Source of the DNA: Solirubrobacter pauli
Lineage (GTDB): Bacteria > Actinomycetota > Thermoleophilia > Solirubrobacterales > Solirubrobacteraceae
Assembly (NCBI RefSeq): GCF_003633755.1
Contig: NZ_RBIL01000001.1
Span: 62,001-126,000 of the forward strand
Length of the DNA stretch: 64,000 nucleotides
Direction of reading: 5' to 3'
Shown here: in pieces, positions 1 through 64,000 of the stretch
Numbering within the stretch: the stretch's first letter is position 1
How the letters are laid out: every line of letters begins with the position of its first letter
Translations under genes and position numbers: made by a program
The notes under the pieces: model-generated
The model's input: the letters and a program-made list of their open reading frames with translations, nothing else
What the model was told of the DNA's origin: nothing
Database searches by the model: none

Positions 1-2
1 TC

Positions 3-326
3 AGCCTCGCGACGGTGTCCTCGATGATCTCGTTCGGCGCGCTCGCGGCGTTCTCGTTCGTGAACCTGTCGGTGATCAAGACGTACCTGATCGACCGCGA
101 GGACCGCTCGGGCGCGGCCATCTTCAAGTTCGGCGTGATCCCGTTCCTCGGGTTCGCGTTCACGATCTACCTGTGGACGAAGCTGAGCGGGATCGCGTTC
201 GAGGTCGGCCTCGCCTGGCTCGCCGTCGGCTTCATCTACCTGCTCGTGCTCACGCGCGGCTTCCGGAAGGCGCCGCCGGCGATGTACACGGGCGAGGAGG
301 ACGAGAACGAGGTCGCTACCGCGTGA
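3..326 (+). CDS. Amino-acid permease (APC superfamily), C-terminal fragment
   Basis: The reading frame is open from the window edge, so this is the 3' end of a gene that starts outside. The visible ~107 residues contain at least two hydrophobic segments. The stretch SMISFGALAAFSFVNLSVI is typical of the late transmembrane helices of APC-family amino-acid/polyamine permeases, which carry substrates across the cytoplasmic membrane. The tail is short, charged and cytoplasmic (TGEEDENEVATA). It converges on the next gene, and the two stop regions overlap by 11 bp. Substrate cannot be told from this fragment. A GTG at 15 could be read as a start, but the frame continues upstream without a stop, so truncation by the window is the better reading. 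Confidence 0.7.
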   Translation, partial: SLATVSSMISFGALAAFSFVNLSVIKTYLIDREDRSGAAIFKFGVIPFLGFAFTIYLWTKLSGIAFEVGLAWLAVGFIYLLVLTRGFRKAPPAMYTGEEDENEVATA

Positions 327-1305
327 GCTTGCGGACCAGCACGCGCTGACCGGCGTCCAGCTTGGCGTCGACCGCCGTCGGCCAGGACGAGAGGATCGTG
401 AGCACGGTCCTCGCGTCCGGGTTGACGGCGACGAGCTGGCCGTGGATGCCGCGTGCGCAGATCGCGCCGTCGCGGCGCCACCACTGGTTCGCGTAGCCCT
501 GCGCGCTCACGGGGACGGTCGGGTCCTGAATCGGCTGCGTGCCGAGGTTCATGTCCCGCTCGGCGACGAAGATCCCGAGCCGTGCGTAGTCGCGCAGCGT
601 GGCGCAGAAGCCGCCGCTGATCACGGCGGTACCGCGCGGGTCGACCGCCAGCTCGGCGTCGCGCTCGGCGCCGATCGCGCTCCACAGCACGTCGGCGATC
701 ACGGACGCGAGGGGCTTGCGCGCCGCTCGCTGCACCACGAGCCCGAGCAGATCCGTGTTCGGGCTGGCGTAGTGGAAGCGGGTCCCATGCGCCCAGTCCG
801 CCTTGCCGATCGTCGGCAGGAACTCGAGGATCGAGCCGGGCGCGCCGTCGATCGGGTCGTGCCACCCGCAGACCGCGTCGTAGCGGACGAAGTGCTCGTA
901 GTCCTCCACGAAGTCGACGGCGGCGGTCATGTCGAGCAGGTGCCGGACGGTCGCGCCGTCGTACCCGCTGCCCGCGACCTCGGGCACGAAGTCGGTCACC
1001 GGAGCCTGCGGATCGACGCCGACGAGCAGCGTCGTGAGGCCGAGCACCGACTTGGCCACCGACTGCGAGAGGTGCCGTGACGTCTCCCCCATCTCGCCGC
1101 CGTACGCCTCGTGGAGGAGCACGCCGTCGCGCACCAGCGCGAACCCGTCCGTGTACGGCGGCAACTCGAGCGCGAGCGGCGCCTCGGCGCGCGCCAGCTC
1201 GGTGACCGGACCGTCGCCGCGCGTGACCATGGTGGTCTCGACGACCTCGCCGACGTGCACGTAGGCCCAGCGGTTGCGGGGGCCGATCTGCCAGTCGTCG
1301 AGCAC
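316..1305 (-). CDS. Class C beta-lactamase-like serine hydrolase
   Basis: A 329-residue protein of the beta-lactamase/6-aminohexanoate-dimer hydrolase/esterase superfamily. The nucleophile motif SxxK is seen as S82-V-A-K85. A YxS-type motif (Y179-A-S) follows, and a HGQ near residues 288-290 takes the place of the KTG/HxG motif. No clear signal peptide is visible, which suggests a cytoplasmic hydrolase or esterase rather than a secreted lactamase. The GTG start lies 14 bp from the divergent neighbour. A -10-like TACACT on the minus strand (1312-1317) sits 6 nt before the GTG, so the mRNA is probably leaderless. The natural substrate is unknown; the family includes amide hydrolases, esterases and D-peptidases. 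Confidence 0.82.
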   Translation of the reverse strand: MLDDWQIGPRNRWAYVHVGEVVETTMVTRGDGPVTELARAEAPLALELPPYTDGFALVRDGVLLHEAYGGEMGETSRHLSQSVAKSVLGLTTLLVGVDPQAPVTDFVPEVAGSGYDGATVRHLLDMTAAVDFVEDYEHFVRYDAVCGWHDPIDGAPGSILEFLPTIGKADWAHGTRFHYASPNTDLLGLVVQRAARKPLASVIADVLWSAIGAERDAELAVDPRGTAVISGGFCATLRDYARLGIFVAERDMNLGTQPIQDPTVPVSAQGYANQWWRRDGAICARGIHGQLVAVNPDARTVLTILSSWPTAVDAKLDAGQRVLVRKLTR

Positions 1306-1311
1306 TGGGCG

Positions 1312-1317
1312 AGTGTA
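1312..1317 (-). promoter_or_regulatory. Putative -10 box for the serine hydrolase
   Basis: TACACT on the minus strand ends 6 nt before the GTG start at 1305. This spacing puts transcription initiation at or next to the start codon, as in actinobacterial leaderless genes. The -35 is not obvious. Confidence 0.4.
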
Positions 1318-1319
1318 GG

Positions 1320-2324
1320 TTGCGCGACGTGATCTGGCCGAACGCCGACAGCGCCGTCAACAGCGACCCGTGGCTGGTCGAGCACCACGACCAGCTCCGG
1401 CGGATGCGGCCGCGCGTGCTCGGCGTGAACTTCGTGACCGGGCTGAGCGAGGCCGAGGCGCGCCGCCAGCTGGAGACGCTCAGCGCCGTGCTCGCGGAGT
1501 CCTCCCGCTGGCAGGGGTACCGCGACCCGTCCGCGCCGATCTTCCTCGACTACCAGGTGGGCGAGATCCTCGACTTCACCGAGCCGGCCGGGCACGTCGA
1601 CCGCAACTCCGCGCGGTTCCCGCGCGAGCCCAACGGGATCCACCTCGACTACGCCGCGCTCTACGAGCTGATCGACGCGGAGGCGCGCGTGGCGAGCGGC
1701 GACGTGCACGAGGTGTGGCTGCTCGCCGACCACACCGATCACACGTGGCCGTGGGAGACGATCGAGGTCAAGGCCGGCTACGACGCGGCGCTGGCGCCGA
1801 CGGGCGGGTTCGCGCGCTACGCCGGCAACTCCGGCGAGCACACCGCGCCGTGGATCGGCCGCAGCCTGCGGGTCCTGTTCGTGAACCACGCGCGCGGCGT
1901 CGGCTGCGCGATGGAGAGCCTCGGCCACTCGCTCGAGCGCATGGCGACCTGCGGCGCGATCCCCTACTACGAGCGCTACTTCCGCGACTACGCGATGCTG
2001 CACCTGTACGGGCGCAAGCGCGTCCGGCACCGTCGCCGGTCGGTGTCCGCCGGCGGCAACGTGCACTTCATGCCCAACGGGCGGTTCGACTACGACCTCG
2101 AAGGCCAGGGCCCCGTGCTCTCGACGATCGAGACGTGGCGCCAGCGCGATCAGGTCGCGGTGCCGTGGACGCCCGCCCCGCTCGAGCGCTACCGCGACTT
2201 CGCGCCCGACTGCATGGGCCGGTGGGTCGTCTACTGGCGCCAGAACATGCCGGGCCTCGACAACGCCGCGCTCGACGACGCGGGCCGACCGATGAAGAAC
2301 TGGTGGCCCTTCCTCTTCTACTGA
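1320..2324 (+). CDS. Conserved hypothetical protein (334 aa)
   Basis: I do not recognise the family. The protein is soluble-looking, with no signal peptide or membrane segment, and is rich in Trp, Tyr, His and Arg. It contains HTDHTWPWETIEVKAGYDA and WVVYWRQNMPG and ends in an aromatic tail (NWWPFLFY). Third codon positions are almost all G/C through the whole frame, supporting real coding. The start could be TTG at 1320 or GTG at 1329. It is divergent from the serine hydrolase with only a 14-bp gap, so the two may share a compact bidirectional promoter. Phrases such as LRVLFVNHARGVGCAMESLGHSLE hint at an enzyme, but no function can be assigned. Confidence 0.7.
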   Translation: MRDVIWPNADSAVNSDPWLVEHHDQLRRMRPRVLGVNFVTGLSEAEARRQLETLSAVLAESSRWQGYRDPSAPIFLDYQVGEILDFTEPAGHVDRNSARFPREPNGIHLDYAALYELIDAEARVASGDVHEVWLLADHTDHTWPWETIEVKAGYDAALAPTGGFARYAGNSGEHTAPWIGRSLRVLFVNHARGVGCAMESLGHSLERMATCGAIPYYERYFRDYAMLHLYGRKRVRHRRRSVSAGGNVHFMPNGRFDYDLEGQGPVLSTIETWRQRDQVAVPWTPAPLERYRDFAPDCMGRWVVYWRQNMPGLDNAALDDAGRPMKNWWPFLFY

Positions 2325-2347
2325 CCGTCGCTCGCCACGCCTGCCCT

Positions 2348-2363
2348 GCTTCGAATTCGAAGC
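2348..2363. promoter_or_regulatory. 16-bp perfect palindrome, candidate MarR operator
   Basis: GCTTCGAATTCGAAGC is perfectly self-complementary and ends 16 nt before the ATG of the MarR gene. It lies just upstream of a -10-like TAGACT (2367-2372). MarR-family dimers bind such dyads and commonly repress their own gene, so autoregulation is a reasonable inference. Confidence 0.55.
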
Positions 2364-2366
2364 ACG

Positions 2367-2372
2367 TAGACT
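2367..2372 (+). promoter_or_regulatory. Putative -10 box of the MarR gene
   Basis: TAGACT ends 7 nt before the ATG at 2380, consistent with a leaderless transcript. The upstream palindrome would occlude the spacer and -35 region. Confidence 0.4.
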
Positions 2373-2379
2373 GGACGGG

Positions 2380-2877
2380 ATGCCCGACTTGCCGCCGTCC
2401 CTCGACCCCACCCAGCTCGGGGCGTACTTCGCCCTGATCGAGGTGACGAGCCTGCTGCGTCACGCGGTCGAGCAGCAGCTGCGCGAGGTCGGCGACCTCA
2501 GCTACGTCCAGTTCCAGCTGCTCGCCACGCTCGGCGACGCGTCGGCGGGCAGCGCGCGGATGACCGACCTCGCCGACGGCGTGGTGTACAGCCGCAGCGC
2601 CCTGACCTACCAGGCCGGCCTGCTGGAGAAGGCCGGCCTGGTCACGCGCGCTCCGTCCGCCGACGACGAGCGCAGCACCACCGTCACCATCACCGACGCG
2701 GGTCGCGACCGCCTCGCCGCCGTCTTCCCGGGCCACATCGAGATCGTCCAGCGGCTGCTCTTCGAGCCGCTCAGCCCTGACGACGTGCAGGCGCTCTCCG
2801 ACCTCCTCGGGCCCGTGCGCGACCACATGCGCGCGATCCCGCCACGGTCGGCGGCGCCGCGGCGCAAGCGCACGTAG
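2380..2877 (+). CDS. MarR-family transcriptional regulator
   Basis: A 165-residue protein with a central winged helix-turn-helix. The recognition-helix area reads MTDLADGVVYSRSALTYQAG and the wing carries the family's DDERSTTVTITDAGRD pattern. Helices before and after would form the dimer interface. MarR proteins are cytoplasmic dimers that release DNA on binding small aromatic or oxidative ligands. The ATG at 2380 is chosen because it follows a -10-like box and a 16-bp palindrome that fits an autoregulatory operator. No divergent target gene is adjacent; the next gene converges. The target is therefore either itself or a distant locus. Confidence 0.88.
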   Translation: MPDLPPSLDPTQLGAYFALIEVTSLLRHAVEQQLREVGDLSYVQFQLLATLGDASAGSARMTDLADGVVYSRSALTYQAGLLEKAGLVTRAPSADDERSTTVTITDAGRDRLAAVFPGHIEIVQRLLFEPLSPDDVQALSDLLGPVRDHMRAIPPRSAAPRRKRT

Positions 2878-2886
2878 CTGACCGCT

Positions 2887-3585
2887 CTAGCCCTTGGGCC
2901 TGATCTCGATCAGGTCGACGGTGAACGTGATCGTCTCGCGAGGCGCGATCTCCGGCGGCACGCCGTCGTCCCCGTACGCGAGCGCGGGCGGGATGATCAG
3001 CTCACGGCGGCCGCCGACCCGCATCCCGACGAGCCCTTGATCCCAGCCTTCGATGACCTGCCCGGCACCGAGCGGGAACGAGAACGTCGAGCCCCGCGTC
3101 CAGCTCGAGTCGAAGATCTTCTTGCTGATCCAGCCGACGCCCTCGTAGTGCACGACCAGCGTCGCTCCGGACCGGGCGCGCGCGCCGGTCCCCCGGACGA
3201 TGTCGCGCTTGACGAGCTTGGACGGGGGCGCGCCGTCCGGAACCACCGTGTTCGGTCGGCCGGGCGCGCACGGGTGGTACGTGCGCTTCGCCACGGCGGT
3301 GCGCCCGTCCGTCGTGCGGCCGGAGATCCGCAGCTTGAAGCGCTTCGCGGGGAGCTCGGCCAGGGGGATCCGGCGGTCCGTGGAGCTCGCCACCCGCTTG
3401 CCGTCGACCGTGACCGTGACGGCCTGCCACGGCTGCTCGCGCAGGGTCAGCGTCAGCTTGTTCTTGTTCACGCACCGATCGATCGACGGGAGCTTGAACG
3501 CCTCCCGCTCCGGGATCCGCTCGGCCGCGGCCGCCGGGGCTGCGACGAGAACGGTGGATGCCGCGACCAGCCCGAGCCATCTCAT
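2887..3585 (-). CDS. Secreted FKBP-type peptidyl-prolyl cis-trans isomerase
   Basis: The chosen ATG (3585) gives 232 residues beginning with a signal peptide (MRWLGLVAASTVLVAAPAAA, cut after AAA). The middle region (~25-130) is Cys-containing and of unknown fold. The last ~95 residues form an FKBP domain with the expected order of motifs: LVVHYEG, FDSSWTRG, FPLGAGQVIEGWDQGL, GMRVGGRRELIIPPALAYG and a final TFTVDLIEI. FKBPs speed proline isomerisation during folding, and this one would act outside the membrane. An upstream in-frame start at 3663 exists, but it would bury the signal peptide behind 26 residues with no coding character. It is convergent with the MarR gene. Confidence 0.85.
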   Translation of the reverse strand: MRWLGLVAASTVLVAAPAAAAERIPEREAFKLPSIDRCVNKNKLTLTLREQPWQAVTVTVDGKRVASSTDRRIPLAELPAKRFKLRISGRTTDGRTAVAKRTYHPCAPGRPNTVVPDGAPPSKLVKRDIVRGTGARARSGATLVVHYEGVGWISKKIFDSSWTRGSTFSFPLGAGQVIEGWDQGLVGMRVGGRRELIIPPALAYGDDGVPPEIAPRETITFTVDLIEIRPKG

Positions 3586-3692
3586 GCCCCTAGGCTGACG
3601 GATCCCGGCCGGCGATGTATCTGGGGGCGCGCTTCGCGCTCTGTGTGGATCACACGCCACCACGGCGACCCTGCAACCCCACAGGAGCTCGT

Positions 3693-3911
3693 ATGTCCCG
3701 CCCGTTCCGCCGCATCCTCGCCGGCACCGTCGTCACCGCGAGCCTGATCGCAGCCGTCCCCGCCGCCCAGGCCGCGACTCACGCCCAGCCCGATCCCAAC
3801 GAGCCGATCATCTGCATCCGCTGCGGCGCGCTCACGCCGATCCAGCTGCCCGGCTGGGTCGTCAACCCGCCGATCAAGCCGGTCGAGATCGGCGCGGTCG
3901 CCCGGCCGTAG
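3693..3911 (+). CDS. Small secreted hypothetical protein (72 aa)
   Basis: An AGGAG at 3683-3687 sits 5 nt before the ATG, fixing the start. Residues 1-27 form a signal peptide (MSRPFRRILAGTVVTASLIA, Ala-rich cleavage region). The mature part is only ~45 residues, Pro-rich, with one CIRC motif that could bind a metal or form a disulfide. No family recognised. It is divergent from the secreted FKBP, so both products are exported. Its size and signal peptide suggest a small envelope or extracellular factor; any role is unknown. Confidence 0.6.
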   Translation: MSRPFRRILAGTVVTASLIAAVPAAQAATHAQPDPNEPIICIRCGALTPIQLPGWVVNPPIKPVEIGAVARP

Positions 3912-4053
3912 CGGTCACGGAGCGCGTCGGCGCACGCGTCGGGCCTGGGCCGTGAACGCCCGGCGCTCGGCGCGTCGCCGCGGCTAGCATGGCTCGGGAC
4001 GGTGTGGACGACGCCGCCAGCCGTGCACCGAGCCAGCGGAAGGAGCCGCGCGC

Positions 4054-4611
4054 GTGTTCAAGGAAGTCCCGGTGCTGCCGGTGGTGGTCCCGCTGGCCGC
4101 GGTGGTCTTCGCGGCGTTGCTGTGGCACCTGCGCCGTCGCGACCGGCTCTCGGCGCCGCGCGCCGTGGTGGCGTTCGCGCTCTGCGTGTACGTCGCCGGG
4201 GTGGTCGCGAACACGGTGTTCCCGATCTTCCTGGACATGCCTTCCAGCGGCCACGTTCCGTGGAACGCGCATCTCGAGCTCGTGCCGTTGGCGGGCTACG
4301 AGGCCGCCGACGCGGTCATGAACATCCTCGTCTTCGTGCCGCTCGGCGTGCTCGTCGCGCTCGTCGTGGGCAGCACGCCATGGTGGCGGGTGCTCGCCGT
4401 CGCCGCGGCGCTCAGCCTGGCGATCGAGGTGACCCAGCTCGTCACCGCGCACCTGCTGGGCGGCGGCCACATCGCGGACGTGAACGACCTCCTCTTCAAC
4501 GTCGTCGGCGCCGCGCTCGGCGTGGGGCTGCTGCTTCTGCTCTCGCGGCTCCCGGGCGCCGGTCCCGTCATCGACCGGTTCCGCTGGCGGAGGCCGTCGA
4601 CTCAGCCGTGA
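4054..4611 (+). CDS. VanZ-family membrane protein
   Basis: 185 residues with about five transmembrane helices. The diagnostic VanZ features are present: the loop WNAHLELVPLAGYE between helices, the segment AVMNILVFVPLGVLVAL, the acidic SLAIEVTQL helix and the ending HIADVNDLLFNVVGAALG. VanZ proteins are cytoplasmic-membrane proteins; the founding member gives low-level teicoplanin resistance, but most homologues have no known function. The GTG start is supported by GGAAGGAG at 4038-4045, 8 nt upstream. It overlaps the convergent neighbour by 10 bp. Confidence 0.85.
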   Translation: MFKEVPVLPVVVPLAAVVFAALLWHLRRRDRLSAPRAVVAFALCVYVAGVVANTVFPIFLDMPSSGHVPWNAHLELVPLAGYEAADAVMNILVFVPLGVLVALVVGSTPWWRVLAVAAALSLAIEVTQLVTAHLLGGGHIADVNDLLFNVVGAALGVGLLLLLSRLPGAGPVIDRFRWRRPSTQP

Positions 4612-5135
4612 CGTCGGCGTCCGTGTGAGCGCTTCTCCGCGCGCCGGCTCCGCTTCGGGGTGGTCCAGCTCCGCGGGGGCCCGGGCCGCGTAGGGACCTC
4701 GTCTTGGCCGATGCGGTACAGCGGCTCGTCGTCACGTCCGCAGATCCACCAGGCCTCGCCGTCGCGGACGACGGGCCGCGCCGGGTGCGGATGGTGCGGG
4801 CACGGCGGGCGCGACTGCGCCCAGCCGACCTCGGTCTCGGCGAGCGACTCCCGGAGGATGTCGGCGACCAGGACCAGCAGCGCCGGACCGGCGAGCGTTC
4901 GCGGCACCCAGTTCCCACCACCGGACGCGGTGGGGTCGTCCGGATCGAGGTCGTCCTCCAGCTGCGGCAGCGGCCCCGGCTCCTCGGTGATCCCGAGGTG
5001 CAGCCCGTTCAGGCCGAATGCGGGGCGCCAAGCCACGACGGCCAGCGCGGTGATCGGGTCCGCGCCCTGCAGATCACGGAGCACGGCGACGGCCGCCGTG
5101 TCCAACCAGTCCGGAGGCCTGCCCGAGTCGTGCAC
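4602..5135 (-). CDS. Conserved hypothetical protein (177 aa)
   Basis: I do not recognise the family. The protein is soluble and acidic in the middle (QLEDDLDPDD), followed by a segment with hydrophobic LLVLVADILRESLAETE. It ends in a Cys/His-containing region (CPHHPHPARP... WWICGRDDEPLYRIG) that looks like a small beta module, and a very basic tail (KRSRRAEKRSHGRRRHG) that could contact nucleic acid. The GTG at 5135 is preferred because an upstream ATG at 5216 would overlap the divergent AIM24 gene and cover its ribosome-binding site. Confidence 0.6.
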   Translation of the reverse strand: MHDSGRPPDWLDTAAVAVLRDLQGADPITALAVVAWRPAFGLNGLHLGITEEPGPLPQLEDDLDPDDPTASGGGNWVPRTLAGPALLVLVADILRESLAETEVGWAQSRPPCPHHPHPARPVVRDGEAWWICGRDDEPLYRIGQDEVPTRPGPPRSWTTPKRSRRAEKRSHGRRRHG

Positions 5136-5197
5136 CGCGGCAATGCTAGGAACCTCGCAAGTACCCTCGACCGCATCCCACAACGGAGGTTGCCGAG

Positions 5198-5872
5198 ATG
5201 ACGGACATGGGCGCACCGCTCGACCAGTACGCCGAGGTAGAGACCGGTGAGGCGTTCACGCTGCAGAACCCGCGGCTGCTGAAGGTCGAGCTGTCCGAGA
5301 CCACGGTGATGGCGCGCAACGGCTCGATGGTCGCCTACCAGGGCGACGTGCACTTCGAGCACAAGGGCGGTGGGCTCGGCCGGATGCTCAAGAAGGCCGC
5401 GACCGGCGAGGCGCTGCGGCTGATGCAGGCCAGCGGCAGCGGCGAGCTGTTCCTGGCCAACGACGCGATGCTCGTGCACGTGCTGTCGCTCCAGAACGAC
5501 TCGCTGACCGTCAACGGCAAGAACATCCTCGCGTTCGAGGCGGGGATCGAGTGGGACGTTACGCGGATCAAGGGCGGCGCGACGGGCGCGCTCGCGGGCG
5601 GCCTGTTCAACATCCAGCTTCGCGGCACGGGCCTCGTGGCGCTGCTGTCCGACGGCGAGCCGCTGCGGCTGGACGTCGCCGAAGCGCCGACGTTCGTGGA
5701 CCCGCAGGCCGCGATCGCCTGGTCGGGCGGCGTGAGCACGAACCTGAAGACCGACATGCAGGCCAAGTCGCTGATCGGCCTCGGCTCGGGCGAGAGCGTC
5801 CAGCTCGGGCTGTCCGGTCAGGGCTGGGTGCTCGTCCAGCCGTCCGAGGGCCGCCAGGTCGTCACGAGCTGA
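5198..5872 (+). CDS. AIM24 family protein
   Basis: 224 residues matching the AIM24/TIGR00266-type beta-fold along its whole length. Typical family phrases include VMARNGSMVAYQGDV, a Gly-rich linker after HKGGGLGRMLKKA, ASGSGELFLA, LSLQNDSLTVNGKNILAFE and GLSGQGWVLVQPSEG. Bacterial members are cytoplasmic and of unknown biochemical role; yeast AIM24 acts in mitochondrial inner-membrane organisation. GGAGG at 5185-5189, 8 nt before the ATG, sets the start. It is followed by a palindromic element and by a small stress-type membrane protein in the same orientation. Confidence 0.85.
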   Translation: MTDMGAPLDQYAEVETGEAFTLQNPRLLKVELSETTVMARNGSMVAYQGDVHFEHKGGGLGRMLKKAATGEALRLMQASGSGELFLANDAMLVHVLSLQNDSLTVNGKNILAFEAGIEWDVTRIKGGATGALAGGLFNIQLRGTGLVALLSDGEPLRLDVAEAPTFVDPQAAIAWSGGVSTNLKTDMQAKSLIGLGSGESVQLGLSGQGWVLVQPSEGRQVVTS

Positions 5873-5881
5873 CCCAGCCAT

Positions 5882-5925
5882 GGGGGCTGCCGCGCATCTT
5901 CGCCCGAAGATGCGGTGCAGTCCCC
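5882..5925. repeat. Nested palindrome (REP-like or terminator hairpin)
   Basis: An inner perfect stem CGCATCTTCG/CGAAGATGCG (5893-5902 and 5905-5914, 2-nt centre) is enclosed by outer arms GGGGCTGC (5883-5890) and GCAGTCCCC (5917-5925) with one bulged T. It starts 9 nt after the AIM24 stop codon. It could be a rho-independent-like terminator, but there is no T tract. The double-layered symmetry also resembles dispersed REP elements. Only one copy lies in this window. Confidence 0.5.
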
Positions 5926-5988
5926 ACGCAGCCAACCCCTTGGCGCGGGCACGGTGAGAAGTACCGACACCGACCAAGGAGACACACC

Positions 5989-6264
5989 ATGGGCATCATC
6001 GGCTGGATCGTCCTCGGGCTCGTCGCGGGCGCGATCGCCAAGGCACTGCACAGCGGCAACGAGCCGGGCGGCGTCCTGGGCACCATGGCCGTCGGGATCC
6101 TGGGCGCCATCGTCGGCGGCCTGATCGCCTCGGCCGTCGGGATCGGCTCGATCTCGAGCTTCTTCAGCCTCGGCACGTGGCTGATCGCGATCGGCGGCGC
6201 GCTGCTGCTGCTCGTCGTCTACAACGCCGTCACCAGCGGCGGGCGCGGCGCGCGGGCGACATGA
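5989..6264 (+). CDS. GlsB/YeaQ/YmgE family stress-response membrane protein
   Basis: 91 residues, nearly all hydrophobic and Gly-rich, with three membrane segments. It has the hallmark start MGIIGWIVLGLVAGAIAKAL and the ILGAIVGGLIA repeat of transglycosylase-associated (GlsB/YeaQ) proteins. These are small inner-membrane proteins linked to envelope or general stress in other bacteria; the molecular role is unknown. AAGGAG at 5976-5981, 7 nt before the ATG, fixes the start, although the frame is open further upstream. Confidence 0.88.
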   Translation: MGIIGWIVLGLVAGAIAKALHSGNEPGGVLGTMAVGILGAIVGGLIASAVGIGSISSFFSLGTWLIAIGGALLLLVVYNAVTSGGRGARAT

Positions 6265-6283
6265 CCGCGCTGAACCGGCTGCG

Positions 6284-7300
6284 CTACTGAGCCAGCAGAT
6301 CCGCGTGGTGGCGCGCGGCGACGTCCGGGTGCGCGCGCAGCCGGACCTTCAGCGTGTTGAAGCCGTACTGGGCGAGGATCGGGTTGTCCCGGTCCGCGCT
6401 CTCTCCCCCGGGCGCCTCGGCGGCCAGCGCGGGCGGGAGCGTGACCGGCTCGATCCTCGCCTCGAACCGCGGGTTGAAGAAGTAGGCGATCGAGAGGCGC
6501 TCGACGCCCGCCGGCGGGCTGATCACCCGGTGCGGCGTCGCCCGGAAGTAGCCGCTGCTGACGAGCTGCAGCAGCTCGCCGATGTTCAGCACGAACGAGC
6601 CGGGCAGCGGCGGGACGGCGACCCACTGCCCGTCGACGTCGGCCTCGAAGCCGCCGACCTCGTCCTGGTGCAGGAGCGTGAGGAAGCCGGCGTCCGTGTG
6701 CGCGCCGACGCCCTGGTCGGTCGCGAACGTCTCGTCCGGCGCCGGGTAGCGGATGATCTTGGTCAGCACCTCCGGCGGCGTCACGAGCGCTTCGAAGTGG
6801 TCGATCGGCTGCCCCAGCGCGAGCGCCACCGCCCGCATCAGCGCGTGGCCGGCCGCCTCCACCGCCACGTTGTACTCGGTGACCGCGGCGCGGAACTCCG
6901 GCAGGCCCTCCGGCCACAGGTTCGGCCCGCGCAGCCGCAGCCACGCCGGATCGCCGGGCGCGATCGCGGGCGCGGGCTCCTCGCGACCGATGTCGACCTG
7001 GTCGCGCAGGTCGCGTCGCCCGTTGGTGTGCTCGGTGCCGAGTCGCGTGTACCCGCGGAACTGCGGCGAGTGCACGTTCTCGATCGCGAGCCGCTCCTCC
7101 TCGGGCAGCGCGAAGAACGCCTCCGCGACCTGCCGGACGCGGGCCACGAGCGCGTCCGAGACGCCGTGGCCGACGAGGTAGGCCGCGCCGATGCCGTGGA
7201 ACGCGGCGCGCAGGGCCTCGACGAACTCCGCCCCGCCGGGGCCCTCCGGGTCCGCCCGGAAGGCGGAGATGTCCAACACGGGAAGCGCGCTCACGACCAT
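6284..7300 (-). CDS. 2-oxoglutarate/Fe(II)-dependent oxygenase (isopenicillin N synthase-like)
   Basis: 338 residues with the two-part family architecture. An N-terminal DIOX_N region (LPVLDISAFRADPEG) precedes the jelly-roll 2OG-FeII oxygenase domain. The metal ligands are H201-T-D203 (GVGAHTDAGFLTLL) and H257 (ATPHRVISP), and the co-substrate motif RxS is R268-L-S270. All catalytic residues are thus present. Members hydroxylate, desaturate or cyclise small molecules in the cytoplasm; the substrate here is unknown. It lies between the GlsB-like gene (convergent) and the amidase gene, whose terminator hairpin sits just before this start. Confidence 0.87.
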   Translation of the reverse strand: MVVSALPVLDISAFRADPEGPGGAEFVEALRAAFHGIGAAYLVGHGVSDALVARVRQVAEAFFALPEEERLAIENVHSPQFRGYTRLGTEHTNGRRDLRDQVDIGREEPAPAIAPGDPAWLRLRGPNLWPEGLPEFRAAVTEYNVAVEAAGHALMRAVALALGQPIDHFEALVTPPEVLTKIIRYPAPDETFATDQGVGAHTDAGFLTLLHQDEVGGFEADVDGQWVAVPPLPGSFVLNIGELLQLVSSGYFRATPHRVISPPAGVERLSIAYFFNPRFEARIEPVTLPPALAAEAPGGESADRDNPILAQYGFNTLKVRLRAHPDVAARHHADLLAQ

Positions 7301-7307
7301 CAGCCTA

Positions 7308-7331
7308 CGGGGCGCCGCGAACGGCGCCCCG
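7308..7331 (-). terminator. Hairpin terminator after the amidase gene
   Basis: A 10-bp perfect stem, CGGGGCGCCG paired with CGGCGCCCCG around a CGAA loop, begins 12 nt past the amidase stop codon in its direction of transcription. No T run follows, as is common in high-GC actinobacteria. Confidence 0.6.
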
Positions 7332-7343
7332 CACGGCGTTCCG

Positions 7344-10232
7344 CTACGGGTTCGTCGTCGACAACGTGAACGTCAACGTCTTCGAGTAGCTCCCGGTCCG
7401 CAGCGCGTCGGTGCGGCCGATCACCTGCTTGAAGGAGATCGTCGACTTCACGTTCGACACCGGCGCGCCCCACGCGTTCGGCGCGATCCCCACCTGCAGC
7501 GGCTGCGGCAGCGAGAACGGGCCGTTGACGAGGTGTCCCGGGTCGCTGACCGTCAGCGCCGCGTCACCGGCGGTGGAGACGATCGTCGCGTCGGTCGAGG
7601 CGGTGTACTCCCGGTCGACGCCAGGCGCGAACGGGGCGAACGTGGCCGGCGCGCCCAGCGTCAGCGACAGCGTGGCCGGCACCGTGCCGCCGACGCCGCC
7701 ACTCGTCTCGTTGACGTACTTGAGCGCCGGCGCGGTCGTCGCCGCGACGTGGCCCTTGCCCGCCTTGTCGGCCAGCAGCGAATACGCGTAGGCCATGCCG
7801 ACGAGCTTGTCGTCGTCCCACGCGCGGCCGAGCAGCTGCAGGTTGATCGGCTGGCCGTTGTCGTTGACGCCGGCCGGGAAGACGACGGTCGGAATGCCCG
7901 GGCCGGCGCCCGGGGTGTCGCGGCGGCCGAAGCTCGCCTTGCCGCCACCGCCGTCGTTGAGCGAGATGTCCGACAGCAGGCCCGGGTAGACGACGGCGTC
8001 GACGCCCTGGTTGTCGGCGCCCGCCGTGTCCAGCCACGTCTTCGCGTTGGCCTTGTACTGCAGGCGGTAGTTGCGGCGCGCGGTCAGCTCCTCCGCGGTC
8101 ATCCGCGGGGCGGGCGCGACGGCGCACGCGCTCGGGTCCTGACGGACGTACTCGACCTTCTTCTGCGAGCACGACACGTCGACCGCGCTCTTGATGTCGA
8201 AGCCCTGCTCGGCCAGCTCCGGATGCGCGTCGATGTACTGCATCCAGCCTTCCTGCGTCGTGTTGCCGGACGGGTTGACGGCCGGCGCGGGCGGCGTGTT
8301 CGCGTCACCCACGGTCGTGCCCATCTCGACGAGCGTCGCGCCCGCGTCGGTCAGGTACTTCAGCGCCGCCTTGCTCGCCTCGACCGTGCCGGTGGTGCCG
8401 AACGGGTCCTCCCACGTGGACGGGATGTAGCCGATCCGCTTGCCCTTCAGCGCGTCGGGATCGAGCGTGCTGCGCCAGTCGGCGGGACGCTCGGCGTCGG
8501 CGGGCGCGGTGGTCGGGTCCGCCGGGTCGGTGCCCGTGACGACGTTGAGCATGTCGGCGAGGTCCGGGACCGAGCGCGTCATCACGCCGCCGAAGTCGGT
8601 CAGCCAGGACAGCGGCATGATCCCGCTGCCGGACTCCAGGCCGTCGGTGCCGCGCAGCGTGACCAGCGACGCGCCGGACGCCGGCGCGTACAGCGAGTCA
8701 CCGGTCTGCGAGCCGAGGCCGCCGGCCGCGAGGTTCGCGCCGAGCGCGGTGGCCGTGCCGCCGGAGGAGGCGAGCGCCGACTTGGACGGCATGAACGCGT
8801 TCCACACCTGACCCCACGGGTCGTTGGAGTAGTTGCCGCTCGTCGCGTACTCCTCGAGCGCGGCCTTGCCGATGATCACGGCGCCGGCCTCGCGCAGCTT
8901 CGCCACCTGGAACGCGTCCTTCTTCGGGCGGAACCCGGCGAAGGTGAGCGAGCCGTTGGTGGTCGCCATGTCGTAGGTGTCGAACAGGTTCTTGACGGCG
9001 ATCGGGATTCCGAGGACCGGCGACCGCTTGCCGGCCTTGCGCGCCGCGTCCGCCTTGCGCGCCTGCTCGAGCGCGTCGTCGGCGACGATCTCGTACGCGT
9101 TGAAGCCGAACTGGCCCTGGTCGTAGACCTTGATCCGGTCCAGGTAGGCCTGCGTGATCGCGACCGAGGTCGTCAGGCCGGACTCCATGTCCGCGCGCAT
9201 CTGGCCGATCGTCTTCTCGACCACGTCGTAGCCCGACGTGGTGACCGGCGCCGGCTTGGCCGGGACCGGCACGCGCGCGACCGTGCCCGCGGCGGAGCAG
9301 TCGGCGGTGATGGCGAAGTTGTCGATCGAGCAGACCTGCGCGGCGGTGAGGCCGGTCAGGTCGGGAGCGGTGACGAGCGACGCGGACGTCGTCTCCACCT
9401 TCAGCCGCTCGGCGTCCGAGGTGGCGGCGGTGACCCGGTTGCCGAGCACGACGTAGTGCAGGACGGACTTCGTCGCGCCCGCCGGGATCGTCAGCGTGTT
9501 CACGTAGGCCTGGAAGTTGCCCTCGTGGCCACCGGTCGCGAACGGCTCGTTGAACGTGTCGTTGAGCCAGTTGCCGGTGAACGTCATCGCCCCGCCGAAC
9601 GGGGCGGGCGTGCCGATCACCGTCGCCTGCGGACCGCCGACGAGCGTCGTGCCTGACAGCGGCGTCGCGACCTCCGCCCACGTGTCGGCGGCGGTGATGC
9701 TCGTGTCGCCGGACGACGTGTTGACCAGCGCGGAGGCGTTCGCCCCGGACGCGCTGTAGCCCGACTGGCCGCCGAACGCGACCTTGATCGTGAGCGGCGC
9801 ACCCGTCGTGTTGGTGAAGGAGTCCAGCCAGCGGCCGTAGCTCGCCGTGCCGATCGGCAGCTCCTTCTTGATCAGCACGGAGCGGGAGATCTCGACCCCG
9901 CCGAGCTCGACGGCGGTCGTCGTCTTGAAGGCGTCGGCGCCGTTGAACTGGAGGCCGAACCCGCGCATCAGCTCACCGTTGAAGCGCGGCGCCCCGGGCA
10001 CGGACACCTTGATGCCGCCGAAGCCGTTGATGGTCGTGCTGTAGGCGGGGTTCTGGCCCGCGCCGACCTGGGTCGCACGGATGCTGCCCGTGTCGACCCG
10101 CGGCGGCGCGAAGTCCTGGATTCCCCACCAGGTCCCGTTGCTGTCAGAGACGTAGTTGAACGCCGAGCTCTGCCCGGCGAACACCAGCGCGGCCGCACAG
10201 GCGGTGCCGGCGAAGGCGATGAATCGTCGCAT
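7344..10232 (-). CDS. Secreted amidase-signature protein with extra N- and C-terminal domains
   Basis: 962 residues from the ATG at 10232. A signal peptide (MRRFIAFAGTACAAALVFAG) is followed by ~300 residues of a beta-rich domain I do not recognise, then the amidase-signature enzyme (~330-780). The Ser-cisSer-Lys triad can be placed: K414 in GIPIAVKN, Ser489 in ALASSGG and the nucleophile Ser513 in GSQTGDS. That motif departs from the usual GxDxGGS (Gln for Asp, Asp for Gly), so specificity may be unusual. The last ~110 residues (ending LSTTNP) are a separate beta domain also found at the end of the protein at 62638. Amidases cleave carboxamides; this one would act outside the cell. A structured leader precedes it and a hairpin follows it. 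Confidence 0.82.
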   Translation of the reverse strand: MRRFIAFAGTACAAALVFAGQSSAFNYVSDSNGTWWGIQDFAPPRVDTGSIRATQVGAGQNPAYSTTINGFGGIKVSVPGAPRFNGELMRGFGLQFNGADAFKTTTAVELGGVEISRSVLIKKELPIGTASYGRWLDSFTNTTGAPLTIKVAFGGQSGYSASGANASALVNTSSGDTSITAADTWAEVATPLSGTTLVGGPQATVIGTPAPFGGAMTFTGNWLNDTFNEPFATGGHEGNFQAYVNTLTIPAGATKSVLHYVVLGNRVTAATSDAERLKVETTSASLVTAPDLTGLTAAQVCSIDNFAITADCSAAGTVARVPVPAKPAPVTTSGYDVVEKTIGQMRADMESGLTTSVAITQAYLDRIKVYDQGQFGFNAYEIVADDALEQARKADAARKAGKRSPVLGIPIAVKNLFDTYDMATTNGSLTFAGFRPKKDAFQVAKLREAGAVIIGKAALEEYATSGNYSNDPWGQVWNAFMPSKSALASSGGTATALGANLAAGGLGSQTGDSLYAPASGASLVTLRGTDGLESGSGIMPLSWLTDFGGVMTRSVPDLADMLNVVTGTDPADPTTAPADAERPADWRSTLDPDALKGKRIGYIPSTWEDPFGTTGTVEASKAALKYLTDAGATLVEMGTTVGDANTPPAPAVNPSGNTTQEGWMQYIDAHPELAEQGFDIKSAVDVSCSQKKVEYVRQDPSACAVAPAPRMTAEELTARRNYRLQYKANAKTWLDTAGADNQGVDAVVYPGLLSDISLNDGGGGKASFGRRDTPGAGPGIPTVVFPAGVNDNGQPINLQLLGRAWDDDKLVGMAYAYSLLADKAGKGHVAATTAPALKYVNETSGGVGGTVPATLSLTLGAPATFAPFAPGVDREYTASTDATIVSTAGDAALTVSDPGHLVNGPFSLPQPLQVGIAPNAWGAPVSNVKSTISFKQVIGRTDALRTGSYSKTLTFTLSTTNP

Positions 10233-10304
10233 TGGACGCACCATCCAATCCGCGGGAAGCAGGTGCATGCACCTCCCGTCGGTCCGGAGCCGCTCGACCG
10301 ACGG
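10231..10304 (-). promoter_or_regulatory. Structured 5' leader upstream of the amidase gene
   Basis: Three dyads lie in series before and over the start codon. The first is CCGTCGGTC (10276-10284) with GACCGACGG (10296-10304). The second is the 14-bp perfect palindrome AGGTGCATGCACCT (10261-10274). The third is ATTGGA (10231-10236) with TCCAAT (10244-10249), which would enclose the ATG region. In RNA they could hide the start. No known riboswitch class was recognised, and one or more may be protein operators instead. Confidence 0.35.
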
Positions 10305-10344
10305 TCCCAACGGCCACTTCGCGAACGCCGCGCGGCACCCGCTG

Positions 10345-10791
10345 CTAGGTCTTGCGCACCCGCACGTCCACGACGTCAGCGACCTTGAGCGTCCCGAACA
10401 ACGCCGAGTAGGGCTTGATCCCGAAGTCCGACTGCTTGACGCGAGCCTGCCCCTCCCGGCCGTCGAAGCTGATCTCGAGCGGCCGCGATACGCCGTTCAA
10501 GGTCAACTGACCGTCCCGGTAGGTGATCGGCCGGCCCCGCAGCACCTCCTCGTCGATCCGCTGCTCGATCGCCCACTTGTCGTCATCGCCGAGCGTGCCG
10601 ATCCCCCCGGTGCCCTCGAGCACGCGCAGCGACGAGCCATCGGCCTCGAACGTGACCGCGCCGTCGTCGTCGACCGTCGCGTGCCAGCGGGCGACCAGCA
10701 GCGTGAGGTCATGGCCGGCGGCGCCTGCGACCCCCGCGCGCTTGGTGTGGACGGTGAGCGTCGCGTCGTTCGGTCCGTAGGTGGTCGGCAT
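10345..10791 (-). CDS. YceI-family protein
   Basis: 148 residues. The pattern of a YceI lipocalin-like beta-barrel is seen: HTKRAGVAGAAGHDLTLLVA, VTFEADGSSLRV, LTLNGVSRPLEISF and VKQSDFGIKPYSALFGTLKV. YceI folds bind isoprenoid or fatty-acyl lipids in their pocket. There is no signal peptide in this copy, so it may stay in the cytoplasm, unlike E. coli YceI. The ATG at 10791 is 20 nt after the stop of the PD40 protein gene, with which it is probably co-transcribed. A longer reading upstream would run through that gene. Confidence 0.8.
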   Translation of the reverse strand: MPTTYGPNDATLTVHTKRAGVAGAAGHDLTLLVARWHATVDDDGAVTFEADGSSLRVLEGTGGIGTLGDDDKWAIEQRIDEEVLRGRPITYRDGQLTLNGVSRPLEISFDGREGQARVKQSDFGIKPYSALFGTLKVADVVDVRVRKT

Positions 10792-10811
10792 CAGGGGGTT
10801 GTGCCGGGCGG

Positions 10812-12179
10812 CTAGCAAGGCCGGTACGGCTTGAGCTTGGCCTTCTGCGCGGTCGTGAGGTGGCCGACGAACGAGCGCGGGATGCGCGGCGTCTGGCGCC
10901 TGAGCACCCGCAGGTCGTCGACGACGTGCTTGGGCGCGAGCGTCTCCCTCGCGCCGCCGAAGACGACGCGGTCGTCTTCCCCGAGCCCGTAGTCGGCGAC
11001 GAGCCAGCCACGGCGGACGCTGAGCTTGTAGTGCCGCGACCAGCGGCGCTGGCACGAGTCGCCCGAGTAGAGGGAGACGGGGCGCGCGCAGCCGCGGAAG
11101 CGCTCGCAGTCACGATAGGAGAGGAAGCTCGCCGTCGCGCTGGTGAGGAGGAGGCCGGCGTGCCGGGCTCCGAGCCAGAGGTTGCCGCGGTACTTGGCCG
11201 TCTTCGGCGGCGTGTAGCTGAGGGGACGCGTGTCGGGATCGCAGCTCGCGGTGAACGCGTCACCGCTGCCGGGCCGCCACGCAGGGTTGCGGCTGCCGGG
11301 CGTGCCGTTGGTCAGCCACGTCAGGCAGCTGCCGTCGGGAGCGATCGAGTACAGCTCGTCGGCGTCGGTGTCAGGCAGCACGCGGTCGGAGGAGAAGAGG
11401 ATGCGGCTGCCGTCGGGCGACCAGGAGGGGACGCTCACGTCGCCCTCGTCCTTGGTCAGCCGACGCGGCTGTGAGCCGTCGGCGGCGGCGACGTACAGCT
11501 CGCCCGACCAGGCGCACTGGTCCGAGCCGCACTGCTTGCCGTTGTGGTCGGCGATCGAGGCGTAGGCGACCCGAGTCCCGTCGGGCGAGTAGGTCAGGCC
11601 CTGGGCCCGCTTGATGAACGTCCTCGCGGGACCGCCCGTGGCCGGGACCGTGCGGATCTCGGGCAGGCTGTCGGCGTTGCGGTCGTAACGGTTGAAGGTG
11701 TACGCGATCGTCGCGCCGTCGGGCGCGTACGCGGGCGCGGAGACCGAGTCCAGCACGCGCCCGTCCTGCGTCACGAGCACACGCTCGGCACCGGTCGCGA
11801 GGTCGTGGGTGACGATCTGCGTCGTGAGGCTCTCCTCGGTGATCCGGAAGCGCGTGAAGGCGAGCGCCGTCCCGTCGGGCGACCAGGCGGGCGCGAAGTC
11901 GGACGTGTCGCCCGGCGGCGCCGTGACCGCGTGCGTCCCGGTCGCGTCCTTGAGCATCAGCCGCGACGTGTCCTCGTCGCCCTGCGAGTAGACGAGCCGC
12001 GTGCCGTCCGGGGACCACACGGCGTCACCGACGGTCTGCCCCTTCGGGTCGGCGACGAGCAACGTCTTCGCGCTGCCGTCGGCCTTGAGGCCGTACAGCC
12101 CGCCGTCCGCGTTGAACACCAGCTCGGCGGGCGCGGCCAATGACAGCGACGCGGCGAGCACCGGCAAGGAGATCCCCAT
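10812..12179 (-). CDS. PD40/TolB-like beta-propeller protein
   Basis: 455 residues. A short hydrophobic N-terminus (MGISLPVLAASLSLAAPAEL) suggests export. It is followed by at least five PD40 blades, each with the signature WSPDGTRLVYS or a variant (AWSPDGTALAFT, AYAPDGATIAYT, TYSPDGTRVAYA, SWSPDGSRILFS). The last ~140 residues form a Cys-rich, basic C-terminal region (DCERFRGCARP... DSCQRRWSRHYK) that is not propeller and not recognised. TolB-type propellers act as binding platforms. It lies 19 nt after the SRPBCC gene and 20 nt before YceI, so the three probably form an operon controlled by the divergent TetR regulator. Confidence 0.78.
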   Translation of the reverse strand: MGISLPVLAASLSLAAPAELVFNADGGLYGLKADGSAKTLLVADPKGQTVGDAVWSPDGTRLVYSQGDEDTSRLMLKDATGTHAVTAPPGDTSDFAPAWSPDGTALAFTRFRITEESLTTQIVTHDLATGAERVLVTQDGRVLDSVSAPAYAPDGATIAYTFNRYDRNADSLPEIRTVPATGGPARTFIKRAQGLTYSPDGTRVAYASIADHNGKQCGSDQCAWSGELYVAAADGSQPRRLTKDEGDVSVPSWSPDGSRILFSSDRVLPDTDADELYSIAPDGSCLTWLTNGTPGSRNPAWRPGSGDAFTASCDPDTRPLSYTPPKTAKYRGNLWLGARHAGLLLTSATASFLSYRDCERFRGCARPVSLYSGDSCQRRWSRHYKLSVRRGWLVADYGLGEDDRVVFGGARETLAPKHVVDDLRVLRRQTPRIPRSFVGHLTTAQKAKLKPYRPC

Positions 12180-12198
12180 GGTGAGGACCTGTTGCCCG

Positions 12199-12660
12199 CT
12201 ACGCCGCGGCGTGAACCCCGGCGAGCTGCTCGGCCAGGCGCTCCATCGCGCGCTCGTTGCCCTTGCGGATCATCCGGCGCATGAGCGGGACGAGCGGCTT
12301 CTCGCGCGCCGGCACCTGCTCGAACACGAACGTGAACTCGATGTGCGTGCCGCCGTCGGGCAGGTCGGACAGCGTGTAGGTGCCGGTGGCGACGCGCCTG
12401 CCCTTCGAGCCCCAGTTGCGCTCGCGGATCATGCGACCGGGCTCGACCTCGACGACCTCGATGGTCGCGGGGTCGGACATGCCGCCGGCCTTGGTGACGA
12501 CGTCGACCTTGGCGCCGACGCCCGTGGGCGGGCCGGAGAGCTTCCAGTCGGTGAGGATGTGGTCGGTGAAGGCCTCGTGGTTGGCCATCACGTCGAGGTA
12601 GTCGTAGACGTCCTGGCGGGCTTGGGGGACATCGACGGAGACGGTGACTGGGGAGGACAT
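12199..12660 (-). CDS. SRPBCC-family (START-like) protein
   Basis: 153 residues with the polyketide cyclase/SRPBCC hydrophobic-pocket fold. It begins VSVDVPQARQDVYDYLDVMA, continues with VDVVTKAGG... MIRERNWGSKGRRVATGTYT, and ends in a helix with REKPLVPLMRRMIRKGNERA. Such proteins bind hydrophobic ligands in the cytoplasm. The start ATG abuts a 16-bp dyad shared with the divergent TetR gene, leaving almost no leader. This strongly suggests TetR control of this gene and of the PD40 and YceI genes behind it. Confidence 0.82.
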   Translation of the reverse strand: MSSPVTVSVDVPQARQDVYDYLDVMANHEAFTDHILTDWKLSGPPTGVGAKVDVVTKAGGMSDPATIEVVEVEPGRMIRERNWGSKGRRVATGTYTLSDLPDGGTHIEFTFVFEQVPAREKPLVPLMRRMIRKGNERAMERLAEQLAGVHAAA

Positions 12661-12675
12661 GTACCATACGGTACA
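12660..12675. promoter_or_regulatory. TetR-type operator between the SRPBCC and TetR genes
   Basis: TGTACCATACGGTACA has 6-bp perfect arms around a 4-bp centre. It touches the SRPBCC start codon on one side and, on the other, overlaps a -10-like TACACT (12672-12677) placed 6 nt before the TetR GTG. Binding would block both genes. Confidence 0.6.
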
Positions 12676-12683
12676 CTTTTGGC

Positions 12684-13259
12684 GTGGCCGGCGTCAACCC
12701 CCGTCAGCGGCTCCTGGACGCGGCGATCGAGCACATCGCCGAGCGCGGCATCAGCGACCTGTCGCTGCGTGAGCTCGCGGCCGCGATCGGCTCCAGCCAC
12801 CGCATGCTCATCCACCACTTCGGCGGGCGCGAGGGGCTGCTGGTGGCGGTCGTCCAAGAGGTCGAGACGCGCCAGCGCGGGCTCATGGACGACGTCATGC
12901 CGGACCCGTCGGCCGCGCCCGGCGACGCCATGCGCGCCTGGTGGCGGCACATCTCCGACGAGCGGCTGTGGCCGAACGAGCGGCTCTTCTTCGAGCTCTA
13001 CGGGCAGGCGCTGCAGGGCCGGCCCGGAACGACCGAGCTGCTCGACGGGATCGTCGACGCGTGGCTCGAGCCCGCCGCCACGCTGCTGACCCAGATGGGG
13101 CTGTCCCGGGCGGAGGGTGAAGCGGCCGCGCGCCTCGGCATCGCCGTGACGCGCGGCCTGCTGCTCGACCTCCTCGCCACCCGTGACCGTGCGCGGGTGG
13201 ACGCGGCGATGGACATCCACATCGCCGCGATGGAGGCGCTGCTGCGCAGCCGCGCTTAG
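12684..13259 (+). CDS. TetR-family transcriptional regulator
   Basis: 191 residues. The N-terminal helix-turn-helix is standard: RLLDAAIEHIAERGISDLSL, then LRELAAAIGSSHRMLIHHFG with the family's terminal HHFGGREGLL. The rest is an all-helical ligand-binding domain. TetR proteins are dimeric repressors released by small hydrophobic ligands. The GTG start follows a -10-like box by 6 nt, so the transcript is likely leaderless. The shared dyad makes the divergent SRPBCC-PD40-YceI cluster the likely target. The stop overlaps the convergent gene by 4 bp. Confidence 0.88.
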   Translation: MAGVNPRQRLLDAAIEHIAERGISDLSLRELAAAIGSSHRMLIHHFGGREGLLVAVVQEVETRQRGLMDDVMPDPSAAPGDAMRAWWRHISDERLWPNERLFFELYGQALQGRPGTTELLDGIVDAWLEPAATLLTQMGLSRAEGEAAARLGIAVTRGLLLDLLATRDRARVDAAMDIHIAAMEALLRSRA

Positions 13260-15382
13260 CGGACGACGGTGATGCGGTCGCGCAGCTTGCCGTTCTGCTC
13301 GACGAGCGCGATCACGCGGGTCTTGCGCTTGAGGCGCAGCGTGCCCTGCTTGCCCTTGGCGGTGCCGAGCGTGCGGCCGTTGGCGGTGAAGCGGACGGCC
13401 TGGCCGGCGATCGGCTTGACGCGGTAGTGCAGCTTGCCGCGCTTGTACTTCGCCTTCACGGACGGCTGGGCAAGGCCCTCGGCCGACTTGACGGACGTGA
13501 TCGTGGTGTCGTCGAGCGAGACGACGTTCCAGGTGCCGGCGCTCGGCTTGCCGATGGCGATCTGCGTGAGGTTGTCGCGCTTCATGACGAAGAACTGCTT
13601 GGTGGCGACAGGCTTGGCGTCCGCCGGGACCTCGAAGCGCTCGCCCTTCGGGCCGATCAGCGCGACGCGCGGGGCGGCGCCCTTGCCGGCGATGGCGATG
13701 GCCGCACCCGGCAGGCCGGCGGGGAGGCGGACGGCGTGGCCGGAGGCGGCGGACGCCTTGGCGAAGGCCTCGCGGTACGGGGCGAGGTCGCAGCCGCTCC
13801 AGTACAGGTCCGGCCACTGGCCCCACTTGACGCCGATGCCCGGATGCCAGTCGTAGGCCCACAGGTCGACCGTCAGGCACGCCGCGAGGCCCTTGGAGGA
13901 GATCAGCGTCTCCGCCCCCAGGCAGTAGTCGACGAACTCCAGGCACACCTGGTCCTTGGACTCGCCGTTGAACCTGGTGCCCTGGAACTCGATGCTCGAG
14001 GAGCCCTTGATCGTGGCGACGCCCTTCCAGCCCATGTCCAGCTTGGACTTCACGCCGACGTAGCCGGTGTCACGCATCTCGAACTCGGCGTCCTTGAGCG
14101 TCATGCCGACGAGCTTGACCTTGCCGTAGGCCTTGAGGATGGTCGGCTTGCTCTCGAACACGTTCAGCCCGAAGCCGCCTTCGAGGCTCAGCGCGGGTGC
14201 GCCCAGCAGCGACGGGCCGGCCGTGAGGGCGAGGTCGCCGCACATCGCGGCCTTGGCGCCGGACACGCGGCACTGGCTCTTGGCGGGGTCGGCCTCGACC
14301 GCGAAGCTGAGGCGCTTGAGATGGACCGGGCCGTGCTTGGAGCCGAGGCTCGTGGTGCTGTAGAGCTGGGAGAACTTGCCGTTCTTGACGGCGAGGCCGC
14401 CGGTGACCTTCAGGCCGATCGGCTGCGGCAGCTGGACCTTCGCGTCGATCGCCCAGTTGTCGCCGCTGAGATAACGGACGGTGAGGCTGCTGAGGTCGAG
14501 GCCCGGCAGCGTGGCGTGCTGGACCTTGAAGAGGATCGGGGGCACGCCGGCGCCGGTGGGGACGTTGACGGGCGCGGTGGAGGTGGCGCCGCCGAGGTTG
14601 GAAGGGAGCGCGAAGCTCGTCTGCAGGTTCGCCTTCCCGGGCGCGGTCAGGTTGAGCTTGGGCGCGCCCGCGAGCTTCATGCCGCCGAGGTGCGCGCCGG
14701 GCGCGACCTTGAAGCCGGTCAGCGTGTCGCCGACGAGCTTCCACTCGACCTTGCCGGTGGAGGCGGTCAGCTGGCCGAGCGTGACCTTCGCGTTGGCGGC
14801 GCGCACGAACGTGCCGGTGCGCGTGGTCTCGAGCTCGACCTTCGCGCCGAGCGCCGGGGTGACCAGGACGCCGTTGACGTTGACGGGCAGCGCCGAGGTG
14901 TGGCGGCCGTCGCTGATCGTGAAGCACGGCGCGGTCGCGAGGAGCTTGGCGGCCGTGAACGTGGTGGGGCATGGCGCGGGCGTCGCGGCGGGCGTGACCA
15001 CCGGCGCGGGGGTCTGCGTCGGCGTGGCGGTCGGAGTCGGAGTCGCCTGACCCGCGGCCTGGACGATGATCGTCTTGGTGGCGGTGCGCGTGATCGGCAG
15101 GGCGCCGGGCCAGTCCGCCTTGACCGTCACGCGGTGCTCACCCGCGGTCGGGAACTGGTGCGTGACGATCGCGCCGCGCGCGTCGACGTTGCCGTCGCCG
15201 TCGAAGTCCCAGTTGACGTCGGGCGCGGTCGTGCCGGCGCGCAGCGTGGTCGTGTCGGACGTGGTCGGAGCGTTCGGCGCCCAGTTGAAGTCGACGCTGT
15301 GCTGCTGCTGGGCCGAGGCTACGGCAGGGGTCAGCGCAACGGCCGCCAGGGTGGCGGCCGCGGCACGGAGGACGAGGCTCAA
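13256..15382 (-). CDS. Large secreted PKD-domain protein of an uncharacterised family
   Basis: 708 residues. The TTG start is fixed by AAGGAG 5 nt upstream (reverse strand). A signal peptide ends at VASAQ. Next comes a PKD-like domain (~30-110, with VNWDFDGDGNVDARGAIVTH), a Thr/Pro linker (~115-140), and then a long beta-rich region with paired cysteines (AKSQC... AAMCGDL, DQVCLEFVDYCLG). Near residue 545 is a WSGCDLAPYREAFAKA segment, followed by a C-terminal ~170-residue beta module that ends in KLRDRITVVR. The same core and C-terminal module occur in the two proteins at 42509 and 45373 (compare GCDIGPYRAKAAQ). Function unknown; extracellular or wall-associated by inference. Confidence 0.72.
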   Translation of the reverse strand: MSLVLRAAAATLAAVALTPAVASAQQQHSVDFNWAPNAPTTSDTTTLRAGTTAPDVNWDFDGDGNVDARGAIVTHQFPTAGEHRVTVKADWPGALPITRTATKTIIVQAAGQATPTPTATPTQTPAPVVTPAATPAPCPTTFTAAKLLATAPCFTISDGRHTSALPVNVNGVLVTPALGAKVELETTRTGTFVRAANAKVTLGQLTASTGKVEWKLVGDTLTGFKVAPGAHLGGMKLAGAPKLNLTAPGKANLQTSFALPSNLGGATSTAPVNVPTGAGVPPILFKVQHATLPGLDLSSLTVRYLSGDNWAIDAKVQLPQPIGLKVTGGLAVKNGKFSQLYSTTSLGSKHGPVHLKRLSFAVEADPAKSQCRVSGAKAAMCGDLALTAGPSLLGAPALSLEGGFGLNVFESKPTILKAYGKVKLVGMTLKDAEFEMRDTGYVGVKSKLDMGWKGVATIKGSSSIEFQGTRFNGESKDQVCLEFVDYCLGAETLISSKGLAACLTVDLWAYDWHPGIGVKWGQWPDLYWSGCDLAPYREAFAKASAASGHAVRLPAGLPGAAIAIAGKGAAPRVALIGPKGERFEVPADAKPVATKQFFVMKRDNLTQIAIGKPSAGTWNVVSLDDTTITSVKSAEGLAQPSVKAKYKRGKLHYRVKPIAGQAVRFTANGRTLGTAKGKQGTLRLKRKTRVIALVEQNGKLRDRITVVR

Positions 15383-15520
15383 TGGAACTCCTTGGAAGGG
15401 CTCGTTCGGGGGTGTCGGAAGCCTTCCAACCGAGTGGTGATCGGTTCGTACGGGGCGCTCATGTGTTGCGTGACGGGCGCCCGTCGGGTCGCGTCGGCGG
15501 GCCGACGCGACCGGGTGCGG

Positions 15521-16288
15521 CTAACCCGCCGGCAGCTGCGCCCAGAAGCGCGTCAGCGCCTCCGCCACCGGCGCCGGCGTCTCCTCTGGCCACCAGTGGT
15601 CCACGCCCTCCAAGTGCACCGGCTCGGCGCCCGACTGCCGCGCCCCCCACTCGTGCTGCGCGATCGTCCCGCTGGCCCGCTCGAAGTCGTCGACGGCGAT
15701 CAGCGCCAGCCCCGGGCGCTGCGCGGCGCTCGGCAGGCGCCGTCCCGCTTCGGCCATCGCCGGCTGGCGGGCGGACCGCAGCAGCTTGAGGACGGCCTCT
15801 CCCATCTCGGGGTCCATGCCGGCGGCCACCCGCTCCGCCATGCGCCCGGTCATCCCGAGCGCCGACGTCACCGCGAGCCGCTGCTCGAGATCGCCACCCC
15901 AGATCTCCCGCACCGAGGCCTCCCCCGCGCCCTCCTGCTGCCACACCTGCGCCCGCGGATGCCAGGCGTAGTCGGGCGCGAACACGCCGAGCGCGTCAGA
16001 GGCCCAGCTGCGGATCAGGTCCGGGCGGCTCATCGCCAGCGCCGCGACGTGGATGCCGCCCCAGTCATGCCCCACGAGGTCGACCGGCGCGCGGAACCGC
16101 TCCAGCTGGGACGCGAGCCAGTCGCGATAGGCCGCCGTCGAGCCGTCGAAGCCGCGCGGCGCCGGGACGCCGAACCCGGGCGGGGACAGGGCGACCGCGT
16201 CCGCCCGGTCGAGCGCCCCGATCAGCGGCCCCCAGATGACCGCCGACTCGGGGTTGCCGTGGACGAGGACGAGTGGCGTGCGTGACAC
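15521..16288 (-). CDS. Alpha/beta hydrolase
   Basis: 255 residues of a classical alpha/beta hydrolase (haloalkane dehalogenase/epoxide hydrolase-like). Visible are the oxyanion region LVLVHGNPESAVIWG, the nucleophile elbow VGHDWGGIHVAAL (Asp rather than Ser in GxDxG, as in dehalogenases and epoxide hydrolases), and a late LEGVDHWWPEETP carrying the catalytic His. The GTG start at 16288 has AGGAGG 4 nt upstream. Cytoplasmic. It lies 56 nt downstream of the LysR gene on the same strand and could be co-transcribed with it. The actual substrate cannot be read from sequence. Confidence 0.83.
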   Translation of the reverse strand: MSRTPLVLVHGNPESAVIWGPLIGALDRADAVALSPPGFGVPAPRGFDGSTAAYRDWLASQLERFRAPVDLVGHDWGGIHVAALAMSRPDLIRSWASDALGVFAPDYAWHPRAQVWQQEGAGEASVREIWGGDLEQRLAVTSALGMTGRMAERVAAGMDPEMGEAVLKLLRSARQPAMAEAGRRLPSAAQRPGLALIAVDDFERASGTIAQHEWGARQSGAEPVHLEGVDHWWPEETPAPVAEALTRFWAQLPAG

Positions 16289-16344
16289 GAGGCCTCCTAT
16301 AAACTTGTTGGCCGACACGCAAGTAGGATAGCGCGGCGCTTCCG

Positions 16345-17253
16345 TCAGCCGGCGAGCTCCTCCGCGATGGTCCGCAGCGCGCCGGTGGTGGCGCGGATCG
16401 CCGGCGCCGTGTCGGCGGCGCGGCGGACGACGTCGATGCGCCGCGACAGCTGCGGCTCCGCCAGCGCGCGCAGGACCACGCCGGGGCGAGCATGGGCGAC
16501 GGCCAGCGCCGGGCTGAGCGTGACCGCCAGCCCGGCGGCGACGATGCCCTGCGCGGCGAGCAGGTCGTCGGTGACGATCGCGTCGCTCGGGTCGATGCCG
16601 GCCGCGACGAGGGCGCGGCGGATAATCGCGTCCGGCCCGCGCGCGGTGCCGAGCACCCAGCGCTCGTCCGCGAGGTCGGCGAGCGAGACCTGCGCGCGCC
16701 CGGCGAGCGGATGTTCGCGCGCGAGCACGACCAGCATCGGGTCCTCCATCAGCGGCTCGGCCACGAGGCCCGCGGGCAGGCGCGGGGACTCGGTGTCTCC
16801 CGCGGCCGCGAACACGAGCGCCAGGTCCGTCGTGCCGGCGGCCACCGCCGCCAGCGCCGGACCCCTCGCGGCCGGGCCGAAGCGCACGTCGAAGCGCGCG
16901 TCCTCTTCGCGCAGGTGCTGGATCGCGCGCGGCACGAGGTCGACGAACGCCGTCGGGAAGGCCAGCAGGTCGACGCGGCCCGTGCGCAGGGCGCGCAGAT
17001 CGCCGAGCGCGTCGTCGGCCGCGCGGGCGCGGTCGAGCAGGCCACGGGCGTGGACCAGCAGGGCGTCGCCCGCCGCGGTCGGCCGGACGCCGCGCGCGTG
17101 GCGGACGAGCAGCGGCATCCCGACCTCGGCTTCGAGGCGCGCGAGGTGGTGCGAGACAGCGGGCTGGCTCAGGCCCAGCGTGGTCGCCGCCGCCGACACC
17201 GAGCCGTGGTCGGCGACCGCCACGAGTGCTTCCAGCCGTCGCAGGTCGAGCAT
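16345..17253 (-). CDS. LysR-family transcriptional regulator
   Basis: 302 residues. The N-terminal winged helix reads MLDLRRLEALVAVADHGSVS, then AAATTLGLSQPAVSHHLARL, which is the textbook LTTR motif. The rest is a two-lobed periplasmic-binding-protein-like effector domain. LysR proteins are tetramers that usually activate a divergent gene when a metabolite binds. Here the divergent gene is an NADP-dependent oxidoreductase. The 58-bp gap holds a 23-bp dyad right beside the LysR start, consistent with autoregulation and divergent control. Confidence 0.9.
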   Translation of the reverse strand: MLDLRRLEALVAVADHGSVSAAATTLGLSQPAVSHHLARLEAEVGMPLLVRHARGVRPTAAGDALLVHARGLLDRARAADDALGDLRALRTGRVDLLAFPTAFVDLVPRAIQHLREEDARFDVRFGPAARGPALAAVAAGTTDLALVFAAAGDTESPRLPAGLVAEPLMEDPMLVVLAREHPLAGRAQVSLADLADERWVLGTARGPDAIIRRALVAAGIDPSDAIVTDDLLAAQGIVAAGLAVTLSPALAVAHARPGVVLRALAEPQLSRRIDVVRRAADTAPAIRATTGALRTIAEELAG

Positions 17254-17276
17254 CGATGCCGTTTATACCGGCATCG
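17254..17276. promoter_or_regulatory. Dyad in the LysR/oxidoreductase divergent promoter
   Basis: CGATGCCG (17254-17261) and CGGCATCG (17269-17276) are perfect 8-bp inverted arms with a 7-bp AT-rich centre (TTTATAC). The element adjoins the LysR start codon. It is a good candidate LysR recognition site, although it does not match T-N11-A exactly. Confidence 0.5.
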
Positions 17277-17311
17277 GCATCATCGATGGCACGGATGCTT
17301 GACTGTGCAAC

Positions 17312-18235
17312 ATGATCGCCATCCGCCAGAACCGCCTCGGGGGTCCCGAGGTCCTCGAAGCCGTCGAGGTCGACCGTCCTTCCCCCGCTCCGACCGAGGT
17401 GCTCGTGCGCGTGACCGGCGCCGGCGTGAACCCGGTCGACTTCAAGACGCGCGCTCGCGGCGGGTTCCTCGGCGAGCCGCCGTTCGTGCTCGGGTGGGAC
17501 ATCGCGGGCGTGGTCGAGGAGGTCGGGTTCGGCGTCACGCGCTTCCAGCCCGGCGACCGCGTGTTCGGGATGCCCGCCTTCCCGCGCGAGGCCGGCGGCT
17601 ACGCCGAGTACGCCGTCGCCCGCTCGCGCGAGCTCGCCCGCATCCCCGACGGCGTGAGCGACGAGGAGGCCGCCGCCCTCCCGCTGGCCGGGCTCACCGC
17701 CTGGCAGGCCGTCGTCGACACGGCGCACGTCGGCCCCGGGACCCGCGTGCTCATCCACGCCGCGGCCGGTGGCGTCGGGCATCTCGCGGTGCAGATCGCC
17801 AAGGCGGCGGGCGCGTACGTGGTCGGCACCGCCCGCGCGACGCACCACGCGTGGCTGAAGGACCTCGGTGCCGACCAGCTGATCGACTACACGAGCGAGC
17901 CGACCGACCGCGCCGACGTCGACGTGATCGTCGACCTCGTGGGCGGCGATGTCGGGCTGAAGTCGCTGCCGAGCCTGCGCGACGGCGGCCTGATCATCAC
18001 GATCCCGTCGGGCTCCGACCTCGGGCCGCTGAAGGCGGCCGCCGGCGACCGCGTCCGGGCGACCAGCCTGCTCGTCGAGCCCGACCGCGTCGGCATGGAG
18101 GCGCTCGCGCAGCTCGCGGGCGAGGGCAAGCTGGACGTGAAGGTGCGTACCTTCCCTCTCGCACAGGCGGGCGAAGCGCACGCGCTGCTGGAGCGCGGCG
18201 AGGCGGGTGGCGGAAAGCTGGTGCTCGTCCCCTGA
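17312..18235 (+). CDS. NADP-dependent oxidoreductase (zinc-free quinone oxidoreductase type)
   Basis: 307 residues of the medium-chain dehydrogenase/reductase superfamily. The N-terminal catalytic domain begins MIAIRQNRLGGPEVLEAVEV with GAGVNPVDFKTRARGG. The Rossmann domain has the nucleotide loop HAAAGGVGHLAVQIAKAAGA and the AxTAR-like stretch GTARATHHAWLKDLGAD. There are no zinc-ligand cysteines, as expected of quinone oxidoreductases. It reduces quinones or enones with NAD(P)H in the cytoplasm. It is divergently transcribed from the LysR gene, which likely controls it. Confidence 0.88.
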   Translation: MIAIRQNRLGGPEVLEAVEVDRPSPAPTEVLVRVTGAGVNPVDFKTRARGGFLGEPPFVLGWDIAGVVEEVGFGVTRFQPGDRVFGMPAFPREAGGYAEYAVARSRELARIPDGVSDEEAAALPLAGLTAWQAVVDTAHVGPGTRVLIHAAAGGVGHLAVQIAKAAGAYVVGTARATHHAWLKDLGADQLIDYTSEPTDRADVDVIVDLVGGDVGLKSLPSLRDGGLIITIPSGSDLGPLKAAAGDRVRATSLLVEPDRVGMEALAQLAGEGKLDVKVRTFPLAQAGEAHALLERGEAGGGKLVLVP

Positions 18236-18306
18236 GACGGGGTGAGCGGGTTCGCCCTTGTGAGTGATGGCACGAGGTGTTCACCAGGAGGACATTCGCC
18301 CTCGAG

Positions 18307-19194
18307 ATGACGCATCGTGTGGAGGACGCGCTCGGCCTCGATCCCGGGCAGCACAAGCTCCTCGAGAGCTACTGCGGAAGCCGCCTGCCGGTGGCGATCG
18401 CGCTCTATGAGCACCAGCAGGAACGCCGTGTCCGCCTCGAGTTCGTGTGCGGGCCGGAAGTCGAGCTCGCGCAGGACGTCGAGGAGCTGCTCTTCCGCGC
18501 CTACACGCTCTCGCGTCAGATCCACCTCACGTTCGAGTCCGGCCGCGACCGGGCGCTGTGCCTGCAGATGACCTACGGCGTGATCGCCGGGATCTTCCGC
18601 GAGCTCGATCGCGCGGCGGTGACCGGGCGCGAGAGCTGCACGCGCATGAAGTACCTCGAGAACGCGTGCAAGCGCACCGAGGCGTACTTCGCCCGCGCGT
18701 CGCAGCGCCGCGCGCAGCTGCGCTACCTGGGCGGGATGCTCGGCGGGCTGACCGTCGTGGCGGGCGTCGGCGCGCTGCTGTCGGTCGGGCTGGACACGCT
18801 GCCCGACATCGACGACCAGGCGCCGATGTTCCTCGCCTCGCTGATCGCCGGCGGGATGGGCGCCGTGCTCAGCGTGCTGTTCGGGATGACGTCCGGGAAG
18901 CTGAAGCTGCACACGCTGTTCGCCAACGCCGAGTCGGGCATGGGCCCGCTGGTGGCCGCGGGCGCGCTGCGGCCGCTGCTCGGCGGGTTGTCCGGGATCG
19001 TCGCCTACGTGCTGCTGCAGGCCGCGATCGTCCCGATCGACGTGCCCGAAGGCGCCTCGGGCACGAACTTCGTGATCGCGCTGGCGCTCGTCGCCGGCTT
19101 CTCCGAGCGCTGGGCGCGTGGCGTGCTGGCCGGCACCGAGGAGCGCCTGTCCGCGCCCGCCCCGGCCGCCGCGCCGACGCCGAAGATCAGCTGA
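18307..19194 (+). CDS. Hypothetical membrane protein (295 aa)
   Basis: I do not recognise the family. The N-terminal ~150 residues are soluble and helical (EDVEELLFRAYTLSRQIHLT, MKYLENACKRTEAYFARASQ). About four hydrophobic segments follow (LRYLGGMLGGLTVVAGVGAL, MFLASLIAGGMGAVLSVLFG, LLGGLSGIVAYVLLQAAIV, FVIALALVAGFSERWARGV) and a Pro/Ala tail. The arrangement suggests a cytoplasmic sensor or oligomerisation domain on a membrane base. The start is uncertain: the ATG at 18307 is 15 nt from AGGAGG (18286-18291), and a GTG at 18277 in the same frame is possible. Confidence 0.65.
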   Translation: MTHRVEDALGLDPGQHKLLESYCGSRLPVAIALYEHQQERRVRLEFVCGPEVELAQDVEELLFRAYTLSRQIHLTFESGRDRALCLQMTYGVIAGIFRELDRAAVTGRESCTRMKYLENACKRTEAYFARASQRRAQLRYLGGMLGGLTVVAGVGALLSVGLDTLPDIDDQAPMFLASLIAGGMGAVLSVLFGMTSGKLKLHTLFANAESGMGPLVAAGALRPLLGGLSGIVAYVLLQAAIVPIDVPEGASGTNFVIALALVAGFSERWARGVLAGTEERLSAPAPAAAPTPKIS

Positions 19195-19726
19195 GGGCGC
19201 GGCGCTTCTCGACGTAGCGCCGCTTCTTCGCGTTCGTGCCGCAGTCCTCCATCGAGCACCACTTGCGCGAGCGGTTCTTCGAGCGGTCCAGGTAGAGCCA
19301 GCAGCAGTCGTGGCAGCCGCGCAGCCGGGCGAGCGCGTCGTCGTCGGCCAGCAGCTGCGCGGCCGCGTGCGCAAGCCGGTGCACGGCGCTCATCGGATCC
19401 GCGTCCTCCCACGTCCAGCCGCCGCGGCGCAGCGTGCCGGCGCGGTACGCCCGCCTGGCGGCCGCCTCGAGACCCGTGGGGTCGTCGTCGCGGAAGGCCC
19501 GCTCGCACGCGGTGCGCAGACGGCGCGCGGCCTCGAGCGCGGCGGTCGAGCTCGCGTCCGCAGCCACGCCGACCCGGGTCGCGAACGTCATCAGGTCCTC
19601 GGGCGCCCGCAGCACGTCGTCCTCGGGCGGCTGCCCGACCTGGCCGTAGACGGTGTTCACCAGGTCCAGCGCCGGATGCCCGCCGTCCAGGCGCATGTTC
19701 GCGGCCGTCGGTGGTGTTTCCACCAT
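19187..19726 (-). CDS. CGNR zinc-finger (ABATE domain) protein
   Basis: 179 residues. The N-terminal half is the ABATE helical domain (LDGGHPALDLVNTVYG, then LMTFATRVGVA). The C-terminal half holds the zinc finger: CHDCCWLYLDRSKNRSRKWC then SMEDCGTNAKKRRYVEKRR, with CGTN in place of the canonical CGNR. These proteins are presumed DNA-binding stress or ligand-responsive regulators. The ATG at 19726 is chosen; an earlier in-frame start would lack coding character. The divergent MFS exporter starts only 40 bp away, so the two may form a regulator/exporter pair. Confidence 0.85.
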   Translation of the reverse strand: MVETPPTAANMRLDGGHPALDLVNTVYGQVGQPPEDDVLRAPEDLMTFATRVGVAADASSTAALEAARRLRTACERAFRDDDPTGLEAAARRAYRAGTLRRGGWTWEDADPMSAVHRLAHAAAQLLADDDALARLRGCHDCCWLYLDRSKNRSRKWCSMEDCGTNAKKRRYVEKRRALS

Positions 19727-19766
19727 AAGTGCGTTTGAGGGTAACAGCGACGGGCAGCCCTGTGGT

Positions 19767-21209
19767 GTGGTCGTCGCTCTCCCGTGCGTCGCGCAGTTCG
19801 TGATCGTCCTCGACGTGACGATCGTGGCCATCGCGCTGCCGGTCGTGCAGTCGGACCTCGGCCTGTCGACGACGCTGCTCGGCTGGGTCGTGACCGTCTA
19901 TCCGCTCGTCTTCGGCGGCTGCCTGCTGGCCGCCGGCCGCGTGGCCGACCGCTTCGGCCGCCGCCGCACGTTCGTCAGCGGGCTCGTCGTGTTCGGCGGC
20001 GCGTCGCTGGCGTGCGCGCTCGCCCCGAGCGGGTCGCTCCTGCTCGTGGGCCGCGCGGTGCAGGGCGTCGGCGCCGCGCTCGTCTCCCCCGCCGCCCTGG
20101 CGCTCGTGACCGCGGCGCGCCCGTCCGGCGCGGCGCGCGGCCGCGCGCTGGGCTGGTGGACGGCCGCGGCCGCGGGAGGCGGCGCGAGCGGCTGGGTGCT
20201 CGGCGGCCTGCTGAGCGGCTGGCTCGACTGGCGCTGGGTGTTCCTGATCAACGTGCCCGTCTGCCTGGCCGCGGCGATCCTCGCGCCGCGCGTGCTGGCG
20301 GAGAGCCGCGCGGCCGCGAGCGGCGAGCGCGCGGTGGCGGGCGGCGCGCCCGCGGTGGCGGGCGACACGGCGACGGGCGGCCACCGCGCGGTGGCGGGCG
20401 ACACGGCGACGGACGGCCAGCGCGCGGCGACGGGCGGCGAGCCGGGCGCCGCGCGCATCCGCGGCGCTCGCGGCGCCGCCGCGGCCATCGACCTTCCCGG
20501 CGCGGCGTTCGTCACGCTCGGCGTCGGCGCGCTCGTCCTCGCGCTGTCGTTCATCGCCGACGGCGGGCCGTGGCTCGCCGCGCTCGTCGTCGCCGCGACG
20601 CTGCTCCTCACGCTCACGCGGATCGAGCGGCGCGCGGCCCATCCCCTGCTCGACAAGCGGCTGCTCGGGCGGCGTGCGGTGCTCGCGCCCAACGGCGTCG
20701 CGGCGGTGCTGACCGCGACGACCACGCCGCCGATGCTGCTGTGCACGTTGCACGCGCAGCACGAGCTCGGGCTCTCCCCCGCGCTCGCCGGGCTGCTGTT
20801 CCCGCCGTTCAACCTGGCGGTGATCGCGGCCTCGCTGCTCGGGCCGCGGATCCGGCGCGGGGCGATCCCCGGCGGGCTGCTCGCGATCGGGGCGGGCGGT
20901 GCGCTGCTCGCCGTCCATCTGAGCATCCCGACGATGCTGATCGCGTTCGTGGTCATGGGTGCCGGGCTCGGCGTGGCGTCCGTGGCGTCAACCGCGCGGG
21001 GCACCGAGGCGGTCGGCCCCGACGACCAGGGGCTCGCCTCCGCGCTGCTCGCGACGAGCGCCCAGCTGGGCACGGCGCTCGGGCTCGCGGTCTTCCTGCC
21101 CACAGGGTTCGTCGCCGCTGCCGCCCTCGCGTTTATCATCGCCGTCTCATGGCAGGGGTTGGACATGGAGGTCCGCGGTGAGCGCCGGCCTCGCTGCGCT
21201 ACTGGATGA
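19767..21209 (+). CDS. MFS drug-efflux-type transporter
   Basis: 480 residues of the DHA2-like major facilitator family, which export hydrophobic compounds with proton antiport. Family motifs are present: AQFVIVLDVTIVAIALPVVQ in helix 1, GRVADRFGRRRTF in loop 2-3, and a late GAGLGVASVASTARGTEAVG. The central cytoplasmic loop carries an Ala/Gly/Thr-rich insertion (~residues 188-235) built from a 36-bp tandem repeat, which is unusual. The start is a GTG at 19767 immediately before the first helix. Its 3' end overlaps the next gene by 32 bp. It may be controlled by the divergent CGNR protein. Confidence 0.82.
   Translation: MVVALPCVAQFVIVLDVTIVAIALPVVQSDLGLSTTLLGWVVTVYPLVFGGCLLAAGRVADRFGRRRTFVSGLVVFGGASLACALAPSGSLLLVGRAVQGVGAALVSPAALALVTAARPSGAARGRALGWWTAAAAGGGASGWVLGGLLSGWLDWRWVFLINVPVCLAAAILAPRVLAESRAAASGERAVAGGAPAVAGDTATGGHRAVAGDTATDGQRAATGGEPGAARIRGARGAAAAIDLPGAAFVTLGVGALVLALSFIADGGPWLAALVVAATLLLTLTRIERRAAHPLLDKRLLGRRAVLAPNGVAAVLTATTTPPMLLCTLHAQHELGLSPALAGLLFPPFNLAVIAASLLGPRIRRGAIPGGLLAIGAGGALLAVHLSIPTMLIAFVVMGAGLGVASVASTARGTEAVGPDDQGLASALLATSAQLGTALGLAVFLPTGFVAAAALAFIIAVSWQGLDMEVRGERRPRCATG
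20352..20423 (+). repeat. 36-bp tandem repeat inside the MFS gene
   Basis: Two nearly identical 36-bp units (20352-20387 and 20388-20423) encode AVAGDTATGGHR and AVAGDTATDGQR. Degenerate partial units flank them (20331-20343 and after 20424). The length is a multiple of three, so copy-number change keeps the frame. It lies in the cytoplasmic loop between the two halves of the transporter. Confidence 0.85.
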
Positions 21210-22098
21210 CGTCGCGGTGCTCGCGCGCGCCGCCGCCGCTTCGGTCGACGACGTCGCCGCGGGAGCGAGCCGGGCAAGCGTGAAGGCCGCGGGCGTGATC
21301 GTCGACGACGCCGCGGTCACACCGCGGTACGTGACGGGCTTCAAGCCCGAGCGCGAGCTTCCGATGATCCGGCGGATCGCGGTCGGCTCGCTGCGCAACA
21401 AGCTGCTGTTCATCCTCCCGGTCGCGCTGATCCTCAGCGAGTTCGTGGACTGGTTGCTGACGCCGATCCTGATGGTCGGCGGCGCCTACCTGTGCTTCGA
21501 GGGCGCGGAGAAGATCTGGGAGCTGATCAACCCGCGCCACCACGCGGAGGAGAGCTCGGTCTCCGAGCAGGGCGCGCAGCAGGAGGACCAGATGGTGTCC
21601 TCCGCGATCAGGACGGACTTCATCCTCTCGGCCGAGATCATGGTCATCTCGCTCAACGAGGTCGAGGACGAGCCGCTGCTCTCCCGCGCGATCATCCTGA
21701 TCGCCGTCGCCTTCGCGATCACCGCGCTCGTGTACGGCGTGGTCGCGCTGATCGTGAAGATGGACGACGTCGGCCTCAACCTCGCCCGCACCCGCGAAGG
21801 CGCCGGCGCTTCGTTCGGCCGCGGCCTGGTGAAGGCGATGCCGATCGTCCTCTCGGTGCTGTCGAAGGTCGGCATCGCCGCGATGCTCTGGGTCGGCGGG
21901 CACATCCTGCTCGTCGGCATCGACGAGCTCGGCTGGCATTCCCCGTACGAGGAGGTCCACCACCTCGAGGAGGACGTCGGCGGCGGCGTGCTCGGCTGGT
22001 TCGTGAACACGGGGGCGTCGGCGATCCTCGGCATCGTGGTCGGCGCGATCGTGGTGGCGGTGATGCACGTCGTGCACCACCGCCAGAAGGCGCACTAG
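21178..22098 (+). CDS. DUF808 family membrane protein
   Basis: 306 residues matching the DUF808 (YedI-like) family. It opens SAGLAALLDDVAVLARAAAA and has DDAAVTPRYVTGF, PMIRRIAVGSLRNKLLFILP, a helix YLCFEGAEKIWELI and IRTDFILSAEIMVISLNEV. About six membrane segments are visible. Function is unknown in any organism. The GTG start at 21178 lies inside the 3' end of the MFS gene (32-bp overlap), so translation may be coupled. The stop overlaps the convergent exporter gene by 4 bp. Confidence 0.88.
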   Translation: MSAGLAALLDDVAVLARAAAASVDDVAAGASRASVKAAGVIVDDAAVTPRYVTGFKPERELPMIRRIAVGSLRNKLLFILPVALILSEFVDWLLTPILMVGGAYLCFEGAEKIWELINPRHHAEESSVSEQGAQQEDQMVSSAIRTDFILSAEIMVISLNEVEDEPLLSRAIILIAVAFAITALVYGVVALIVKMDDVGLNLARTREGAGASFGRGLVKAMPIVLSVLSKVGIAAMLWVGGHILLVGIDELGWHSPYEEVHHLEEDVGGGVLGWFVNTGASAILGIVVGAIVVAVMHVVHHRQKAH

Positions 22099-23450
22099 GC
22101 GGGGACGGGCAACCTCGTCGCGAGGCGCGGCACCGCCAGCAGCGCCGCGCCCGCGACCACCACGCCGATCAGCGCGATCACGACGATCGCGCCGCCGGTG
22201 GCGGTCGCCGGGTCGTCGCCCCGGATGTAGAGCGTCTCCGCCCCCGCCAGCGCGACCGACGCGCCGAGCTGGCGCAGCAGCAGCAACGTGCCGAGCCCCG
22301 CGCCGATCATCCGCGGCGCGACCGTGCGGGTCATGGCGATCTGCAGGCCGCTCAGCTGCGGCCCGACACCGAGCCCGATCAGCGCCATGAACAGCAGGCT
22401 CTCCCACTTCGGCGTGCTCGCGTCGAACGTGGCGAAGCCGAGCGCCCCGAGCGTCAGGAGCACGAGCCCGACGAGCACCGTGCTGCGGTACTCGCCGCGG
22501 CGCATGATCACGGTGCCGGCGATGTTCACGGACACGATCAGCCCGACGAGCAGCGGGTAGATCAGCAGCCCGCTGTGCGTCGCCGACACGTGCTCGACGC
22601 CCTGGAAGTACAGCGGCAGCAGGAGCACGCTCGCGAACAGCCCGAACGCGCCGAACCCGCCCGCGACCAGGATGCCGGCCGTCTTGCGCTCGCGCAGCAG
22701 CGACGGCGGGACGATCGGCGCGACCGCGCGGCGCTCGACCACGACGAACGCGGCCAGCGGCAGCACCCCCGCGACGATGAACGCGGCCTCGCGCTCGCTG
22801 AGGCCGATCAGGACGAGCCCGATCGCGAGCGTCAGCAGGCCGATGCCGGCGAGGTCGAGCGGCGTGCGCCGGTCCTCGTTGCGCCCGATCGCGGCGGGCA
22901 GCACCGTGGCGACGACCGCCAGCGCCGCGAGCCCGATCGGCACGTTGACGAGGAACACCCAGCGCCAGCCGGTCGTGTCGGCGAGGAAGCCGCCGATCAG
23001 CGGTCCGACGATGAAGCTCACGCCCATGAGCGCGGCCATCGCGCCCTGCAGCGCCGCGCTGCGCTTCCCCTGGAAGAGGTCCGCGACGAGGATGAAGCTC
23101 AGCCCTTCCAGCGCGCCGGCGCCGAGCCCCTGCACCGCGCGGAAGGCGATCAGCTGCTCCATCGACTGCGCCGCCGCGCCGAGTGCCGACCCCGCAAGGA
23201 AGATCGTCATCCCGGTGAGCAGCAGCAACCGCCGCCCGTAGCGGTCTGACAGCCGCGCGTAGATCGGCAGCGAGACGGTCGCCGGCACGAGGTACGCGGT
23301 GACGGCCCACACGTAGAGGTCGCTGCCGCCGAGCTGGGCGACGATCGTCGGCAGCGCCGTGCCCACGATCGTCTGGTCGAGCATCGCCAGCAGCAGTCCG
23401 GACATCACGGCCGCGAGCAGCAGCCGTTCGCGTTTGGGCGTCAGTTCCAT
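22095..23450 (-). CDS. MFS multidrug exporter (DHA2/EmrB-like)
   Basis: 451 residues, 12-14 transmembrane helices. Characteristic motifs are LLAMLDQTIVGTALPTIVAQ in helix 1, YARLSDRYGRRLLL in loop 2-3, the antiporter motif C region GVSFIVGPLIGGFLAD, and WRWVFLVNVPIG. Such proteins expel toxic organic compounds using the proton gradient. It is divergent from a PadR regulator, with an intergenic region packed with PadR-type repeats. This is a standard repressor/exporter arrangement, so induction by exporter substrates is likely. Confidence 0.9.
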   Translation of the reverse strand: MELTPKRERLLLAAVMSGLLLAMLDQTIVGTALPTIVAQLGGSDLYVWAVTAYLVPATVSLPIYARLSDRYGRRLLLLTGMTIFLAGSALGAAAQSMEQLIAFRAVQGLGAGALEGLSFILVADLFQGKRSAALQGAMAALMGVSFIVGPLIGGFLADTTGWRWVFLVNVPIGLAALAVVATVLPAAIGRNEDRRTPLDLAGIGLLTLAIGLVLIGLSEREAAFIVAGVLPLAAFVVVERRAVAPIVPPSLLRERKTAGILVAGGFGAFGLFASVLLLPLYFQGVEHVSATHSGLLIYPLLVGLIVSVNIAGTVIMRRGEYRSTVLVGLVLLTLGALGFATFDASTPKWESLLFMALIGLGVGPQLSGLQIAMTRTVAPRMIGAGLGTLLLLRQLGASVALAGAETLYIRGDDPATATGGAIVVIALIGVVVAGAALLAVPRLATRLPVPA

Positions 23451-23452
23451 AT

Positions 23453-23478
23453 GTCGAGATTTACATGTTGATCTCGAC
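23453..23478. promoter_or_regulatory. PadR-type operator 1, adjoining the exporter start
   Basis: GTCGAGAT (23453-23460) and ATCTCGAC (23471-23478) are perfect inverted arms centred on a second palindrome ACATGT (23463-23468). PadR regulators bind ATGT/ACAT dyads. The exporter start codon is 3 nt away, so binding would block its expression. Confidence 0.6.
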
Positions 23479-23480
23479 GT

Positions 23481-23515
23481 GTCAAGTTCGACATGTCAAG
23501 TTCGTCAGGTACGAT
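23481..23515 (+). promoter_or_regulatory. PadR gene promoter with tandem operator repeats
   Basis: The 10-bp GTCAAGTTCG is repeated at 23481-23490 and 23495-23504 with ACAT between. Within it lie a -35-like TTCGAC (23487-23492) and, exactly 17 bp on, a -10-like TACGAT (23510-23515). The GTG start follows 8 nt later, so the mRNA is nearly leaderless and the repeats overlap the promoter. Confidence 0.55.
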
Positions 23516-23523
23516 GGACGCCG

Positions 23524-24018
23524 GTGTCCCTCCGCCACGCGCTCCTCGGCTTGCTCTCGGTCAACCCGGCCACGGGCTACGAGCTGGCCCAGAAGTTCGA
23601 CGCCTCCCTGGGCACCGCGTGGCACGCGAGCCACAGCCAGATCTATCCCGAGCTGGCCCGGTTGGCCGAGGCGGGCATGGTCGAGGTCGTCGGCGAAGGC
23701 GCCCGCAACAGCCGCACCTACGCGGTCACGGACGCCGGCCACGAGGAGATCCGCGCCTGGCTGATCGAGGCCGAGGCGAACCGCAGCCAGCGCAACGAGA
23801 CCGCCGTCCGCTGGTTCCTGCTCGGCCTGCTCGACCCCGAGGACCGCCGCGCGGCGGTCGACCGCGAGCTCGCTTACGCGGAGGAGTACGTCGCCCGGCT
23901 GCGCGAGACCGCCGAGCTGCTCGACGCGATGGAGCACGAGCACCCGTTCCGGCGCACGGTCGACCTCGGGCTACGGACCTCCGCCGTGATGCAGGACTGG
24001 CTGCGCGAGCAGCGCTAG
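23524..24018 (+). CDS. PadR-family transcriptional regulator
   Basis: 164 residues. It has the PadR winged helix (LRHALLGLLSVNPATGYELA, then SHSQIYPELARLAEAGMVEV) with the wing RTYAVTDAGHEEIRAWL. A C-terminal helical dimerisation region follows (Vir_C-like, EEYVARLRETAELLDAM). PadR proteins repress exporters or phenolic-acid detoxification genes until a ligand binds. The GTG start at 23524 follows a recognisable promoter. The divergent MFS exporter is the likely target. The stop overlaps the next, convergent gene by 4 bp. Confidence 0.88.
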   Translation: MSLRHALLGLLSVNPATGYELAQKFDASLGTAWHASHSQIYPELARLAEAGMVEVVGEGARNSRTYAVTDAGHEEIRAWLIEAEANRSQRNETAVRWFLLGLLDPEDRRAAVDRELAYAEEYVARLRETAELLDAMEHEHPFRRTVDLGLRTSAVMQDWLREQR

Positions 24019-24920
24019 CCGGCGCAGCCGACCGCGACCGGCGGGAAGCGCACCACCTGGTCGAGCGTCCGGCCGTGCACGCGCAGGCGCACGACCACCC
24101 GGTCGAGCGTGCGCGAGGACGGACAACGAGCGGGGAGCGTCAGCCCGATGGGACCGGAGGAGCTGCTGACGTCGCGCTTCAGGACCAGGCCGTCGATCGG
24201 GACGCTGAGCGAGTCGAGATCCCCGGGCGCGTACTCGCCGTCGCGATACACCTTGGCGACCGCGTTCACGTCGGGCAGCGTCACGTCGACGAGCTGCACG
24301 TCCGCCCGCCCATCGTTGTGCAGGTAGACCGTGACGTTCGCGCGCCCGTCTTTGAGCGACGACAGCTCCGCGGTGCCCGCCGAGAGCGGATGCAGGAAGC
24401 CGTACGACAGGGTGGCCGCGGTGAGCCCGAGCCCGGCGATCAGCGTCAGCAGCGCCCATGGGCGCGTCCATCGCCACCGCCCTTCGCGCACCGAGGCCTC
24501 GCGTGCGACGACCACGAGCGCGATGAACGCCGCGAGGCCACTCACCTCGAGCAGCCCCGAGTGCGAGACGTTGCCGATCATCACCCAGCCGAGCGCCGCC
24601 GCCGCGACCGCGAGCGGCGTCAGCGGCGCCGCGATGTCCGTGTGCCGCTGCAGGAACGAGCCGACGCCGAACGCGAAGACATAGCCGGCGAGGAGCAGCG
24701 GACCGACATCGGCGGCGAGGCTCCACGGTCCCTCGATCCGGTACGGCCAGCCGAGACCGGTCGTGCCGTCCGTGAACTGGATCGGCACGCCGATGAGCTC
24801 CAACGGCAGGAAGACGAGCAAGGACCCGAGCCAGGCGAACAGCGATCCGCCGACGACGGCCCAGAACGACTGCACCAACGTCGGGCGGGCGAGGGGTGCA
24901 CGCGTGGCGAGTGCCGTCAT
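24015..24920 (-). CDS. Membrane protein with paralogous C-terminal domain (last gene of cluster)
   Basis: 301 residues. About five hydrophobic helices (VVGGSLFAWLGSLLVFLPLE, LLLAGYVFAFGVGSF, LAVAAAALGWVMIG, LAAFIALVVVA, LLTLIAGLGLTAATL) precede a ~120-residue extracytoplasmic beta domain. That domain ends LDRVVVRLRVHGRTLDQVVR with a terminal Cys. The same domain ending appears in the three upstream reverse-strand frames, so this is one member of a tandem family. Family not recognised. The ATG at 24920 overlaps a possible 19-codon frame by ATGA. Confidence 0.68.
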   Translation of the reverse strand: MTALATRAPLARPTLVQSFWAVVGGSLFAWLGSLLVFLPLELIGVPIQFTDGTTGLGWPYRIEGPWSLAADVGPLLLAGYVFAFGVGSFLQRHTDIAAPLTPLAVAAAALGWVMIGNVSHSGLLEVSGLAAFIALVVVAREASVREGRWRWTRPWALLTLIAGLGLTAATLSYGFLHPLSAGTAELSSLKDGRANVTVYLHNDGRADVQLVDVTLPDVNAVAKVYRDGEYAPGDLDSLSVPIDGLVLKRDVSSSSGPIGLTLPARCPSSRTLDRVVVRLRVHGRTLDQVVRFPPVAVGCAG

Positions 24921-24976
24921 GCGATGGTGCGCGCCCAACCGGGCCGCAGCACGATCGGTGCGGGGATCGCGGTCAT
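24917..24976 (-). CDS. Possible 19-codon coupled frame (remnant)
   Basis: A mini-frame, MTAIPAPIVLRPGWARTIA, has its ATG overlapping the stop of the preceding gene (ATGA, 24976-24973). Its own stop overlaps the next start (ATGA, 24920-24917). Its first four residues match those of the 52-residue frame at 25434, and the surrounding DNA (gtgccgATGaccgcgatc) is the same in both. It may be the remnant of a lost tandem copy or a leader that keeps ribosomes coupled. Confidence 0.3.
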   Translation of the reverse strand: MTAIPAPIVLRPGWARTIA

Positions 24977-25446
24977 CGGCACCTCACCGGGGCGAGCTTC
25001 GGCAACGTCAGGGCTTGTGTCACGTCGCGACCGTCGATCCGCATGCGGACCTCGAGCCCCTTGACGGTCGGGGCGTGCGGGCAGCGCGCGGGCACGGCGA
25101 TGTCGAGCCACTCGTCCCCGCCGGCCGGCACCGTCCTTCCCGCGACCGGCGTCCACGCGTCGGCGGCGGTCGTGTAAGTCCCGTCGACGGGCCGCCGGAC
25201 CGTGGCGCCAGGCACGCCCGGAGCGGATGCGGAGACGAGCTCGACCGCACGGTCGCCGTCGTTGTGGACCGGCGCCGAGATCGCCGCCTCGTCCCCGGTC
25301 CAGCGCAGCTCGGTGGTGCCCAGGCTCAGCGGCTGCGGGTCACCCTCGGGCAGCAGCCACGTGACCATGGCGACGTTGGCGACCACGACGAGCGCGACCG
25401 CGGCCAGCGCGAAGCGCCATCCTTGCCGGCGGCTCAACGGGCGCAC
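24973..25446 (-). CDS. Single-pass membrane protein, paralogue in tandem cluster
   Basis: 157 residues. One N-terminal helix (WRFALAAVALVVVANVAMVT) is followed by an extracytoplasmic beta domain with LRWTGDEAAISAPVHNDGDR and an ending VKGLEVRMRIDGRDVTQALT plus a terminal Cys. It is homologous by eye to its neighbours at 24015 and 25589. The domain recalls small bacterial Ig-like 'additional strand' domains, but the family is not recognised. The GTG start at 25446 overlaps the end of the preceding frame by 13 bp. Confidence 0.6.
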   Translation of the reverse strand: MRPLSRRQGWRFALAAVALVVVANVAMVTWLLPEGDPQPLSLGTTELRWTGDEAAISAPVHNDGDRAVELVSASAPGVPGATVRRPVDGTYTTAADAWTPVAGRTVPAGGDEWLDIAVPARCPHAPTVKGLEVRMRIDGRDVTQALTLPKLAPVRCR

Positions 25447-25592
25447 GGGACCACCACCGGCGGCGTGATGCGCACGGCCTGGTCGACCTCCCGGCCGCGC
25501 ACGCGCAGACGCACGTCGAGCCGGTCGACGCGCCAGGACGCGGAGCACCCGGACGGCATCGTGCCGGCGGCGACGCCCACGATCGCGGTCAT
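25434..25592 (-). CDS. Truncated paralogue (52 aa): C-terminal domain fragment
   Basis: The ATG at 25592 overlaps the preceding stop by ATGA. After ~10 residues the protein is homologous to the last ~40 residues of its neighbours (VDRLDVRLRVRGREVDQAVR, then a Cys two residues from the end). The membrane anchor and the first two thirds of the domain are missing. It is either a decaying tandem duplicate or a trimmed partner subunit. The intact frame and its coupling to both neighbours argue that it is still translated. Confidence 0.5.
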   Translation of the reverse strand: MTAIVGVAAGTMPSGCSASWRVDRLDVRLRVRGREVDQAVRITPPVVVPCAR

Positions 25593-26023
25593 CGGCACTC
25601 CCAGCGGATCGTGCCCGGGAAGCGGAGCGATTGCGCGTGCTCGTGGCCGCCCATGCGCAGGCGGACGACGAGCCGGTCGAGCTCCGGCGGGTCTGGGCAG
25701 AGCGTCGGCATGCGCAGGAGGAAGCGGCCGTCCTCGCCGGCGCGGATCGGGGTCGTGGAGTCGCCGAGGTGGACCGCGTCGATGTCGGGCAGGGACGCGT
25801 CGACGACCTCGACGTCGGCGTCGCCGGTGTTGCGCACGCCGACCGAGACGGCGATCTCGCCGCCACGGGCGCCGATGGCGCTGAAGGTCTTCAGCTCGAG
25901 CGGTTGGCCCGGCGAGCCTTCCGACCGGGCGGTGACGACGAGCGCCAGGGTGACCAGCGCTCCCAGCGCGATCGCCAACCAGGCCGGACCGATGCCCCGG
26001 CGAGCCTCCGTGCCCGTCTCCAT
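25589..26023 (-). CDS. Single-pass membrane protein, first gene of paralogous cluster
   Basis: 144 residues. A short cytoplasmic start (METGTEARRGIG), one helix (WLAIALGALVTLALVV) and an extracytoplasmic beta domain with VSVGVRNTGDADVEVVDASL and the ending LDRLVVRLRMGGHEHAQSLR, terminal Cys. It is the leading member of a five-frame reverse-strand run in which stops and starts overlap (ATGA at 25592). Function unknown. The conserved near-terminal cysteine plus the earlier MPTLCP-type cysteine in each copy suggests a disulfide. Confidence 0.62.
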   Translation of the reverse strand: METGTEARRGIGPAWLAIALGALVTLALVVTARSEGSPGQPLELKTFSAIGARGGEIAVSVGVRNTGDADVEVVDASLPDIDAVHLGDSTTPIRAGEDGRFLLRMPTLCPDPPELDRLVVRLRMGGHEHAQSLRFPGTIRWECR

Positions 26024-26105
26024 CGTCGGCCACCCTAGGTACTCAGCGTTTACTCCGCAAGCGCAGCGTGGACGAATGTTCACGGCGCGTGCGGGACGAG
26101 CGCTC

Positions 26106-26111
26106 TAGGTT
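26106..26111 (+). promoter_or_regulatory. Putative -10 box of first sugar dehydrogenase
   Basis: TAGGTT ends 7 nt before the ATG at 26119, predicting a leaderless or near-leaderless mRNA. Confidence 0.35.
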
Positions 26112-26118
26112 CCAGGTA

Positions 26119-28821
26119 ATGCGGAGGCTTGCTGGATTGCTGGTGACGCTCGTCGTGCTCGTGGGTGCGGCGAACGCGTCGGCCACCGTGCTGCCTCCCG
26201 GCTTCGTCGAGACGACCGTCCTGCCGGACCTCGGCGTTCCGACCGCGTTCCGGTTCGCGCCGGACGGACGCGTGTTCGTCGCGAGCAAGGACGGCCGGAT
26301 CAACGTCTACGACTCGATCGAGGACACGACCCCGACGCTGTTCGCCGACCTGCGGCGACAGGTCCACGACTACTGGGACCGCGGGCTGCTGGGCATGACG
26401 CTCGACCCGGACTTCGCGGGCGACCGCCCGTACGTGTACGTGCTCTACGCCTACGACAAGGACGGGCACTGGAACGACGACTGCGTGCTCCCCGACGACG
26501 TGGGCTGCGTGGTCAGCGGACGGCTCTCCCGCCTGGGCCCCGACGGCACCGAGACCGTCCTGATCGAGGACTGGTGCCAGCAGTTCCCGTCGCACTCGGT
26601 CGGCGCGGTCGAGTTCGGCCCCGACGGGCAGCTCTACGTGTCGGCCGGCGAGGGCGCCTCGTTCCTATGGACCGACTGGGGCCAGAGCGGGAACCCGTGT
26701 GGCGACCCGCCGTCGACGCCGCAGCTGGCCTGGACGTCCGCGGGCGGCTCGCTCCGGGCGCAGTCGTTCAACCGCCCTGAGGGCGAGGCGGCCGTGCTCG
26801 GCGGTGCGTTGCTGCGCGTGGACCCGGACACCGGCGCCGCGTCCGCCGGCAACCCCGCGATCGCCGACCCGGACCCCAACCGGCAGCGGATCATCGCCTA
26901 CGGCTTCCGCAACCCGTTCCGGTTCACGTTCCGGCCGGGAACGCAGGAGATCTGGGTCGGTGACGTCGGCGCGGACACCGTCGAGGAGATCGACCGCATC
27001 CACGACCGCCGGAACGTCCCGAACTTCGGCTGGCCGTGCTACGAGGGCGCGAATCGCCACTGGGCGTTCGGCGGGATGGGCAACCCGCTGTGCGTCGGGG
27101 TGTACGAGCGCGGCGACATGCAGCCGGCGTACTTCGCGTACCAGCACGGCGAGCCGGTCGTGCCGGGCGAGACGTGCCCGCCCGCGCAGGGCTCGGTCTC
27201 CGGGCTCGTCTTCTACACGGCCACCGCGTTCCCGGCCAGGTACGACGACGCGCTGTTCTTCAGCGACTTCGCGCGCAGCTGCATCTGGGTCGCCCCCAAG
27301 GGGTCCGACGGCCTACCCGACATGGCCCGCGTCGAGCCGTTCGCCTCCGACGCGTCCGTCCCCGTCTCGCTCACGCAGGGCCCGGATGGCGCGCTCTACT
27401 ACGCCGACCTGGCCGAGGGCTCGATCCGGCGGATCGCCTGGCGCGACAACGGCCCCACGGCGCGGATCGTGGCCACGCCGACCGCGGGTCCCACCCCGCT
27501 CACCGTGGCCTTCGACGGCACGACCTCCAGCGACCCCAAGGGCCGCGAGCTCACTTACACGTGGGACCTCGACGGCGACGGCGTCTACGGCGACTCGACC
27601 GAGACGAAGCCCACCCACGAGTACACGACCCCGGGCAAGTTCGTCGTCCGCGTGCGCGTGACCGACATCGCCGGCCAGACCGACACGGCCTCGCAGCTGA
27701 TCACGGCGGGCACCCCGCCGACGGTCGTGGTGACCGCGCCGAAGTGGTTCACCGTGGGCGAGACGATCAGCTTCTCCGCCACCGCGCACGACGGCGACGG
27801 CGAGGTGCTGCCGGCGTCGGCCCTCACCTGGGCACTCGAGATCCGCCACTGCTCGCGCACGGATGCCGGCGTCTGCCACACGCACCCGGTCAAGGGGTGG
27901 ACGAACACCGCGTCCGCGACCACCGACGCACCCGACCACGAGTATCCGTCCCACCTGCTGCTGAAGGTGACCGCGCGCGACGACGATGGGCTGACGACGA
28001 CGCGCGAGACCCGGATCGATCCGCGCACGGTGCAGCTCACCGTCGCCAGCGACCCACCGGGGCTGGAGGTCACGCTCGGCGACGAGCGGCTGCCCGCCCC
28101 GTTCACGCGCACGGTGATGGCCGGCTCGACGAACTCGGTCGCCGCGACGACGTCACAGGTGCTGGACGGCATCCCGTTCACCTTCGCCGGGTGGAGCGGC
28201 GGCGTCGCCGCCACGGGCCTGGTGACGGCGCCGGCGTCCGGCGGCGCCACCTACACGGCGCGGTACACGCGCCCCGCGCCGCCCACGCCGACGCCCACCG
28301 CCACCGCCACCGCGACCGCCACTACACAGCCGCCGGAAGCGCCACCGCAGGTCAACCCGTTCACCCCGCCGGACGTCGGCGGCCTCCCGCCCGCGCCCAA
28401 GCTGCTCGGCGCGTGGGGCTTCGACGCCGGGGCCAACCGCGTCACCGGCCGTCACGGCAAGGCGCTGGCGCTCACCGGCCGCAACGGGCTCACCGTGCGC
28501 GCACCGCGCCTGGGCACGTTCACGGTCGAAGCCTGGGTGTACGCGACCCGCGCCGGCACCGTCGCGCAGCGCGGCAGCGCGTTCCGCCTGCCGACGACGC
28601 TGCGCCGGCGCTGGACGCACCTCGCGCTGACCTATGACGGCACGACGCTCCGCCACTATCGCAACGGTGCGCTCGCCACCGCCCAGCGCCGCACGCTGAA
28701 GCGCACGACGAGCCCGCTCCGATTCGGCGGCTTCCGGGGCCGGCTCGACGACGTGCGCCTCTACGACGGCGCGCTGGCGCCGGCGCAGCTCGCGGACGAC
28801 ATGCGCCGCGCCGTGCGCTGA
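26119..28821 (+). CDS. Secreted PQQ-dependent sugar dehydrogenase with PKD and LamG domains (copy 1)
   Basis: 900 residues. A signal peptide (MRRLAGLLVTLVVLVGAANA) precedes a glucose/sorbosone dehydrogenase beta-propeller (~25-445) with FRFAPDGRVFVASKDGRI, HDYWDRGLLGMTLDPDF, FPSHSVGAVEFGPDGQLYVS, YGFRNPFRFTFRPGTQEIWV and NFGWPCYEGA. A PKD domain (~450-535, TYTWDLDGDGVYGDS) and a second Ig-like region with EIRHCSRTDAGVCHTH follow. Next come a Thr/Pro/Ala linker (TPTPTATATATATT) and a shortened LamG/concanavalin-like domain at the C-terminus (FTVEAWVYATRAGTVAQRGS). The enzyme part oxidises sugars; the other domains probably bind carbohydrate. The paralogue lies directly downstream. Confidence 0.85.
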   Translation: MRRLAGLLVTLVVLVGAANASATVLPPGFVETTVLPDLGVPTAFRFAPDGRVFVASKDGRINVYDSIEDTTPTLFADLRRQVHDYWDRGLLGMTLDPDFAGDRPYVYVLYAYDKDGHWNDDCVLPDDVGCVVSGRLSRLGPDGTETVLIEDWCQQFPSHSVGAVEFGPDGQLYVSAGEGASFLWTDWGQSGNPCGDPPSTPQLAWTSAGGSLRAQSFNRPEGEAAVLGGALLRVDPDTGAASAGNPAIADPDPNRQRIIAYGFRNPFRFTFRPGTQEIWVGDVGADTVEEIDRIHDRRNVPNFGWPCYEGANRHWAFGGMGNPLCVGVYERGDMQPAYFAYQHGEPVVPGETCPPAQGSVSGLVFYTATAFPARYDDALFFSDFARSCIWVAPKGSDGLPDMARVEPFASDASVPVSLTQGPDGALYYADLAEGSIRRIAWRDNGPTARIVATPTAGPTPLTVAFDGTTSSDPKGRELTYTWDLDGDGVYGDSTETKPTHEYTTPGKFVVRVRVTDIAGQTDTASQLITAGTPPTVVVTAPKWFTVGETISFSATAHDGDGEVLPASALTWALEIRHCSRTDAGVCHTHPVKGWTNTASATTDAPDHEYPSHLLLKVTARDDDGLTTTRETRIDPRTVQLTVASDPPGLEVTLGDERLPAPFTRTVMAGSTNSVAATTSQVLDGIPFTFAGWSGGVAATGLVTAPASGGATYTARYTRPAPPTPTPTATATATATTQPPEAPPQVNPFTPPDVGGLPPAPKLLGAWGFDAGANRVTGRHGKALALTGRNGLTVRAPRLGTFTVEAWVYATRAGTVAQRGSAFRLPTTLRRRWTHLALTYDGTTLRHYRNGALATAQRRTLKRTTSPLRFGGFRGRLDDVRLYDGALAPAQLADDMRRAVR

Positions 28822-28839
28822 CCCGCGCGGACGAGCGCC

Positions 28840-28859
28840 CGCGCGCCAACCGGCGCGTG
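28840..28859. terminator. Weak hairpin between the two dehydrogenase genes
   Basis: CGCGCC (28842-28847) and GGCGCG (28852-28857) pair around AACC, extendable by a wobble and a C-G pair. It is 18 nt past the stop of copy 1 and just before the -10 box of copy 2, so it could end transcription of the first gene. In such GC-rich DNA chance is possible. Confidence 0.3.
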
Positions 28860-28863
28860 GGAA

Positions 28864-28869
28864 TACGGT
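28864..28869 (+). promoter_or_regulatory. Putative -10 box of second sugar dehydrogenase
   Basis: TACGGT ends 6 nt before the GTG at 28876, as expected for a leaderless gene with its own promoter. Confidence 0.35.
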
Positions 28870-28875
28870 CGGTGC

Positions 28876-31584
28876 GTGCGGAGGCTGCTCACGCTGCTCG
28901 TCGTCACGGGCTCGCTCGCCGGGGCGGGGTCGGCGTCCGCGGGCGTGCTGCCCGCCGGGTTCACGCAGACCACGCAGTGGAACGGGCTCGGCAACCCGAC
29001 CGTGATCCGGTTCGCCGCCGACGGGCGCGTGCTCGTCGCGAGCAAGAGCGGCATCGTCAGCGTCTTCGACTCGCTCGACGACCCGTCGCCGACCGTGCTG
29101 ACCGACCTGCGCGGCGCGGTCCACGACTACTGGGACCGTGGCCTGCTCGGCATGGCGCTCGATCCGCGCTTCACCGCCGGTCGCCCGTACGTGTACGTGC
29201 TCTACGCGTACGACAAGCCGGGTTGGGGCGACGGCTGCCCCGCGCCGCCCGGGCCGACCGCGGACGGATGCGTGATCAGCGGACGGCTCTCGCGGATCGC
29301 CGCGGACGGCAACGAGACCGTGCTGATCGAGGACTGGTGCCAGCAGTACCCGAGCCACTCCGTGGGCTCGCTGGAGTTCGGCCCGGACGGGCAGCTCTAC
29401 GTGTCCAGCGGCGAGGGCGCGTCGTTCAACTGGGCCGACTACGGGCAGGCCGGCGCTCCGCTCAACCCGTGCGGCGACCCGCCCGGCACGGTCGGCTCCA
29501 CGCTCTCGGCGATCACGTCTCAGGGCGGCGCCCTGCGCGCCCAGGCCTTCCGCCGGCCCGCCGGCCAGCGCGTCGCGCTGGGCGGCTCGATCCTGCGCGT
29601 GAACCCGGACACGGGCGCAGCGTCGGACGGCAACCCCGCCGGTGCGAGCGCCGACCCGAACCGCCGCCGGATCGTCGCCTACGGCTTCCGCAACCCGTTC
29701 CGCTTCACGCTGAGGCCGGGCACGGGTGAGATCTGGTCCGGCGACGTCGGCTGGAACACGTGGGAGGAGATCAACCGCACCCAGAACCTCGCGCAGGTGC
29801 GCAACTACGGCTGGCCGTGCTACGAGGGCGCGCCGAAGCTCGGCGCCTACGACACGCTCGACAACCGCTCGTGCGAGACGCTCTACGCCGAGGGCGGTGT
29901 GACGGCACCGTACTTCGCGTACGACCACGCCGAGCCGGTCGTCCCGGGCGAGACCTGCACCACGGGCTCGAGCTCGATCTCGGGCCTGCACTTCTACCGG
30001 GGTGCCGCGTTCGGGGCGGCGTACGACGGCGCGCTGTTCTTCGGCGACTTCTCGCGCAACTGCATCTGGGTCGTCCACAAGGGCGACGACGGCCTGCCGG
30101 ACCTGCGCACCCGCGAGACGTTCGCCGCCCAGGCGGACGGCCCGGTGTGGCTGACGCAGGGCCCCAACGGCGCGCTGTACTACGCCGATCTCTCCGGTGG
30201 CCGGGTCCAGCGGATCGCGGCGACCGACAGCGCGCCGACCGCGCACATCACGGCGACGCCGACGGCGGGCGCCGTGCCGCTCACGGTGACGTTCGACGGC
30301 CGCGGCTCGACCGACCCTGACGGTCGGGCGCTCGCGTACGCATGGGACCTCGACGGCGACGGCGCCTACGACGACGCCGCCACCGCGCGCGCTTCGTTCA
30401 CCTACCGCTCCCCCGGCGCGGTGGCCGTCCGCCTGCGCGTGACGACGGCGGCGGGCGTGACCGCCAGCGCCACGCGGACGATCACGGCCGGGGCGCCACC
30501 GACGGTGACCATCAGCGCCCCGTCGCCGGCCACGACGTGGGCGGTCGGCGACGCCGTCAGCTTCAGCGGATCGGCGCGCAACGGCGCGGGCGACGCGCTC
30601 GCCGCCGCGCGCCTGACGTGGTCGCTGGCCCTGCGCCACTGCTCGCGCACGGACGCGGGCGTCTGCCACACGCACGCGCTGCAGGACTTCGTGGGCGTCG
30701 CGTCCGGACAGTTCGTCGCGCCCGACCACGAGTACCCGTCCCACCTGCAGCTGTCGCTGACCGCGATCGACGCCGCGGGCCTGTCGGCGACGCGGACCGT
30801 GCGGCTGGATCCGCGCACCGCCGAGCTGGAGCTGCGCGCCGAGCCGGCCGGGCTGGCGCTGACGCTCGGGAGCGAGACCCTGCCGACGCCGTTCTCGCGG
30901 ACCGTGCTGGCGCAGTCGCAGAACGCGGTCGGCGCGGCCTCGCCACAGCTGCTCGACGGCGTGGCGTACACGTTCGCGAGCTGGGCCGGAGGGCCTGCGT
31001 CCACCGGCTTCGTGATCGCGCCCGCGTCGGGCAGCGCGACCTACACCGCACGCTTCGTCGCGGCGTCGGCGCCGAGCGCGTCTCCGGACACGCCCGCCCC
31101 GCCGTCCACGCCGCCCGTCGTGCGGCCCGCCGCTCCCCAGCTGCTCGGCGCGTGGGGCTTCGACCGCGGAGCGAACCGCGGAGCGAACCGCGGAGCGAAC
31201 CGCGTCGCCGGCCGCCACGGCAAGGCGCTCCGGCTCGACGGCAAGACCCGCTTCGTCGTGCGCGCGCCGCGCCTGCCCACGTTCACGGTCGAGGCGTGGG
31301 TGTACGCGACGCGCGCGGGCACCGTCGCGCAGCGCGGCGACGCGTTCCGGCTGCCGACCCCGGCGCGGACGCGCTGGACGCACCTCGCGCTCACCTACGA
31401 CGGCACGACCGTCCGCACCTACCGCGACGGCACGCGCGTCGGCGCCAGACGCGCCGCGCTCGCGGCCACCACGCGCCCGCTGCGCTTCGGTGCCTTCACG
31501 GGCCGGCTCGACGACCTCCGCGTCTACGACGGCGCGTTGACCGCGACGCAGATCGCCGCCGACCGGCGCGCACCCGTGCGCTGA
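28876..31584 (+). CDS. Secreted PQQ-dependent sugar dehydrogenase with PKD and LamG domains (copy 2)
   Basis: 902 residues, same architecture as the upstream gene: signal peptide (MRRLLTLLVVTGSLAGAGSA), dehydrogenase propeller (~25-450), PKD (YAWDLDGDGAYDDAA), Ig-like region with ALRHCSRTDAGVCHTH, Pro-rich linker and LamG end (FTVEAWVYATRAGTVAQRGD). The propeller keeps HDYWDRGLLGMALDP, PSHSVGSLEFGPDGQLYVSS and YGFRNPFRFTLRPGTGEIWS. Differences lie in loops and in the linker before LamG, where RGAN is repeated three times. It is probably a duplication followed by divergence, giving two secreted dehydrogenases with different sugar or polymer targets. Confidence 0.85.
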   Translation: MRRLLTLLVVTGSLAGAGSASAGVLPAGFTQTTQWNGLGNPTVIRFAADGRVLVASKSGIVSVFDSLDDPSPTVLTDLRGAVHDYWDRGLLGMALDPRFTAGRPYVYVLYAYDKPGWGDGCPAPPGPTADGCVISGRLSRIAADGNETVLIEDWCQQYPSHSVGSLEFGPDGQLYVSSGEGASFNWADYGQAGAPLNPCGDPPGTVGSTLSAITSQGGALRAQAFRRPAGQRVALGGSILRVNPDTGAASDGNPAGASADPNRRRIVAYGFRNPFRFTLRPGTGEIWSGDVGWNTWEEINRTQNLAQVRNYGWPCYEGAPKLGAYDTLDNRSCETLYAEGGVTAPYFAYDHAEPVVPGETCTTGSSSISGLHFYRGAAFGAAYDGALFFGDFSRNCIWVVHKGDDGLPDLRTRETFAAQADGPVWLTQGPNGALYYADLSGGRVQRIAATDSAPTAHITATPTAGAVPLTVTFDGRGSTDPDGRALAYAWDLDGDGAYDDAATARASFTYRSPGAVAVRLRVTTAAGVTASATRTITAGAPPTVTISAPSPATTWAVGDAVSFSGSARNGAGDALAAARLTWSLALRHCSRTDAGVCHTHALQDFVGVASGQFVAPDHEYPSHLQLSLTAIDAAGLSATRTVRLDPRTAELELRAEPAGLALTLGSETLPTPFSRTVLAQSQNAVGAASPQLLDGVAYTFASWAGGPASTGFVIAPASGSATYTARFVAASAPSASPDTPAPPSTPPVVRPAAPQLLGAWGFDRGANRGANRGANRVAGRHGKALRLDGKTRFVVRAPRLPTFTVEAWVYATRAGTVAQRGDAFRLPTPARTRWTHLALTYDGTTVRTYRDGTRVGARRAALAATTRPLRFGAFTGRLDDLRVYDGALTATQIAADRRAPVR
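31165..31200 (+). repeat. 12-bp x 3 tandem repeat in copy 2
   Basis: CGCGGAGCGAAC is repeated three times without change, encoding RGAN x3 just before the LamG domain. Copy 1 of the gene has a single GAN at the same place, so this is a recent in-frame expansion. Confidence 0.9.
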
Positions 31585-31588
31585 CGGC

Positions 31589-32497
31589 CTACGCGCGCAG
31601 CGCGGCCACGAACCACGTCCACGCGGGCACGGTCGTCGGCACGGGCGGCCAGCCGTTGATCACGGCCAGCAGCTGCCAGTAGCGCTCCGCGCGGGCGTCC
31701 AGCCCGACCTCGAGCCGGTCGGCCAGCGCCGCACGCGAGAGCCCGCCCGGGAACACCGGATGGACCTCGTCGACGATCGCCGCAGCCGCGTCGCTCGCCG
31801 GGTCGACGCCCGCGGCCAACGCCGCGCCGGCGCGCGCGCTCACCCGCTCGGCAGCCTCCTGCCAGCCGGCGTCGGGCGCCAGCGTCTCCCCCGCCTCGCG
31901 GGCGGCCGCGTGCTGCTCGCTCATGCGCCGGATCGACGCCTTGAACTCCGGGTCCTGCACGAGCTGGGCGAGCTCGATCCAGGCGTCCACCTGCTCGGGC
32001 GTCGGGTCCTCCGGCAGGTCGGGCGAGACCGACCGCATGCGTGCCGCGAACCCGGGTGCCATGTCGAGCCCGTCGAAGGCCTCGTCGAGGAACCCGGCGA
32101 CGATCCGCTTGCGCTCGTCGTCGCTGAGCTGTGCGAGCTTGTGCATCCGTTGCATCTCCTGTGGGTCGCTGCCATTGCGGGCGACCGCCTCGAGCACGGC
32201 CTTCTGCACGCGCAGGACGCGGATCTGCGCCCCGACCGCCGCGGCGTGCGCCGCCGCGACGTCCGGGACGCTGACCTCGCGCTCCAGTACCCGGCGGATC
32301 GTCGCGAGGTCGATCCCCAGGTCGCGCAGGGTCCGCACCAGCCCGAGCCGCGCCAGCGCGTCCTCGCCGTACAGGCGATAGCCGGACTCGCTGCGCTCGG
32401 CCTCGGGCACCACGCCGGCATCCGAGTAGAAGCGGATCGTCCGCACGGGCAACCCGGTGCGGCGCGCCAGCTCTCCGATGCTCAGCAGGGCGGTCAT
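31589..32497 (-). CDS. MerR-family transcriptional regulator
   Basis: 302 residues. The N-terminal MerR domain is canonical: LLSIGELARRTGLPVRTIRF then YSDAGVVPEAERSESGYRLY, followed by ALARLGLVRTLRDLGIDLAT. A long helical C-terminal half (~120-302) with no metal-binding cysteines suggests an organic ligand or stress signal, as in TipA/BmrR-like members. MerR proteins twist promoters with long spacers to activate them. A 17-bp dyad sits between the -35 and -10 positions of its own promoter. The gene is divergent from larA. Confidence 0.87.
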   Translation of the reverse strand: MTALLSIGELARRTGLPVRTIRFYSDAGVVPEAERSESGYRLYGEDALARLGLVRTLRDLGIDLATIRRVLEREVSVPDVAAAHAAAVGAQIRVLRVQKAVLEAVARNGSDPQEMQRMHKLAQLSDDERKRIVAGFLDEAFDGLDMAPGFAARMRSVSPDLPEDPTPEQVDAWIELAQLVQDPEFKASIRRMSEQHAAAREAGETLAPDAGWQEAAERVSARAGAALAAGVDPASDAAAAIVDEVHPVFPGGLSRAALADRLEVGLDARAERYWQLLAVINGWPPVPTTVPAWTWFVAALRA

Positions 32498-32512
32498 GCG
32501 GCCAGTCTCAGG

Positions 32513-32534
32513 TCTCCACCGACTGGAGAGTCAA
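32513..32534 (-). promoter_or_regulatory. MerR-type promoter and operator
   Basis: TCTCCA (32513-32518) and TGGAGA (32524-32529) form a dyad around CCGAC. On the minus strand a -35-like TTGACT (32534-32529) directly abuts it, so the dyad occupies the -35/-10 spacer. This is the classic place for a MerR site and suggests autoregulation, perhaps with effect on the divergent larA gene. Confidence 0.5.
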
Positions 32535-32540
32535 GCGGAG

Positions 32541-32546
32541 TATTCT
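32541..32546 (+). promoter_or_regulatory. Putative -10 box of larA
   Basis: TATTCT ends 7 nt before the GTG at 32554, predicting a leaderless transcript. Confidence 0.4.
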
Positions 32547-32553
32547 GGCGCTG

Positions 32554-33804
32554 GTGAAGGTCCGGCTCGCTTACGGCGTCGGAGGGCTCGAGGTCGAGCT
32601 GCCCGACGACCGCACCACCGTCGTCGAACCCGCGTACCACGAGGGTGCGCCCGACGAGGCCGCCGTGCTGCGCGATGCGCTCCGGCAGCCGGTCGCGGGT
32701 CCGCCGTTGCGCGAGCTCGTGCGCCCCGGGGTGAAGGTCGCGATCTCGATGTGCGACGGCACCCGCGCGCAGCCGCGCGACAAGATGATCCCCGCGGTGC
32801 TGGAGGAGCTGGGCGTGCCCGACGAGGACGTCGTGATCCTCGTCGCCACCGGCACCCACCGCGGGAACACCGACGAGGAGATCCGGGCGATGCTCGGCGA
32901 CGACGTCGTGTCGCGCATCCGCGTGGTCAACCACGACGCGCGCGACCGGTCGACGCTGACGTACCTGGGCGAGCACGGCCGCGGCGTGCCGGTGTGGATC
33001 AACCGCGAGTGGGTCGAGGCGGACCTGCGGATCACGACCGGGTTCGTGGAGCCGCACTTCTTCGCCGGCTTCAGCGGCGGGCCGAAGCTCGTCACGCCCG
33101 GGCTCGCCGGGCTGGACACGGTGCTCGTGCTGCACGACGCGGTGCGGATCGGCGACCCGAAGGCGACGTGGGGCATCACCGAGGGCAACCCCGTCCACGA
33201 CGACATCCGCGCGGCCGCCGCGGCAGCGCCGCCGCACTTCGCGTTCGACGTGATCCTCAACCGCGAGCAGCGCGTGATCGAGGCGTTCGCGGGTGAGCTC
33301 GGGCCGATGCACGCGGCCGCCTGCGCCGCGGCCCAGACGCTCGCCATGCAGGCCGTGCCGGAGCCGTTCGACGTGGTCGTCACCAGCAACTCCGGCTATC
33401 CGCTCGACCAGAACCTCTACCAGGCCGTGAAGGGCATGTCGGCGGCGGCGAAGGTCGTCAAGCCGGGCGGGCTGATCGTGTGCGCCGCCGAGTGCCGCGA
33501 CGGGTTCCCCGGCCACGGCTCCTACCGCGAGCTGCTCGAGCAGCACGCGTCGCCCCGCGCGTTCCTGGACGCGCTCAAGCAGGCCGACCATGTCACGCCC
33601 GACCAGTGGCAGGTCCAGATCCAATACAACGTCCAGGATCACGCCCGGCTCGTGATGCACACGTCGCACCTCTCGGACGACGAGCTCCGCGCCGTCCACC
33701 TCGAGCAGACGCGCGACATCTCGGCGACCGTCGCCGCCGAGGGATCCTCCGCGACCGTATGCGTGCTCCCCGAGGGCCCGCAGACGATCGCCTACGTCGA
33801 CTGA
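32554..33804 (+). CDS. larA: Nickel-dependent lactate racemase-family protein (LarA-like)
   Basis: 416 residues covering the full LarA family (DUF2088 plus C-terminal domain). Expected blocks are seen: KVAISMCDGTRAQPRDKMIP, VILVATGTHRGNTDEEI, RVVNHDARD, and the cofactor-region block TTGFVEPHFFAGFSGGPKLV with its His and Lys, which in LarA tether the nickel-pincer nucleotide. Further on are VVVTSNSGYPLDQNLYQAVK and GGLIVCAAECRDGFPGHGSY. LarA racemises lactate; relatives act on other 2-hydroxy acids. The cofactor-making larB, larC and larE are not in this window. The symbol is by family; the substrate may differ. Divergent from a MerR regulator. Confidence 0.82.
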   Translation: MKVRLAYGVGGLEVELPDDRTTVVEPAYHEGAPDEAAVLRDALRQPVAGPPLRELVRPGVKVAISMCDGTRAQPRDKMIPAVLEELGVPDEDVVILVATGTHRGNTDEEIRAMLGDDVVSRIRVVNHDARDRSTLTYLGEHGRGVPVWINREWVEADLRITTGFVEPHFFAGFSGGPKLVTPGLAGLDTVLVLHDAVRIGDPKATWGITEGNPVHDDIRAAAAAAPPHFAFDVILNREQRVIEAFAGELGPMHAAACAAAQTLAMQAVPEPFDVVVTSNSGYPLDQNLYQAVKGMSAAAKVVKPGGLIVCAAECRDGFPGHGSYRELLEQHASPRAFLDALKQADHVTPDQWQVQIQYNVQDHARLVMHTSHLSDDELRAVHLEQTRDISATVAAEGSSATVCVLPEGPQTIAYVD

Positions 33805-34024
33805 CCAAGACTGCTAGCCTTGAGCGCTACAGGTCGGGCAATTGCGCCCGGCGTCGCCGTGCCCAGCGCAGTAGACGTTGCTTTTGCAACCCCTCCACCC
33901 GCTCTGCACATGCGCGAGCACGCCGGCGGAGACCGACGCCGGGTCCCCATGACCCACGCGCGACGCAGATCCCGCCCGTCAACCGCGCGGCGACCAAATT
34001 CAACTTGATCGGAGGACGACTCCC
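33805..34024 (+). other. Intergenic region upstream of the small-protein pair
   Basis: No gene is supported here. It contains one clean hairpin, GTTGC-TTTT-GCAAC (33877-33890), 72 nt past the larA stop, which could end larA transcription. The stretch before 34011 is less GC-rich than its surroundings (CCAAATTCAACTTGATC) and presumably holds the promoter of the following small genes. Confidence 0.4.
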
Positions 34025-34198
34025 ATGGGTCAGTCCCAACAGCAGCACCGCACCCCCTCCACGCGCCGCGAGTCCGTCTCCACGGCCGTCGGCATCGCCG
34101 CCGAGCGCGCGGCCCTCGCCGCCCGCGAGCGCGACCTCGTGCAGGCCCGCGCCGCCGCGCAGCGCCTGGCGAGCACGTCATCGGCGAGCGCCCGATGA
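34025..34198 (+). CDS. Small Gln/Ala/Arg-rich protein (57 aa)
   Basis: The ATG has a strong ribosome-binding site, GGAGG at 34011-34015, 9 nt upstream. The product starts MGQSQQQHRTPSTRRESVST and continues as a charged helix (AAERAALAARERDLVQARAA). Codon third positions are almost all G/C. The stop overlaps the next start (ATGA). No family recognised; an amphipathic helix of this type could be a DNA- or protein-binding factor. The frame is too short to be trusted on length alone, but the ribosome-binding site and the coupling support it. Confidence 0.55.
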   Translation: MGQSQQQHRTPSTRRESVSTAVGIAAERAALAARERDLVQARAAAQRLASTSSASAR

Positions 34199-34368
34199 CC
34201 CCGCCCCCGAACCCGGCGCCCCGCCCGCGTTCCGCCTCGCCGGCGGAGCGCAGCGAGGAGTTCGCCGCGCACCAGCAGAAGCTCAAGGACGAAGCGGCCG
34301 CGCGCCGCAAAGCGGCCGAGAGCGACCCGGCCGCGAAGCCCAAGCCGCGCCCGACGTCCAGCGGCTGA
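34195..34368 (+). CDS. Small Pro/Lys/Ala-rich protein (57 aa)
   Basis: Starts at the ATGA overlap with the previous small gene and has the same length, 57 residues. It has a Pro-rich disordered beginning (MTPPPNPAPRPRSASPAERS), a charged helix (EEFAAHQQKLKDEAAARRKA) and a basic Pro tail (AKPKPRPTSSG). Probably mostly disordered. No family recognised. Copy A of the dispersed repeat begins 8 nt after its stop. Confidence 0.5.
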   Translation: MTPPPNPAPRPRSASPAERSEEFAAHQQKLKDEAAARRKAAESDPAAKPKPRPTSSG

Positions 34369-34376
34369 CACCCCGG

Positions 34377-34492
34377 TCGTCCAGCCAGCGCACCCCTCCT
34401 CCCCAAGGAACGCGCTCGCTCACAAGACGACGCCGGCCTGAAGACGCGCAACGACCTCATCGGCCCCGCCTGACCAGCGGGGCCGAGTTCGT
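34377..34492. repeat. Dispersed repeat, copy A (diverged, partial)
   Basis: About 116 bp that align with the 3' half of the 248-bp repeats at 60039 and 61682. Shared blocks are TCGTCCAGC, CCCCTCCTCCCCA, GGAACGC, CTCGCTC, CAAGACGACGCCGGCCTGAA and ATCGGCCCCGCCTGACCAGC through GAGTTCGT (A has TCATCGG). It has several substitutions and small indels. It lies between the small-protein pair and the convergent epimerase gene. Confidence 0.85.
34460..34486. terminator. Conserved repeat hairpin, copy A
   Basis: TCGGCCCCGC and GCGGGGCCGA form a perfect 10-bp stem around CTGACCA. On the minus strand it starts 18 nt past the epimerase stop codon, and on the plus strand it follows the small genes. It could therefore terminate from both sides. 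Confidence 0.6.
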
Positions 34493-34504
34493 CAAGGGCC
34501 ACGC

Positions 34505-35323
34505 TCAGAGCATGCCCTCGCGCGCAGCGGCGTGGATCGTCGGCACGGTCGGCTCGAAGCCGAGCGCACGCGCCAGCGAGCCGTCCATGCGGCCGGCCCA
34601 GGGCGTGGCGAGCGGCTCGGCCGAGCCCTCGATCGGGGCGCCCGCGTACTGCGCCATCTCGTAGACCGTGACGGGCGCGTCGTCGGTGATGTTCACGACG
34701 CGGCCGTCCATCGCCCCGGTCAGCGCGAGGCGGAAGGCGATCGCGACGTCGCGGTGGTGCGCCACGGAGTAGCTGTGAGCGGGATGCAGGCCGAAGCGCG
34801 AAGCGAGCGCGGGCATCGACTCGAGGTGGCCGTCGCCGTCGCCGTAGACGAACGGCAGCCGCAGGATCGACCAGGTCAGCCCGCTGTCGCGCAGCAGCGC
34901 CTCCGCGGCCAGCTTGCTCGCGGGGTAGGCGGCCTTCGCCGTGGCCGGGTCGTCCTCGCGCGCCGGGTGCCCGACGTCGCCGCCGTAGACGTTGCCGGTG
35001 CTCGCCATCACGAAGCGGGCGCTCGGCGCGTGGGCCTTGACGGCGTCCACCAGGTGCCGGGTGCCGTCGAGGTTGGCGCGCCAGATCGCGTCCTCGTCGC
35101 CGGTGCGGAAGAGCGCCGCGAGGTGCACGACCGCGTCGACGCCTTCGACCGCCTCGCGCAGCGTGGCGGGGTCGGAGAGCTCGCCGCGCACACCGGTCAC
35201 GCCGGCCGGAAGGTCCACCTCGCGGCGGACGAGCGCGCGGCAGTCGAACCCTGCCGCGGAGAGGCGGGGCAGGAGGCGCGAGCCGACGAGGCCGGTCCCG
35301 CCGGTGAGCAGCACAGTCTGCAT
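34505..35323 (-). CDS. NAD-dependent epimerase/dehydratase (extended SDR)
   Basis: 272 residues. The Rossmann glycine motif is TGGTGLVGSRLL, with VVHLAALFRTGDED for the cofactor pocket. The active site is YPASK (Tyr-xxx-Lys) preceded by MASTGNVYGG (Ser/Thr). Extended SDRs of this kind reduce or epimerise sugar nucleotides or other alcohols in the cytoplasm. The ATG at 35323 has GGAG 6 nt upstream; another ATG at 35335 touches the palindrome. The gene is divergent from a MarR regulator with a 29-bp palindrome between them, so it is the likely target. Confidence 0.85.
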   Translation of the reverse strand: MQTVLLTGGTGLVGSRLLPRLSAAGFDCRALVRREVDLPAGVTGVRGELSDPATLREAVEGVDAVVHLAALFRTGDEDAIWRANLDGTRHLVDAVKAHAPSARFVMASTGNVYGGDVGHPAREDDPATAKAAYPASKLAAEALLRDSGLTWSILRLPFVYGDGDGHLESMPALASRFGLHPAHSYSVAHHRDVAIAFRLALTGAMDGRVVNITDDAPVTVYEMAQYAGAPIEGSAEPLATPWAGRMDGSLARALGFEPTVPTIHAAAREGML

Positions 35324-35336
35324 GATCATCTCCATT

Positions 35337-35365
35337 GCTGATCGTCAGTAGAACTGACGATCAGC
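35337..35365. promoter_or_regulatory. 29-bp perfect palindrome: MarR operator
   Basis: Arms GCTGATCGTCAGT (35337-35349) and ACTGACGATCAGC (35353-35365) are perfect 13-bp inverted repeats around AGA. It lies between the divergent epimerase and MarR genes, over the MarR -35 position and next to the epimerase leader. It is very likely the regulator's own site. Confidence 0.75.
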
Positions 35366-35372
35366 GTAGCGG

Positions 35373-35378
35373 TAAAAT
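35373..35378 (+). promoter_or_regulatory. Putative -10 box of second MarR gene
   Basis: TAAAAT, an AT-rich island in GC-rich DNA, ends 6 nt before the ATG at 35385. This predicts a leaderless transcript with its -35 covered by the palindrome. Confidence 0.5.
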
Positions 35379-35384
35379 TGCGGC

Positions 35385-35822
35385 ATGGCAACCGAGGAGG
35401 ATCTGGGGCCACGGCTCGCCGGCCGGCTCACCCACCGCCTCAAGCGCGCGCTGGTGGATCTCGAAGCGCTGCACGAGCGGCACCTCGCCCCGGTGGGGAT
35501 CAGTGCCCGCGAGCTCGCGCTGCTCCTGTTCCTCGAAGGCCGCGAGCCCGAGTCCCAGCAGCAGGCGGCCGCGCGCCTCGGCATCGACCGCACGACCATG
35601 GTCGGCCTGCTGGACTCGCTGGAGGACAAGGGGCTGGTCGCCCGCCGGCCGGACGCCGGGGACCGCCGGCGCAACGTCGTCGTGCTCACCGAGGCGGGCG
35701 AGGCGAAGCTCCAAACGGCGACCGAGGCCAGCGACGCCGCGGAGCGGGAGCTCCTCGCCTCGCTCGCCGAGCCCGAGCGCGTGCAGCTGCGCGCGCTGCT
35801 CGAACGCGTCACCGCCGCCTAG
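35385..35822 (+). CDS. MarR-family transcriptional regulator
   Basis: 145 residues. It has the winged helix with QQAAARLGIDRTTMVGLLDS and the wing region ARRPDAGDRRRNVVVLTEAG, including the family's DxRxR. Helices at both ends form the dimer. It starts 20 nt after a 29-bp palindrome shared with the divergent epimerase gene, so it probably represses both itself and that gene until a ligand appears. The next gene converges 8 bp away. Confidence 0.9.
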   Translation: MATEEDLGPRLAGRLTHRLKRALVDLEALHERHLAPVGISARELALLLFLEGREPESQQQAAARLGIDRTTMVGLLDSLEDKGLVARRPDAGDRRRNVVVLTEAGEAKLQTATEASDAAERELLASLAEPERVQLRALLERVTAA

Positions 35823-35829
35823 CGAAGAC

Positions 35830-36075
35830 CTAGTCCAGGACCTCGATGGTCACGCGGACGTTGGCGAGCTCGAACCGCTCCGACGGCGAACGGCCTTCGC
35901 GCAACGCGTCGACCGCCCCGTCCTCGAACATCTCGCGGATCTTCACCCCGAGGTCGTCGCGGAAGCTCTCGCCGGCCCCAGTGACGATCCGCTCCCCGGC
36001 GTAGACGTTCCACGCGCCGGTCGTCTCGATCACCTGGAGCCGCCCCACGAACTCGAGCTTCCGTCCCCGTTCCAT
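35830..36075 (-). CDS. Small hypothetical protein (81 aa)
   Basis: I do not recognise the family. It begins MERGRKLEFVGRLQVIETTG, with AWNVYAGERIVTGAGESFRD and an acidic helix (KIREMFEDGAVDALREGRSP). It ends VTIEVLD in a beta strand. It is soluble and compact, about the size of a single alpha/beta domain. The ATG at 36075 is selected because the frame upstream shows no coding character. Same strand as the DnaJ-domain gene 46 bp upstream, so possibly co-transcribed. Confidence 0.6.
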   Translation of the reverse strand: MERGRKLEFVGRLQVIETTGAWNVYAGERIVTGAGESFRDDLGVKIREMFEDGAVDALREGRSPSERFELANVRVTIEVLD

Positions 36076-36121
36076 GCGGCCATCCTCCCACGCCGCGCCC
36101 GGCGTTGGAAAGGGCGGCGGC

Positions 36122-36607
36122 TCAGCGACGCTCGAGCCGCGACACGACGTCGTCGAGCAGCTCGCCCACGCGCTGCGCGGCGGGGTGCCGGCGCCCTTCG
36201 GCGATCCGGTCGGAGAGCTCGTCGCGGATGTCGCCGAGGATCTTGCCGAAGCTGCCCTCGGTGTTCTCGGGGACCGGCTCGCCCGCCCCCTCCGCCGCGG
36301 CCTCCCGCGCGGCGCGCCGCGCGCGCTCGCGGGCGGCGTGCGCCTCGCGCAGCTCACGCTCGAGCGTCGCCATCCGCTCCTTCACGGAGTCGGCCGCCTC
36401 GGCTGCCCGGCTCGGCCGCGCCGCCCGCGGACGGGCGCGGACCTCCTCGTACGCCTCCTGGATCTCCGCGAAGCGCCGCGCGGACGCCTCCGAGCCACCG
36501 TTGCGGTCGGGATGGTGCAGCTTGACCAGACGCCGATAGGCGTCGTGCAACTCCTCGGCCGACGCTCCGGGAGCAACCTCGAGGACGCGGTACGGATCCC
36601 TGGGCAT
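36122..36607 (-). CDS. DnaJ-domain protein
   Basis: 161 residues. The J-domain spans ~1-60: DPYRVLEVAPGASAEELHDA, then RLVKLHHPDRNGGS with the essential HPD. It lacks the Gly/Phe region, zinc fingers and C-terminal substrate domains of true DnaJ. After the J-domain comes an Arg/Ala-rich coiled region and an acidic tail. J-domains stimulate Hsp70 ATPase, so this would be a specialised co-chaperone. Its client and Hsp70 partner are not in the window. Confidence 0.85.
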   Translation of the reverse strand: MPRDPYRVLEVAPGASAEELHDAYRRLVKLHHPDRNGGSEASARRFAEIQEAYEEVRARPRAARPSRAAEAADSVKERMATLERELREAHAARERARRAAREAAAEGAGEPVPENTEGSFGKILGDIRDELSDRIAEGRRHPAAQRVGELLDDVVSRLERR

Positions 36608-36682
36608 GCGTTGAACCTAGCCGACAGCACGGGCGCTGACGTGCCCTGCCGGCGCGGGAGCGGACCGCGGGCGATCGCCGGG

Positions 36683-36949
36683 TTACGCGTCGTTCGCCCG
36701 TTGTGCGCGGAAGGCCGCGAGCAGGACGTCGACGCCCTCCGCTGGGACGTCCTCGGCGCGCAGCGCGCCCGTCAGCCGCCGCGTCGCTCGCATCTGCTCG
36801 ACGTAGGCGGCGCAGCCGTCGCACCGGGCCAGGTGGTGGTCGACGACGCGCTGCTCGGAAGCGGGGAGCGCACCTTCGAGGTAGTCGGTGACGCGTTCGA
36901 CGAGCTCCTGGCAGGCGATGTCTCGCGGCGTCCTCCGGAACATGCTCAT
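36683..36949 (-). CDS. Anti-sigma factor with zinc-binding (ZAS/zf-HC2) domain
   Basis: 88 residues. The zinc-binding anti-sigma motif is seen as HHLARCDGCAAY preceded by a Cys in DIACQELVERVTDYLEGALP. There is no transmembrane segment, so this would be a soluble, possibly redox-sensitive anti-sigma factor of the RsrA type. The start overlaps the stop of the ECF sigma gene (ATGA at 36949-36946). Such coupling keeps sigma and anti-sigma in balance, and ZAS domains hold their cognate sigma factor inactive. Confidence 0.85.
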   Translation of the reverse strand: MSMFRRTPRDIACQELVERVTDYLEGALPASEQRVVDHHLARCDGCAAYVEQMRATRRLTGALRAEDVPAEGVDVLLAAFRAQRANDA

Positions 36950-37605
36950 GCGGCCATCACCTCCCCGCCAAGGTAGCGCTCGAGCGCCTGGCGGACCTTC
37001 GAGCGCGCGCGGTGCAGGAGGACGCGCTGGTTGCCCATCGAGACGCCGAGGAGCTCGCACACCTCGTCGGCGTCCCAGCCCTCGACGTCACGCAGCCGGA
37101 TGACGGCCCGCTGGGCGGTCGGGAGCCGCTCGATCGCGTCGGCGATGTGCGCGAGGGTCTCCTGGGAGAGCAGCCGCTCCTCGGGCAACGTCTCCCACGG
37201 GGCGGGTGGCGCGGCCCAGTGGTGGGGATAGGGGTCGCCGGCACCCTGGAAGCGTCCGGGGTCGACCGCGGGCTCGTCGCCCGCGGCGTCGCGGGCCGCC
37301 ACGGCGGAGAACGGCACGCTGCGGGCCTCCGCCACCCCGCGGGTCTTGGCGCGGTTGGTGAGGATGCGGAACAGCCAGGTCTTGAGCGTCGAGCGGCCTT
37401 CGAACCGCTCCAGGCCCCGGATGACGGCCAGCCACGTCTCCTGCACGACCTCCTCGGCGGCCTGGCGGTCGCGCACGTGCAGGCGCGCGACGTGCAGCAT
37501 CGTCGCGCTGTAGCGCTCGACCAGCGCGCGGAAGGCGTGCTCGTCGCCGCGGCGCAGGCGCGCGAGGAGCTCGGCGTCAGGATCGGCTGAAACCGGCGTG
37601 GCCAC
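36946..37605 (-). CDS. ECF RNA polymerase sigma factor
   Basis: 219 residues from the GTG at 37605. Region 2 is ELLARLRRGDEHAFRALVER through AAEEVVQETWLAVIRGLERF and STLKTWLFRILTNRAK. A variable Pro-rich linker follows, then region 4: IERLPTAQRAVIRLRDVEGW and DEVCELLGVSMGNQRVLLHR. It would direct RNA polymerase to a stress regulon and be held by the coupled zinc anti-sigma factor. An upstream ATG at 37686 is in frame but lies beyond a strong terminator hairpin of the preceding gene, so the GTG is preferred. Confidence 0.87.
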   Translation of the reverse strand: MATPVSADPDAELLARLRRGDEHAFRALVERYSATMLHVARLHVRDRQAAEEVVQETWLAVIRGLERFEGRSTLKTWLFRILTNRAKTRGVAEARSVPFSAVAARDAAGDEPAVDPGRFQGAGDPYPHHWAAPPAPWETLPEERLLSQETLAHIADAIERLPTAQRAVIRLRDVEGWDADEVCELLGVSMGNQRVLLHRARSKVRQALERYLGGEVMAA

Positions 37606-37643
37606 CGTACGCGCGACGCTACACCGCGTCACGGGCCGCCGCC

Positions 37644-37676
37644 AGGCGGCCACGGCACAGCGTGCCGTGGCCGCCT
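37644..37676 (-). terminator. Strong hairpin terminator after the propeller protein gene
   Basis: AGGCGGCCACGGCAC (37644-37658) and GTGCCGTGGCCGCCT (37662-37676) form a perfect 15-bp stem with a 3-nt loop, 12 nt past the stop at 37689. It separates the propeller gene from the sigma/anti-sigma pair on the same strand. Confidence 0.75.
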
Positions 37677-37688
37677 CGGTGGTCATGG

Positions 37689-38759
37689 TCAGCGGGCCGC
37701 GAGCCCGGCCAGCTGGCCGGCGCCGAGGTTGGCGACGCCCGGCAGCGCGTCCAGGCCGCCGTCGTCGCGGACGCGGTACGCGGTGATCTCGCCGGCGGCG
37801 GGGTTGATGGCGTACAGGTAGCCGCCCGCGACCGCGAGGTCGTTCGGGCGCGGCGCCGTGGCCGTGAGGCCTCCGGGGGTGAGCGCGGTCAGGCTGCCGT
37901 CGCGGGCGAGCGCGAAGCCGGAGAGGCTGCCGGTCGCGTTGCCGGTGTAGGCGAAGCGCCCGTCGCCGGTGACGACGACCCAGCACGCGGCGCCCTGGCC
38001 GACCGGCAGCGCGGACGTGATCGGGCGCAGCGCTCCGGTGCCCGCGAGCCGGTACGAGGAGACCGTGCTCGTGCCCGCCTCGGACACGACCACGTCACCG
38101 CGCGGCGAGAACGCGAACCCGAACGGCACCTCGCCGCCGGACGCGGTCACGACCGGCGCGCCGATCCGGCCGAACCGCAGCGGCAGCGTCTCGAGGCGGT
38201 TCGAGCCGCGCTCGGTCACGACCAGGTCGCGCCCGTCGGGAGCGACTGAGACCTGCGCGGCGCCGGCCGCGCCGGCGGTCAGCGGCACGGTCGTGCGGGG
38301 GCGCAGGCGGCCGGAGCCGTCGAGGTCGAAGCCGGTGACGTTGGCCACGCCGTCACGGTTGAGGACGTAGGCGTGGCCGTCGGCGATGTCGACGGAGACG
38401 GGCGTGGTGCCGCCCGAGGGCTGGCGGTCGACGAGCGTCAGGTGCCCGCGCCGGCCGATCCGGAACGCCGCGATGTCGTTGGAGCCGGCGTCGACCGCGA
38501 TCAGCAGCCGCCCGTCGTCGGACAGCGCCACGGCGCCCTGGGACTGGAGCGTGACGCCCGTGCCGACGCCACCGGTCCGGTACGTGGCGACCGGCGTCAA
38601 CGCGCCGTCCGGCCCGCGGTCGAACCGGTGCACGGCGTTGCCGGTCGGCGCGTTGGTCTGGGTGTACACGGCACCGCCCACGTCCGCCATGGCGGACCCG
38701 GTGAACAGCATGGCGAAGCCGACCGCGAGCGGAGCCGCGGCGCGCAGCTGGACCTTCAT
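37689..38759 (-). CDS. Secreted lactonase-like beta-propeller protein
   Basis: 356 residues. A signal peptide (MKVQLRAAAPLAVGFAMLFT, cut near SAMA) is followed by a seven-bladed-type propeller. Repeats include VHRFDRGPDGALTPVATY, AALSDDGRLLIAVDAGSN-like AVALSDDGRLLIAVD, VSVAPDGRDLVVTERGSNRL, FAFSPRGDVVVSEAGTSTVS and LAVAGGYLYAINPAAGEITA. This resembles 6-phosphogluconolactonase (YkgB/Pgl) propellers, but it is secreted. Enzyme activity is unproven; many such proteins are binding scaffolds. An AGGAGG lies just upstream of the ATG. Confidence 0.8.
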   Translation of the reverse strand: MKVQLRAAAPLAVGFAMLFTGSAMADVGGAVYTQTNAPTGNAVHRFDRGPDGALTPVATYRTGGVGTGVTLQSQGAVALSDDGRLLIAVDAGSNDIAAFRIGRRGHLTLVDRQPSGGTTPVSVDIADGHAYVLNRDGVANVTGFDLDGSGRLRPRTTVPLTAGAAGAAQVSVAPDGRDLVVTERGSNRLETLPLRFGRIGAPVVTASGGEVPFGFAFSPRGDVVVSEAGTSTVSSYRLAGTGALRPITSALPVGQGAACWVVVTGDGRFAYTGNATGSLSGFALARDGSLTALTPGGLTATAPRPNDLAVAGGYLYAINPAAGEITAYRVRDDGGLDALPGVANLGAGQLAGLAAR

Positions 38760-39017
38760 CTTGAGGAGCCTCCTGGGGATGGAGTTCGTTGTCGGAGGCC
38801 TAGTCGCGGCGTCCGCGAATGCGTTACAACCGATGTGCCGAGCTCACCCCCTCACCCTCGACTCGAGGCTGAGGTTCGGTCTCGCCGTGGACGGTTTCCC
38901 ACACCCCCTGACGTGGCCCCGGTGGAGGTAGCCGCACCCTAATGGGTACGTGCGGCCTATTTCTGGGGTGGCCCTCCATTGTCGGGGTGTGGCGGGTGAG
39001 CGACGTTGGCCGCAGAC
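38760..39017. other. Divergent intergenic region before the 11.8-kb operon
   Basis: No gene is supported. It holds the ribosome-binding site of the propeller gene (AGGAGG on the minus strand) and a dyad GCCGCAC (38931-38937)/GTGCGGC (38950-38956) with an inner ACCC-TAAT-GGGT. The promoter of the four-gene operon is presumably between this dyad and 39018; a TTG at 39006 is an alternative start there. Confidence 0.4.
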
Positions 39018-42000
39018 ATGGCCACGCTCCTTCGCACACTCGCCGCCGGGCTCGTCCTGGCGGGCTTGATCCCGGCCGTCGCGCATGGTGCTGCGCGGCC
39101 TGGTCCATTGCTCTACGCCACGGATGGCGGGCAGCTCGTATCGCTCCCTCCGACGCCGAACGCCGCGCCGTTCCCCGTCCTCGAGACCGGCGTCTTCAAG
39201 TACGCGACCCCGGACGTCTCGCCCGACGGCAAGACCGTCCTCTACGTCACCTCGGACTTCCGCATCGCCCGGGTCCCGATCGGCGGCGGTGAGCCCGAGA
39301 CCCTCTACCGGCCGGTCGGCGACAACCCGTACACCGACTCGCCGGTGTGGCGACCCGACGGCCGGGCGTACGCGTTCACGCGCGCCACGGCCGGCGGGTA
39401 CGAGATCGTCGTCCGCACGGTCAGCAACGAGGAGTCGACGATCCCGTTCCCGGGCGGCGGGTACGCCTCGCGGCTCTCGTGGAACCCGGACGGGCACGAG
39501 CTGGCCGTCGCGTGGACGAGCGGCTCGGACCGGATGTCGCTGGTCGACGTCGACACCGGCGTCTTCAGCCCGCTGCGTCCGCAGGACGCGAGCAACCCGA
39601 ACATCGCCGGCTACGCGCCCGACTTCTCGCCGGACGGCAAGTCGATCGTCTTCCGCCAGCACGTCTACGACCCCGAGACGGCGATGGGCACCAGCCGCCT
39701 CATGGTGATGCCGGTCGAGGCCGGAGGCGTCCCCGAGCGGGTGCTGGCCACGGCCAACGCCGAGACGTTCCGGGGCGCGACCTGGTCGCCGTCCGGCACC
39801 CAGGTCGCCTGGGGCGCCTCCGGCAGCCGGACGGGTGAGGCGAAGCCGGGCACCGACACCGTGGTCGCCAACGTCGACGGCTCCGGCACGACCGTCCTGC
39901 GGCGCACCTACTCGCCCGACTCGCCGGTCTCGCAGGCGATGGACTGGGGCACGAGCGCCGAGCCCTCCACCGAGGGCCGGGTGTTCTTCCAGCGCGGAGG
40001 CCAGGTCTGGCGTGCGAACGCGGACGGCAGCGAGCCGACCGCGCTCGTCGACGGCGCCGAGGTGTCCGTCTCCGCCGACGGCACGCGCATCGCGTACCTC
40101 GTCGACAACGACGTCTACACGGCCACGCCGAGCGGCAAGGGCGTGCGCCGCGTGACCACGACCGGCGCCCGCGAGTGGTACCCGGCGATGAGCCCGGACG
40201 GCACGAAGGTCGCGTTCTCGCGCGTCGACGAGCTCGGCAGCTGGAACCTGTGGACCGCCAACGCGGACGGCTCCGGCGGCGAGCAGATGGTCGCCATGAC
40301 CGGCGGGCGCAACCAGGACGCCGCCTGGTCCCCCGACGGCACGCGGATCGCGTTCACCTCGGTCGGCCGCAGCACCCCGGACCTCCGGATCGTCGACGCC
40401 GACGGCACCAACGAGACCGACCTGCGCACGCCCGGCCGCTACCCCGCGTGGAGCCCCGACGGCCAGCACCTCCTCTACACGGACACGGCGAGCAACTACA
40501 CGGCGCAGATCTTCGTGACCGAGCCGAGGATCGGCGGACCGCGCCGGCAGCTGACCACGGACGCCCGCGGTGCGCGTCGCGCGTCCTACTCGCCCGACGG
40601 CACCGCGTTCGTCTACCAGAGTGACGCCGGCGGCTTGTACAAGGCGTTCGAGGACGGCACCGGCGTGACCCGCGTCACGGCCGAGAACGACCAGGAGCCC
40701 GCGTGGGGTCCGCTGCCGCAGCCGCCGAAGGCCACCGTGGCCGACCTGACGATCGCCGAGGGCGCCTCGGCCACCGCGACGCTGACGCTCAACAAGGTCT
40801 CCGAGGAGGACGCGGTCGTGCGCGTGGTCTCTCACCACGGCACCGCGACGGCCGCCGACTACACCGCGGTGGACCGCGAGGTCACGGTCCCGGCCGGCCA
40901 GCTGACCGCGACGTTCGCCGTCGCCACCACGCAGGACAGCACCGATGAGCCCGACGAGACGTTCACGCTCGCGCTGACGACGGTGAGCAATGCGACCGCC
41001 GGCCCGGCCGCGACCGTGACGATCACCGACGACGACGCCCCGCCGGCCCTGTCGGTGACCGACGTCGACATGGACGAGGGCGACCTCGGATTCACCGACG
41101 CGGTCTTCACCGTGCGCCTGAGCGCCGAGTCGGGCTGGACCGTGAACGTCCGCGCCAGGACCGTCGACGGCACGGCCGTCGCCCCGGCCGACTTCACGGC
41201 GGTCGAGCAGCGCCTCGCGTTCGCCCCGGGCGAGACGGTGAAGGAGGTGCGCGTCCCGGTGTTCGGCGACACCCAGCGGGAAGCCGACGAGCGGTTCGAG
41301 CTCGCGCTCGACCAGCTCGAGCACGTCACCGGCCCGGCGCGCGCCGCCCACGCGACGCTGCGCAACGACGACACCGACGGCGAGCTGCCGGACACCCGCG
41401 TCGAGACCGGCCCGACCGGCCTCGTCAACGTGTCCGCGCCGACGTTCACCTTCATCGGCTCCGTGCCCGGCGGCCGCTTCGAGTGCCGCCTCGACGGTGG
41501 CACCTGGTACGCGTGCACCACCCCGCACCGCACCCGCACGGTGATCGACGGCGAGCACCGCTTCCAGGTGCGCGCGCTCGACGGCGCCCTGGTCGACCCG
41601 GACCCCGCCGAGCGGACGTTCACGGTCGACACGGCCGCTCCGTCGACGACGATCGTGTCCGGCCCGAAGGCGCTCACGAGCGATCGCTCCCCGGTCTTCG
41701 TGCTCGCGTCCGACGACGCCGAGGCGACCTTCGAGTGCCGCCTCGACTCAGGCGACTGGGCACCGTGCGCGTCACCGGCGAAATACGCCGACCTCGCCGA
41801 CGGCACGTACCGGTTCGCCGTCCGCGCCCGTGACCGGGCCGGCAACGTCGACGACACGCCCGCCACGCGGACGTTCACGATCGACACGGTCGCGCCCGAC
41901 ACGGTGTTCACCGCGACGCTGGCGTCCGCGCCCGCGCCGCCGGTCGGCATGGGCACGTCCACGTTCGCGGTCAGCCCGAGCGGCGTCGCCTCGCTGGGCG

Positions 42001-42512
42001 TCACCTGCCCGGCCGGCGCGCCCAGCGCGTGCGAGGGCCAGCTGGCGATCGACCGCGAGAGCGGGCGTGCGAGTGCGGCCGCGACGATCCCGATCGCGTC
42101 GACGCGTTACTCGGTCGCGCCCGGCCAGACCAAGCTGGTCGCCGTCACGCTGCCGGACGCCGCGCGCTGGGTGATCGAGCGCGAGGGCAAGATGGCGGCG
42201 ATCGTCCGGCTGGAGCCGCGCCGCGGCGCCACGACACGCCGCCCGATCACCTTCAGGGCCTCGCGCAACCAGCCGCGCTTCCTCGACGCCGGGCTGAGCG
42301 TCCAGGTCAGGCGAGGTGTGGCGAAGCTGCGCGTGCGCTGCGCGAAGCGGTGCAAGGGCACGCTCACCGTCGCCGTCGGTGGCAAGCGGGTCGGCAAGGC
42401 CGCCATCCGCAACGGCGCCGTGAAGGTCCGCGTCGCCAAGCGCGGCACCGCGGTCGTCAAGTTCAAGACCAAGCGGGTCACCGTGACCCTGACCTCCGGA
42501 GGGAACCGATGA
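39018..42512 (+). CDS. Secreted PD40 propeller with Calx-beta and Ig-like domains (operon gene 1)
   Basis: 1164 residues. A signal peptide (MATLLRTLAAGLVLAGLIPA, cut near AHGA) leads into repeated PD40 blades (~25-565) with DVSPDGKTVLYVTSD, SWNPDGHELAVAW, DFSPDGKSIVFRQ, AMSPDGTKVAFSRVD and AWSPDGTRIAFTSV. Two Calx-beta domains follow (~567-785; each ends ITDDD or RNDDTD). Then come two Ig-like modules with the FECRLDGGTW... C pattern (~790-960) and a basic beta-rich C-terminus rich in KLRVRCAKRCKGTLTVAV-type segments. It is probably an extracellular, calcium-influenced binding scaffold. The stop overlaps the next start (ATGA), and the same Ig-like module recurs in genes 2 and 3. Confidence 0.8.
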   Translation: MATLLRTLAAGLVLAGLIPAVAHGAARPGPLLYATDGGQLVSLPPTPNAAPFPVLETGVFKYATPDVSPDGKTVLYVTSDFRIARVPIGGGEPETLYRPVGDNPYTDSPVWRPDGRAYAFTRATAGGYEIVVRTVSNEESTIPFPGGGYASRLSWNPDGHELAVAWTSGSDRMSLVDVDTGVFSPLRPQDASNPNIAGYAPDFSPDGKSIVFRQHVYDPETAMGTSRLMVMPVEAGGVPERVLATANAETFRGATWSPSGTQVAWGASGSRTGEAKPGTDTVVANVDGSGTTVLRRTYSPDSPVSQAMDWGTSAEPSTEGRVFFQRGGQVWRANADGSEPTALVDGAEVSVSADGTRIAYLVDNDVYTATPSGKGVRRVTTTGAREWYPAMSPDGTKVAFSRVDELGSWNLWTANADGSGGEQMVAMTGGRNQDAAWSPDGTRIAFTSVGRSTPDLRIVDADGTNETDLRTPGRYPAWSPDGQHLLYTDTASNYTAQIFVTEPRIGGPRRQLTTDARGARRASYSPDGTAFVYQSDAGGLYKAFEDGTGVTRVTAENDQEPAWGPLPQPPKATVADLTIAEGASATATLTLNKVSEEDAVVRVVSHHGTATAADYTAVDREVTVPAGQLTATFAVATTQDSTDEPDETFTLALTTVSNATAGPAATVTITDDDAPPALSVTDVDMDEGDLGFTDAVFTVRLSAESGWTVNVRARTVDGTAVAPADFTAVEQRLAFAPGETVKEVRVPVFGDTQREADERFELALDQLEHVTGPARAAHATLRNDDTDGELPDTRVETGPTGLVNVSAPTFTFIGSVPGGRFECRLDGGTWYACTTPHRTRTVIDGEHRFQVRALDGALVDPDPAERTFTVDTAAPSTTIVSGPKALTSDRSPVFVLASDDAEATFECRLDSGDWAPCASPAKYADLADGTYRFAVRARDRAGNVDDTPATRTFTIDTVAPDTVFTATLASAPAPPVGMGTSTFAVSPSGVASLGVTCPAGAPSACEGQLAIDRESGRASAAATIPIASTRYSVAPGQTKLVAVTLPDAARWVIEREGKMAAIVRLEPRRGATTRRPITFRASRNQPRFLDAGLSVQVRRGVAKLRVRCAKRCKGTLTVAVGGKRVGKAAIRNGAVKVRVAKRGTAVVKFKTKRVTVTLTSGGNR

Positions 42513-45376
42513 AGCGCGTGGTCGTGGCCACCCTGGCCACCCTGGCGCTCGCTGCGCCCGCGCACGGCGCGAGCCTGCCGCTCGACGGACCGAGCGGCTC
42601 CACCAACGACGCGACCCCCACGTTCACGTGGGAAGGCGCCGGTGCGACCTGCGCGGTCGACGGCGCCGACGCGACGCCCTGCATCTCGCCCGTGACCCTC
42701 GAGCGGCTGGCCGACGGCCCGCACAGCTTCGAGGTCGTGGTCGGCGAGGAGCGCGCCGCGCGCACGTTCCGCGTGGACACGGTCGCGCCCTCGCTCGCGG
42801 TCGACGGCGTCAACTTCACCGCGGAAGACGGCGCCGTCACCACCTGCGCCGTCGGCGACACGCCGGCCGCCCCGTGCGAGTCGCCCTGGAGCCCGAGCCT
42901 GCCGAACGGCTCGCACGCGCTCCACGTGACCGCGACCGACGCCGCCGGCAACACGACCACGCGGACGCGCATGGTGCAGGTCAGCGTCGCCGACCCGGAG
43001 ACCACCATCACGGCCGGCCCGACGGGCACGACCGAGGACGCGCAGCCGCTGTTCGCGTTCGCCGGCGGCGCGTCCTACGCGTGCACGCTCGACGGCGTCG
43101 CCGTCGACTGCGGGTCCAGCTACCGGACGCCCGCCCTCGCCGCCGGCGAGCACACGCTCACCGTCGCCGCACGTGACACCGCCGGCAACGTCGACCCGAC
43201 GCCCGCGCAGCGCACGTTCACGGTCGTCGCCTGCCAGACCGGCGTGACGCTCGGCGCGGTCGAGATCGCCGCCAAGTGCCTGCACGACGACGGCACGGGC
43301 GCGCTCGTCACCTCGGGTGCGATCAAGCTCAACGGCATCACGCTCAACCCGCAGCGTGAGGTGCGGATCACGCCCGAGACGCGCCGCATCCGCATCGCGG
43401 GCGTGCAGCTCAAGCTCGGCACGATCGTGCTCTTCCAGGGCAACCTGGACTTCACCGTCCCGGCCGACGCGACGTTCCGCCTCGCGACGATCGACCTCAC
43501 CAACCACACGCGCACGGACGAGAAGGGCGACTCCGAGGCAGCGCTCGACCTCCCGGGCTCCGACGACTCCAACGTCGCCGGCTTCCCGCTCAAGGGCCTC
43601 GCCACGCTCGACCTCGACAACGGCCGCACGGTCCTGGACGCGAACATCGAGCTCCCGGAGGTGTTCACCGACGCCGAGGGCAACGGCCTGACCGGCCACC
43701 TGAAGCTCAGCGCCGACAACGAGACCGGGGTGCACCTGGACGAGGCGAAGGTCACCGCCCCGCTGGCCTTCATCGGCAAGCTGGAGCTGCACGACCTTTT
43801 CGTGTCGTTCACCGACAAGGGCACCGGCCCGGTGTCGAGCACGTGCAACACGGAGACACCGGGCCTGCGCTGGGAGGGCGGCGCGTCGGCGATCGTCGTC
43901 CCGGTGCCGGGCAACCTGCGCCTGGAGGACGTGGGCGTCGGGTTCGCCGACGGCGCGCTCTCGCACGCCGAGGCGACCTGGAAGCCGAGCGGCGACGGCG
44001 CCTCGCTGGGCGGCGGCGTCAAGGTCCAGAAGCTGTCCGTGTCGCTGTGCACGGGCCCGCCGCTCGTGCTCGCCGGCCGCGCCGCGCTGACGGCGCTCCC
44101 CGGCGCCGACGGCAAGCCGCGCCTGACGATCCCCGAGGCCGGCCTGAAGTTCACCGCGGGCGATCCGTGGACGATCCGCGCCGAAGCGCCGCTCGCGACG
44201 CTCAACCTCGGCACCCCGATGGAGTTCCGCGACCTGTACGTCGCGGTCAACTCCGCCGGCGGCGTCGACTTCGGCGGCGGCGTGAACTTCGCCATCGACC
44301 TCAAGGGCAACGTCGGCGTCGGCGACCTCGACGCCGCCGTGAAGGTCGACGCGTCCCTGAAGGGCTTCTTCGAAGGCTCGAAGTTCAACGCCGACCTCAA
44401 GGCCACGGGCTGCTTCGGCGGCACGCTGACGATCGGCGCGCCGATCCCGTTCTCCGACATCTGCCCGCAGGTCGACGGCGTGATCTCGTCCACCGGCCTC
44501 GCGGTCTGCGGCTCGCTGGCCGTCGGCGGGAAGAACCTCGGGCGCATCGGCGCCGGCCTCAAGTGGGGCGGCCCGCTGGAGTTCATGGGCAGCACCTGCG
44601 ACGTCGGGCGCTGGCGCGTCGAGAAGACCGCGGGCGCGGCCGCCATCGGCGACCGCAGCGTGCACATCCCCGCCGAGCGCGGCGTGCTCGTCGCCGTGCG
44701 CGGGACGCACACGGCGCCGGACGTCAAGCTCGGCGACCTCATCACCACGTCCGGCGACGTGACGCGGGCCGCCGACGCGCTCGCGTTCACCAACCGCGCG
44801 ACGAAGACGACCTACATCGCGCTCAGCAAGCCGAAGGGCGGGCGCTACACGGTCACCGGCGACGGCATCGCCGACGTCAGGGTCGCGCCGCTGCTCGCCC
44901 CGGCCAAGGTGCGCGGCTCGCTCGCGCATGGTGTGCTCCGCTACCGCGCCGACCAGCCCGTGAAGCTGATCGAGCGCGGCCGCGGCGTCAACCGCGTGCT
45001 CGGCACGGTGTCCGGGAAGGGCCTGATGCGCTTCACCCCGGCCTCGGGCCGGGGCGGCGTCCGCCGGATCGAGGCGGTCGTCGAGCGCAACGGCGAGCGC
45101 CGCACGCTCGCCACCTTCAAGGCCAAGGGCCGCGCCAAGCCGGCCAAGCCGCGCGCGGTGCGCGTGGCGAAGAACCTCATCCGCTGGAGCGGCTCGTCCA
45201 AGCGCTACGGCATCCGCGTCTCGGTCTCGGACGGCCGTGACCTCTTCTTCCTCACCCGCGGGCGCACGTTGCGCGTCCCCGGGATCGACCGCCGCTCGGT
45301 GAGCGTACGCGTCGTCGGCCTGCGCGCCGACAACACGCACGGCCCGGCCGGCACGGCACGGAGCCCGAAGCGATGA
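42509..45376 (+). CDS. Large secreted protein with Ig-like modules, uncharacterised core (operon gene 2)
   Basis: 955 residues. Signal peptide MKRVVVATLATLALAAPAHG, then about three Ig-like modules (~20-235) with the C..C pattern and AGNVDPTPAQRTFTV endings. A ~700-residue beta-rich core starts at VTLGAVEIAAKCLHDDG, contains several spaced Cys pairs and repeated GLATLDLDNGRTVLDANIEL-like strands, and ends in a basic module (VKLIERGRGVNRVLGTVSGK). The core and end align with the proteins at 45373 and 13256. No known family recognised; the strand-rich, low-helix sequence suggests a beta-solenoid or stacked beta sandwiches. ATGA overlaps at both ends. Confidence 0.72.
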   Translation: MKRVVVATLATLALAAPAHGASLPLDGPSGSTNDATPTFTWEGAGATCAVDGADATPCISPVTLERLADGPHSFEVVVGEERAARTFRVDTVAPSLAVDGVNFTAEDGAVTTCAVGDTPAAPCESPWSPSLPNGSHALHVTATDAAGNTTTRTRMVQVSVADPETTITAGPTGTTEDAQPLFAFAGGASYACTLDGVAVDCGSSYRTPALAAGEHTLTVAARDTAGNVDPTPAQRTFTVVACQTGVTLGAVEIAAKCLHDDGTGALVTSGAIKLNGITLNPQREVRITPETRRIRIAGVQLKLGTIVLFQGNLDFTVPADATFRLATIDLTNHTRTDEKGDSEAALDLPGSDDSNVAGFPLKGLATLDLDNGRTVLDANIELPEVFTDAEGNGLTGHLKLSADNETGVHLDEAKVTAPLAFIGKLELHDLFVSFTDKGTGPVSSTCNTETPGLRWEGGASAIVVPVPGNLRLEDVGVGFADGALSHAEATWKPSGDGASLGGGVKVQKLSVSLCTGPPLVLAGRAALTALPGADGKPRLTIPEAGLKFTAGDPWTIRAEAPLATLNLGTPMEFRDLYVAVNSAGGVDFGGGVNFAIDLKGNVGVGDLDAAVKVDASLKGFFEGSKFNADLKATGCFGGTLTIGAPIPFSDICPQVDGVISSTGLAVCGSLAVGGKNLGRIGAGLKWGGPLEFMGSTCDVGRWRVEKTAGAAAIGDRSVHIPAERGVLVAVRGTHTAPDVKLGDLITTSGDVTRAADALAFTNRATKTTYIALSKPKGGRYTVTGDGIADVRVAPLLAPAKVRGSLAHGVLRYRADQPVKLIERGRGVNRVLGTVSGKGLMRFTPASGRGGVRRIEAVVERNGERRTLATFKAKGRAKPAKPRAVRVAKNLIRWSGSSKRYGIRVSVSDGRDLFFLTRGRTLRVPGIDRRSVSVRVVGLRADNTHGPAGTARSPKR

Positions 45377-48285
45377 AGCGCCTCATCCTCCCGATCACCC
45401 TGCTCGCACTGCTCGTGCTGCTCGCGGGGACCGCGTTGGCCGCCGACACGACCGTGTCCGGCGACGGCCCGACGTTCACGTTCGCCTCCACCGAGCCGGG
45501 CGCGACGTTCGAGTGCGCGGTCGACGGCGGCGCCTGGGCGGCGTGCGCCTCACCCCACACGGTGCGCGTGGCCGACGGCCCGCACACCTTCAGCGTGCGC
45601 GCGATCGACGCCGCCGGCAACGCCGACACGACGCCGGCGACCAAGGCGTTCGACGTCGACACCTCCGGCATCGAGACGCTCATCAGCGCCGGCCCCGAAG
45701 GCCTGACGAACGACCCGACGCCGACTTACAGCTTCGGCTCCGAGAGCAAGGGCGCGACCTTCGAGTGCCGCGTGCGCTCCGAATGGGCGCCGTGCGTCTC
45801 GCCGTTCACGCTGCCGAAGCTCAGCAGCGGCAGCTACGTGTTCGAGGTCCGTGGTGTCGTCGGCGCGCGCAAGGACGGCTCCCCCGCCCGCCGCGCGTTC
45901 ACGGTCGACGCGGACGCGCCGGAGACGACCCTGACCGGCGGTCCGGCCGAGGGCGAGACCACGAACCTGCGCTCGCCCGTCTTCACGTACGCGAGCGAGC
46001 CGGGCGCGGCCTTCGAGTGCCGCGTCGATCCGGTCACCAAGGCCGGCGTCGAGCTCGTGGCCTGGGGCACGTGCGGCCCGATCCCGGCGCTCAAGGGCGG
46101 CCCGCACACGTTCGAGGTGCGCGCGGTGGACGCGGCCGGCAACGCGGACCCGACACCCGCCAAGCGCACGTTCGCCGTGCGCGCGTGCGAGCAGGTGGTG
46201 CGGCTCGGGCTCGTCGAGGCCCGTGGCGCGTGCCTGGAGGGCGACGGCGAGACCTACACCTCCACCCAGCCGGTCACCGTCAACGGGCTGCCGCTCGTCG
46301 GGCCGAAGATCGAGGTCTCGGCGACCAAGGTCGCGGTCAAGGGCGTCAAGCTCGAGATCGCCGGGATCGAGCTCTACAAGGGCGACCTGAGCCTGACGAT
46401 CCCGAAGGGCGACACCGAGGTGGAGGTCGCCTCGTTCCCGGTCGCCGGCAAGAAGCTGTTCGGGATGCAGGTCGGCGGCAAGGCCAGCCTGCGCTTCGGC
46501 CGCGGCTCCGCGGTGCTCGCGCTCAACGTCGCGCTGCCGGACATCTTCAAGACCGGCACGGCCGCCAACGCGACCGCGGTCACCGGTGACGTCGCGATCC
46601 GCATGGACGCGGCGAACGGGGTCCAGCTCGACGGGCTGAAGGTCGACGTCGGCAACGCGTACATCGGCCCGCTCGTGGTCGAGAAGCTGTGCCTGTCGTA
46701 CCTGAAGGCCGGCGCCACGTTCGTCGCCGGCTGCCAGGCGCCGACCGTCGGCGGCAAGGCGGGGCAGCCGTTCATCCAGTGCGCGGTCGACACGCAGGTG
46801 GACCGCTGGGACGGCTCGCTGGCGATCGTCCTGCCGACCGCCTCCAAGACCCGCATCGGCATGTGGGGCGGGCTCTCCGGCGGCCAGTTCGGCCACGCCG
46901 GCGCGTTCGTCGACCGGCTGGGCACCGCGGTGCCGCTCGCGCCGGGCGTCTTCCTCGACCGCGTCGCGCTGGGCGTGTGCGTGAACCCGCCGCCGCTGAA
47001 GGTCAAGGGCGAGGTCGGCATCGGCTTCGGCCCCGACTACAACGGCGCCAAGGCGATCGGCCTCAACGGCTGGTTCCAGTACACGGGCGGCACGCCGTGG
47101 CTGATCGAGGCGGGCGGCTCGCTGAGCGTGTTCGGCACGCAGATGGCCGACGCCAGCTTCTCCTACGAGTCCTCCGGGATGGTCAGGTTCGGCTTCCACG
47201 CCGGGTTCAACTTCGGCAAGGCGGCGACGTTCGACGGCCGTGTCGACGGGTGGGTCCAGACGGGCACGCCGAACTTCAACGTCGAGGGCGGCGTGGCCGT
47301 CTGCAACAAGACGCTGGGCTGCCTCAACGCCAACGCGGTCGTCTCGAACATCGGCGTCGCCGGTTGCGCGGGCATCGACACGTGGCTGGGCAAGATCAAC
47401 GTCGGCGCGGGCTACACGTTCCGCACCAAGGAGGTCGACGTGATGCTCGCGGGCTGCGACATCGGCCCGTACCGCGCCAAGGCCGCGCAGGTCGGCGGCA
47501 CCCGGTTCCACGTCGGGCGCAAGGCGGCCGCCGTGGTCGTGCGGGTGCGGGGCCGCGGCGGCGTCCCGAAGGTCGCGCTCGTCGGACCGGACGGGCGCCG
47601 CGTGTCCACCGACGTGCCCGACGGCCAGGGCTTCAAGAACCGCGACTACATGATCATGAGCGACGAGGACCACGGTGCCGTGTCCGTCCTGGTCGCGAGC
47701 CCCGCCGCCGGCGACTGGCACGTCGAGACGCTGCCCGGCTCCGTCGAGGTCGCCGGCCTGGACGTCGCCGACCCGCGCCCGGAGACCGAGATCGAGGCGA
47801 AGGTCGTCGGCCGCCGCGAGCTGCGGTACGAGTACACGCCGCAACCGGGTGAGACCGTCACGTTCGTCGAGCGCGGCCTGCACACCGCGCAGGCCCTCGG
47901 CACGGCGCGGGCGGGCAAGCACACGCTCCGCTTCACGCCCGGCGCCGGCGGCGCCGGCGTGCGCAACGTCGTCGCCCAGATCACGCAGGACGGCAAGCCG
48001 CGCGAGAACGTCAAGGTGGCGTCGTTCGTCGCTTCGGCGGACCGGCTGCCCGCCCGCCCGAAGGTCACGATCAAGCGCAAGGGCCAGTTCGTCCGCATCG
48101 CCTGGAAGAGCCGCGCGGACCGCGTGGACATCAGCTACCGCACGGCCGCGGGCGCCTCGAAGCTCGTCGCCGGCCGCAAGCCGCGCGGGGCGATCCGCGT
48201 CCGCGCCACCCGTATGACCGTCACCGTCCGCGGCCTGCGTGCCGACGGTCGCAGCGGCAAGCCCACGACCCGGAAGGTCAAGTGA
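45373..48285 (+). CDS. Large secreted protein, paralogue of operon gene 2 (operon gene 3)
   Basis: 970 residues. Signal peptide MKRLILPITLLALLVLLAGT. Three Ig-like modules (~25-275) include ATFECAVDGGAWAACASP and ATFECRVRSEWAPCVSP. The uncharacterised core then begins VRLGLVEARGACLEGDG, parallel to gene 2. It includes a hydrophobic Gly-rich stretch (FGFHAGFNFGKAATFDGRVD), the landmark GCDIGPYRAKAAQVGG and a C-terminal beta module (VTFVERGLHTAQALGTARAG) ending in a fibronectin-like basic region. It starts at an ATGA overlap, and its stop overlaps the lipase GTG. Same family as 13256. Function unknown; likely cell-surface or extracellular. Confidence 0.72.
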   Translation: MKRLILPITLLALLVLLAGTALAADTTVSGDGPTFTFASTEPGATFECAVDGGAWAACASPHTVRVADGPHTFSVRAIDAAGNADTTPATKAFDVDTSGIETLISAGPEGLTNDPTPTYSFGSESKGATFECRVRSEWAPCVSPFTLPKLSSGSYVFEVRGVVGARKDGSPARRAFTVDADAPETTLTGGPAEGETTNLRSPVFTYASEPGAAFECRVDPVTKAGVELVAWGTCGPIPALKGGPHTFEVRAVDAAGNADPTPAKRTFAVRACEQVVRLGLVEARGACLEGDGETYTSTQPVTVNGLPLVGPKIEVSATKVAVKGVKLEIAGIELYKGDLSLTIPKGDTEVEVASFPVAGKKLFGMQVGGKASLRFGRGSAVLALNVALPDIFKTGTAANATAVTGDVAIRMDAANGVQLDGLKVDVGNAYIGPLVVEKLCLSYLKAGATFVAGCQAPTVGGKAGQPFIQCAVDTQVDRWDGSLAIVLPTASKTRIGMWGGLSGGQFGHAGAFVDRLGTAVPLAPGVFLDRVALGVCVNPPPLKVKGEVGIGFGPDYNGAKAIGLNGWFQYTGGTPWLIEAGGSLSVFGTQMADASFSYESSGMVRFGFHAGFNFGKAATFDGRVDGWVQTGTPNFNVEGGVAVCNKTLGCLNANAVVSNIGVAGCAGIDTWLGKINVGAGYTFRTKEVDVMLAGCDIGPYRAKAAQVGGTRFHVGRKAAAVVVRVRGRGGVPKVALVGPDGRRVSTDVPDGQGFKNRDYMIMSDEDHGAVSVLVASPAAGDWHVETLPGSVEVAGLDVADPRPETEIEAKVVGRRELRYEYTPQPGETVTFVERGLHTAQALGTARAGKHTLRFTPGAGGAGVRNVVAQITQDGKPRENVKVASFVASADRLPARPKVTIKRKGQFVRIAWKSRADRVDISYRTAAGASKLVAGRKPRGAIRVRATRMTVTVRGLRADGRSGKPTTRKVK

Positions 48286-50774
48286 AGATGAAGCGCGCAC
48301 TGATGCTCGCGCTGTCCGCCGCGGCGCTGCTCGCGCCCGCGGCGGCGCAGGCCCGCACGGACGACCTCGCCAAGCCGATCGTGTTCCTCACCGGCGGCGA
48401 CGAGCTGTCCTGCTCGACCTTCTCCCCCATGCAGGCGGCGTTCGAGAAGTTCAACACCACGGTCGCGGGCGCCAAGGTGCAGCTCGCCGGGACGATGCGG
48501 ACCGTCGGCGTGAACGGGTCCAGCGGCTGCACCGCGACGCTGCCGTCCTCGGGCGGCGCGTCGATCGAGCAGCTCGGCGACCAGTTCGCCACGTGGGTCG
48601 TCGGCCAGTACGACGACAAGACGATCGATGTGGTCGCCTTCGGGCGCGGCGGGCTGATCCTGCGCAGCGCGCTCGCACAGCGGCCCAAGCTCCGCGTCGA
48701 GGACGCGGTGACGATCGGCACGCCACACGCCGGCTCCACCCTGCACCGCAACCCGCAGGGTGACGGGGGCACCGACTGGTCGGTGATCGCCTCCGCCGCG
48801 GACGCGGTCGTGCCGGTGGCCAGCGCCATCGACATGGACGCCGCGCACAAGACGATCTACGCGAAGGTCACGCGCGAGCAGCTGCTCACGGACGCGTCGA
48901 CCAAGCGCAACCTGGCGATCCAGTACTCCCACGACGGGCTCGAGTTCCAGCCGTCCACCGGCGCGCCGCATCCGATCCAGCGCGTCGGCGAGGACCTCGT
49001 GTTCGGCAGCGACGGTGGTGGCGGCGGCTGCGCGTTCGCGGCCACGCAGCCGCACGAGTGCGGTGTCACGCCGATCATCATGCTCCCCGGGTTCGGCGCG
49101 TCCGAGCTGGTCTGCGACGAGGGCGGCAGCACGACCAACCTGTGGCCGGGCGCGATCAGCTGGGGGCCGAAGTTCCGCACGATGGCGCTCAACGCGCAGG
49201 GCACCGGGCCGGAGGTCAGCACCGAGTGCACGACGAGCATCCGGCCGACCGGCAACGCGCTCGAGTGCGTGCTCGCCTGCCGCAAGGACATCCACGCCGA
49301 CTCGGTCGACTGGCTCAAGCGGATCGGCGGCCCGCACACCTACGTCTTCGGCTGGGACTTCCGCAAAGGCCCGGACAAGACGCTCAGGCGGCTCGACGCG
49401 TTCATCGACAAGGTCCGGCGTGACCACGCGGCGACGAAGGTCGCGATCGTCAGCCACTCCTACGGCGGCCTGCTCACGCGCTGGTACGTCGACGACCCGG
49501 ACCGCGCGCAGAAGATCGCCCGCGTCGCCAACTTCGGCTCCCCGTACTGGGGCGCGCCGAAGGCCTGGTTCGCGGTCGCCTACGGCTACGAGACGCCGAC
49601 CTGGGAGATGTCCGACAACATCGTCGACAACGCCAACTTCCTCCACTGGACCCGCAACCTGACCGGGATGTACTACCTGTTCCCGGGCCAGGCGTGGTTC
49701 GACCACATCCCCGGCAAGGGCAGCGCCTGGCTGGAGGTCAACGAGGCGCCGATGCGCAACACCACGCAGGCGGCGTGGGCGATCGGCCAGGCGGGCGGCA
49801 ACGAGGCGTTGGCGAAGACCGTCGCCGCCGGCCACAAGGACCACATCGACGGCTTCAAGACGTACGGGGGCGCGATCGACTGGCGCATCTTCGTGGGCTC
49901 CGAGAAGCCGACGATGGGTCACGTCCGCGCCTACACCGACGACACCGACCCGCAGTTCTCGTGGATCAACGGCGACGGCACCGTGCCGCTGGTCTCCCAG
50001 CGGCAGTCGTTCCGTGCCGGCGACCGGCAGATGGGCGACCAGGTCAAGACGTACAACTTCTGCGACGTCAGCCACATGGGCGAGATGGAGGACGAGGACA
50101 TCCAGGAGGCGGTCACGCCGTTCATCACGACCGGAGCGAACCCGGTCGTCGACGGCGAGACGCTGCGCGACGACCCCTGCCCGCTGGACACCAGCGAGTA
50201 CGAGTTCGAGGGCGACGAGGACGACAAGTCGATCTCGATCTCCGAGGGCATCGAGGGCGTCAAAGCCAGCCGCGCACCGTCCCAGACGCCGGCGGCCACG
50301 GGTCCGATGTCGCTCGACGACGCCGAGCTCGCCGGGCTCGTCGACGTCGTGCGCGTGCCGGGCGCGCTGCGCTTCGTCACCACCACCCGCAAGCCGCTGA
50401 CGGTGCGCGCCGCCGGCACCGGCACCGTGACCGTCACGCCGATCACCGGCGACGGCAAGGAGGGCAAGCCGCGCGTGTACGACCTCGGCGCGACGCCGAT
50501 CGCGATCGCCGCCGACGGCGCCAAGACCCGCTCCGCGGCTCCCTCGCGGGCGGCGGACACGCGGGCCCCGCGGACGACCGCGATCATCAAGCGCGGCAAG
50601 CTCCGCGTGAAGGCCAAGGACGCCTCCGGCATCAAGGTCACGCTCGTCCAGGTGGGCAAGCGCCGGCCGCAGGTCTACAAGCGGCCGCTGCGCGTGGGCG
50701 CGCAGGCGAAGGTGCGCGTGTGGTCGGTCGACACGGCAGGCAACACCGAGCGCAAGCGGCTCGTCAAGCGCTGA
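48282..50774 (+). CDS. Secreted LCAT-like lipase with two hydrolase modules (operon gene 4)
   Basis: 830 residues (GTG at 48282, or ATG at 48288). A signal peptide ends near AAAQA. A first alpha/beta-hydrolase-like module (~30-200) has VVAFGRGGLILRS, where the nucleophile Ser is replaced (GxSxG becomes GRG), so it looks inactive. The second (~262-610) is an LCAT/PGAP1-type lipase: oxyanion region IIMLPGFGASELVC, nucleophile S393 in VSHSYGGLLTRW, likely Asp565 in INGDGTVPLVS and His598 in VSHMGEM. An acidic linker and an Ig-like C-terminus follow. It probably acts on lipids or acyl esters outside the cell. A stop-codon hairpin ends the operon. Confidence 0.82.
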   Translation: MKMKRALMLALSAAALLAPAAAQARTDDLAKPIVFLTGGDELSCSTFSPMQAAFEKFNTTVAGAKVQLAGTMRTVGVNGSSGCTATLPSSGGASIEQLGDQFATWVVGQYDDKTIDVVAFGRGGLILRSALAQRPKLRVEDAVTIGTPHAGSTLHRNPQGDGGTDWSVIASAADAVVPVASAIDMDAAHKTIYAKVTREQLLTDASTKRNLAIQYSHDGLEFQPSTGAPHPIQRVGEDLVFGSDGGGGGCAFAATQPHECGVTPIIMLPGFGASELVCDEGGSTTNLWPGAISWGPKFRTMALNAQGTGPEVSTECTTSIRPTGNALECVLACRKDIHADSVDWLKRIGGPHTYVFGWDFRKGPDKTLRRLDAFIDKVRRDHAATKVAIVSHSYGGLLTRWYVDDPDRAQKIARVANFGSPYWGAPKAWFAVAYGYETPTWEMSDNIVDNANFLHWTRNLTGMYYLFPGQAWFDHIPGKGSAWLEVNEAPMRNTTQAAWAIGQAGGNEALAKTVAAGHKDHIDGFKTYGGAIDWRIFVGSEKPTMGHVRAYTDDTDPQFSWINGDGTVPLVSQRQSFRAGDRQMGDQVKTYNFCDVSHMGEMEDEDIQEAVTPFITTGANPVVDGETLRDDPCPLDTSEYEFEGDEDDKSISISEGIEGVKASRAPSQTPAATGPMSLDDAELAGLVDVVRVPGALRFVTTTRKPLTVRAAGTGTVTVTPITGDGKEGKPRVYDLGATPIAIAADGAKTRSAAPSRAADTRAPRTTAIIKRGKLRVKAKDASGIKVTLVQVGKRRPQVYKRPLRVGAQAKVRVWSVDTAGNTERKRLVKR

Positions 50775-50783
50775 CGAGCCGCT
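50755..50783 (+). terminator. Hairpin terminator of the four-gene operon
   Basis: AGCGGCTCGTCA (50755-50766) and TGACGAGCCGCT (50772-50783) form a perfect 12-bp stem with a 5-nt loop. The stop codon (50772-50774) lies in the second arm. No comparable hairpin was noticed at the gene junctions within the operon. Confidence 0.65.
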
Positions 50784-50802
50784 CGCAAGCGCCGACGGAG
50801 GT

Positions 50803-51917
50803 TCAGCCCTGGTCACGCCCGTTGCTCAGGTAGCGGGCGTGGAGCTGACCACACGCGCTGTCGACCTCCGCGCCCGCCTGCCGCCGGCGGGTGGCGTGGA
50901 CGCCGCTCGCCCGCAGGTGGGCGAGGAAGGCGTCGACGGCCCTCGGCGGGGGCGGCGCATACGTCGGGTCGGCGCCGGTCGCCGGGTTGTAGGCGATCAC
51001 GCTCACGTGGAACAGCTCCGGGCGTGCCTGCGCGTGGACGAGCCGCGCGAGCTCGGTGGCGTGCGCCCGCGAGTCGTTGACCCGTCGATCAGCAGGTACG
51101 CGAGGTACGCCTTGCGGCGGGACGTGACCACATGGCGGTCGAGCACGTCGAGGTTCTCGGCCAGCGGGTAGCGACGTTCGAGCGGGATGAGCTCCGCGCG
51201 CTGGTCGGGGAAGGGCGAGTGGACCGAGAGCGTCACCGTGACCTGGGGTTGGGTCGTCGTGAGCGCTCGTAGCCGGGGAGCGAGTCCGACGGTCGAGACG
51301 GTGACGCGACGCGGGGAGAGCCCCGTCTCACGCAGCCGGGCCAGCGCGTCGAGCAGCCGCGGGTTGGCGAGCGCCTCCCCCATGCCCATGAACGCGACGC
51401 TGTCGGGCCGCTGCCCACGCCATACGGGATGGACGACCTGCCCGTGGATCTCGTCGACGCTGAGGTTGCGGCGCAGCCCGACCGCCCCGGTCGCGCAGAA
51501 CGTGCAGCCCAGTCCACAGCCGGCCTGAGAGCTCACGCACAGGCTCGTCCAACCGCGCCGGTAGCGTGTCAGCACGCTCTCGAAGCGTGCGCCCGACGCG
51601 GTCTCGAACAGGGCCTTCTCCATCGCCTCCGCGCGTTGCACGGCGACGAGCCGGAGCGGCACGAGCCACGGCCCGAACTGCTGGGTGAGCGCCGCTCGCA
51701 GCGAGGCCGGAAGGGCGTGGACGTCTTCGAAGCGTGCGGCGCGGCCCTGGTGGAGCGCGTCGCTGATCTGGCGGAAGCGGTACGGCGGGGCGCCGTGCGC
51801 TTCCAGGAAGGCGCGCAGGGCTTCCAGCCGCCCGGTGGGCGGAGGGTTGGGCAGCGCGGACACGCTGTCGCGGTCTCGCTCGGTCGCGGGGACGCGCGGG
51901 TGCATGACACCGGTCAT
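50803..51917 (-). pseudogene. rlmN: rlmN-type 23S rRNA methyltransferase gene with a frameshift
   Basis: A radical-SAM methyltransferase of the RlmN/Cfr family, which methylates A2503 of 23S rRNA (and, for RlmN, tRNA A37). The first part (from the ATG at 51917) has the CxxxCxxC cluster in SSQAGCGLGCTFCATGAVGL and GMGEALANPRLLDAL. At LLIDG the frame is lost, and the remaining part (SVIAYNPATGADPTYAPPPP to DSACGQLHA with the conserved Cys) continues in another frame. Restoring one base in the GGG run at 51081-51083 gives LIDGVNDS, the family consensus, and a 371-residue protein. It is either a natural inactivating deletion or a sequencing error in a G run. Confidence 0.8.
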
Positions 51918-52180
51918 GGGTTGGCCTTTCGATGAGGGCGGACGCCGCGACGACGTGCCGCGGCGAAGAGCGAAGACGGACATTCGCGAGCGACCGGGAG
52001 GTCCCGGCCGGTCAGTCAGGGCGAATGTCAGTCAGCGCTGCGCATACGGCGGCTCGCAAGAGCCGACAGGCAATGTAGAAGGTCGCGCGCGGCGAGGACG
52101 ACGCGAGCAGCGCCCATTCGTGCCGGTCTCTCGCTGCCGGTGAGACTGCCACCCGCTGTCCAGACCTACCGTCGGCTTCG
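51918..52180. other. Divergent intergenic region before rlmN
   Basis: No supported gene. It contains the direct repeat GTCAGTCAG at 52011-52019 and 52027-52035 (16-bp period) and a tight hairpin CCGGGA/TCCCGG (51994-51999 and 52002-52007). An in-frame ATG at 51983 could add 22 residues to the rlmN product, but that extension is low-complexity. Confidence 0.4.
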
Positions 52181-53506
52181 ATGACGCAGCCGCTCGAGCA
52201 CGCCGCGCGCCGGCGGACGGACACCGTGCGCAGGCGGACGTACGACCTGCTGCGCGCGCACGGGATGACGACGATCTTCGGCAACCCCGGCTCGACGGCG
52301 TTCCAGAACAAGACGCCGCTGATCGTCACCGCCGGGCAGCAGCGGCGCGACATGCTCCTGCTCGAGCCGTACCTCAGCAACGTCGACGCCACGGCCCTGC
52401 GTGAAGTGGGCGTACGAGCCGACGCGCCCGCAGGACGTCCCCGCGGCGATCGAGCGTGCGATCGCCGTCGCGCAGCAACCGGCGGCCGGCCCGGTGTTCT
52501 TCTCCCTGCCGCTCGACGACTGGGACGAGCCGGCCGGCGGGAGCGCCGTCGTGCGGACGGTCGCGACCCGTGTCGCGCCGGACCCCGTGCGGCTCGGCGC
52601 GTTCGCGGACGCCGTGGGGCAGGCGGCTGCGCCGGTCCTGATCCTCGGTGCCGGCGTCGCGCGCTCACAGGGCTGGGAGGCGGCGATCACGTTGGCGGAG
52701 GCGCTCCGGGCGCCCGTCTGGACGGCGCCGGCCTGCGAACGCACGCCGTTCCCGGAGGACCATCCACTCTACGCGGGCGTGCTGCCGTTCGCGATCGGCC
52801 CGCTCGCCGAGCAGCTCCGCGGGCACGACCTCGGCCTGGTCGTCGGTGCGCCGGTGTTCCGGTACTACCCGTACGTGCCCGGCCCGTACGTGCCCGCGGG
52901 GATGCGCCTGCTGCACATCTCCGACGACCCGGGGAGACGGCGAGGGCGCCGGTCGGCGACAGCCTGGTCGGCGACCGGCGCCCTCGCGCTCGACGCGCTC
53001 GTCGAGCGCCTCGCCCGCCGCCGGAGCACCGCACCGGTGGCGCAGCCGCGCCGCTCGCGTCGAGCCGGGTCCCCGGATGGCTCACGCCGTGGCGGGCTGA
53101 CGCCGGCGCCGGTCTTCGCCGCGATCGACGAGGTCCGGCCGCCGCACGCGGTGCTCGTGGAAGAGAGCCCGTCCAGCCACCGCGAGCTGCAGGCGGCGTG
53201 GCCGATCACCGAGCCGGACATGTCCAGCCCGGGCAGGTCCAGGCCGGGGACACCGGGCGTGTGCTCGAGTGTGGACGGCGGCGCGAGCCGGGCTGCCCGT
53301 GCTGGTCGTCGTCATGCGCAACGGGGACTACGCGATCCTGAAGGCGTTCGCCGAGCATCGTCTCGATCGCACGGGGGTTCGGCTGCGAAGCGCATCGGCT
53401 CGACGACCTCGGCGCGATCCGGCGAGCGGTCACGGACGCGCCGGGCAAGGCCGTCCCGACCGTCCTCGAGATCCCGATCCGCGCAGCGCCCACGCCGTTG
53501 CTCTGA
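52181..53506 (+). pseudogene. mdlC: Benzoylformate decarboxylase pseudogene
   Basis: Fragments of a thiamine-diphosphate enzyme that decarboxylates benzoylformate (mandelate pathway) are spread over three frames. In order: TVRRRTYDLLRAHGMTTIFG then NPGST (start), a jump to NKTPLIVTAGQQRRDMLLLE (about 65 residues missing, including the region of the catalytic Glu), then in the next frame KWAYEPTRPQDVPAAIERAI to LLHISDDPG. A further shift leads to TPAPVFAAIDEVRPPHAVLV. Then the cofactor-binding region is missing, followed by LPVLVVVMRNGDYAILKAFA and the end GFGCEAHRLDDLGAIRRAVT to PTPLL. Normal length is ~530 residues. With several indels and two lost active-site blocks this is dead. Confidence 0.85.
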
Positions 53507-53520
53507 CACCATCGCGTGCC

Positions 53521-54381
53521 GTGCACGCCTCGACGGTCAGCCGCGCGGTGGAGGCCGCGTCGGCGGTCGCGGCCGCGCAAGGCCTGCGCGTGACCGACGC
53601 CGTCCCCGTGGGGACCGGCAGCAACGTCATCGTGCACCTGCGCCCGGCGCCGGTCGTCGCCCGCGTCATGACCGGCACCGTCGTCCTGCACCGCGACCCG
53701 CGCGCGTGGCTGGCGCGCGAGCTCGACGTCGGGAGGTTCCTGGCCGGTCGCGCGCCTGTGATCGCGCCGACGGAGGAGGCCGACCCGGGTCCATACGAGC
53801 ACGACGGCCTGTGGCTGTCGCTGTGGGAGCACGTGGACGTGCGCGCGGTCCCGCCGGCCGCGGCCGAGACCGGGCGGGCGCTGCGCGACCTGCACGACGC
53901 GCTGGCGCAGTACCCGCGAGCGCTGCCGCCGCGATCGGCGGTGCTGGAGGAGATCGACTGGCTCCTGCGCGCCCTGGGCGACGACGGCTCCGACCTCGCC
54001 GCCGAACGCGACCGGCTCGCCGACTTCATCCGCAGCCAGCACGACGCGCCCGGCCAACGGCCGTTGCACGGCGACGCCTCCTTCTCGAACCTGCTGGCCA
54101 CCGCCGACGGCCCGCGCTGGAACGACTTCGAGGACGTGTGCGTCGGTCCGGTCGAGTGGGACGTCGCAGGCGTGCTGGCGGACGCCCGCGAGCGGCACGG
54201 CTCGGCGTTCGCCGCCGAGGTGCTCGCGGCCTACGGGAACCGCTGCGCTCCCGACGCGCTCGCGCGCGTCGACGCGGTGCACGCGCTGTACGGGACCCTC
54301 TGGCGGCGGTACGCGATCAGGTCGCGAGCCGGGCGAGCGCGGCCCGAACCCGCTGCGGAGCCACGCCGTAGACCTCGATGA
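53521..54381 (+). CDS. Aminoglycoside phosphotransferase-family protein
   Basis: 286 residues of the APH/choline-kinase fold. The N-lobe has VPVGTGSNVIVHLRPAPVVA. The catalytic loop is LHGDASFSNLLATADGPRWN (HGDxxxxN), followed by the metal-binding DFEDVCVGPVEWDVAG. Such kinases phosphorylate small molecules (antibiotics, amines, sugars); the target here is unknown and antibiotic resistance should not be assumed. The GTG at 53521 follows the end of the decarboxylase pseudogene by 14 nt. Its last ~22 codons overlap the convergent DUF1707 gene. Confidence 0.82.
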   Translation: MHASTVSRAVEAASAVAAAQGLRVTDAVPVGTGSNVIVHLRPAPVVARVMTGTVVLHRDPRAWLARELDVGRFLAGRAPVIAPTEEADPGPYEHDGLWLSLWEHVDVRAVPPAAAETGRALRDLHDALAQYPRALPPRSAVLEEIDWLLRALGDDGSDLAAERDRLADFIRSQHDAPGQRPLHGDASFSNLLATADGPRWNDFEDVCVGPVEWDVAGVLADARERHGSAFAAEVLAAYGNRCAPDALARVDAVHALYGTLWRRYAIRSRAGRARPEPAAEPRRRPR

Positions 54382-54883
54382 GGCTGTGGTCGCCACGATC
54401 GGCCATCGCGATCGTGACCGTGGTCGGCGTGACGATCCCGGTCCGCACCATCAGCTCGGCGAAGTCCGATCCCTTCCGCCGCAACACGAGCCGGTCCGGC
54501 CTGCGCTCGACGATCTCGTACCCGTCCTCGTGGAAGACCGGGACGATCTGCTCCATCACCTGCCCTCCGGCATGACGCGGGTTCGCGGGCCCGCGCCACT
54601 GGATCGAGAACGGCAGGTCGCCCGCCATCGCCGGCCGGCAACCCAGCAGTGGCGGGGCCGCAGGGTACGCGGGCGGCGGATGGACCGGAGGCGGCGCCGG
54701 CCGGATCGGCGCGATCGGGAGGTCGTCGACGAGCGCCGCGAGCTCGCCGCGCGTCGTCGCGGCGTACGCGGCCCCGGACCGACGCTCCAGATCCTCGACC
54801 GTCAGACGCCCCTCGGCGGCCGCCGCGCCCAGCAGGCGGACCACGTGCTCACGTTCCGTGTCTGACGCCCGCGTGCGATCCAT
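54317..54883 (-). CDS. DUF1707 domain protein (copy 1)
   Basis: 188 residues. The N-terminal DUF1707 module is clear: MDRTRASDTEREHVVRLLGA, then AAAEGRLTVEDLERRSGAAY and ELAALVDDLP. A Pro-rich linker (PAPPPVHPPPAYPAAPP) joins a ~100-residue C-terminal alpha/beta domain (DGYEIVERRPDRLVLRRKGS, HSLIEVYGVAPQRVRAAL). There is no membrane segment, although many DUF1707 proteins have one. The function of DUF1707 is unknown. A close paralogue lies at 56033. The ATG at 54883 is set by the conserved MDRTRASD start. Confidence 0.82.
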   Translation of the reverse strand: MDRTRASDTEREHVVRLLGAAAAEGRLTVEDLERRSGAAYAATTRGELAALVDDLPIAPIRPAPPPVHPPPAYPAAPPLLGCRPAMAGDLPFSIQWRGPANPRHAGGQVMEQIVPVFHEDGYEIVERRPDRLVLRRKGSDFAELMVRTGIVTPTTVTIAMADRGDHSLIEVYGVAPQRVRAALARLAT

Positions 54884-54935
54884 CGCGACGAACACGGTAC
54901 GCGCTCGTGGACCGAGTTGGCCGCGACGGCGCTCG

Positions 54936-55403
54936 CTAGTCCAGTGCGTAGGACACCGTGCGCGCGTCTTCGTGCGTGACCCGGAAGCCGGCTCGTTCGA
55001 GCGCGCGCCGGGACGGCCGGTTCTCGCGCAGCACGCCGCGCGCGACCACCTGTCGCACATCGGGTTGCCGTCGCAGCGCCTGCGCGGCCGCCCGCACCAG
55101 CTCGGAGCCGTATCCACGGCCGCGATACGCCGCCGACAAGCCGTAGCCGAGCTCGACGCGACCGTCGGCGTCCGGTGCTCCGTGCACGCCGCAGTCACCG
55201 ATCACGACGCCGTCGACGACGACCAGCCAACCGGGCGCGTGCCCGAGCCGAAGCGCCATCCGGAGCCCGTCGCACGTGTCGTCGTGTGGCCAGCCGTCGC
55301 CGGCCTCGACCTGCGCGACGTCACCGTTGACGATCGCCTCGGCCACGGTCCGGCCGATCGGTTCGAGCGTGAGCCGCTCGGTGACGACGCGTTCGAAGTG
55401 CAC
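54936..55403 (-). CDS. GNAT-family N-acetyltransferase (RimJ/RimL type)
   Basis: 155 residues. It begins with TERLTLEPIGRTVAEAIVNG and has the acetyl-CoA motif GYGLSAAYRGRGYGSELVRA (R/QxxGxG/A), followed by VVARGVLRENRPSRRALERA and GFRVTHE. RimJ/L-like enzymes acetylate N-terminal amines of proteins or small molecules in the cytoplasm. The GTG start at 55403 is divergent from the 62-residue gene; both promoters overlap around 55414-55423. Confidence 0.87.
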   Translation of the reverse strand: MHFERVVTERLTLEPIGRTVAEAIVNGDVAQVEAGDGWPHDDTCDGLRMALRLGHAPGWLVVVDGVVIGDCGVHGAPDADGRVELGYGLSAAYRGRGYGSELVRAAAQALRRQPDVRQVVARGVLRENRPSRRALERAGFRVTHEDARTVSYALD

Positions 55404-55417
55404 GGGCGTGCGAAGGG

Positions 55418-55423
55418 TACGCT
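55418..55423 (+). promoter_or_regulatory. Putative -10 box of the 62-residue gene
   Basis: TACGCT ends 6 nt before the ATG at 55430, predicting a leaderless mRNA. The overlapping minus-strand TACCCT (55419-55414) could serve the divergent acetyltransferase. Confidence 0.35.
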
Positions 55424-55429
55424 TCGGCG

Positions 55430-55618
55430 ATGGGACGTTTCATCGCCGATGTCGTCTTCGCCGTCGAGCTCGAGGACGTCACCGAGGGCGGGCGACGGCT
55501 GCACGAGCTGTCCACCCTCGCCGCGACGCTCGGCTTCGAGCTGCAACGCGGCCAGGTCCGCGAGGAGCATCCGTCCGAACCGCCGCAGAGTGACTGGACG
55601 GCCTACGCCCCCGAGTAG
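55430..55618 (+). CDS. Small hypothetical protein (62 aa)
   Basis: Sequence MGRFIADVVFAVELEDVTEG with GRRLHELSTLAATLGFELQR, then an acidic/Pro tail. Probably a small alpha/beta protein; family not recognised. It has G/C third positions and a recognisable leaderless promoter. Its end overlaps the start of the ASCH gene by 29 bp, so the two are likely co-transcribed. Confidence 0.55.
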   Translation: MGRFIADVVFAVELEDVTEGGRRLHELSTLAATLGFELQRGQVREEHPSEPPQSDWTAYAPE

Positions 55619-56033
55619 CCGGCCGGACGTCATCGCGTTCGGCTTCCCGGGTCCGCTGCGCGACACGCTCGTGGCGGCGGTCCTGTCCGGCAAGAAGACC
55701 GCGACCTCGGCGCTGGCGATCGAGTGGGAGCTCGAAGGCGCAGCGATTCCCCGCGTCGGGCAGCGCTTCACGGTCGTCGACTCGGACGAGCGGCCGGTCG
55801 GCCTGATCGAGACGACGGCGGTCGAGGTCATCCGGCTCGGCGACGCCGACCTGCGGCTCGCCCACGACGAAGGCGAGGACTTCGAGGACGTCGCCCAGTG
55901 GCGCGCCGACCACGAGCGCTTCTGGAACGACGAGGTGATCCCGACGCTTCCCGAGGGCGCCGTCCCCGGGCTCACCGACGACACGGAGATCCTCGTCACC
56001 CGGTTCCGCCTGGTGACGACCGGCGACCGGTGA
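55590..56033 (+). CDS. ASCH-domain protein
   Basis: 147 residues from the GTG at 55590. The ASCH (PUA-like) fold is seen in VLSGKKTATSALAIEWELEG, IPRVGQRFTVVDSDERPVGL, IETTAVEVIRLGDADLRLAH and the ending FWNDEVIPTLPEGAVPG with a final beta strand. ASCH domains bind RNA or act as amidohydrolases on acetylated cytidine (YqfB-type); the larger AF1521-like group is uncharacterised. The stop and the next start share one base (TGATG), giving tight coupling to the DUF1707 gene. Confidence 0.82.
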   Translation: MTGRPTPPSSRPDVIAFGFPGPLRDTLVAAVLSGKKTATSALAIEWELEGAAIPRVGQRFTVVDSDERPVGLIETTAVEVIRLGDADLRLAHDEGEDFEDVAQWRADHERFWNDEVIPTLPEGAVPGLTDDTEILVTRFRLVTTGDR

Positions 56034-56620
56034 TGGACCGCACGCGGGCGTCGGACACGGAACGCGAGCGGGTCGTCGAGCTGCTGCGGGAGGCGGCGAC
56101 GCGCGGTCGGATCGGGTTCGAGGAGCTGGAGGAGCGCAGCGCGGCCGCGTACTCGGCAGCGACGCGGAGCGAGCTGGCGGCGTTGATCGAGGATCTGCCC
56201 GCTTCGAGGCGGCCGCCGGTCCCTGAGCCTCCGAGCGACGGCTGGGAGCCGGCTCCGGGCCCACCGGCGGTCCCCACCGCAGCCGGGCCGCGCCACCGCG
56301 CGGTGGCGCCACCGCCCTGGGTGAAGCCGTGGCCGGGGCTTCGCCCGTGGCTTCCGGGCCGCCAGATGTTCTCCGCTCGCTGGAGGACGCCGGCCGACCC
56401 GCGCCACGCGGGCCGGATCATCACCGACCACGTCGTGCCGCTGTTGCGCCGGGAGTCCTACGCCGTCGTCCACCGCACGCTCGACGAGCTGGTGCTGCAG
56501 AACGACCGCGAAGACACGGTGACCATCGAGATGAGCCGTCACCGCGACCACACGGAGACGCACGTCTGGGGTGTCGCGCCGCGCTCGGTGCGTCACGGCC
56601 TGGAGCAGCTGTCCCGCTGA
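56033..56620 (+). CDS. DUF1707 domain protein (copy 2)
   Basis: 195 residues. The DUF1707 module (MDRTRASDTERERVVELLRE, GRIGFEELEERSAAAYSAAT, SELAALIEDLP) is almost identical to that at 54317. A longer Pro/Arg linker and a related C-terminal domain follow (SYAVVHRTLDELVLQN, HTETHVWGVAPRSVRHGLEQ). The paralogous pair flanks the acetyltransferase/ASCH genes in opposite orientation, which suggests a local inverted duplication. It is coupled to the ASCH gene by TGATG. Function unknown. Confidence 0.82.
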   Translation: MDRTRASDTERERVVELLREAATRGRIGFEELEERSAAAYSAATRSELAALIEDLPASRRPPVPEPPSDGWEPAPGPPAVPTAAGPRHRAVAPPPWVKPWPGLRPWLPGRQMFSARWRTPADPRHAGRIITDHVVPLLRRESYAVVHRTLDELVLQNDREDTVTIEMSRHRDHTETHVWGVAPRSVRHGLEQLSR

Positions 56621-56630
56621 CGCGCTCGTC

Positions 56631-56801
56631 TCAGTCGAAGTCGAAGATGCTGTTCTTGTCGTAGAAGGTCAGGACATAGCGGCACTGGGTGCAGATCAGC
56701 AGCACCTTGATGTGGGTCGAGAAGCCCCAGCGGGTGTCGGTGCGCTCTTCTTCGCGGTCGTATTCCGGGTTGCCGCACAGCGGGCAAGGCGGGAGGTGCA
56801 T
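56631..56801 (-). CDS. Small zinc-ribbon protein (56 aa)
   Basis: MHLPPCPLCGNPEYDREEER then THIKVLLICTQCRYVLTFYD, ending NSIFDFD. Two CxxC pairs about 26 residues apart form a zinc ribbon. The middle is charged; the end is aromatic and acidic. No family recognised. It lies 41 nt downstream of the large secreted protein gene on the same strand. It could be a small transcription- or translation-associated factor, but nothing proves this. Confidence 0.6.
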   Translation of the reverse strand: MHLPPCPLCGNPEYDREEERTDTRWGFSTHIKVLLICTQCRYVLTFYDKNSIFDFD

Positions 56802-56842
56802 GCACGCGAAAGCTAGCGATGCGGCGTCGGCTGACGCGGCGC

Positions 56843-59203
56843 TCACCCTGTCACGCGCGGACGCTGCGATGCGCGGCCGCAGACGACGATCGTCCGACGC
56901 AGGGTGACCGGAGCCGTCGCCGAGCCTTCCTCGAAGGTGACGCGCACGGTGAGCACGTGACGTCCCGGCGCGAAGATCCGGTTCAGCGGGCGCACGCTGC
57001 GCTGCAGGAGGCGGACGGTCCGGAGCGCGATGCGGCGCCCGTCGACCCGCACGGCGAGCACGCGCATGCGCTGGCCCGTGAGCCGGATCTCGGACGCGCG
57101 CCGGATGCATCGCGCGCTGCTGGCGGCGATGCCGGCGATCCCGCCCGCTCCGGCGTCCGGCACGTCCGGCCCCGGCGGCACGAACGGAGGCAGCGGCGCG
57201 AGCGGCGGGCCGGGGAGCGGCGGAACCGGGGCGGGCGCCGGCTGCGGCGCCGGAGGCGACGGCGGGTCGGGCGGCAGCGGCGGCTCCGGCGGCACGTCCG
57301 GGCACTCGACGGTGGTCGTCACGGACGCGTCGTCGGTGACCGTGATCTCACCCGTGGAGCCGGACGCGGTCGCGTCGTTGGTGACGCTGCGCACCTCGCA
57401 CTCGTCACCGGCCGGCGCCGTCGCGTGCGTGCACGCGTACGTCCACGTGTCCTCCGGGTCGAGCGTGCCGGGTGACCGGTCGCCGTTCTTGCTCGTCAGG
57501 CGCGGCGGGTCGTCGCACCGCGGGTCGGTGACGCCGACGCTGCTCGCGCCGAGCGGCAGGTCGCCCGGGTTGGTGACGTAGAAGCGATAGTCGAGCGTGT
57601 CCCCGGCCTGGGCGAGCGCCGGCCCGGTCTTCTCGATCGCGATCCCGGGCGCGCCGGCGCGTGCGTTCACGAACGTGCACAGCCCGTGGTCGCCGGCCCG
57701 CAGGCGGAGCCCGGTCCATGAGGCGCCCGAGCGCAGGACGCCGCGCCGGGTGGTCACGGCTCGGCAGGTCACGGTCGACGTGTACAGCGCGGCGTCGGTG
57801 CCGGCCACGGCGGACTCCTGGACGGCGTACGTCCCCGGTCGGAGCGCCAGCGTGATCGTGTCACCGTCGCCGGCGGCCGCCACCGCCGTCACGCCGTTGA
57901 CGATCAGGTCGAAGCGCCCCGGGTCGTCCGACGGCCACAGCTGCTTCTCGAGGGTCAGGGTCGCGGGCACCCAGTTGCCGAAGTCGCGGCCCCCGGCGTT
58001 CGGCGTCGCCTCGGGATCGATCGGTCCCCACCCGCAGGCGAAGATCCCGCCCGGCCCGTCGGCGAAGCCGCCGACCGTGCTCGCGTTGGGGAACGAGCAC
58101 GTCCAGCCGATGGGCGTCGAACGACGACGGTCGCTGGTCGCGAGCGTCTCGCGCAGGCGGTACGGCCGCGTGATGTCGTCGATCACGTACTCGCCGTCCT
58201 CGTCGGTGACCGAGAAGGGCTCGTCCGGGTCGCGCACGCCGTCGTCGTCGTAATCGGCCCAGACCAGGAACCGCGGCAGCCCGGGCTCACCCGCGTCGCG
58301 CACGCCGTCGGCGTCGAGGTCGAAGAACTTCGTGCCGGAGGCTGAGCACGTGCGGACGCTGACCCGTCGCGGCGCGACGTAGTCGTTGAGGTTCGACGTC
58401 TCCGACACCGACGATCGCGAGTGCATCCAGATCGAGCCGAACGCGAGGCAAGAGTCACCGAACGCCGCGTCGATCAGCCGCCCGAGGTCGAGCGCGGACT
58501 CGCTGAACGCGAACGGGGTGATCGGCGAGCCCGGGGCGTACGCGCCCGGCAAGCGGCTGGTGATCTGTGCCGGGTTGACCGCGCCCTGCGCGGTGCCGGC
58601 GGGGATGTCGGTCATCCGCTCGACCGTGCCGCGCCGCGCGCAGCCCGTGGCGGCGTCGGCCTGGGTGGTCTTCCAGCGGAAGAGCGCGAGCTCGATCGCG
58701 TTGCCGTGCGGCAGCGTCGACAGCAGCAGGTCGCCGGTCGTCCGGCACGGGATCCGCGCGCGCCCGTTGTCCCACAGCCGCGTGTCGCGGTTGAGCTCGA
58801 AGGTGATCGCCGCGGTCCCGGTCGCGTCCGAGCGTGCGAACCCGAGGTACAGGAACGTCTTGGCCGCCGGCTGGTCCACGGCCGACCACGCGTCGAGGAT
58901 GTTGTCCTTGCCGGGCGACGCGCCGCCCGACGTCGTGGTGAGGCCCCACTCCCCCGGCTCGAGGACCTTCGATCCGCCGGTGAAGATGGTGTCCTGCGCG
59001 TTGGGATCCGCGTTGTGCACGACGCGCCCCGCCGCATGGAGGCCCTGCCAGTCGACGTACCGGTCGGTGTCGTCCTGATCGCCGTCCCCGCCCTGGAACG
59101 TGCTCCCCGCCAGTGGCGTGGGCCCAGAGGGCACGATCGACGCGTTCGCGGCGGGTGCCGCTGCGAGCGCGAGGATCGCTGCCACCACTGCCCGTGCCGC
59201 CAT
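56843..59203 (-). CDS. Large secreted protein with SdrD B-like and DUF11 domains
   Basis: 786 residues from the ATG at 59203 (signal peptide MAARAVVAAILALAAAPAAN). A ~280-residue N-terminal domain carries DDTDRYVDWQGLHAAGRVVH and ITFELNRDTRLW. Then come an SdrD B-like segment (KFFDLDADGVRDAGEPGLPR, DYDDDGVRDPDEPFSVTDED), a DUF11-type domain (IAIEKTGPALAQAGDTLDYR), a very Pro-rich linker (PPEPPLPPDPPSPPAPQPAP) and a basic C-terminal module with Cys. It looks like a surface adhesin or stalk protein. An alternative ATG at 59242 would overlap the L,D-transpeptidase stop (ATGA), so the two genes are one transcript. Confidence 0.8.
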   Translation of the reverse strand: MAARAVVAAILALAAAPAANASIVPSGPTPLAGSTFQGGDGDQDDTDRYVDWQGLHAAGRVVHNADPNAQDTIFTGGSKVLEPGEWGLTTTSGGASPGKDNILDAWSAVDQPAAKTFLYLGFARSDATGTAAITFELNRDTRLWDNGRARIPCRTTGDLLLSTLPHGNAIELALFRWKTTQADAATGCARRGTVERMTDIPAGTAQGAVNPAQITSRLPGAYAPGSPITPFAFSESALDLGRLIDAAFGDSCLAFGSIWMHSRSSVSETSNLNDYVAPRRVSVRTCSASGTKFFDLDADGVRDAGEPGLPRFLVWADYDDDGVRDPDEPFSVTDEDGEYVIDDITRPYRLRETLATSDRRRSTPIGWTCSFPNASTVGGFADGPGGIFACGWGPIDPEATPNAGGRDFGNWVPATLTLEKQLWPSDDPGRFDLIVNGVTAVAAAGDGDTITLALRPGTYAVQESAVAGTDAALYTSTVTCRAVTTRRGVLRSGASWTGLRLRAGDHGLCTFVNARAGAPGIAIEKTGPALAQAGDTLDYRFYVTNPGDLPLGASSVGVTDPRCDDPPRLTSKNGDRSPGTLDPEDTWTYACTHATAPAGDECEVRSVTNDATASGSTGEITVTDDASVTTTVECPDVPPEPPLPPDPPSPPAPQPAPAPVPPLPGPPLAPLPPFVPPGPDVPDAGAGGIAGIAASSARCIRRASEIRLTGQRMRVLAVRVDGRRIALRTVRLLQRSVRPLNRIFAPGRHVLTVRVTFEEGSATAPVTLRRTIVVCGRASQRPRVTG

Positions 59204-59238
59204 CGCGCGAGCCTCGCAAGTCTGGGCGACGTTCCGCC

Positions 59239-59952
59239 TCATCCGGAGTGGGTGAGTCGGACGGGCGTCCCCGGAACCGCGGCGGCGCCGATACGCCGGA
59301 CGATCCCGCTGATCGCCGGGTTCGAGAGGCGCACGCAGCCGTGGCTGGCCGCGCCACCGAGCGGGTCGCGCAGGCTCGCGCCGCCGCGGCCGTGCACCGC
59401 CACCCGTCCGTCACCGCCGTCGAAGCGCTCGAGCACGTCGCTGTGCGCCGTGAGCGAGAGCACCCAGCGGCCGAGGAAGTCCGAGTCGCGCCCGCGGTAG
59501 GCGTCGGTGAACGCGAACAGCCCGCGCGGCGTCGGCGTGCCGGATGCCCCCACCACCGCCCGGTAGCGCCGGACGGGCTTGCCCGCGCGCAGGAGCGTGA
59601 CCGTCCGCTGCCGCAAACCGATCTCGATCCGCCACGGCGTCGGGGACACCGTCACGCGGTCCGCCGCGATCCAGCCGGCGGCGTCGTTCGGGCGGGCCGG
59701 CAGCCGGACCCGCAGCCAGCAGCGGCCGCCCGCGTCGCGCGCGACGGCGAGCACCAGGAGCGCGCCGACACGATCCGGCGCGAGCGAGCCGCGAACCGGG
59801 CCGCCGGGGTGCGCGCTGACGGGTGTGCGCGCGAGCAGCTCGGCGCGCCATGCCTGGGCGCGGGAAGGCCCGCTCACACCACAGTCCGCGCGTGCGGCGG
59901 CGGGAGCGGCGAGCAGCGCGCATCCGAGAAGCCCGGCGACCAGGAGCCGCAT
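59239..59952 (-). CDS. L,D-transpeptidase (YkuD) with signal peptide
   Basis: 237 residues. Signal peptide MRLLVAGLLGCALLAAPAAA, then an SH3-like region (~25-105) and the YkuD domain: VTLLRAGKPVRRYRAVVGAS, TPTPRGLFAFTDAY, and the catalytic block ASHGCVRLSNPAI with Cys nucleophile and His. It forms 3-3 peptide cross-links or anchors proteins to peptidoglycan. It is coupled to a large secreted protein downstream, which could be attached to the wall by it; this is inference. Dispersed-repeat copy B lies just upstream. Confidence 0.88.
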   Translation of the reverse strand: MRLLVAGLLGCALLAAPAAARADCGVSGPSRAQAWRAELLARTPVSAHPGGPVRGSLAPDRVGALLVLAVARDAGGRCWLRVRLPARPNDAAGWIAADRVTVSPTPWRIEIGLRQRTVTLLRAGKPVRRYRAVVGASGTPTPRGLFAFTDAYRGRDSDFLGRWVLSLTAHSDVLERFDGGDGRVAVHGRGGASLRDPLGGAASHGCVRLSNPAISGIVRRIGAAAVPGTPVRLTHSG

Positions 59953-59971
59953 CGGTCAAGCGTGCGCGCTC

Positions 59972-59996
59972 CGCGGGTGAGGTCGCCTCACCCGCG
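59972..59996. terminator. Hairpin upstream of the L,D-transpeptidase
   Basis: CGCGGGTGAGG (59972-59982) and CCTCACCCGCG (59986-59996) form a perfect 11-bp stem with a TCG loop, 20 nt before the gene's start. It may be a terminator for the upstream gene, an operator, or an edge of repeat copy B. Confidence 0.45.
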
Positions 59997-60038
59997 CGAG
60001 GCGAGCGCGGGCGGGGGTGTGGCTGGCACCACCTGGCG

Positions 60039-60286
60039 GGCACGACCAGCCACACCTGCAGACGCCAGCCTGCTCCCCGGAACCGACCCGTCCCCGCTGG
60101 CAGAGTTCTCAGTGTCAACAGACACTCTCCAGACCGAAGACCCAGGACCCTCCTCTCTCTCCTCCTCCAGTCGTCCAGCGCGCGCCCCTCTCCTCCCCAG
60201 GAACGCACTCGCTCTCAAGACGACGCCGGCCTGAAGACGCGAAACGAAATCATCGGCCCCGCCTGACCAGCGGGGCCGAGTTCGTT
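60039..60286. repeat. Dispersed 248-bp repeat, copy B
   Basis: Identical to 61682-61929 except T/C at 60109/61752, with no gaps. Inside are a hairpin AGTGTC-AACA-GACACT (60111-60126) extended by CTGG (60097-60100)/CCAG (60129-60132), a pyrimidine-rich run (CCCTCCTCTCTCTCCTCCTC, 60148-60167), and the terminal GC hairpin. No convincing gene is inside. It fills most of the 337-bp gap between the L,D-transpeptidase and the frameshifted gene. Confidence 0.95.
60253..60279. terminator. Conserved repeat hairpin, copy B
   Basis: TCGGCCCCGC/GCGGGGCCGA, 10-bp perfect stem, CTGACCA loop. On the minus strand it starts 10 nt past the stop of the broken gene at 60290 and is followed by a T-rich TGATTTCGTTT, so it would work as that gene's terminator. 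Confidence 0.6.
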
Positions 60287-60289
60287 CCG

Positions 60290-60615
60290 CTAGCAGAACC
60301 CGGCCTGCCGCAGCCCGTCGAGGACCAGCCCGGCGAACCAGTCGTGCAGCTCGGCTCGGGGAACGACCTCGCGCGACCAGTTGACGATCGCTGCGCCGTG
60401 GTTGGCCCCACGCGCACCCGCGCCGAGCCCGTGCTCGCCCGGGACCACGTACAGCCAGACGGCGAAGTGCCCGCGCCGGTGGTCGAAGCTGACGAACCGC
60501 TCGAGGCGCATCCGAGCAGCGCCGTCGACGCGTGGTCGCAGCCCCGCCGGCATCCCCCGCACACCCGCAGCGCGGTGCGGTCGGCGCACGCCTCCGCCCA
60601 CGCGTCGAAGGTCAC
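60290..60615 (-). pseudogene. Frameshifted gene after the SpoIIAA-like gene
   Basis: The GTG at 60615 overlaps the previous stop (GTGA), giving VTFDAWAEACADRTALRVCG, CRRGCDHASTALLG. Around 60500-60515 G/C third-position bias switches to another frame, which continues LERFVSFDHRRGHFAVWLYV to GLVLDGLRQAGFC. The two halves together make ~108 residues and do not join in one frame (326 nt). The family is not recognised. Either a one-base indel has broken the gene, or two short frames overlap; the smooth change in codon bias favours the former. The second half alone could start at an ATG at 60511 (73 residues). Confidence 0.5.
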
Positions 60616-61007
60616 AGGGCGTCGCGCTGCCCGGTCTGACGCGCCAGCCACGCCTCGGCCTCAGCGCGGTCCGTGGTCGAGAAGACGCGGATCGTGCCGG
60701 GGACGAGCCAGCCGAACAGCGGGATCGAGCGGCGCAGCCAGTCGATGTCGGTGACGACCGCGAAGAAGGACTCGACCGACCGCTGCTTGGAGCCGAGCCG
60801 CGCGGCCGACTTGAGCTCGTTCAGCAGCGGCCCGGGCTCGACGCCCTCGAAGTCCTGGATGATGGCGAGGGCGCGGATCGGCCCGCCCCGCGCGATCGTC
60901 TCCGCGATCGGCGGCAGCAGCGTCTCGCGGAAGTCCGCGTGGGTCAGCCGGCCCGAGATGGCGAACGCCAGCGTGCCGGGGGCCTGCGCCTCGATCACCG
61001 TGACCAT
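60612..61007 (-). CDS. SpoIIAA-like (STAS-type) protein
   Basis: 131 residues. The pattern VTVIEAQAPGTLAFAISGRL, HADFRETLLPPIAETIARGG, IRALAIIQDFEGVEPGPLLN and a late FGWLVPGTIRVFSTTDRAEA, then EAWL, matches the SpoIIAA-like/DUF3478 family. This has a STAS-like fold and is thought to bind lipids at membranes. Cytoplasmic. The ATG at 61007 is preferred to one 11 codons earlier. Its stop overlaps the GTG of the following broken gene, showing an operon. Confidence 0.8.
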   Translation of the reverse strand: MVTVIEAQAPGTLAFAISGRLTHADFRETLLPPIAETIARGGPIRALAIIQDFEGVEPGPLLNELKSAARLGSKQRSVESFFAVVTDIDWLRRSIPLFGWLVPGTIRVFSTTDRAEAEAWLARQTGQRDAL

Positions 61008-61063
61008 GCGAAGACGGTAGCCACGGTCTCGGCGATCCACGATCCGGGTACCAACAGCGATCG

Positions 61064-61615
61064 ATGCTGCTTGCGCTCTCGCTCGCCGCCGCCACGGCGC
61101 TCACCCCCGCCTCGTCGACGGAGCGCTTCGTCATCAAGAGCACGAACATGTCCCCACGGCTGGAGGTCAACCAGCGGGTGGAGTTCGACCTGGCCGCATA
61201 CGCGAACCAGGAGCCGAAGGTCGGGGACATCGTCCTGCTCCATCCCCCGGTCGGTGCCGCCGAGGAGCGGTGCGGGAACCGGCCCAAGCCGCGTGCCGCG
61301 TGCACGAAGCCGTACGGCGGCCCGGACACGTCGGTGCGGTTCGTGGATCGCGTCGTCGCCGTCGGCGGGGATCGGATCAGCTTCCGGCGCGGGCGCGTCG
61401 TGCGCAACGGCACGCTCGAGACCCGCAAGCTCGTCCGTAGCTGCAGCGACGTCGACGCGTGCTCGTTCCCGCGCACGATCACGGTGCCCGAGGGCCACGT
61501 CTACGTCGCCGGTGACAACCGCGGCGGCTCCGACGACAGCCGCTTCTGGGGCGCGCTCCCGATCGATCAGGTGCTCGGCCGCTACGTGCGGACCGCAGGC
61601 ACGTGCGGCTGCTGA
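61064..61615 (+). CDS. Signal peptidase I-like protein lacking catalytic residues
   Basis: 183 residues. A short hydrophobic start (MLLALSLAAATALT) is followed by the S26 fold. Box B reads VIKSTNMSPRLEVNQRVEFD, where the Ser of SxSMxP is Asn. Box D reads VRFVDRVVAVGGDRI, where the general-base Lys of the KR pair is Asp. Box E, GDNRGGSDDSRFWG, is perfect. Fold and substrate-binding parts are kept while the Ser-Lys dyad is lost, so it is probably not a protease; it could bind pre-proteins or act as a decoy. It is divergent from the SpoIIAA-like gene, and repeat copy C follows. Confidence 0.8.
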   Translation: MLLALSLAAATALTPASSTERFVIKSTNMSPRLEVNQRVEFDLAAYANQEPKVGDIVLLHPPVGAAEERCGNRPKPRAACTKPYGGPDTSVRFVDRVVAVGGDRISFRRGRVVRNGTLETRKLVRSCSDVDACSFPRTITVPEGHVYVAGDNRGGSDDSRFWGALPIDQVLGRYVRTAGTCGC

Positions 61616-61681
61616 GCGGCGCACCCGCTTTACCTCAGCGCGTCGGCCGGACTCGCAGGGTGCGGTTTGCCTCACCCGGTA
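61616..61681. other. Spacer between the signal-peptidase-like gene and repeat copy C
   Basis: No gene. GCCTCACCCG at 61669-61678 also occurs beside copy B (59985-59994) but 41 bp further from the repeat. The ancestral repeat may therefore have been longer, with an indel at its left end. Confidence 0.4.
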
Positions 61682-61929
61682 GGCACGACCAGCCACACCT
61701 GCAGACGCCAGCCTGCTCCCCGGAACCGACCCGTCCCCGCTGGCAGAGTTCCCAGTGTCAACAGACACTCTCCAGACCGAAGACCCAGGACCCTCCTCTC
61801 TCTCCTCCTCCAGTCGTCCAGCGCGCGCCCCTCTCCTCCCCAGGAACGCACTCGCTCTCAAGACGACGCCGGCCTGAAGACGCGAAACGAAATCATCGGC
61901 CCCGCCTGACCAGCGGGGCCGAGTTCGTT
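61682..61929. repeat. Dispersed 248-bp repeat, copy C
   Basis: 247 of 248 bases match copy B at a constant offset of 1643 bp, with no indel. It fills the gap between two convergent genes. It has the same internal hairpin (AGTGTC-AACA-GACACT, 61754-61769), pyrimidine run and terminal hairpin as copy B. The 1.4 kb between copies B and C (broken gene, SpoIIAA-like gene, signal-peptidase-like gene) is thus bracketed by direct repeats. Confidence 0.95.
61896..61922. terminator. Conserved repeat hairpin, copy C
   Basis: The same 10-bp stem and 7-nt loop as copies A and B. On the minus strand it starts 15 nt past the stop of the membrane protein gene, with the same T-rich tail as copy B. Confidence 0.6.
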
Positions 61930-61937
61930 AAAGGCGT

Positions 61938-62549
61938 TCAGAACGCCTGGCTGTAGACCAGCGTCACCAGCATCGCGCCGGCCAGCCCGAGCGGGACGGT
62001 GAGCGCGAACCACCGGTAGGCCCGGCGGCTGAGCCCGACGGCGAGCAGCGCGCCGATCGCGAGCCATAGCGCCGCCGTGTCGTAGTAGCCGAGCTCGTGC
62101 GCGTAGGTCCAGAGGCCTTCGGCGAAGAAGACGGCGGGCAGCAGGGTCGCTCCCAGCCCGTCCGGTCGAGCCCGCCAGTGGTGACCGGCGAGCCCGAGAA
62201 GCGGTCCGCCGACGGCGGCGCACGCTGTCCAGAAGACGACGAACGACGCGCCGGCGGAGAAGCCGCGCAGCTCCGCGGTCACGTAGTAGCCGACGACCTG
62301 CAGCGCACACGCGGCCAGCCCTGCCGCGCCCGCCCCGCGGGCGGTGCGCATCAACGCCCCGAGGAAGAACGGCGCCACCAGCCACGCCCCGACGGAGTTG
62401 ACCAAGGCGTTCCACGCCCCGTCGAGGTGCGCCTGCCCGAAGGACGTCAGGCAGCCGATCGCGAGCCCGACTCCCACGACCAGCGCCACCCGCGCGCGCA
62501 CGTCCCGCACCGGGGTCGCCGGCGCCGTCCAGATCAACTTCGTCGTCAC
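61938..62549 (-). CDS. DUF6518-like integral membrane protein
   Basis: 203 residues with about seven hydrophobic helices (VALVVGVGLAIGCLTSFGQA, WLVAPFFLGALMRTA, LAACALQVVGYYVTAELRGF, ALWLAIGALLAVGL and others). The pattern matches small actinobacterial membrane proteins of the DUF6518 type; that name is given from memory and is less certain than the membrane call. Function unknown. It ends just before repeat copy C, whose hairpin probably terminates it. Confidence 0.65.
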   Translation of the reverse strand: MTTKLIWTAPATPVRDVRARVALVVGVGLAIGCLTSFGQAHLDGAWNALVNSVGAWLVAPFFLGALMRTARGAGAAGLAACALQVVGYYVTAELRGFSAGASFVVFWTACAAVGGPLLGLAGHHWRARPDGLGATLLPAVFFAEGLWTYAHELGYYDTAALWLAIGALLAVGLSRRAYRWFALTVPLGLAGAMLVTLVYSQAF

Positions 62550-62601
62550 GCCTCCAGCCTGGCGAGGCGACCGCGACGATGTAAGGGGGAATCGCCCGGA
62601 G

Positions 62602-62629
62602 GCGGCTCCGGGATGTCCCGGAGCCGCCC
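62602..62629 (-). terminator. Hairpin terminator of the lamin-tail-domain protein gene
   Basis: GGCGGCTCCGGGA (62602-62614) and TCCCGGAGCCGCC (62617-62629) form a 13-bp perfect dyad with a 2-nt centre, 8 nt past the stop codon at 62638 on the minus strand. Confidence 0.7.
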
Positions 62630-62637
62630 CCTCGCGC

Positions 62638-64000
62638 TCATGGGTTCGTCGTCGACAGCGTGAAGGTCACCGTCTTCGCGTAGGTGCCGGTGCGCAGCGG
62701 CTCCTTCTCCCCGATCGCCTGCTTGAGGCCGAGCGTGACCTCGTCGCGGGAGACGGGCGCCGCGTACGTGCGCAGCGTCGTCGGCGTGGACGTGACGGGC
62801 GCGTACGTGCCGTCGCCCGCGCGGACCTGCAGCGGCTGGGCGAGCGTGTAGGAGCCGTTGACGAGCCGGCCCGGCGCGGTGGTCGCGGTGTCGGCCACGG
62901 ACAGCGCCGCGTCACCCGCGGTGGAGGTGACGGTCGCGGTCGTGGTGGCGAGGTAGTCCTGCGCCACGCCGGCGACGAACGGCGCGAACACGGCCGGCAG
63001 GCCGAGCGTCAGGCCGAGCTGCGGCGGCACGGTGCCGGAGACCACGCCCGGCGTGGTCGCCTCGCGGTACGGCGCGGCGATCCGGCCCGGCGAGCCGGTC
63101 TCGCCCGCCACCGTCCACGCGCCGTTGACACCGGCCACGCTGAGCTTGACGCCGTCGACGTTCTCGAACGTGAACCCGGTCACGGCGGGGCCGAAGCTGA
63201 AGCCGCTCACGCGCGTGCCCGAGGCGTCGAACACGTTGACGGCGTCGCCGTCCGTCGACAGGCCGATGCCCGAGCCGCTGTAGAAGCCGATCTTGATCTC
63301 CGGGCCGAGCTGCCAGGAGGCGCGCAGCGCCGCCGCCGTGGCGGCCGTGCCCTCGACGAACAGGACCGACTCACCCGGCGCGATCGACGTGACGCCGTTC
63401 AGCGCGAGCGCCGAGGCGAACGCGTTGGAGCTGTCGTCGACCTTCCAGCCGCTGACGTCCACGGCCGTCGTACCGCGGTTGGTCACCTCGAACCAGTCGG
63501 CGCGGTACGGGCTGTTGCCCGAGCTCCACGGCGACGCCTCGGTCACCGCGATCGTGGACACGCTCACCGTCAGCGTCGCGCTCGTCGCGTCCGGCGTCGC
63601 GCCCACGGAGACGTCGTCGACGGTCACCGCCACGCTGATGCTCACGCGGTCCAGCGGGGCGCCGGCCTTCAGGTACAGGGCGGTGCCGTCGAGCTCGAAG
63701 AACGCCGCGTCGGCGCCGGCCACCGCCAGCGTGTTGGTGCCCTGGCCGTCGTCGGAGACGGACACGTCGGCGATCTTCACGCGCGTCGCGGTGCTCGACA
63801 CCGACGTCACGGCGTTGGTCAGCGCCACGCCGGTCGGCGCGGCGTTCGGGCCGCTCGCGGGCGCGTACACCCACAGCTGCGGATGGTCGACGTCGCCGCC
63901 GCCGTTCTCGTTGGTGACGTAGATGCGGCCGGCGCGGTCCATGGTCACGCCCTCGTGCCCCTCGTCAGCGCTGCCGACCGTCAACGAGCTCGTGACCGTG
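62638..64000 (-). CDS. Large secreted protein with lamin-tail domain, partial (5' end outside window)
   Basis: The frame is open to the window edge; ~454 residues are visible. The start of the visible part (EGVTMDRAGRIYVTNENGGG) resembles an SdiA-regulated/esterase-like propeller end. A cadherin-like segment follows (VSVSDDGQGTNTLAVAGADA), then a lamin-tail domain (SPYRADWFEVTNRGTTAVDV, SGWKVDDSSN, SIAPGESVLFVEG). The last ~125 residues match the C-terminal domain of the amidase at 7344, ending in the same LSTTNP. It is probably secreted and surface-held. TTG at 63984 could be mistaken for a start, but the frame continues beyond it. Confidence 0.75.
   Translation of the reverse strand, partial: TVTSSLTVGSADEGHEGVTMDRAGRIYVTNENGGGDVDHPQLWVYAPASGPNAAPTGVALTNAVTSVSSTATRVKIADVSVSDDGQGTNTLAVAGADAAFFELDGTALYLKAGAPLDRVSISVAVTVDDVSVGATPDATSATLTVSVSTIAVTEASPWSSGNSPYRADWFEVTNRGTTAVDVSGWKVDDSSNAFASALALNGVTSIAPGESVLFVEGTAATAAALRASWQLGPEIKIGFYSGSGIGLSTDGDAVNVFDASGTRVSGFSFGPAVTGFTFENVDGVKLSVAGVNGAWTVAGETGSPGRIAAPYREATTPGVVSGTVPPQLGLTLGLPAVFAPFVAGVAQDYLATTTATVTSTAGDAALSVADTATTAPGRLVNGSYTLAQPLQVRAGDGTYAPVTSTPTTLRTYAAPVSRDEVTLGLKQAIGEKEPLRTGTYAKTVTFTLSTTNP

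What the first reader, a model, noticed from the sequence alone, without database searches (positions are those of the whole stretch)
39018..50783. Four-gene, 11.8-kb secreted-protein operon joined by 4-nt overlaps
Junctions at 42509 (ATGA), 45373 (ATGA) and 48282 (GTGA) all overlap by 4 nt, and a 12-bp-stem hairpin closes the run. All four products have signal peptides. Three share the same Ig-like Cys-containing module, two share a ~700-residue unknown core, and the last is an LCAT-type lipase. Such strict coupling of very large exported proteins suggests fixed stoichiometry, perhaps one extracellular complex acting on lipids or surface polymers. I know of no described system with this make-up.
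Basis: partly seen in the sequence, partly recalled or inferred. Interest (0 to 1): 0.72.

Follow-up and report, generated by a model that had tools for sequence, protein, structure and literature searches.

The report
Coupled four-gene operon of exported proteins
Soil bacteria of the genus Solirubrobacter keep four very large exported proteins in one tightly coupled gene row whose main building block has no name in the protein-family databases, while the lipase-like part at its end can be swapped for another copy of that block, so the row is a real unit but not simply a lipase machine.

Summary
Four long, apparently exported proteins lie at 39018-50774, with 4-nt overlaps at all three junctions and a 12-bp hairpin at the last stop codon. 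The order is conserved in 5 of 6 Solirubrobacter species examined (S. deserti has two versions) and in none of 54 sampled genomes of other genera. Junctions 1 and 3 are 4-nt overlaps in every version; junction 2 drifts from -4 to +5 nt.

The interpretation needs three corrections. (a) The "unknown core" is not peculiar to this operon: it is a class-wide Thermoleophilia module without a Pfam match, modelled as about 25 amphipathic antiparallel strands followed by FN3-like domains. (b) Gene 4 holds two alpha/beta-hydrolase domains: a pseudo-hydrolase (nucleophile Ser replaced by Gly in all six homologues) and an LCAT-family domain with an intact Ser-Asp-His triad. (c) In S. phytolaccae and the second S. 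deserti cluster the LCAT domain is replaced by a third core copy, so lipase activity cannot be the constant function.

Best reading: a genus-specific, translationally coupled exoprotein assembly (propeller/Ig protein, two paralogous beta-sheet scaffolds, and a pseudo-hydrolase carrying an esterase or a third scaffold). One complex and a lipid substrate are inferred, not shown.

The parts
38930..39017 (+). conserved leader upstream of gene 1 (blocks CCGCACCC-AA-GGGT and CTGGGGTGG-CCTCCATTG); probable promoter/5' region
   Evidence: Conserved with S. deserti upstream of its g1 while DNA further upstream diverges; the exact 23-nt pattern occurs once in the genome.
39018..42512 (+). gene 1: signal peptide, PD40 beta-propeller (about 30-565), two Calx-beta (about 570-790), Ig-like modules (about 790-965), C-terminal region shared with type-B gene 1
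   Evidence: Pfam PD40 7.5e-29, Calx-beta 4.9e-24, Big_13 1e-7; 36% identity over 416 aa at the C-terminus with the 2258-aa S. phytolaccae gene 1.
42509..45376 (+). gene 2: signal peptide, Ig-like modules, core (beta-meander plus FN3-like)
   Evidence: Big_13 6.6e-10; homologous to gene 3; ATGA overlap with gene 1.
45373..48285 (+). gene 3: signal peptide, three Ig-like modules (about 28-270), core beta-meander (about 270-695) and FN3-like domains (about 805-970)
   Evidence: Big_13 4e-11; AlphaFold2 model of the core, mean pLDDT 80, pTM 0.52, all beta; FN3 matches; ATGA overlap.
48282..50774 (+). gene 4: signal peptide, pseudo alpha/beta-hydrolase (about 28-245, Ser replaced by Gly121), LCAT-family domain (about 264-620, S393/D565/H598), C-terminal OmpL47-like domain
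   Evidence: PF02450 33.9 bits, cut-off 21; triad invariant in 7 homologues; Gly in place of Ser in all six N-domains against GHSMGG in a stand-alone relative.
50755..50783 (+). 12-bp hairpin spanning the stop codon of gene 4, no T-run
   Evidence: Fold -31.6 kcal/mol, z -3.3; not called by the terminator scan.

Best explanation
A Solirubrobacter-specific operon for four Sec-exported multidomain proteins, made in coordinated amounts by termination-reinitiation at overlapping stop/start codons, that most likely assemble on or near the cell surface. Gene 1 supplies a beta-propeller and adhesive Calx-beta/Ig modules; genes 2 and 3 are old paralogues forming paired scaffolds with a long amphipathic beta-sheet; gene 4 docks through a dead hydrolase domain and presents either an LCAT-type esterase/acyltransferase (this genome) or a third scaffold (S. 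phytolaccae, S. deserti cluster B). Shown: gene structure, conservation, domain content, dead and intact active sites (by sequence), the swap. Inferred: export, coupling, physical assembly, the role of the dead domain as a dock, any substrate, and the direction of the swap.
For: Order kept in 5 of 6 genus species and six distinct clusters; junctions 1 and 3 are -4 nt in all, junction 2 is -4, -1, +4 or +5 nt, inside the distance at which reinitiation works (PMC10666635). Flanking genes of the window have no match beside the other clusters, so the four genes are kept together as a unit. g2 and g3 form two separate, strongly supported clades, each with one copy per cluster, so the pair predates the split of the clusters. 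Intact LCAT triad. Ser-to-Gly loss in all six N-domains. Swap of LCAT for core in two clusters. All genes under net purifying selection, dN/dS 0.27-0.58. Strands of the meander are amphipathic, z 6.4.
Against: No direct evidence of interaction, secretion or substrate. SD-like stretches lie before the starts of genes 2 and 4, so independent initiation is possible. Gene 4 evolves two to three times faster in amino acids than g1-g3, which a tight obligate subunit would not predict. The amphipathic-strand signal is also present in the FN3-like part (z 4.1) and does not by itself mean lipid binding. The gene-4 model failed (pLDDT 40).
Confidence: 0.45

Rival explanations
1. An ordinary operon of independent exoproteins: co-expressed surface or secreted proteins (adhesins, binding proteins, an extracellular esterase) that work side by side without forming one complex.
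For: Components are common modules (PD40, Calx-beta, Ig, FN3) and cores occur alone in many genomes; -4 overlaps are the commonest spacing in bacteria (PMC10666635); gene 4 diverges faster.
Against: Order and near-zero spacing are kept in all six clusters despite about 45% identity and different flanks; g2 and g3 are both present in every cluster found.
Confidence: 0.35
2. A lipid- or polyester-degrading machine: the gene 4 LCAT domain hydrolyses an acyl ester, and the amphipathic sheets of genes 2 and 3 bind or present the hydrophobic substrate.
For: Intact LCAT triad; amphipathic meander; a second LCAT lineage is likewise coupled by 4 nt to a giant PD40 protein in three genomes.
Against: Two clusters lack the LCAT domain altogether, and the S. 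phytolaccae genome (G003) has no other strong match to it.
Confidence: 0.15
3. A variable-effector arrangement in which the last gene carries an interchangeable payload (LCAT or core) behind a shared N-terminal domain.
For: LCAT/core swap behind a shared N-domain; accelerated change in gene 4.
Against: The N-domain is the most divergent part of gene 4 (55% identity), the next gene is on the other strand, and there is no defence-library hit.
Confidence: 0.05

Closest known systems
LCAT / group XV phospholipase A2 family (PF02450)
   Same: The second domain of gene 4 scores above the family cut-off and has the invariant Ser-Asp-His triad.
   Different: Here it follows a dead hydrolase domain, is the last gene of a coupled exoprotein operon, and is missing from some clusters.
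Stand-alone exported alpha/beta-hydrolase at G054:C22 (locus L041)
   Same: 32-38% identity with the six gene-4 N-domains.
   Different: L041 keeps GHSMGG; all six operon N-domains have Gly at the nucleophile position.
TolB-like PD40 propeller proteins
   Same: PD40 repeats at the N-terminus of gene 1.
   Different: Score far below the TolB equivalog cut-off; Calx-beta and Ig tail instead.
Thermoleophilia core proteins with Kelch, PKD-like or BNR-like N-termini (for example L065, L067, L131)
   Same: Same C-terminal meander plus FN3-like module.
   Different: Single genes, without a second core gene or an LCAT gene directly beside them.

Membership tests
LCAT family (PF02450), gene 4 second domain | Match above the family gathering score | tested here: met
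   33.9 bits against 21
LCAT family (PF02450), gene 4 second domain | Ser nucleophile in GxSxG/HSxGG elbow, catalytic Asp and His | tested here: met
   S393, D565, H598 invariant in 7 homologues
LCAT family (PF02450), gene 4 second domain | Acyl-ester hydrolase or acyltransferase activity | not testable with these tools
   Needs purified protein
Catalytic alpha/beta-hydrolase, gene 4 first domain | Nucleophile in the GxSxG elbow | tested here: not met
   Gly at the Ser position in all six homologues; a stand-alone relative has Ser
A known Pfam family for the g2/g3 core | Pfam match across the core | tested here: not met
   0 families for the query; only two weak single-member hits (E 0.03) among 19 sequences
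Outer-membrane-type beta-barrel fold (core meander) | Closed antiparallel barrel | tested here: inconclusive
   VIA-align Z about 10 to VDAC, Tom40, LptD but rmsd 12-15 over residues 114-430 of the model; closure could not be tested without coordinates
Translationally coupled heteromeric complex | Conserved short overlaps or near-zero spacing | tested here: met
   -4 nt at junctions 1 and 3 in six clusters; -4 to +5 nt at junction 2
Translationally coupled heteromeric complex | Physical interaction of the products | not testable with these tools
   Needs co-purification
TolB (TIGR02800), gene 1 | Equivalog cut-off of 343 bits | tested here: not met
   115.9 bits

The most novel reading that the evidence does not exclude
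The core is a new fold family: a long curved amphipathic beta-sheet on exported Actinomycetota proteins that forms hydrophobic grooves or tubes outside the cytoplasmic membrane, and the operon builds a stoichiometric extracellular hydrophobic conduit to which an acyl-ester enzyme or a further groove is attached through a dead hydrolase adaptor.
Probability: 0.08. Interest if true: 0.85.

Novelty: new variant of a known kind. Interest (0 to 1): 0.45.

Why it matters
It defines a class-wide exported protein family with no Pfam entry, kept as a paralogous pair in one genus, and shows a catalytic domain exchanged for a non-catalytic one behind a pseudo-enzyme at a fixed operon position. That is a natural experiment on what the conserved part of such an exoprotein operon does when the enzyme is absent, and it gives tractable targets in Thermoleophilia, a class with few functionally studied surface proteins (own knowledge).

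Tried and rejected
Variable-toxin or defence reading: the next gene is on the other strand, no PADLOC hits, and the shared N-domain is the least conserved part. Tol-Pal reading: TolB score far below cut-off. Gene-4 structure: AlphaFold2 with four sequences gave pLDDT 40, so no fold claim is made from it. Core profile against PDB sequences: nothing convincing (best E 0.46). Foldseek against PDB and viral models returned mostly FN3/Ig proteins at low TM-score. No clear known fold was found for the meander; this is not evidence that its fold is new. Intrinsic terminator and sigma-70 promoter: not called. Papers: nothing on this operon found. Double counting of S. deserti was avoided: G001 and G006 are the same strain, CPCC 204708.

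Full report
OBSERVATION. The window is G000:C1:62001-126000 of a 7.1-Mb genome. Four plus-strand genes run from 39018 to 50774. The stop/start overlaps were read directly: CGATGAAG at 42509, CGATGAAG at 45373 and AAGTGAAGATG at 48282. The third depends on a GTG start; an ATG at 48288 would give a +2 nt spacing. A 12-bp hairpin spans the last stop codon, without a T-run. Codon-position GC supports the plus strand.

IS IT MORE THAN CHANCE? Four-nucleotide overlaps are, with 1-nt overlaps, by far the commonest spacing of serial genes in prokaryotes (PMC10666635). In a crude count over the window and related loci, 27 of 112 same-strand neighbours overlap by 4 nt; without this operon and the LCAT pairs it is about one in ten. 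So the overlaps alone are ordinary. The conservation is not: six distinct clusters in five species keep the order. Junctions 1 and 3 are -4 nt in all six (junction 3 of some copies also allows an ATG start one or a few bases on). Junction 2 is -4 (window, S. deserti A), -1 (Ca. S. pratensis, S. soli), +4 (S. deserti B) or +5 nt (S. phytolaccae). The window's flanking genes (lactonase-type propeller, sigma factor, radical-SAM) have no match beside the other clusters. G004, a sixth species of the genus, lacks the cluster. None of 54 sampled genomes from other genera of the order has it. G001 and G006 are the same strain, CPCC 204708, and count once.

TWO TYPES OF CLUSTER. Type A (window, S. deserti) has a gene 1 of 1164 aa: PD40 propeller, Calx-beta, Ig. 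Type B (S. deserti, Ca. S. pratensis, S. phytolaccae, S. soli) has a giant gene 1; the complete S. phytolaccae copy is 2258 aa with PD40, PKD and Big_13 and the same C-terminal Ig region, 36% identical over 416 aa. Genes 2 and 3 form two separate strongly supported clades, each with one copy from every cluster, so the pair was present before types A and B separated.

GENE 4. Pfam places an LCAT domain in the second half and other hydrolase matches in the first. The LCAT triad S393, D565, H598 is invariant in seven homologues. The first half is itself an alpha/beta-hydrolase: a stand-alone relative in the same order (L041, from G054) reads VGHSMGGL where the window reads VAFGRGGL; S. deserti A has YGQGG, Ca. 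S. pratensis EGGGG, S. soli YGGGG, S. deserti B AGTGG and S. phytolaccae HGTGG. The nucleophile is Gly in all six, so this domain is a pseudo-hydrolase (inference from sequence). In S. deserti B and S. phytolaccae the LCAT half is absent and a third core follows the pseudo-hydrolase (no Pfam match in the S. deserti B protein). The two N-domains that carry cores form one clade, although the g3 tree pairs S. phytolaccae with S. soli, whose gene 4 has LCAT. That discordance suggests exchange of the fourth gene between clusters, or loss of one of two old forms; the direction is not resolved. S. phytolaccae (G003) has no other strong LCAT match.

THE CORE. No Pfam family matches and no convincing sequence relative is in the PDB. 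It occurs in 44 of 299 sampled genomes of the class, 24 of 114 genera, and rarely outside the class (two other genomes in the phylum sample, partial matches). It sits at the C-terminus of proteins whose N-termini carry Ig, Kelch, PKD-like or BNR-like repeats. No tandem core pair was seen outside the genus in these lists. An AlphaFold2 model of g3 46162-48285, with 19 aligned sequences from the window and public contigs, has mean pLDDT 80 and pTM 0.52 and is all beta: about 25 strands of five or more residues up to residue 430 of the model, then FN3-like domains. Strand residues alternate between hydrophobic and polar more than shuffles do (z 6.4; FN3-like part 4.1). VIA-align gives Z about 10 against beta-barrels such as VDAC and LptD at rmsd 12-15, which may mean only a long antiparallel meander. 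Whether the sheet is open or closed is unknown.

SELECTION. Between the window and S. deserti A, amino-acid identity is 81, 86, 88 and 67% for g1-g4, and dN/dS 0.38, 0.32, 0.27 and 0.58 (Nei-Gojobori counts in a GC-rich genome are rough). The pseudo-hydrolase (55% identity), the LCAT domain (71%) and the PD40 propeller (76%) are the fastest parts; Ig and core are the slowest.

MECHANISM. Best supported: coordinated synthesis of four exported proteins by termination-reinitiation, assembly at the surface, with genes 2 and 3 as constant scaffolds and gene 4 as an exchangeable arm. Only the anatomy is shown; export, coupling, assembly and substrate are inferred. The lipase reading applies at most to clusters with LCAT.

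A PARALLEL CASE. The genome has a second LCAT gene, also overlapped by 4 nt with an upstream giant protein (1710 aa) that carries PD40, PKD and Big_9 and an HELAH metallopeptidase-like motif; a homologous pair occurs in G004 and G034. Two separate LCAT lineages coupled to giant PD40 proteins suggest a functional tie between such propellers and the esterase.

VERDICT. Observation confirmed, interpretation partly supported. The operon is a new variant of a known kind (co-translated modular exoproteins); its core is an unnamed class-wide family.

Noticed in passing
L071:9862-17432 (own genome, G000:C1 about 511.9-519.4 kb), L072:7992-15628, L073:3857-11133: Second LCAT lineage, overlapped by 4 nt with a giant exported protein carrying PD40, PKD and Big_9 in three genomes; the two sequences printed (L071, L072) also have an HELAH metallopeptidase-like motif.
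   Followed up: partly
window 26068-28821 and 28876-31584: Tandem 59%-identical exported paralogues with glucose/sorbosone dehydrogenase, PKD and laminin-G domains.
   Followed up: partly
window 38930-39017: Leader upstream of gene 1 conserved with S. deserti, with a CCGCACCC..GGGT block found once in the genome.
   Followed up: partly
L060:9085-12357, L062:12270-15608: Fourth genes with a pseudo-hydrolase fused to a third core; both carry a DxDxDG-like Cys-flanked insert inside the core (GTDDDRDG / GKDNDDDG).
   Followed up: no
window 36946-38759: ECF-type sigma factor gene beside a lactonase-type propeller gene, divergent from the operon; no match to either beside the other clusters.
   Followed up: no
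window 7344-10310 and 62638-63999: Two otherwise different large genes (amidase domain; lamin-tail domain) whose products both end in TFTLSTTNP.
   Followed up: no

What the first reader, a model, noticed from the sequence alone, without database searches (positions are those of the whole stretch)
60039..61929. Two near-identical 248-bp intergenic repeats bracket three genes
60039-60286 and 61682-61929 match at 247 of 248 positions with no gaps, although they contain no gene. Intergenic DNA this conserved means a recent duplication or active conversion, or a constrained element such as a non-coding RNA or a mobile repeat. The bracketed 1.4 kb holds a broken gene, a SpoIIAA-like gene and a signal-peptidase-like gene without its active site, so this segment could be an inserted or decaying cassette.
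Basis: seen in the sequence. Interest (0 to 1): 0.75.

Follow-up and report, generated by a model that had tools for sequence, protein, structure and literature searches.

The report
Solirubrobacter multi-copy structured RNA gene
The two near-identical 248-base repeats are two copies of a small RNA gene family that appears to exist only in the soil-bacterium genus Solirubrobacter, and their near-identity most likely comes from recent copying between the two genes rather than from a mobile cassette.

Summary
In detail: 60039-60286 and 61682-61929 match at 247 of 248 positions without gaps. The cassette reading does not hold. The repeat is the body of a ~275-nt non-coding element that starts at a GGTGYGG...CCRCACC dyad and ends in a terminator hairpin. 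G000 has three full copies and one 3' fragment, all on the same strand within 105 kb. A covariance model finds one or more copies in all 7 genomes of the genus (named relatives: Solirubrobacter deserti, S. taibaiensis, S. soli, S. phytolaccae). No convincing copy was found in the rest of the order or in a sample of the class, and there was no match in Rfam, plasmids or phages. Nine copies support a shared fold (10 pairs with compensatory changes; 0 of 500 shuffles as high). Hairpin-GTTTAA is a strand-specific terminator in this genome (8 of 8), so the + strand is very probably transcribed. Outside the 248-bp tract the copies differ (8 of 24 in the 5' arm), and synteny and sequence disagree, which points to gene conversion. 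I infer a small RNA with an invariant CU-rich loop that could pair with Shine-Dalgarno sequences. Target and expression are untested. The 5' ~105 nt recurs in front of tiny unknown ORFs.

The parts
60015..60292 (+). copy 1 of the structured RNA element (full length)
   Evidence: covariance-model hit G000:C1:122011-122290, 281 bits; alignment A5
61658..61935 (+). copy 2 of the structured RNA element (full length); by synteny the ortholog of the S. deserti and S. taibaiensis copies beside the LTD-domain gene
   Evidence: covariance-model hit G000:C1:123654-123933, 290 bits; gene order
34373..34492 (+). 3' fragment of a further copy, after the LarA-like gene and a small gene
   Evidence: blastn 91% over query 153-271; model hit 67 bits; the 5' part is replaced by coding sequence ending in TGA
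60039..60286 (+). inferred gene-conversion tract in copy 1 (1 of 248 differences from copy 2)
   Evidence: 5' arm 8 of 24 differences, Fisher p 9e-9
61682..61929 (+). inferred gene-conversion tract in copy 2
60016..60056 (+). 5' dyad/stem GGTGTGGCTGG...CCAGCCACACC of copy 1
   Evidence: consensus fold helix 1, 95% of cells paired; also compatible with a DNA half-site GGTGYGG
60148..60168 (+). pyrimidine loop CCCTCCTCTCTCTCCTCCTCC, core invariant in 9 copies, mostly unpaired in the consensus fold (a weak 3-bp helix touches its first bases)
60170..60224 (+). hairpin closed by GTCGTC (60170-60175) and GACGAC (60219-60224)
   Evidence: helix 6 of the consensus fold
60253..60279 (+). terminator hairpin TCGGCCCCGCCTGACCAGCGGGGCCGA of copy 1
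   Evidence: invariant GGCCCCGCCTGACCAGCGGGGCC core in most copies, outer pairs covary; terminator class tested
61896..61922 (+). terminator hairpin of copy 2, tail GTTCGTTAAAG
60290..60601 (-). bracketed small reading frame, apparently broken; no Pfam match
60612..61007 (-). bracketed SpoIIAA-like gene (PF11964)
   Evidence: E 2.2e-20
61064..61615 (+). bracketed signal-peptidase S26 family gene (PF10502), catalytic Ser apparently replaced
   Evidence: E 3.4e-27

Best explanation
The repeats are two paralogous copies of a genus-specific gene for a structured non-coding RNA of about 275 nt, read on the + strand and ending at a GC-rich intrinsic terminator with a GTTTAA-type tail. The family has one to three full copies per Solirubrobacter genome. 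Copies 1 and 2 are old paralogs whose bodies were recently made identical by gene conversion over about 248 bp, most simply with copy 1 as donor and copy 2 as recipient. The most likely function is that of a trans-acting small RNA: the conserved, mostly single-stranded CCUCCUCUCUCUCCUCCUCC loop, held between stems, would pair with Shine-Dalgarno sequences of target mRNAs and block translation. Shown computationally: homology, genus-wide presence, covarying structure, terminator orientation, conversion signature. Inferred: transcription as an independent RNA, the promoter lying within the 5' domain, the antisense mechanism and the targets.
For: Copies in own genome and relatives; model hits in all 7 genus genomes. 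Covariation: 94.5% of cells paired, 10 pairs changed on both sides, 0 of 500 shuffles as high on five measures, slid controls far lower; 0 of 500 on four of five measures without the 5' stem and terminator. In the distant G002 copy the terminator stem carries a G-C to C-G double change. Strand: 8 of 8 hairpin-GTTTAA motifs in the genome follow a same-strand gene, seven of them 14-30 nt after its end, against 1 control match. Conversion: 1 of 248 against 8 of 24 differences, and copy 2 groups with G000 paralogs although its synteny is that of the G001 and G004 copies.
Against: No expression data. The G.U versus A.C test does not settle the strand, and the minus strand folds with a better z-score. 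No sigma-70-like promoter was found. Nine to twelve related sequences are few for covariation statistics. Shine-Dalgarno pairing rests only on the loop sequence; targets were not searched.
Confidence: 0.6

Rival explanations
1. The element is a cis-acting regulatory region: an operator/promoter plus 5' leader (attenuator) whose original tiny ORF was lost, so only leader and terminator remain.
For: Its 5' ~105 nt are homologous to the regions directly upstream of tiny ORFs (MNPSL... and MT[LI]...PVVRE...W) in the same genomes, with the ATG where the element has AAC. The dyad halves fit GGTGYGG with C.A mismatches and variable spacing, as a DNA operator would. Conservation starts abruptly at the dyad with coding sequence often just upstream.
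Against: The ~170 nt downstream of the 5' domain are conserved and covary and contain no conserved ORF; the full element recurs at unrelated loci, often with no co-directional gene behind it.
Confidence: 0.25
2. A mobile or integration-associated repeat (MITE-like element or att site) that brackets inserted genes.
For: Direct orientation of all copies in G000; different genes sit within 4-13 bp of the 3' hairpin at several copies; a 3' fragment lies at 34373-34492 beside the ancestral neighbour genes; the DNA between fragment and copy 2 is partly located elsewhere in S. deserti.
Against: Few copies, no terminal inverted repeats or target duplications noticed, no recombinase seen next to copies, no plasmid or phage match; presence in all genus genomes with covarying structure.
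Confidence: 0.08
3. Recent simple duplication of a 248-bp segment, without older paralogy or conversion.
For: 247 of 248 identity with unrelated flanks.
Against: The 24 bp just upstream are also homologous but differ at 8 of 24 positions, and each 5' arm resembles other copies; copy 2 sits at the syntenic site of the family.
Confidence: 0.07

Closest known systems
Bacterial small RNAs with C/U-rich anti-Shine-Dalgarno loops (e.g. RsaE-type, named from general knowledge)
   Same: Intergenic, ~100-300 nt, stem-loops, exposed CCUCC-type loop, intrinsic terminator
   Different: No sequence or Rfam relationship; targets and expression unknown; genus-restricted
Multi-copy sRNA families with close paralogs (e.g. 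Qrr or OmrA/OmrB type, from general knowledge)
   Same: Several near-identical paralogs close together
   Different: Here the identity tract ends sharply inside the homologous unit, suggesting conversion; several genes lie between copies
Riboswitch or attenuator leaders
   Same: 5' structured domain found in front of ORFs in related loci; terminator downstream
   Different: The full element has no co-directional gene close behind it in most copies; no known class matched
MITEs / REP-like repeats
   Same: Short non-coding repeats, intergenic
   Different: No inverted termini seen, low copy number, asymmetric covarying structure

Membership tests
Intergenic structured ncRNA gene family | Conserved sequence without conserved reading frame | tested here: met
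   Indels not in threes between copies
Intergenic structured ncRNA gene family | Covarying secondary structure | tested here: met
   10 pairs with changes on both sides, 0 of 500 shuffles as high
Intergenic structured ncRNA gene family | Own terminator on the transcribed strand | tested here: met
   Hairpin-GTTTAA class strand-specific, 8 of 8; most copies carry this or a near variant of the tail
Intergenic structured ncRNA gene family | Own promoter and detectable transcript | tested here: inconclusive
   No sigma-70-like site; no upstream conservation; no RNA data
trans-acting anti-SD sRNA | Accessible CU-rich seed | tested here: met
   Invariant CUCUCUC core, mostly unpaired in the consensus fold
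trans-acting anti-SD sRNA | Regulated targets | not tested
   Needs experiment
Any Rfam 15 family | Covariance-model match | tested here: not met
   (only weak unrelated hits)
Mobile repeat / MITE | Many dispersed copies with fixed ends | tested here: not met
   3 full copies plus 1 fragment in 7.1 Mb
Mobile repeat / MITE | Terminal inverted repeats and target duplications | tested here: inconclusive
   None seen in the flank alignments; no systematic search was made
tRNA/tmRNA att site | tRNA or tmRNA gene | tested here: not met
   ARAGORN found none in the window
Gene conversion between paralogs | Identity tract ending inside the homologous unit and conflict with synteny | tested here: met

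The most novel reading that the evidence does not exclude
A new genus-specific regulatory module: one 5' domain (GGTGYGG dyad plus GACGCC[AT]GCC...) controls both a multi-copy small RNA and two families of tiny proteins (MNPSL...RR.xR and MT[LI]...PVVRE...W), so the RNA genes and the peptides form one unrecognised regulon.
Probability: 0.25. Interest if true: 0.6.

Novelty: new member of a known kind. Interest (0 to 1): 0.45.

Why it matters
No structured RNA or riboswitch of Solirubrobacter was found in the literature searches (no paper was read in full) and none of the copies matches Rfam. If right, it gives the genus a conserved candidate regulator with clear tests, a terminator signature, and an example of concerted evolution of bacterial small RNA genes. 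The shared 5' module links it to tiny proteins that Pfam does not know.

Tried and rejected
Rfam at E up to 1 on 8 kb of the window and on 12 related loci: nothing relevant. Plasmid and phage searches: no match. First alignments A1/A2 mixed strands and were discarded; A4 had cut 5' ends. A first stem placement on A8 was two columns off and showed no pairing; corrected, where the 5' stem alone exceeds the slid controls but only marginally exceeds the shuffles. Wobble-based strand test: ambiguous. Weak hits of the tiny ORF in other families (L173, L174) were chance. Weak R2 hits in other genera are mostly at chance level, except one at E 1.5e-6 before an ABC-transporter gene (G076).

Full report
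Observation. The two stretches 60039-60286 and 61682-61929 differ at one of 248 positions with no gaps. Identity falls to background right after the 3' end and, on the 5' side, drops to 16 of 24 over the 24 bp just upstream before becoming background. The homologous unit is therefore about 275 bp (60015-60292; 61658-61935), and the near-identical tract is most of it.

Distribution. The genome (G000, 7.14 Mb, 4 contigs) holds a third full copy at C1:201464-201735 (89%) and a 3' fragment at C1:96373-96492, which is window 34373-34492. All are on the same strand. Relatives in the genus have 84% to 77% identical copies. A covariance model built from nine copies (R1) finds further, much more diverged full-length copies, so that all 7 genus genomes have at least one; no convincing hit appears in 225 other genomes of the order or in a sample of about 300 genomes of the class. 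A pattern scan of named genomes shows the relatives are Solirubrobacter deserti, S. taibaiensis, S. soli, S. phytolaccae and Solirubrobacter sp. CPCC 204708. Plasmids and phages have no match, Rfam none.

Structure. The consensus fold on nine copies has nine helices and 57 pairs. 94.5% of cells are paired, 10 pairs have changes on both sides, and none of 500 shuffles reaches any of the five measures; sliding the partners destroys the signal. Removing the 5' stem and the terminator leaves a significant body on four of five measures. A separate prediction on twelve copies, including the diverged G002, G005 and G004c copies, keeps the 5' stem, the GTCGTC/GACGAC stem and the terminator. The sequences are related, so these numbers are supportive and not probabilities. 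The loop CCUCCUCUCUCUCCUCCUCC has an invariant core and is mostly unpaired.

Strand. Folding energy and wobble counts do not decide it, and the 3' hairpin could work on both strands. Two observations favour the + strand. The 5' domain precedes ORFs on this strand in related loci. And a search for GC hairpins followed by GTTTAA in the own genome gave 8 matches against 1 control, all 8 downstream of a gene on the same strand, seven of them 14-30 nt after its end. Most copies of the element end in the same kind of tail (GTTCGTTTAAG, CGTTAAAG, CGTTAAGG; copy 1 has CGTTCCGC).

Origin of the near-identity. Copy 2 sits at the ancestral place: in S. deserti and S. taibaiensis the gene order is LarA-like gene, element, then the convergent LTD-domain gene, with one or two small genes between in S. 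taibaiensis (domains), and copy 2 of G000 is on that side of the LTD gene with one DUF6518 gene between. Yet its body is nearly identical to copy 1 and it groups with the other G000 copies. The 5' arms of copies 1 and 2 differ at 8 of 24 positions against 1 of 248 in the body (Fisher p 9e-9); the arm of copy 1 is closer to copy 3 (4 of 24) than the arm of copy 2 is (9 of 24). Gene conversion over the 248-bp tract explains this; the direction, copy 1 to copy 2, is inferred. A plain duplication or an assembly duplicate does not explain the diverged arms.

Bracketed genes. They are SpoIIAA-like, S26-like and one apparently broken frame. Relatives of the first two lie 15 kb apart on one contig in Solirubrobacter sp. 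CPCC 204708 (G006:C399), away from any element copy. They look like ordinary genes caught between two RNA genes by rearrangement, not like a cassette carried by the repeat. The DNA between the 34373 fragment and copy 2 is partly located elsewhere in S. deserti (6.7 kb at 83% on C129), so a rearrangement had its breakpoints near element copies; homologous recombination between copies is a plausible cause (inference).

The shared 5' domain. A model of the first ~105 nt (R2) also finds loci in the same genomes where the domain is followed directly by tiny ORFs: MNPSLIxL...RRRxxR and then MTLI...RRPxSHAFAVPVVREVPRPAA...NCW, plus a second class upstream of MTLLLPRTSRSxTPHTYVVPVVRELPSSS...SVW. Pfam knows neither. 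Whether this domain acts as RNA or as a DNA operator is open: extended complementary arms favour pairing, while C.A mismatches, changing spacing and additional half-sites favour an operator.

Mechanism. I commit to a small RNA acting in trans by its CU-rich loop on Shine-Dalgarno sequences. Shown computationally: homology, structure, terminator, conversion signature. Inferred: transcription, promoter position, seed function. About 0.6 for the RNA-gene-plus-conversion part taken together, and about 0.3 for the anti-SD mode.

Noticed in passing
L159, L147, L153, L158, L150, L154, L149 (at ~1501-1605): A leader homologous to the element's 5' domain directly precedes tiny ORFs MNPSL...RR.xR (not found in G005) and MT[LI]...PVVRE...W; the tiny proteins have no Pfam match and look genus-specific.
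   Followed up: partly
L166, L165, L155, L162 (at ~1501-1750): A second class: GGTGCGG/CCGCACC half-sites, ACGCCAG, an invariant ACGTATCAAGCAGCA block and a ~40-aa ORF ending SVW/SAW/SLW; a gene starting VDFEIMGVVNVTPDSFSDG (dihydropteroate-synthase-like, read by eye) follows in three of the four.
   Followed up: partly
G000 C1 and C2 (L189-L196): A GC hairpin followed by a short spacer and GTTTAA marks gene ends strand-specifically (8 of 8), an intrinsic terminator form without a long U-run.
   Followed up: yes
62640-63050: The C-terminal ~130 aa of the LTD-domain gene (ending TVTFTLSTTNP) recurs at many loci across every genome of the genus at ~70% DNA identity.
   Followed up: no
L170 / L109: In another family of the order (G076) a 5'-domain-like site (E 1.5e-6) lies upstream of an ABC-transporter ATPase gene.
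   Followed up: partly
L157: In S. soli a weak 5'-domain-like site (E 0.002) lies upstream of a gene that looks like an MmpL/RND-type transporter.
   Followed up: no
34180-34500: A short gene ending PRPTSSG* abuts the 3' fragment of the element; the 5' part of the element is missing there, marking a rearrangement breakpoint.
   Followed up: partly
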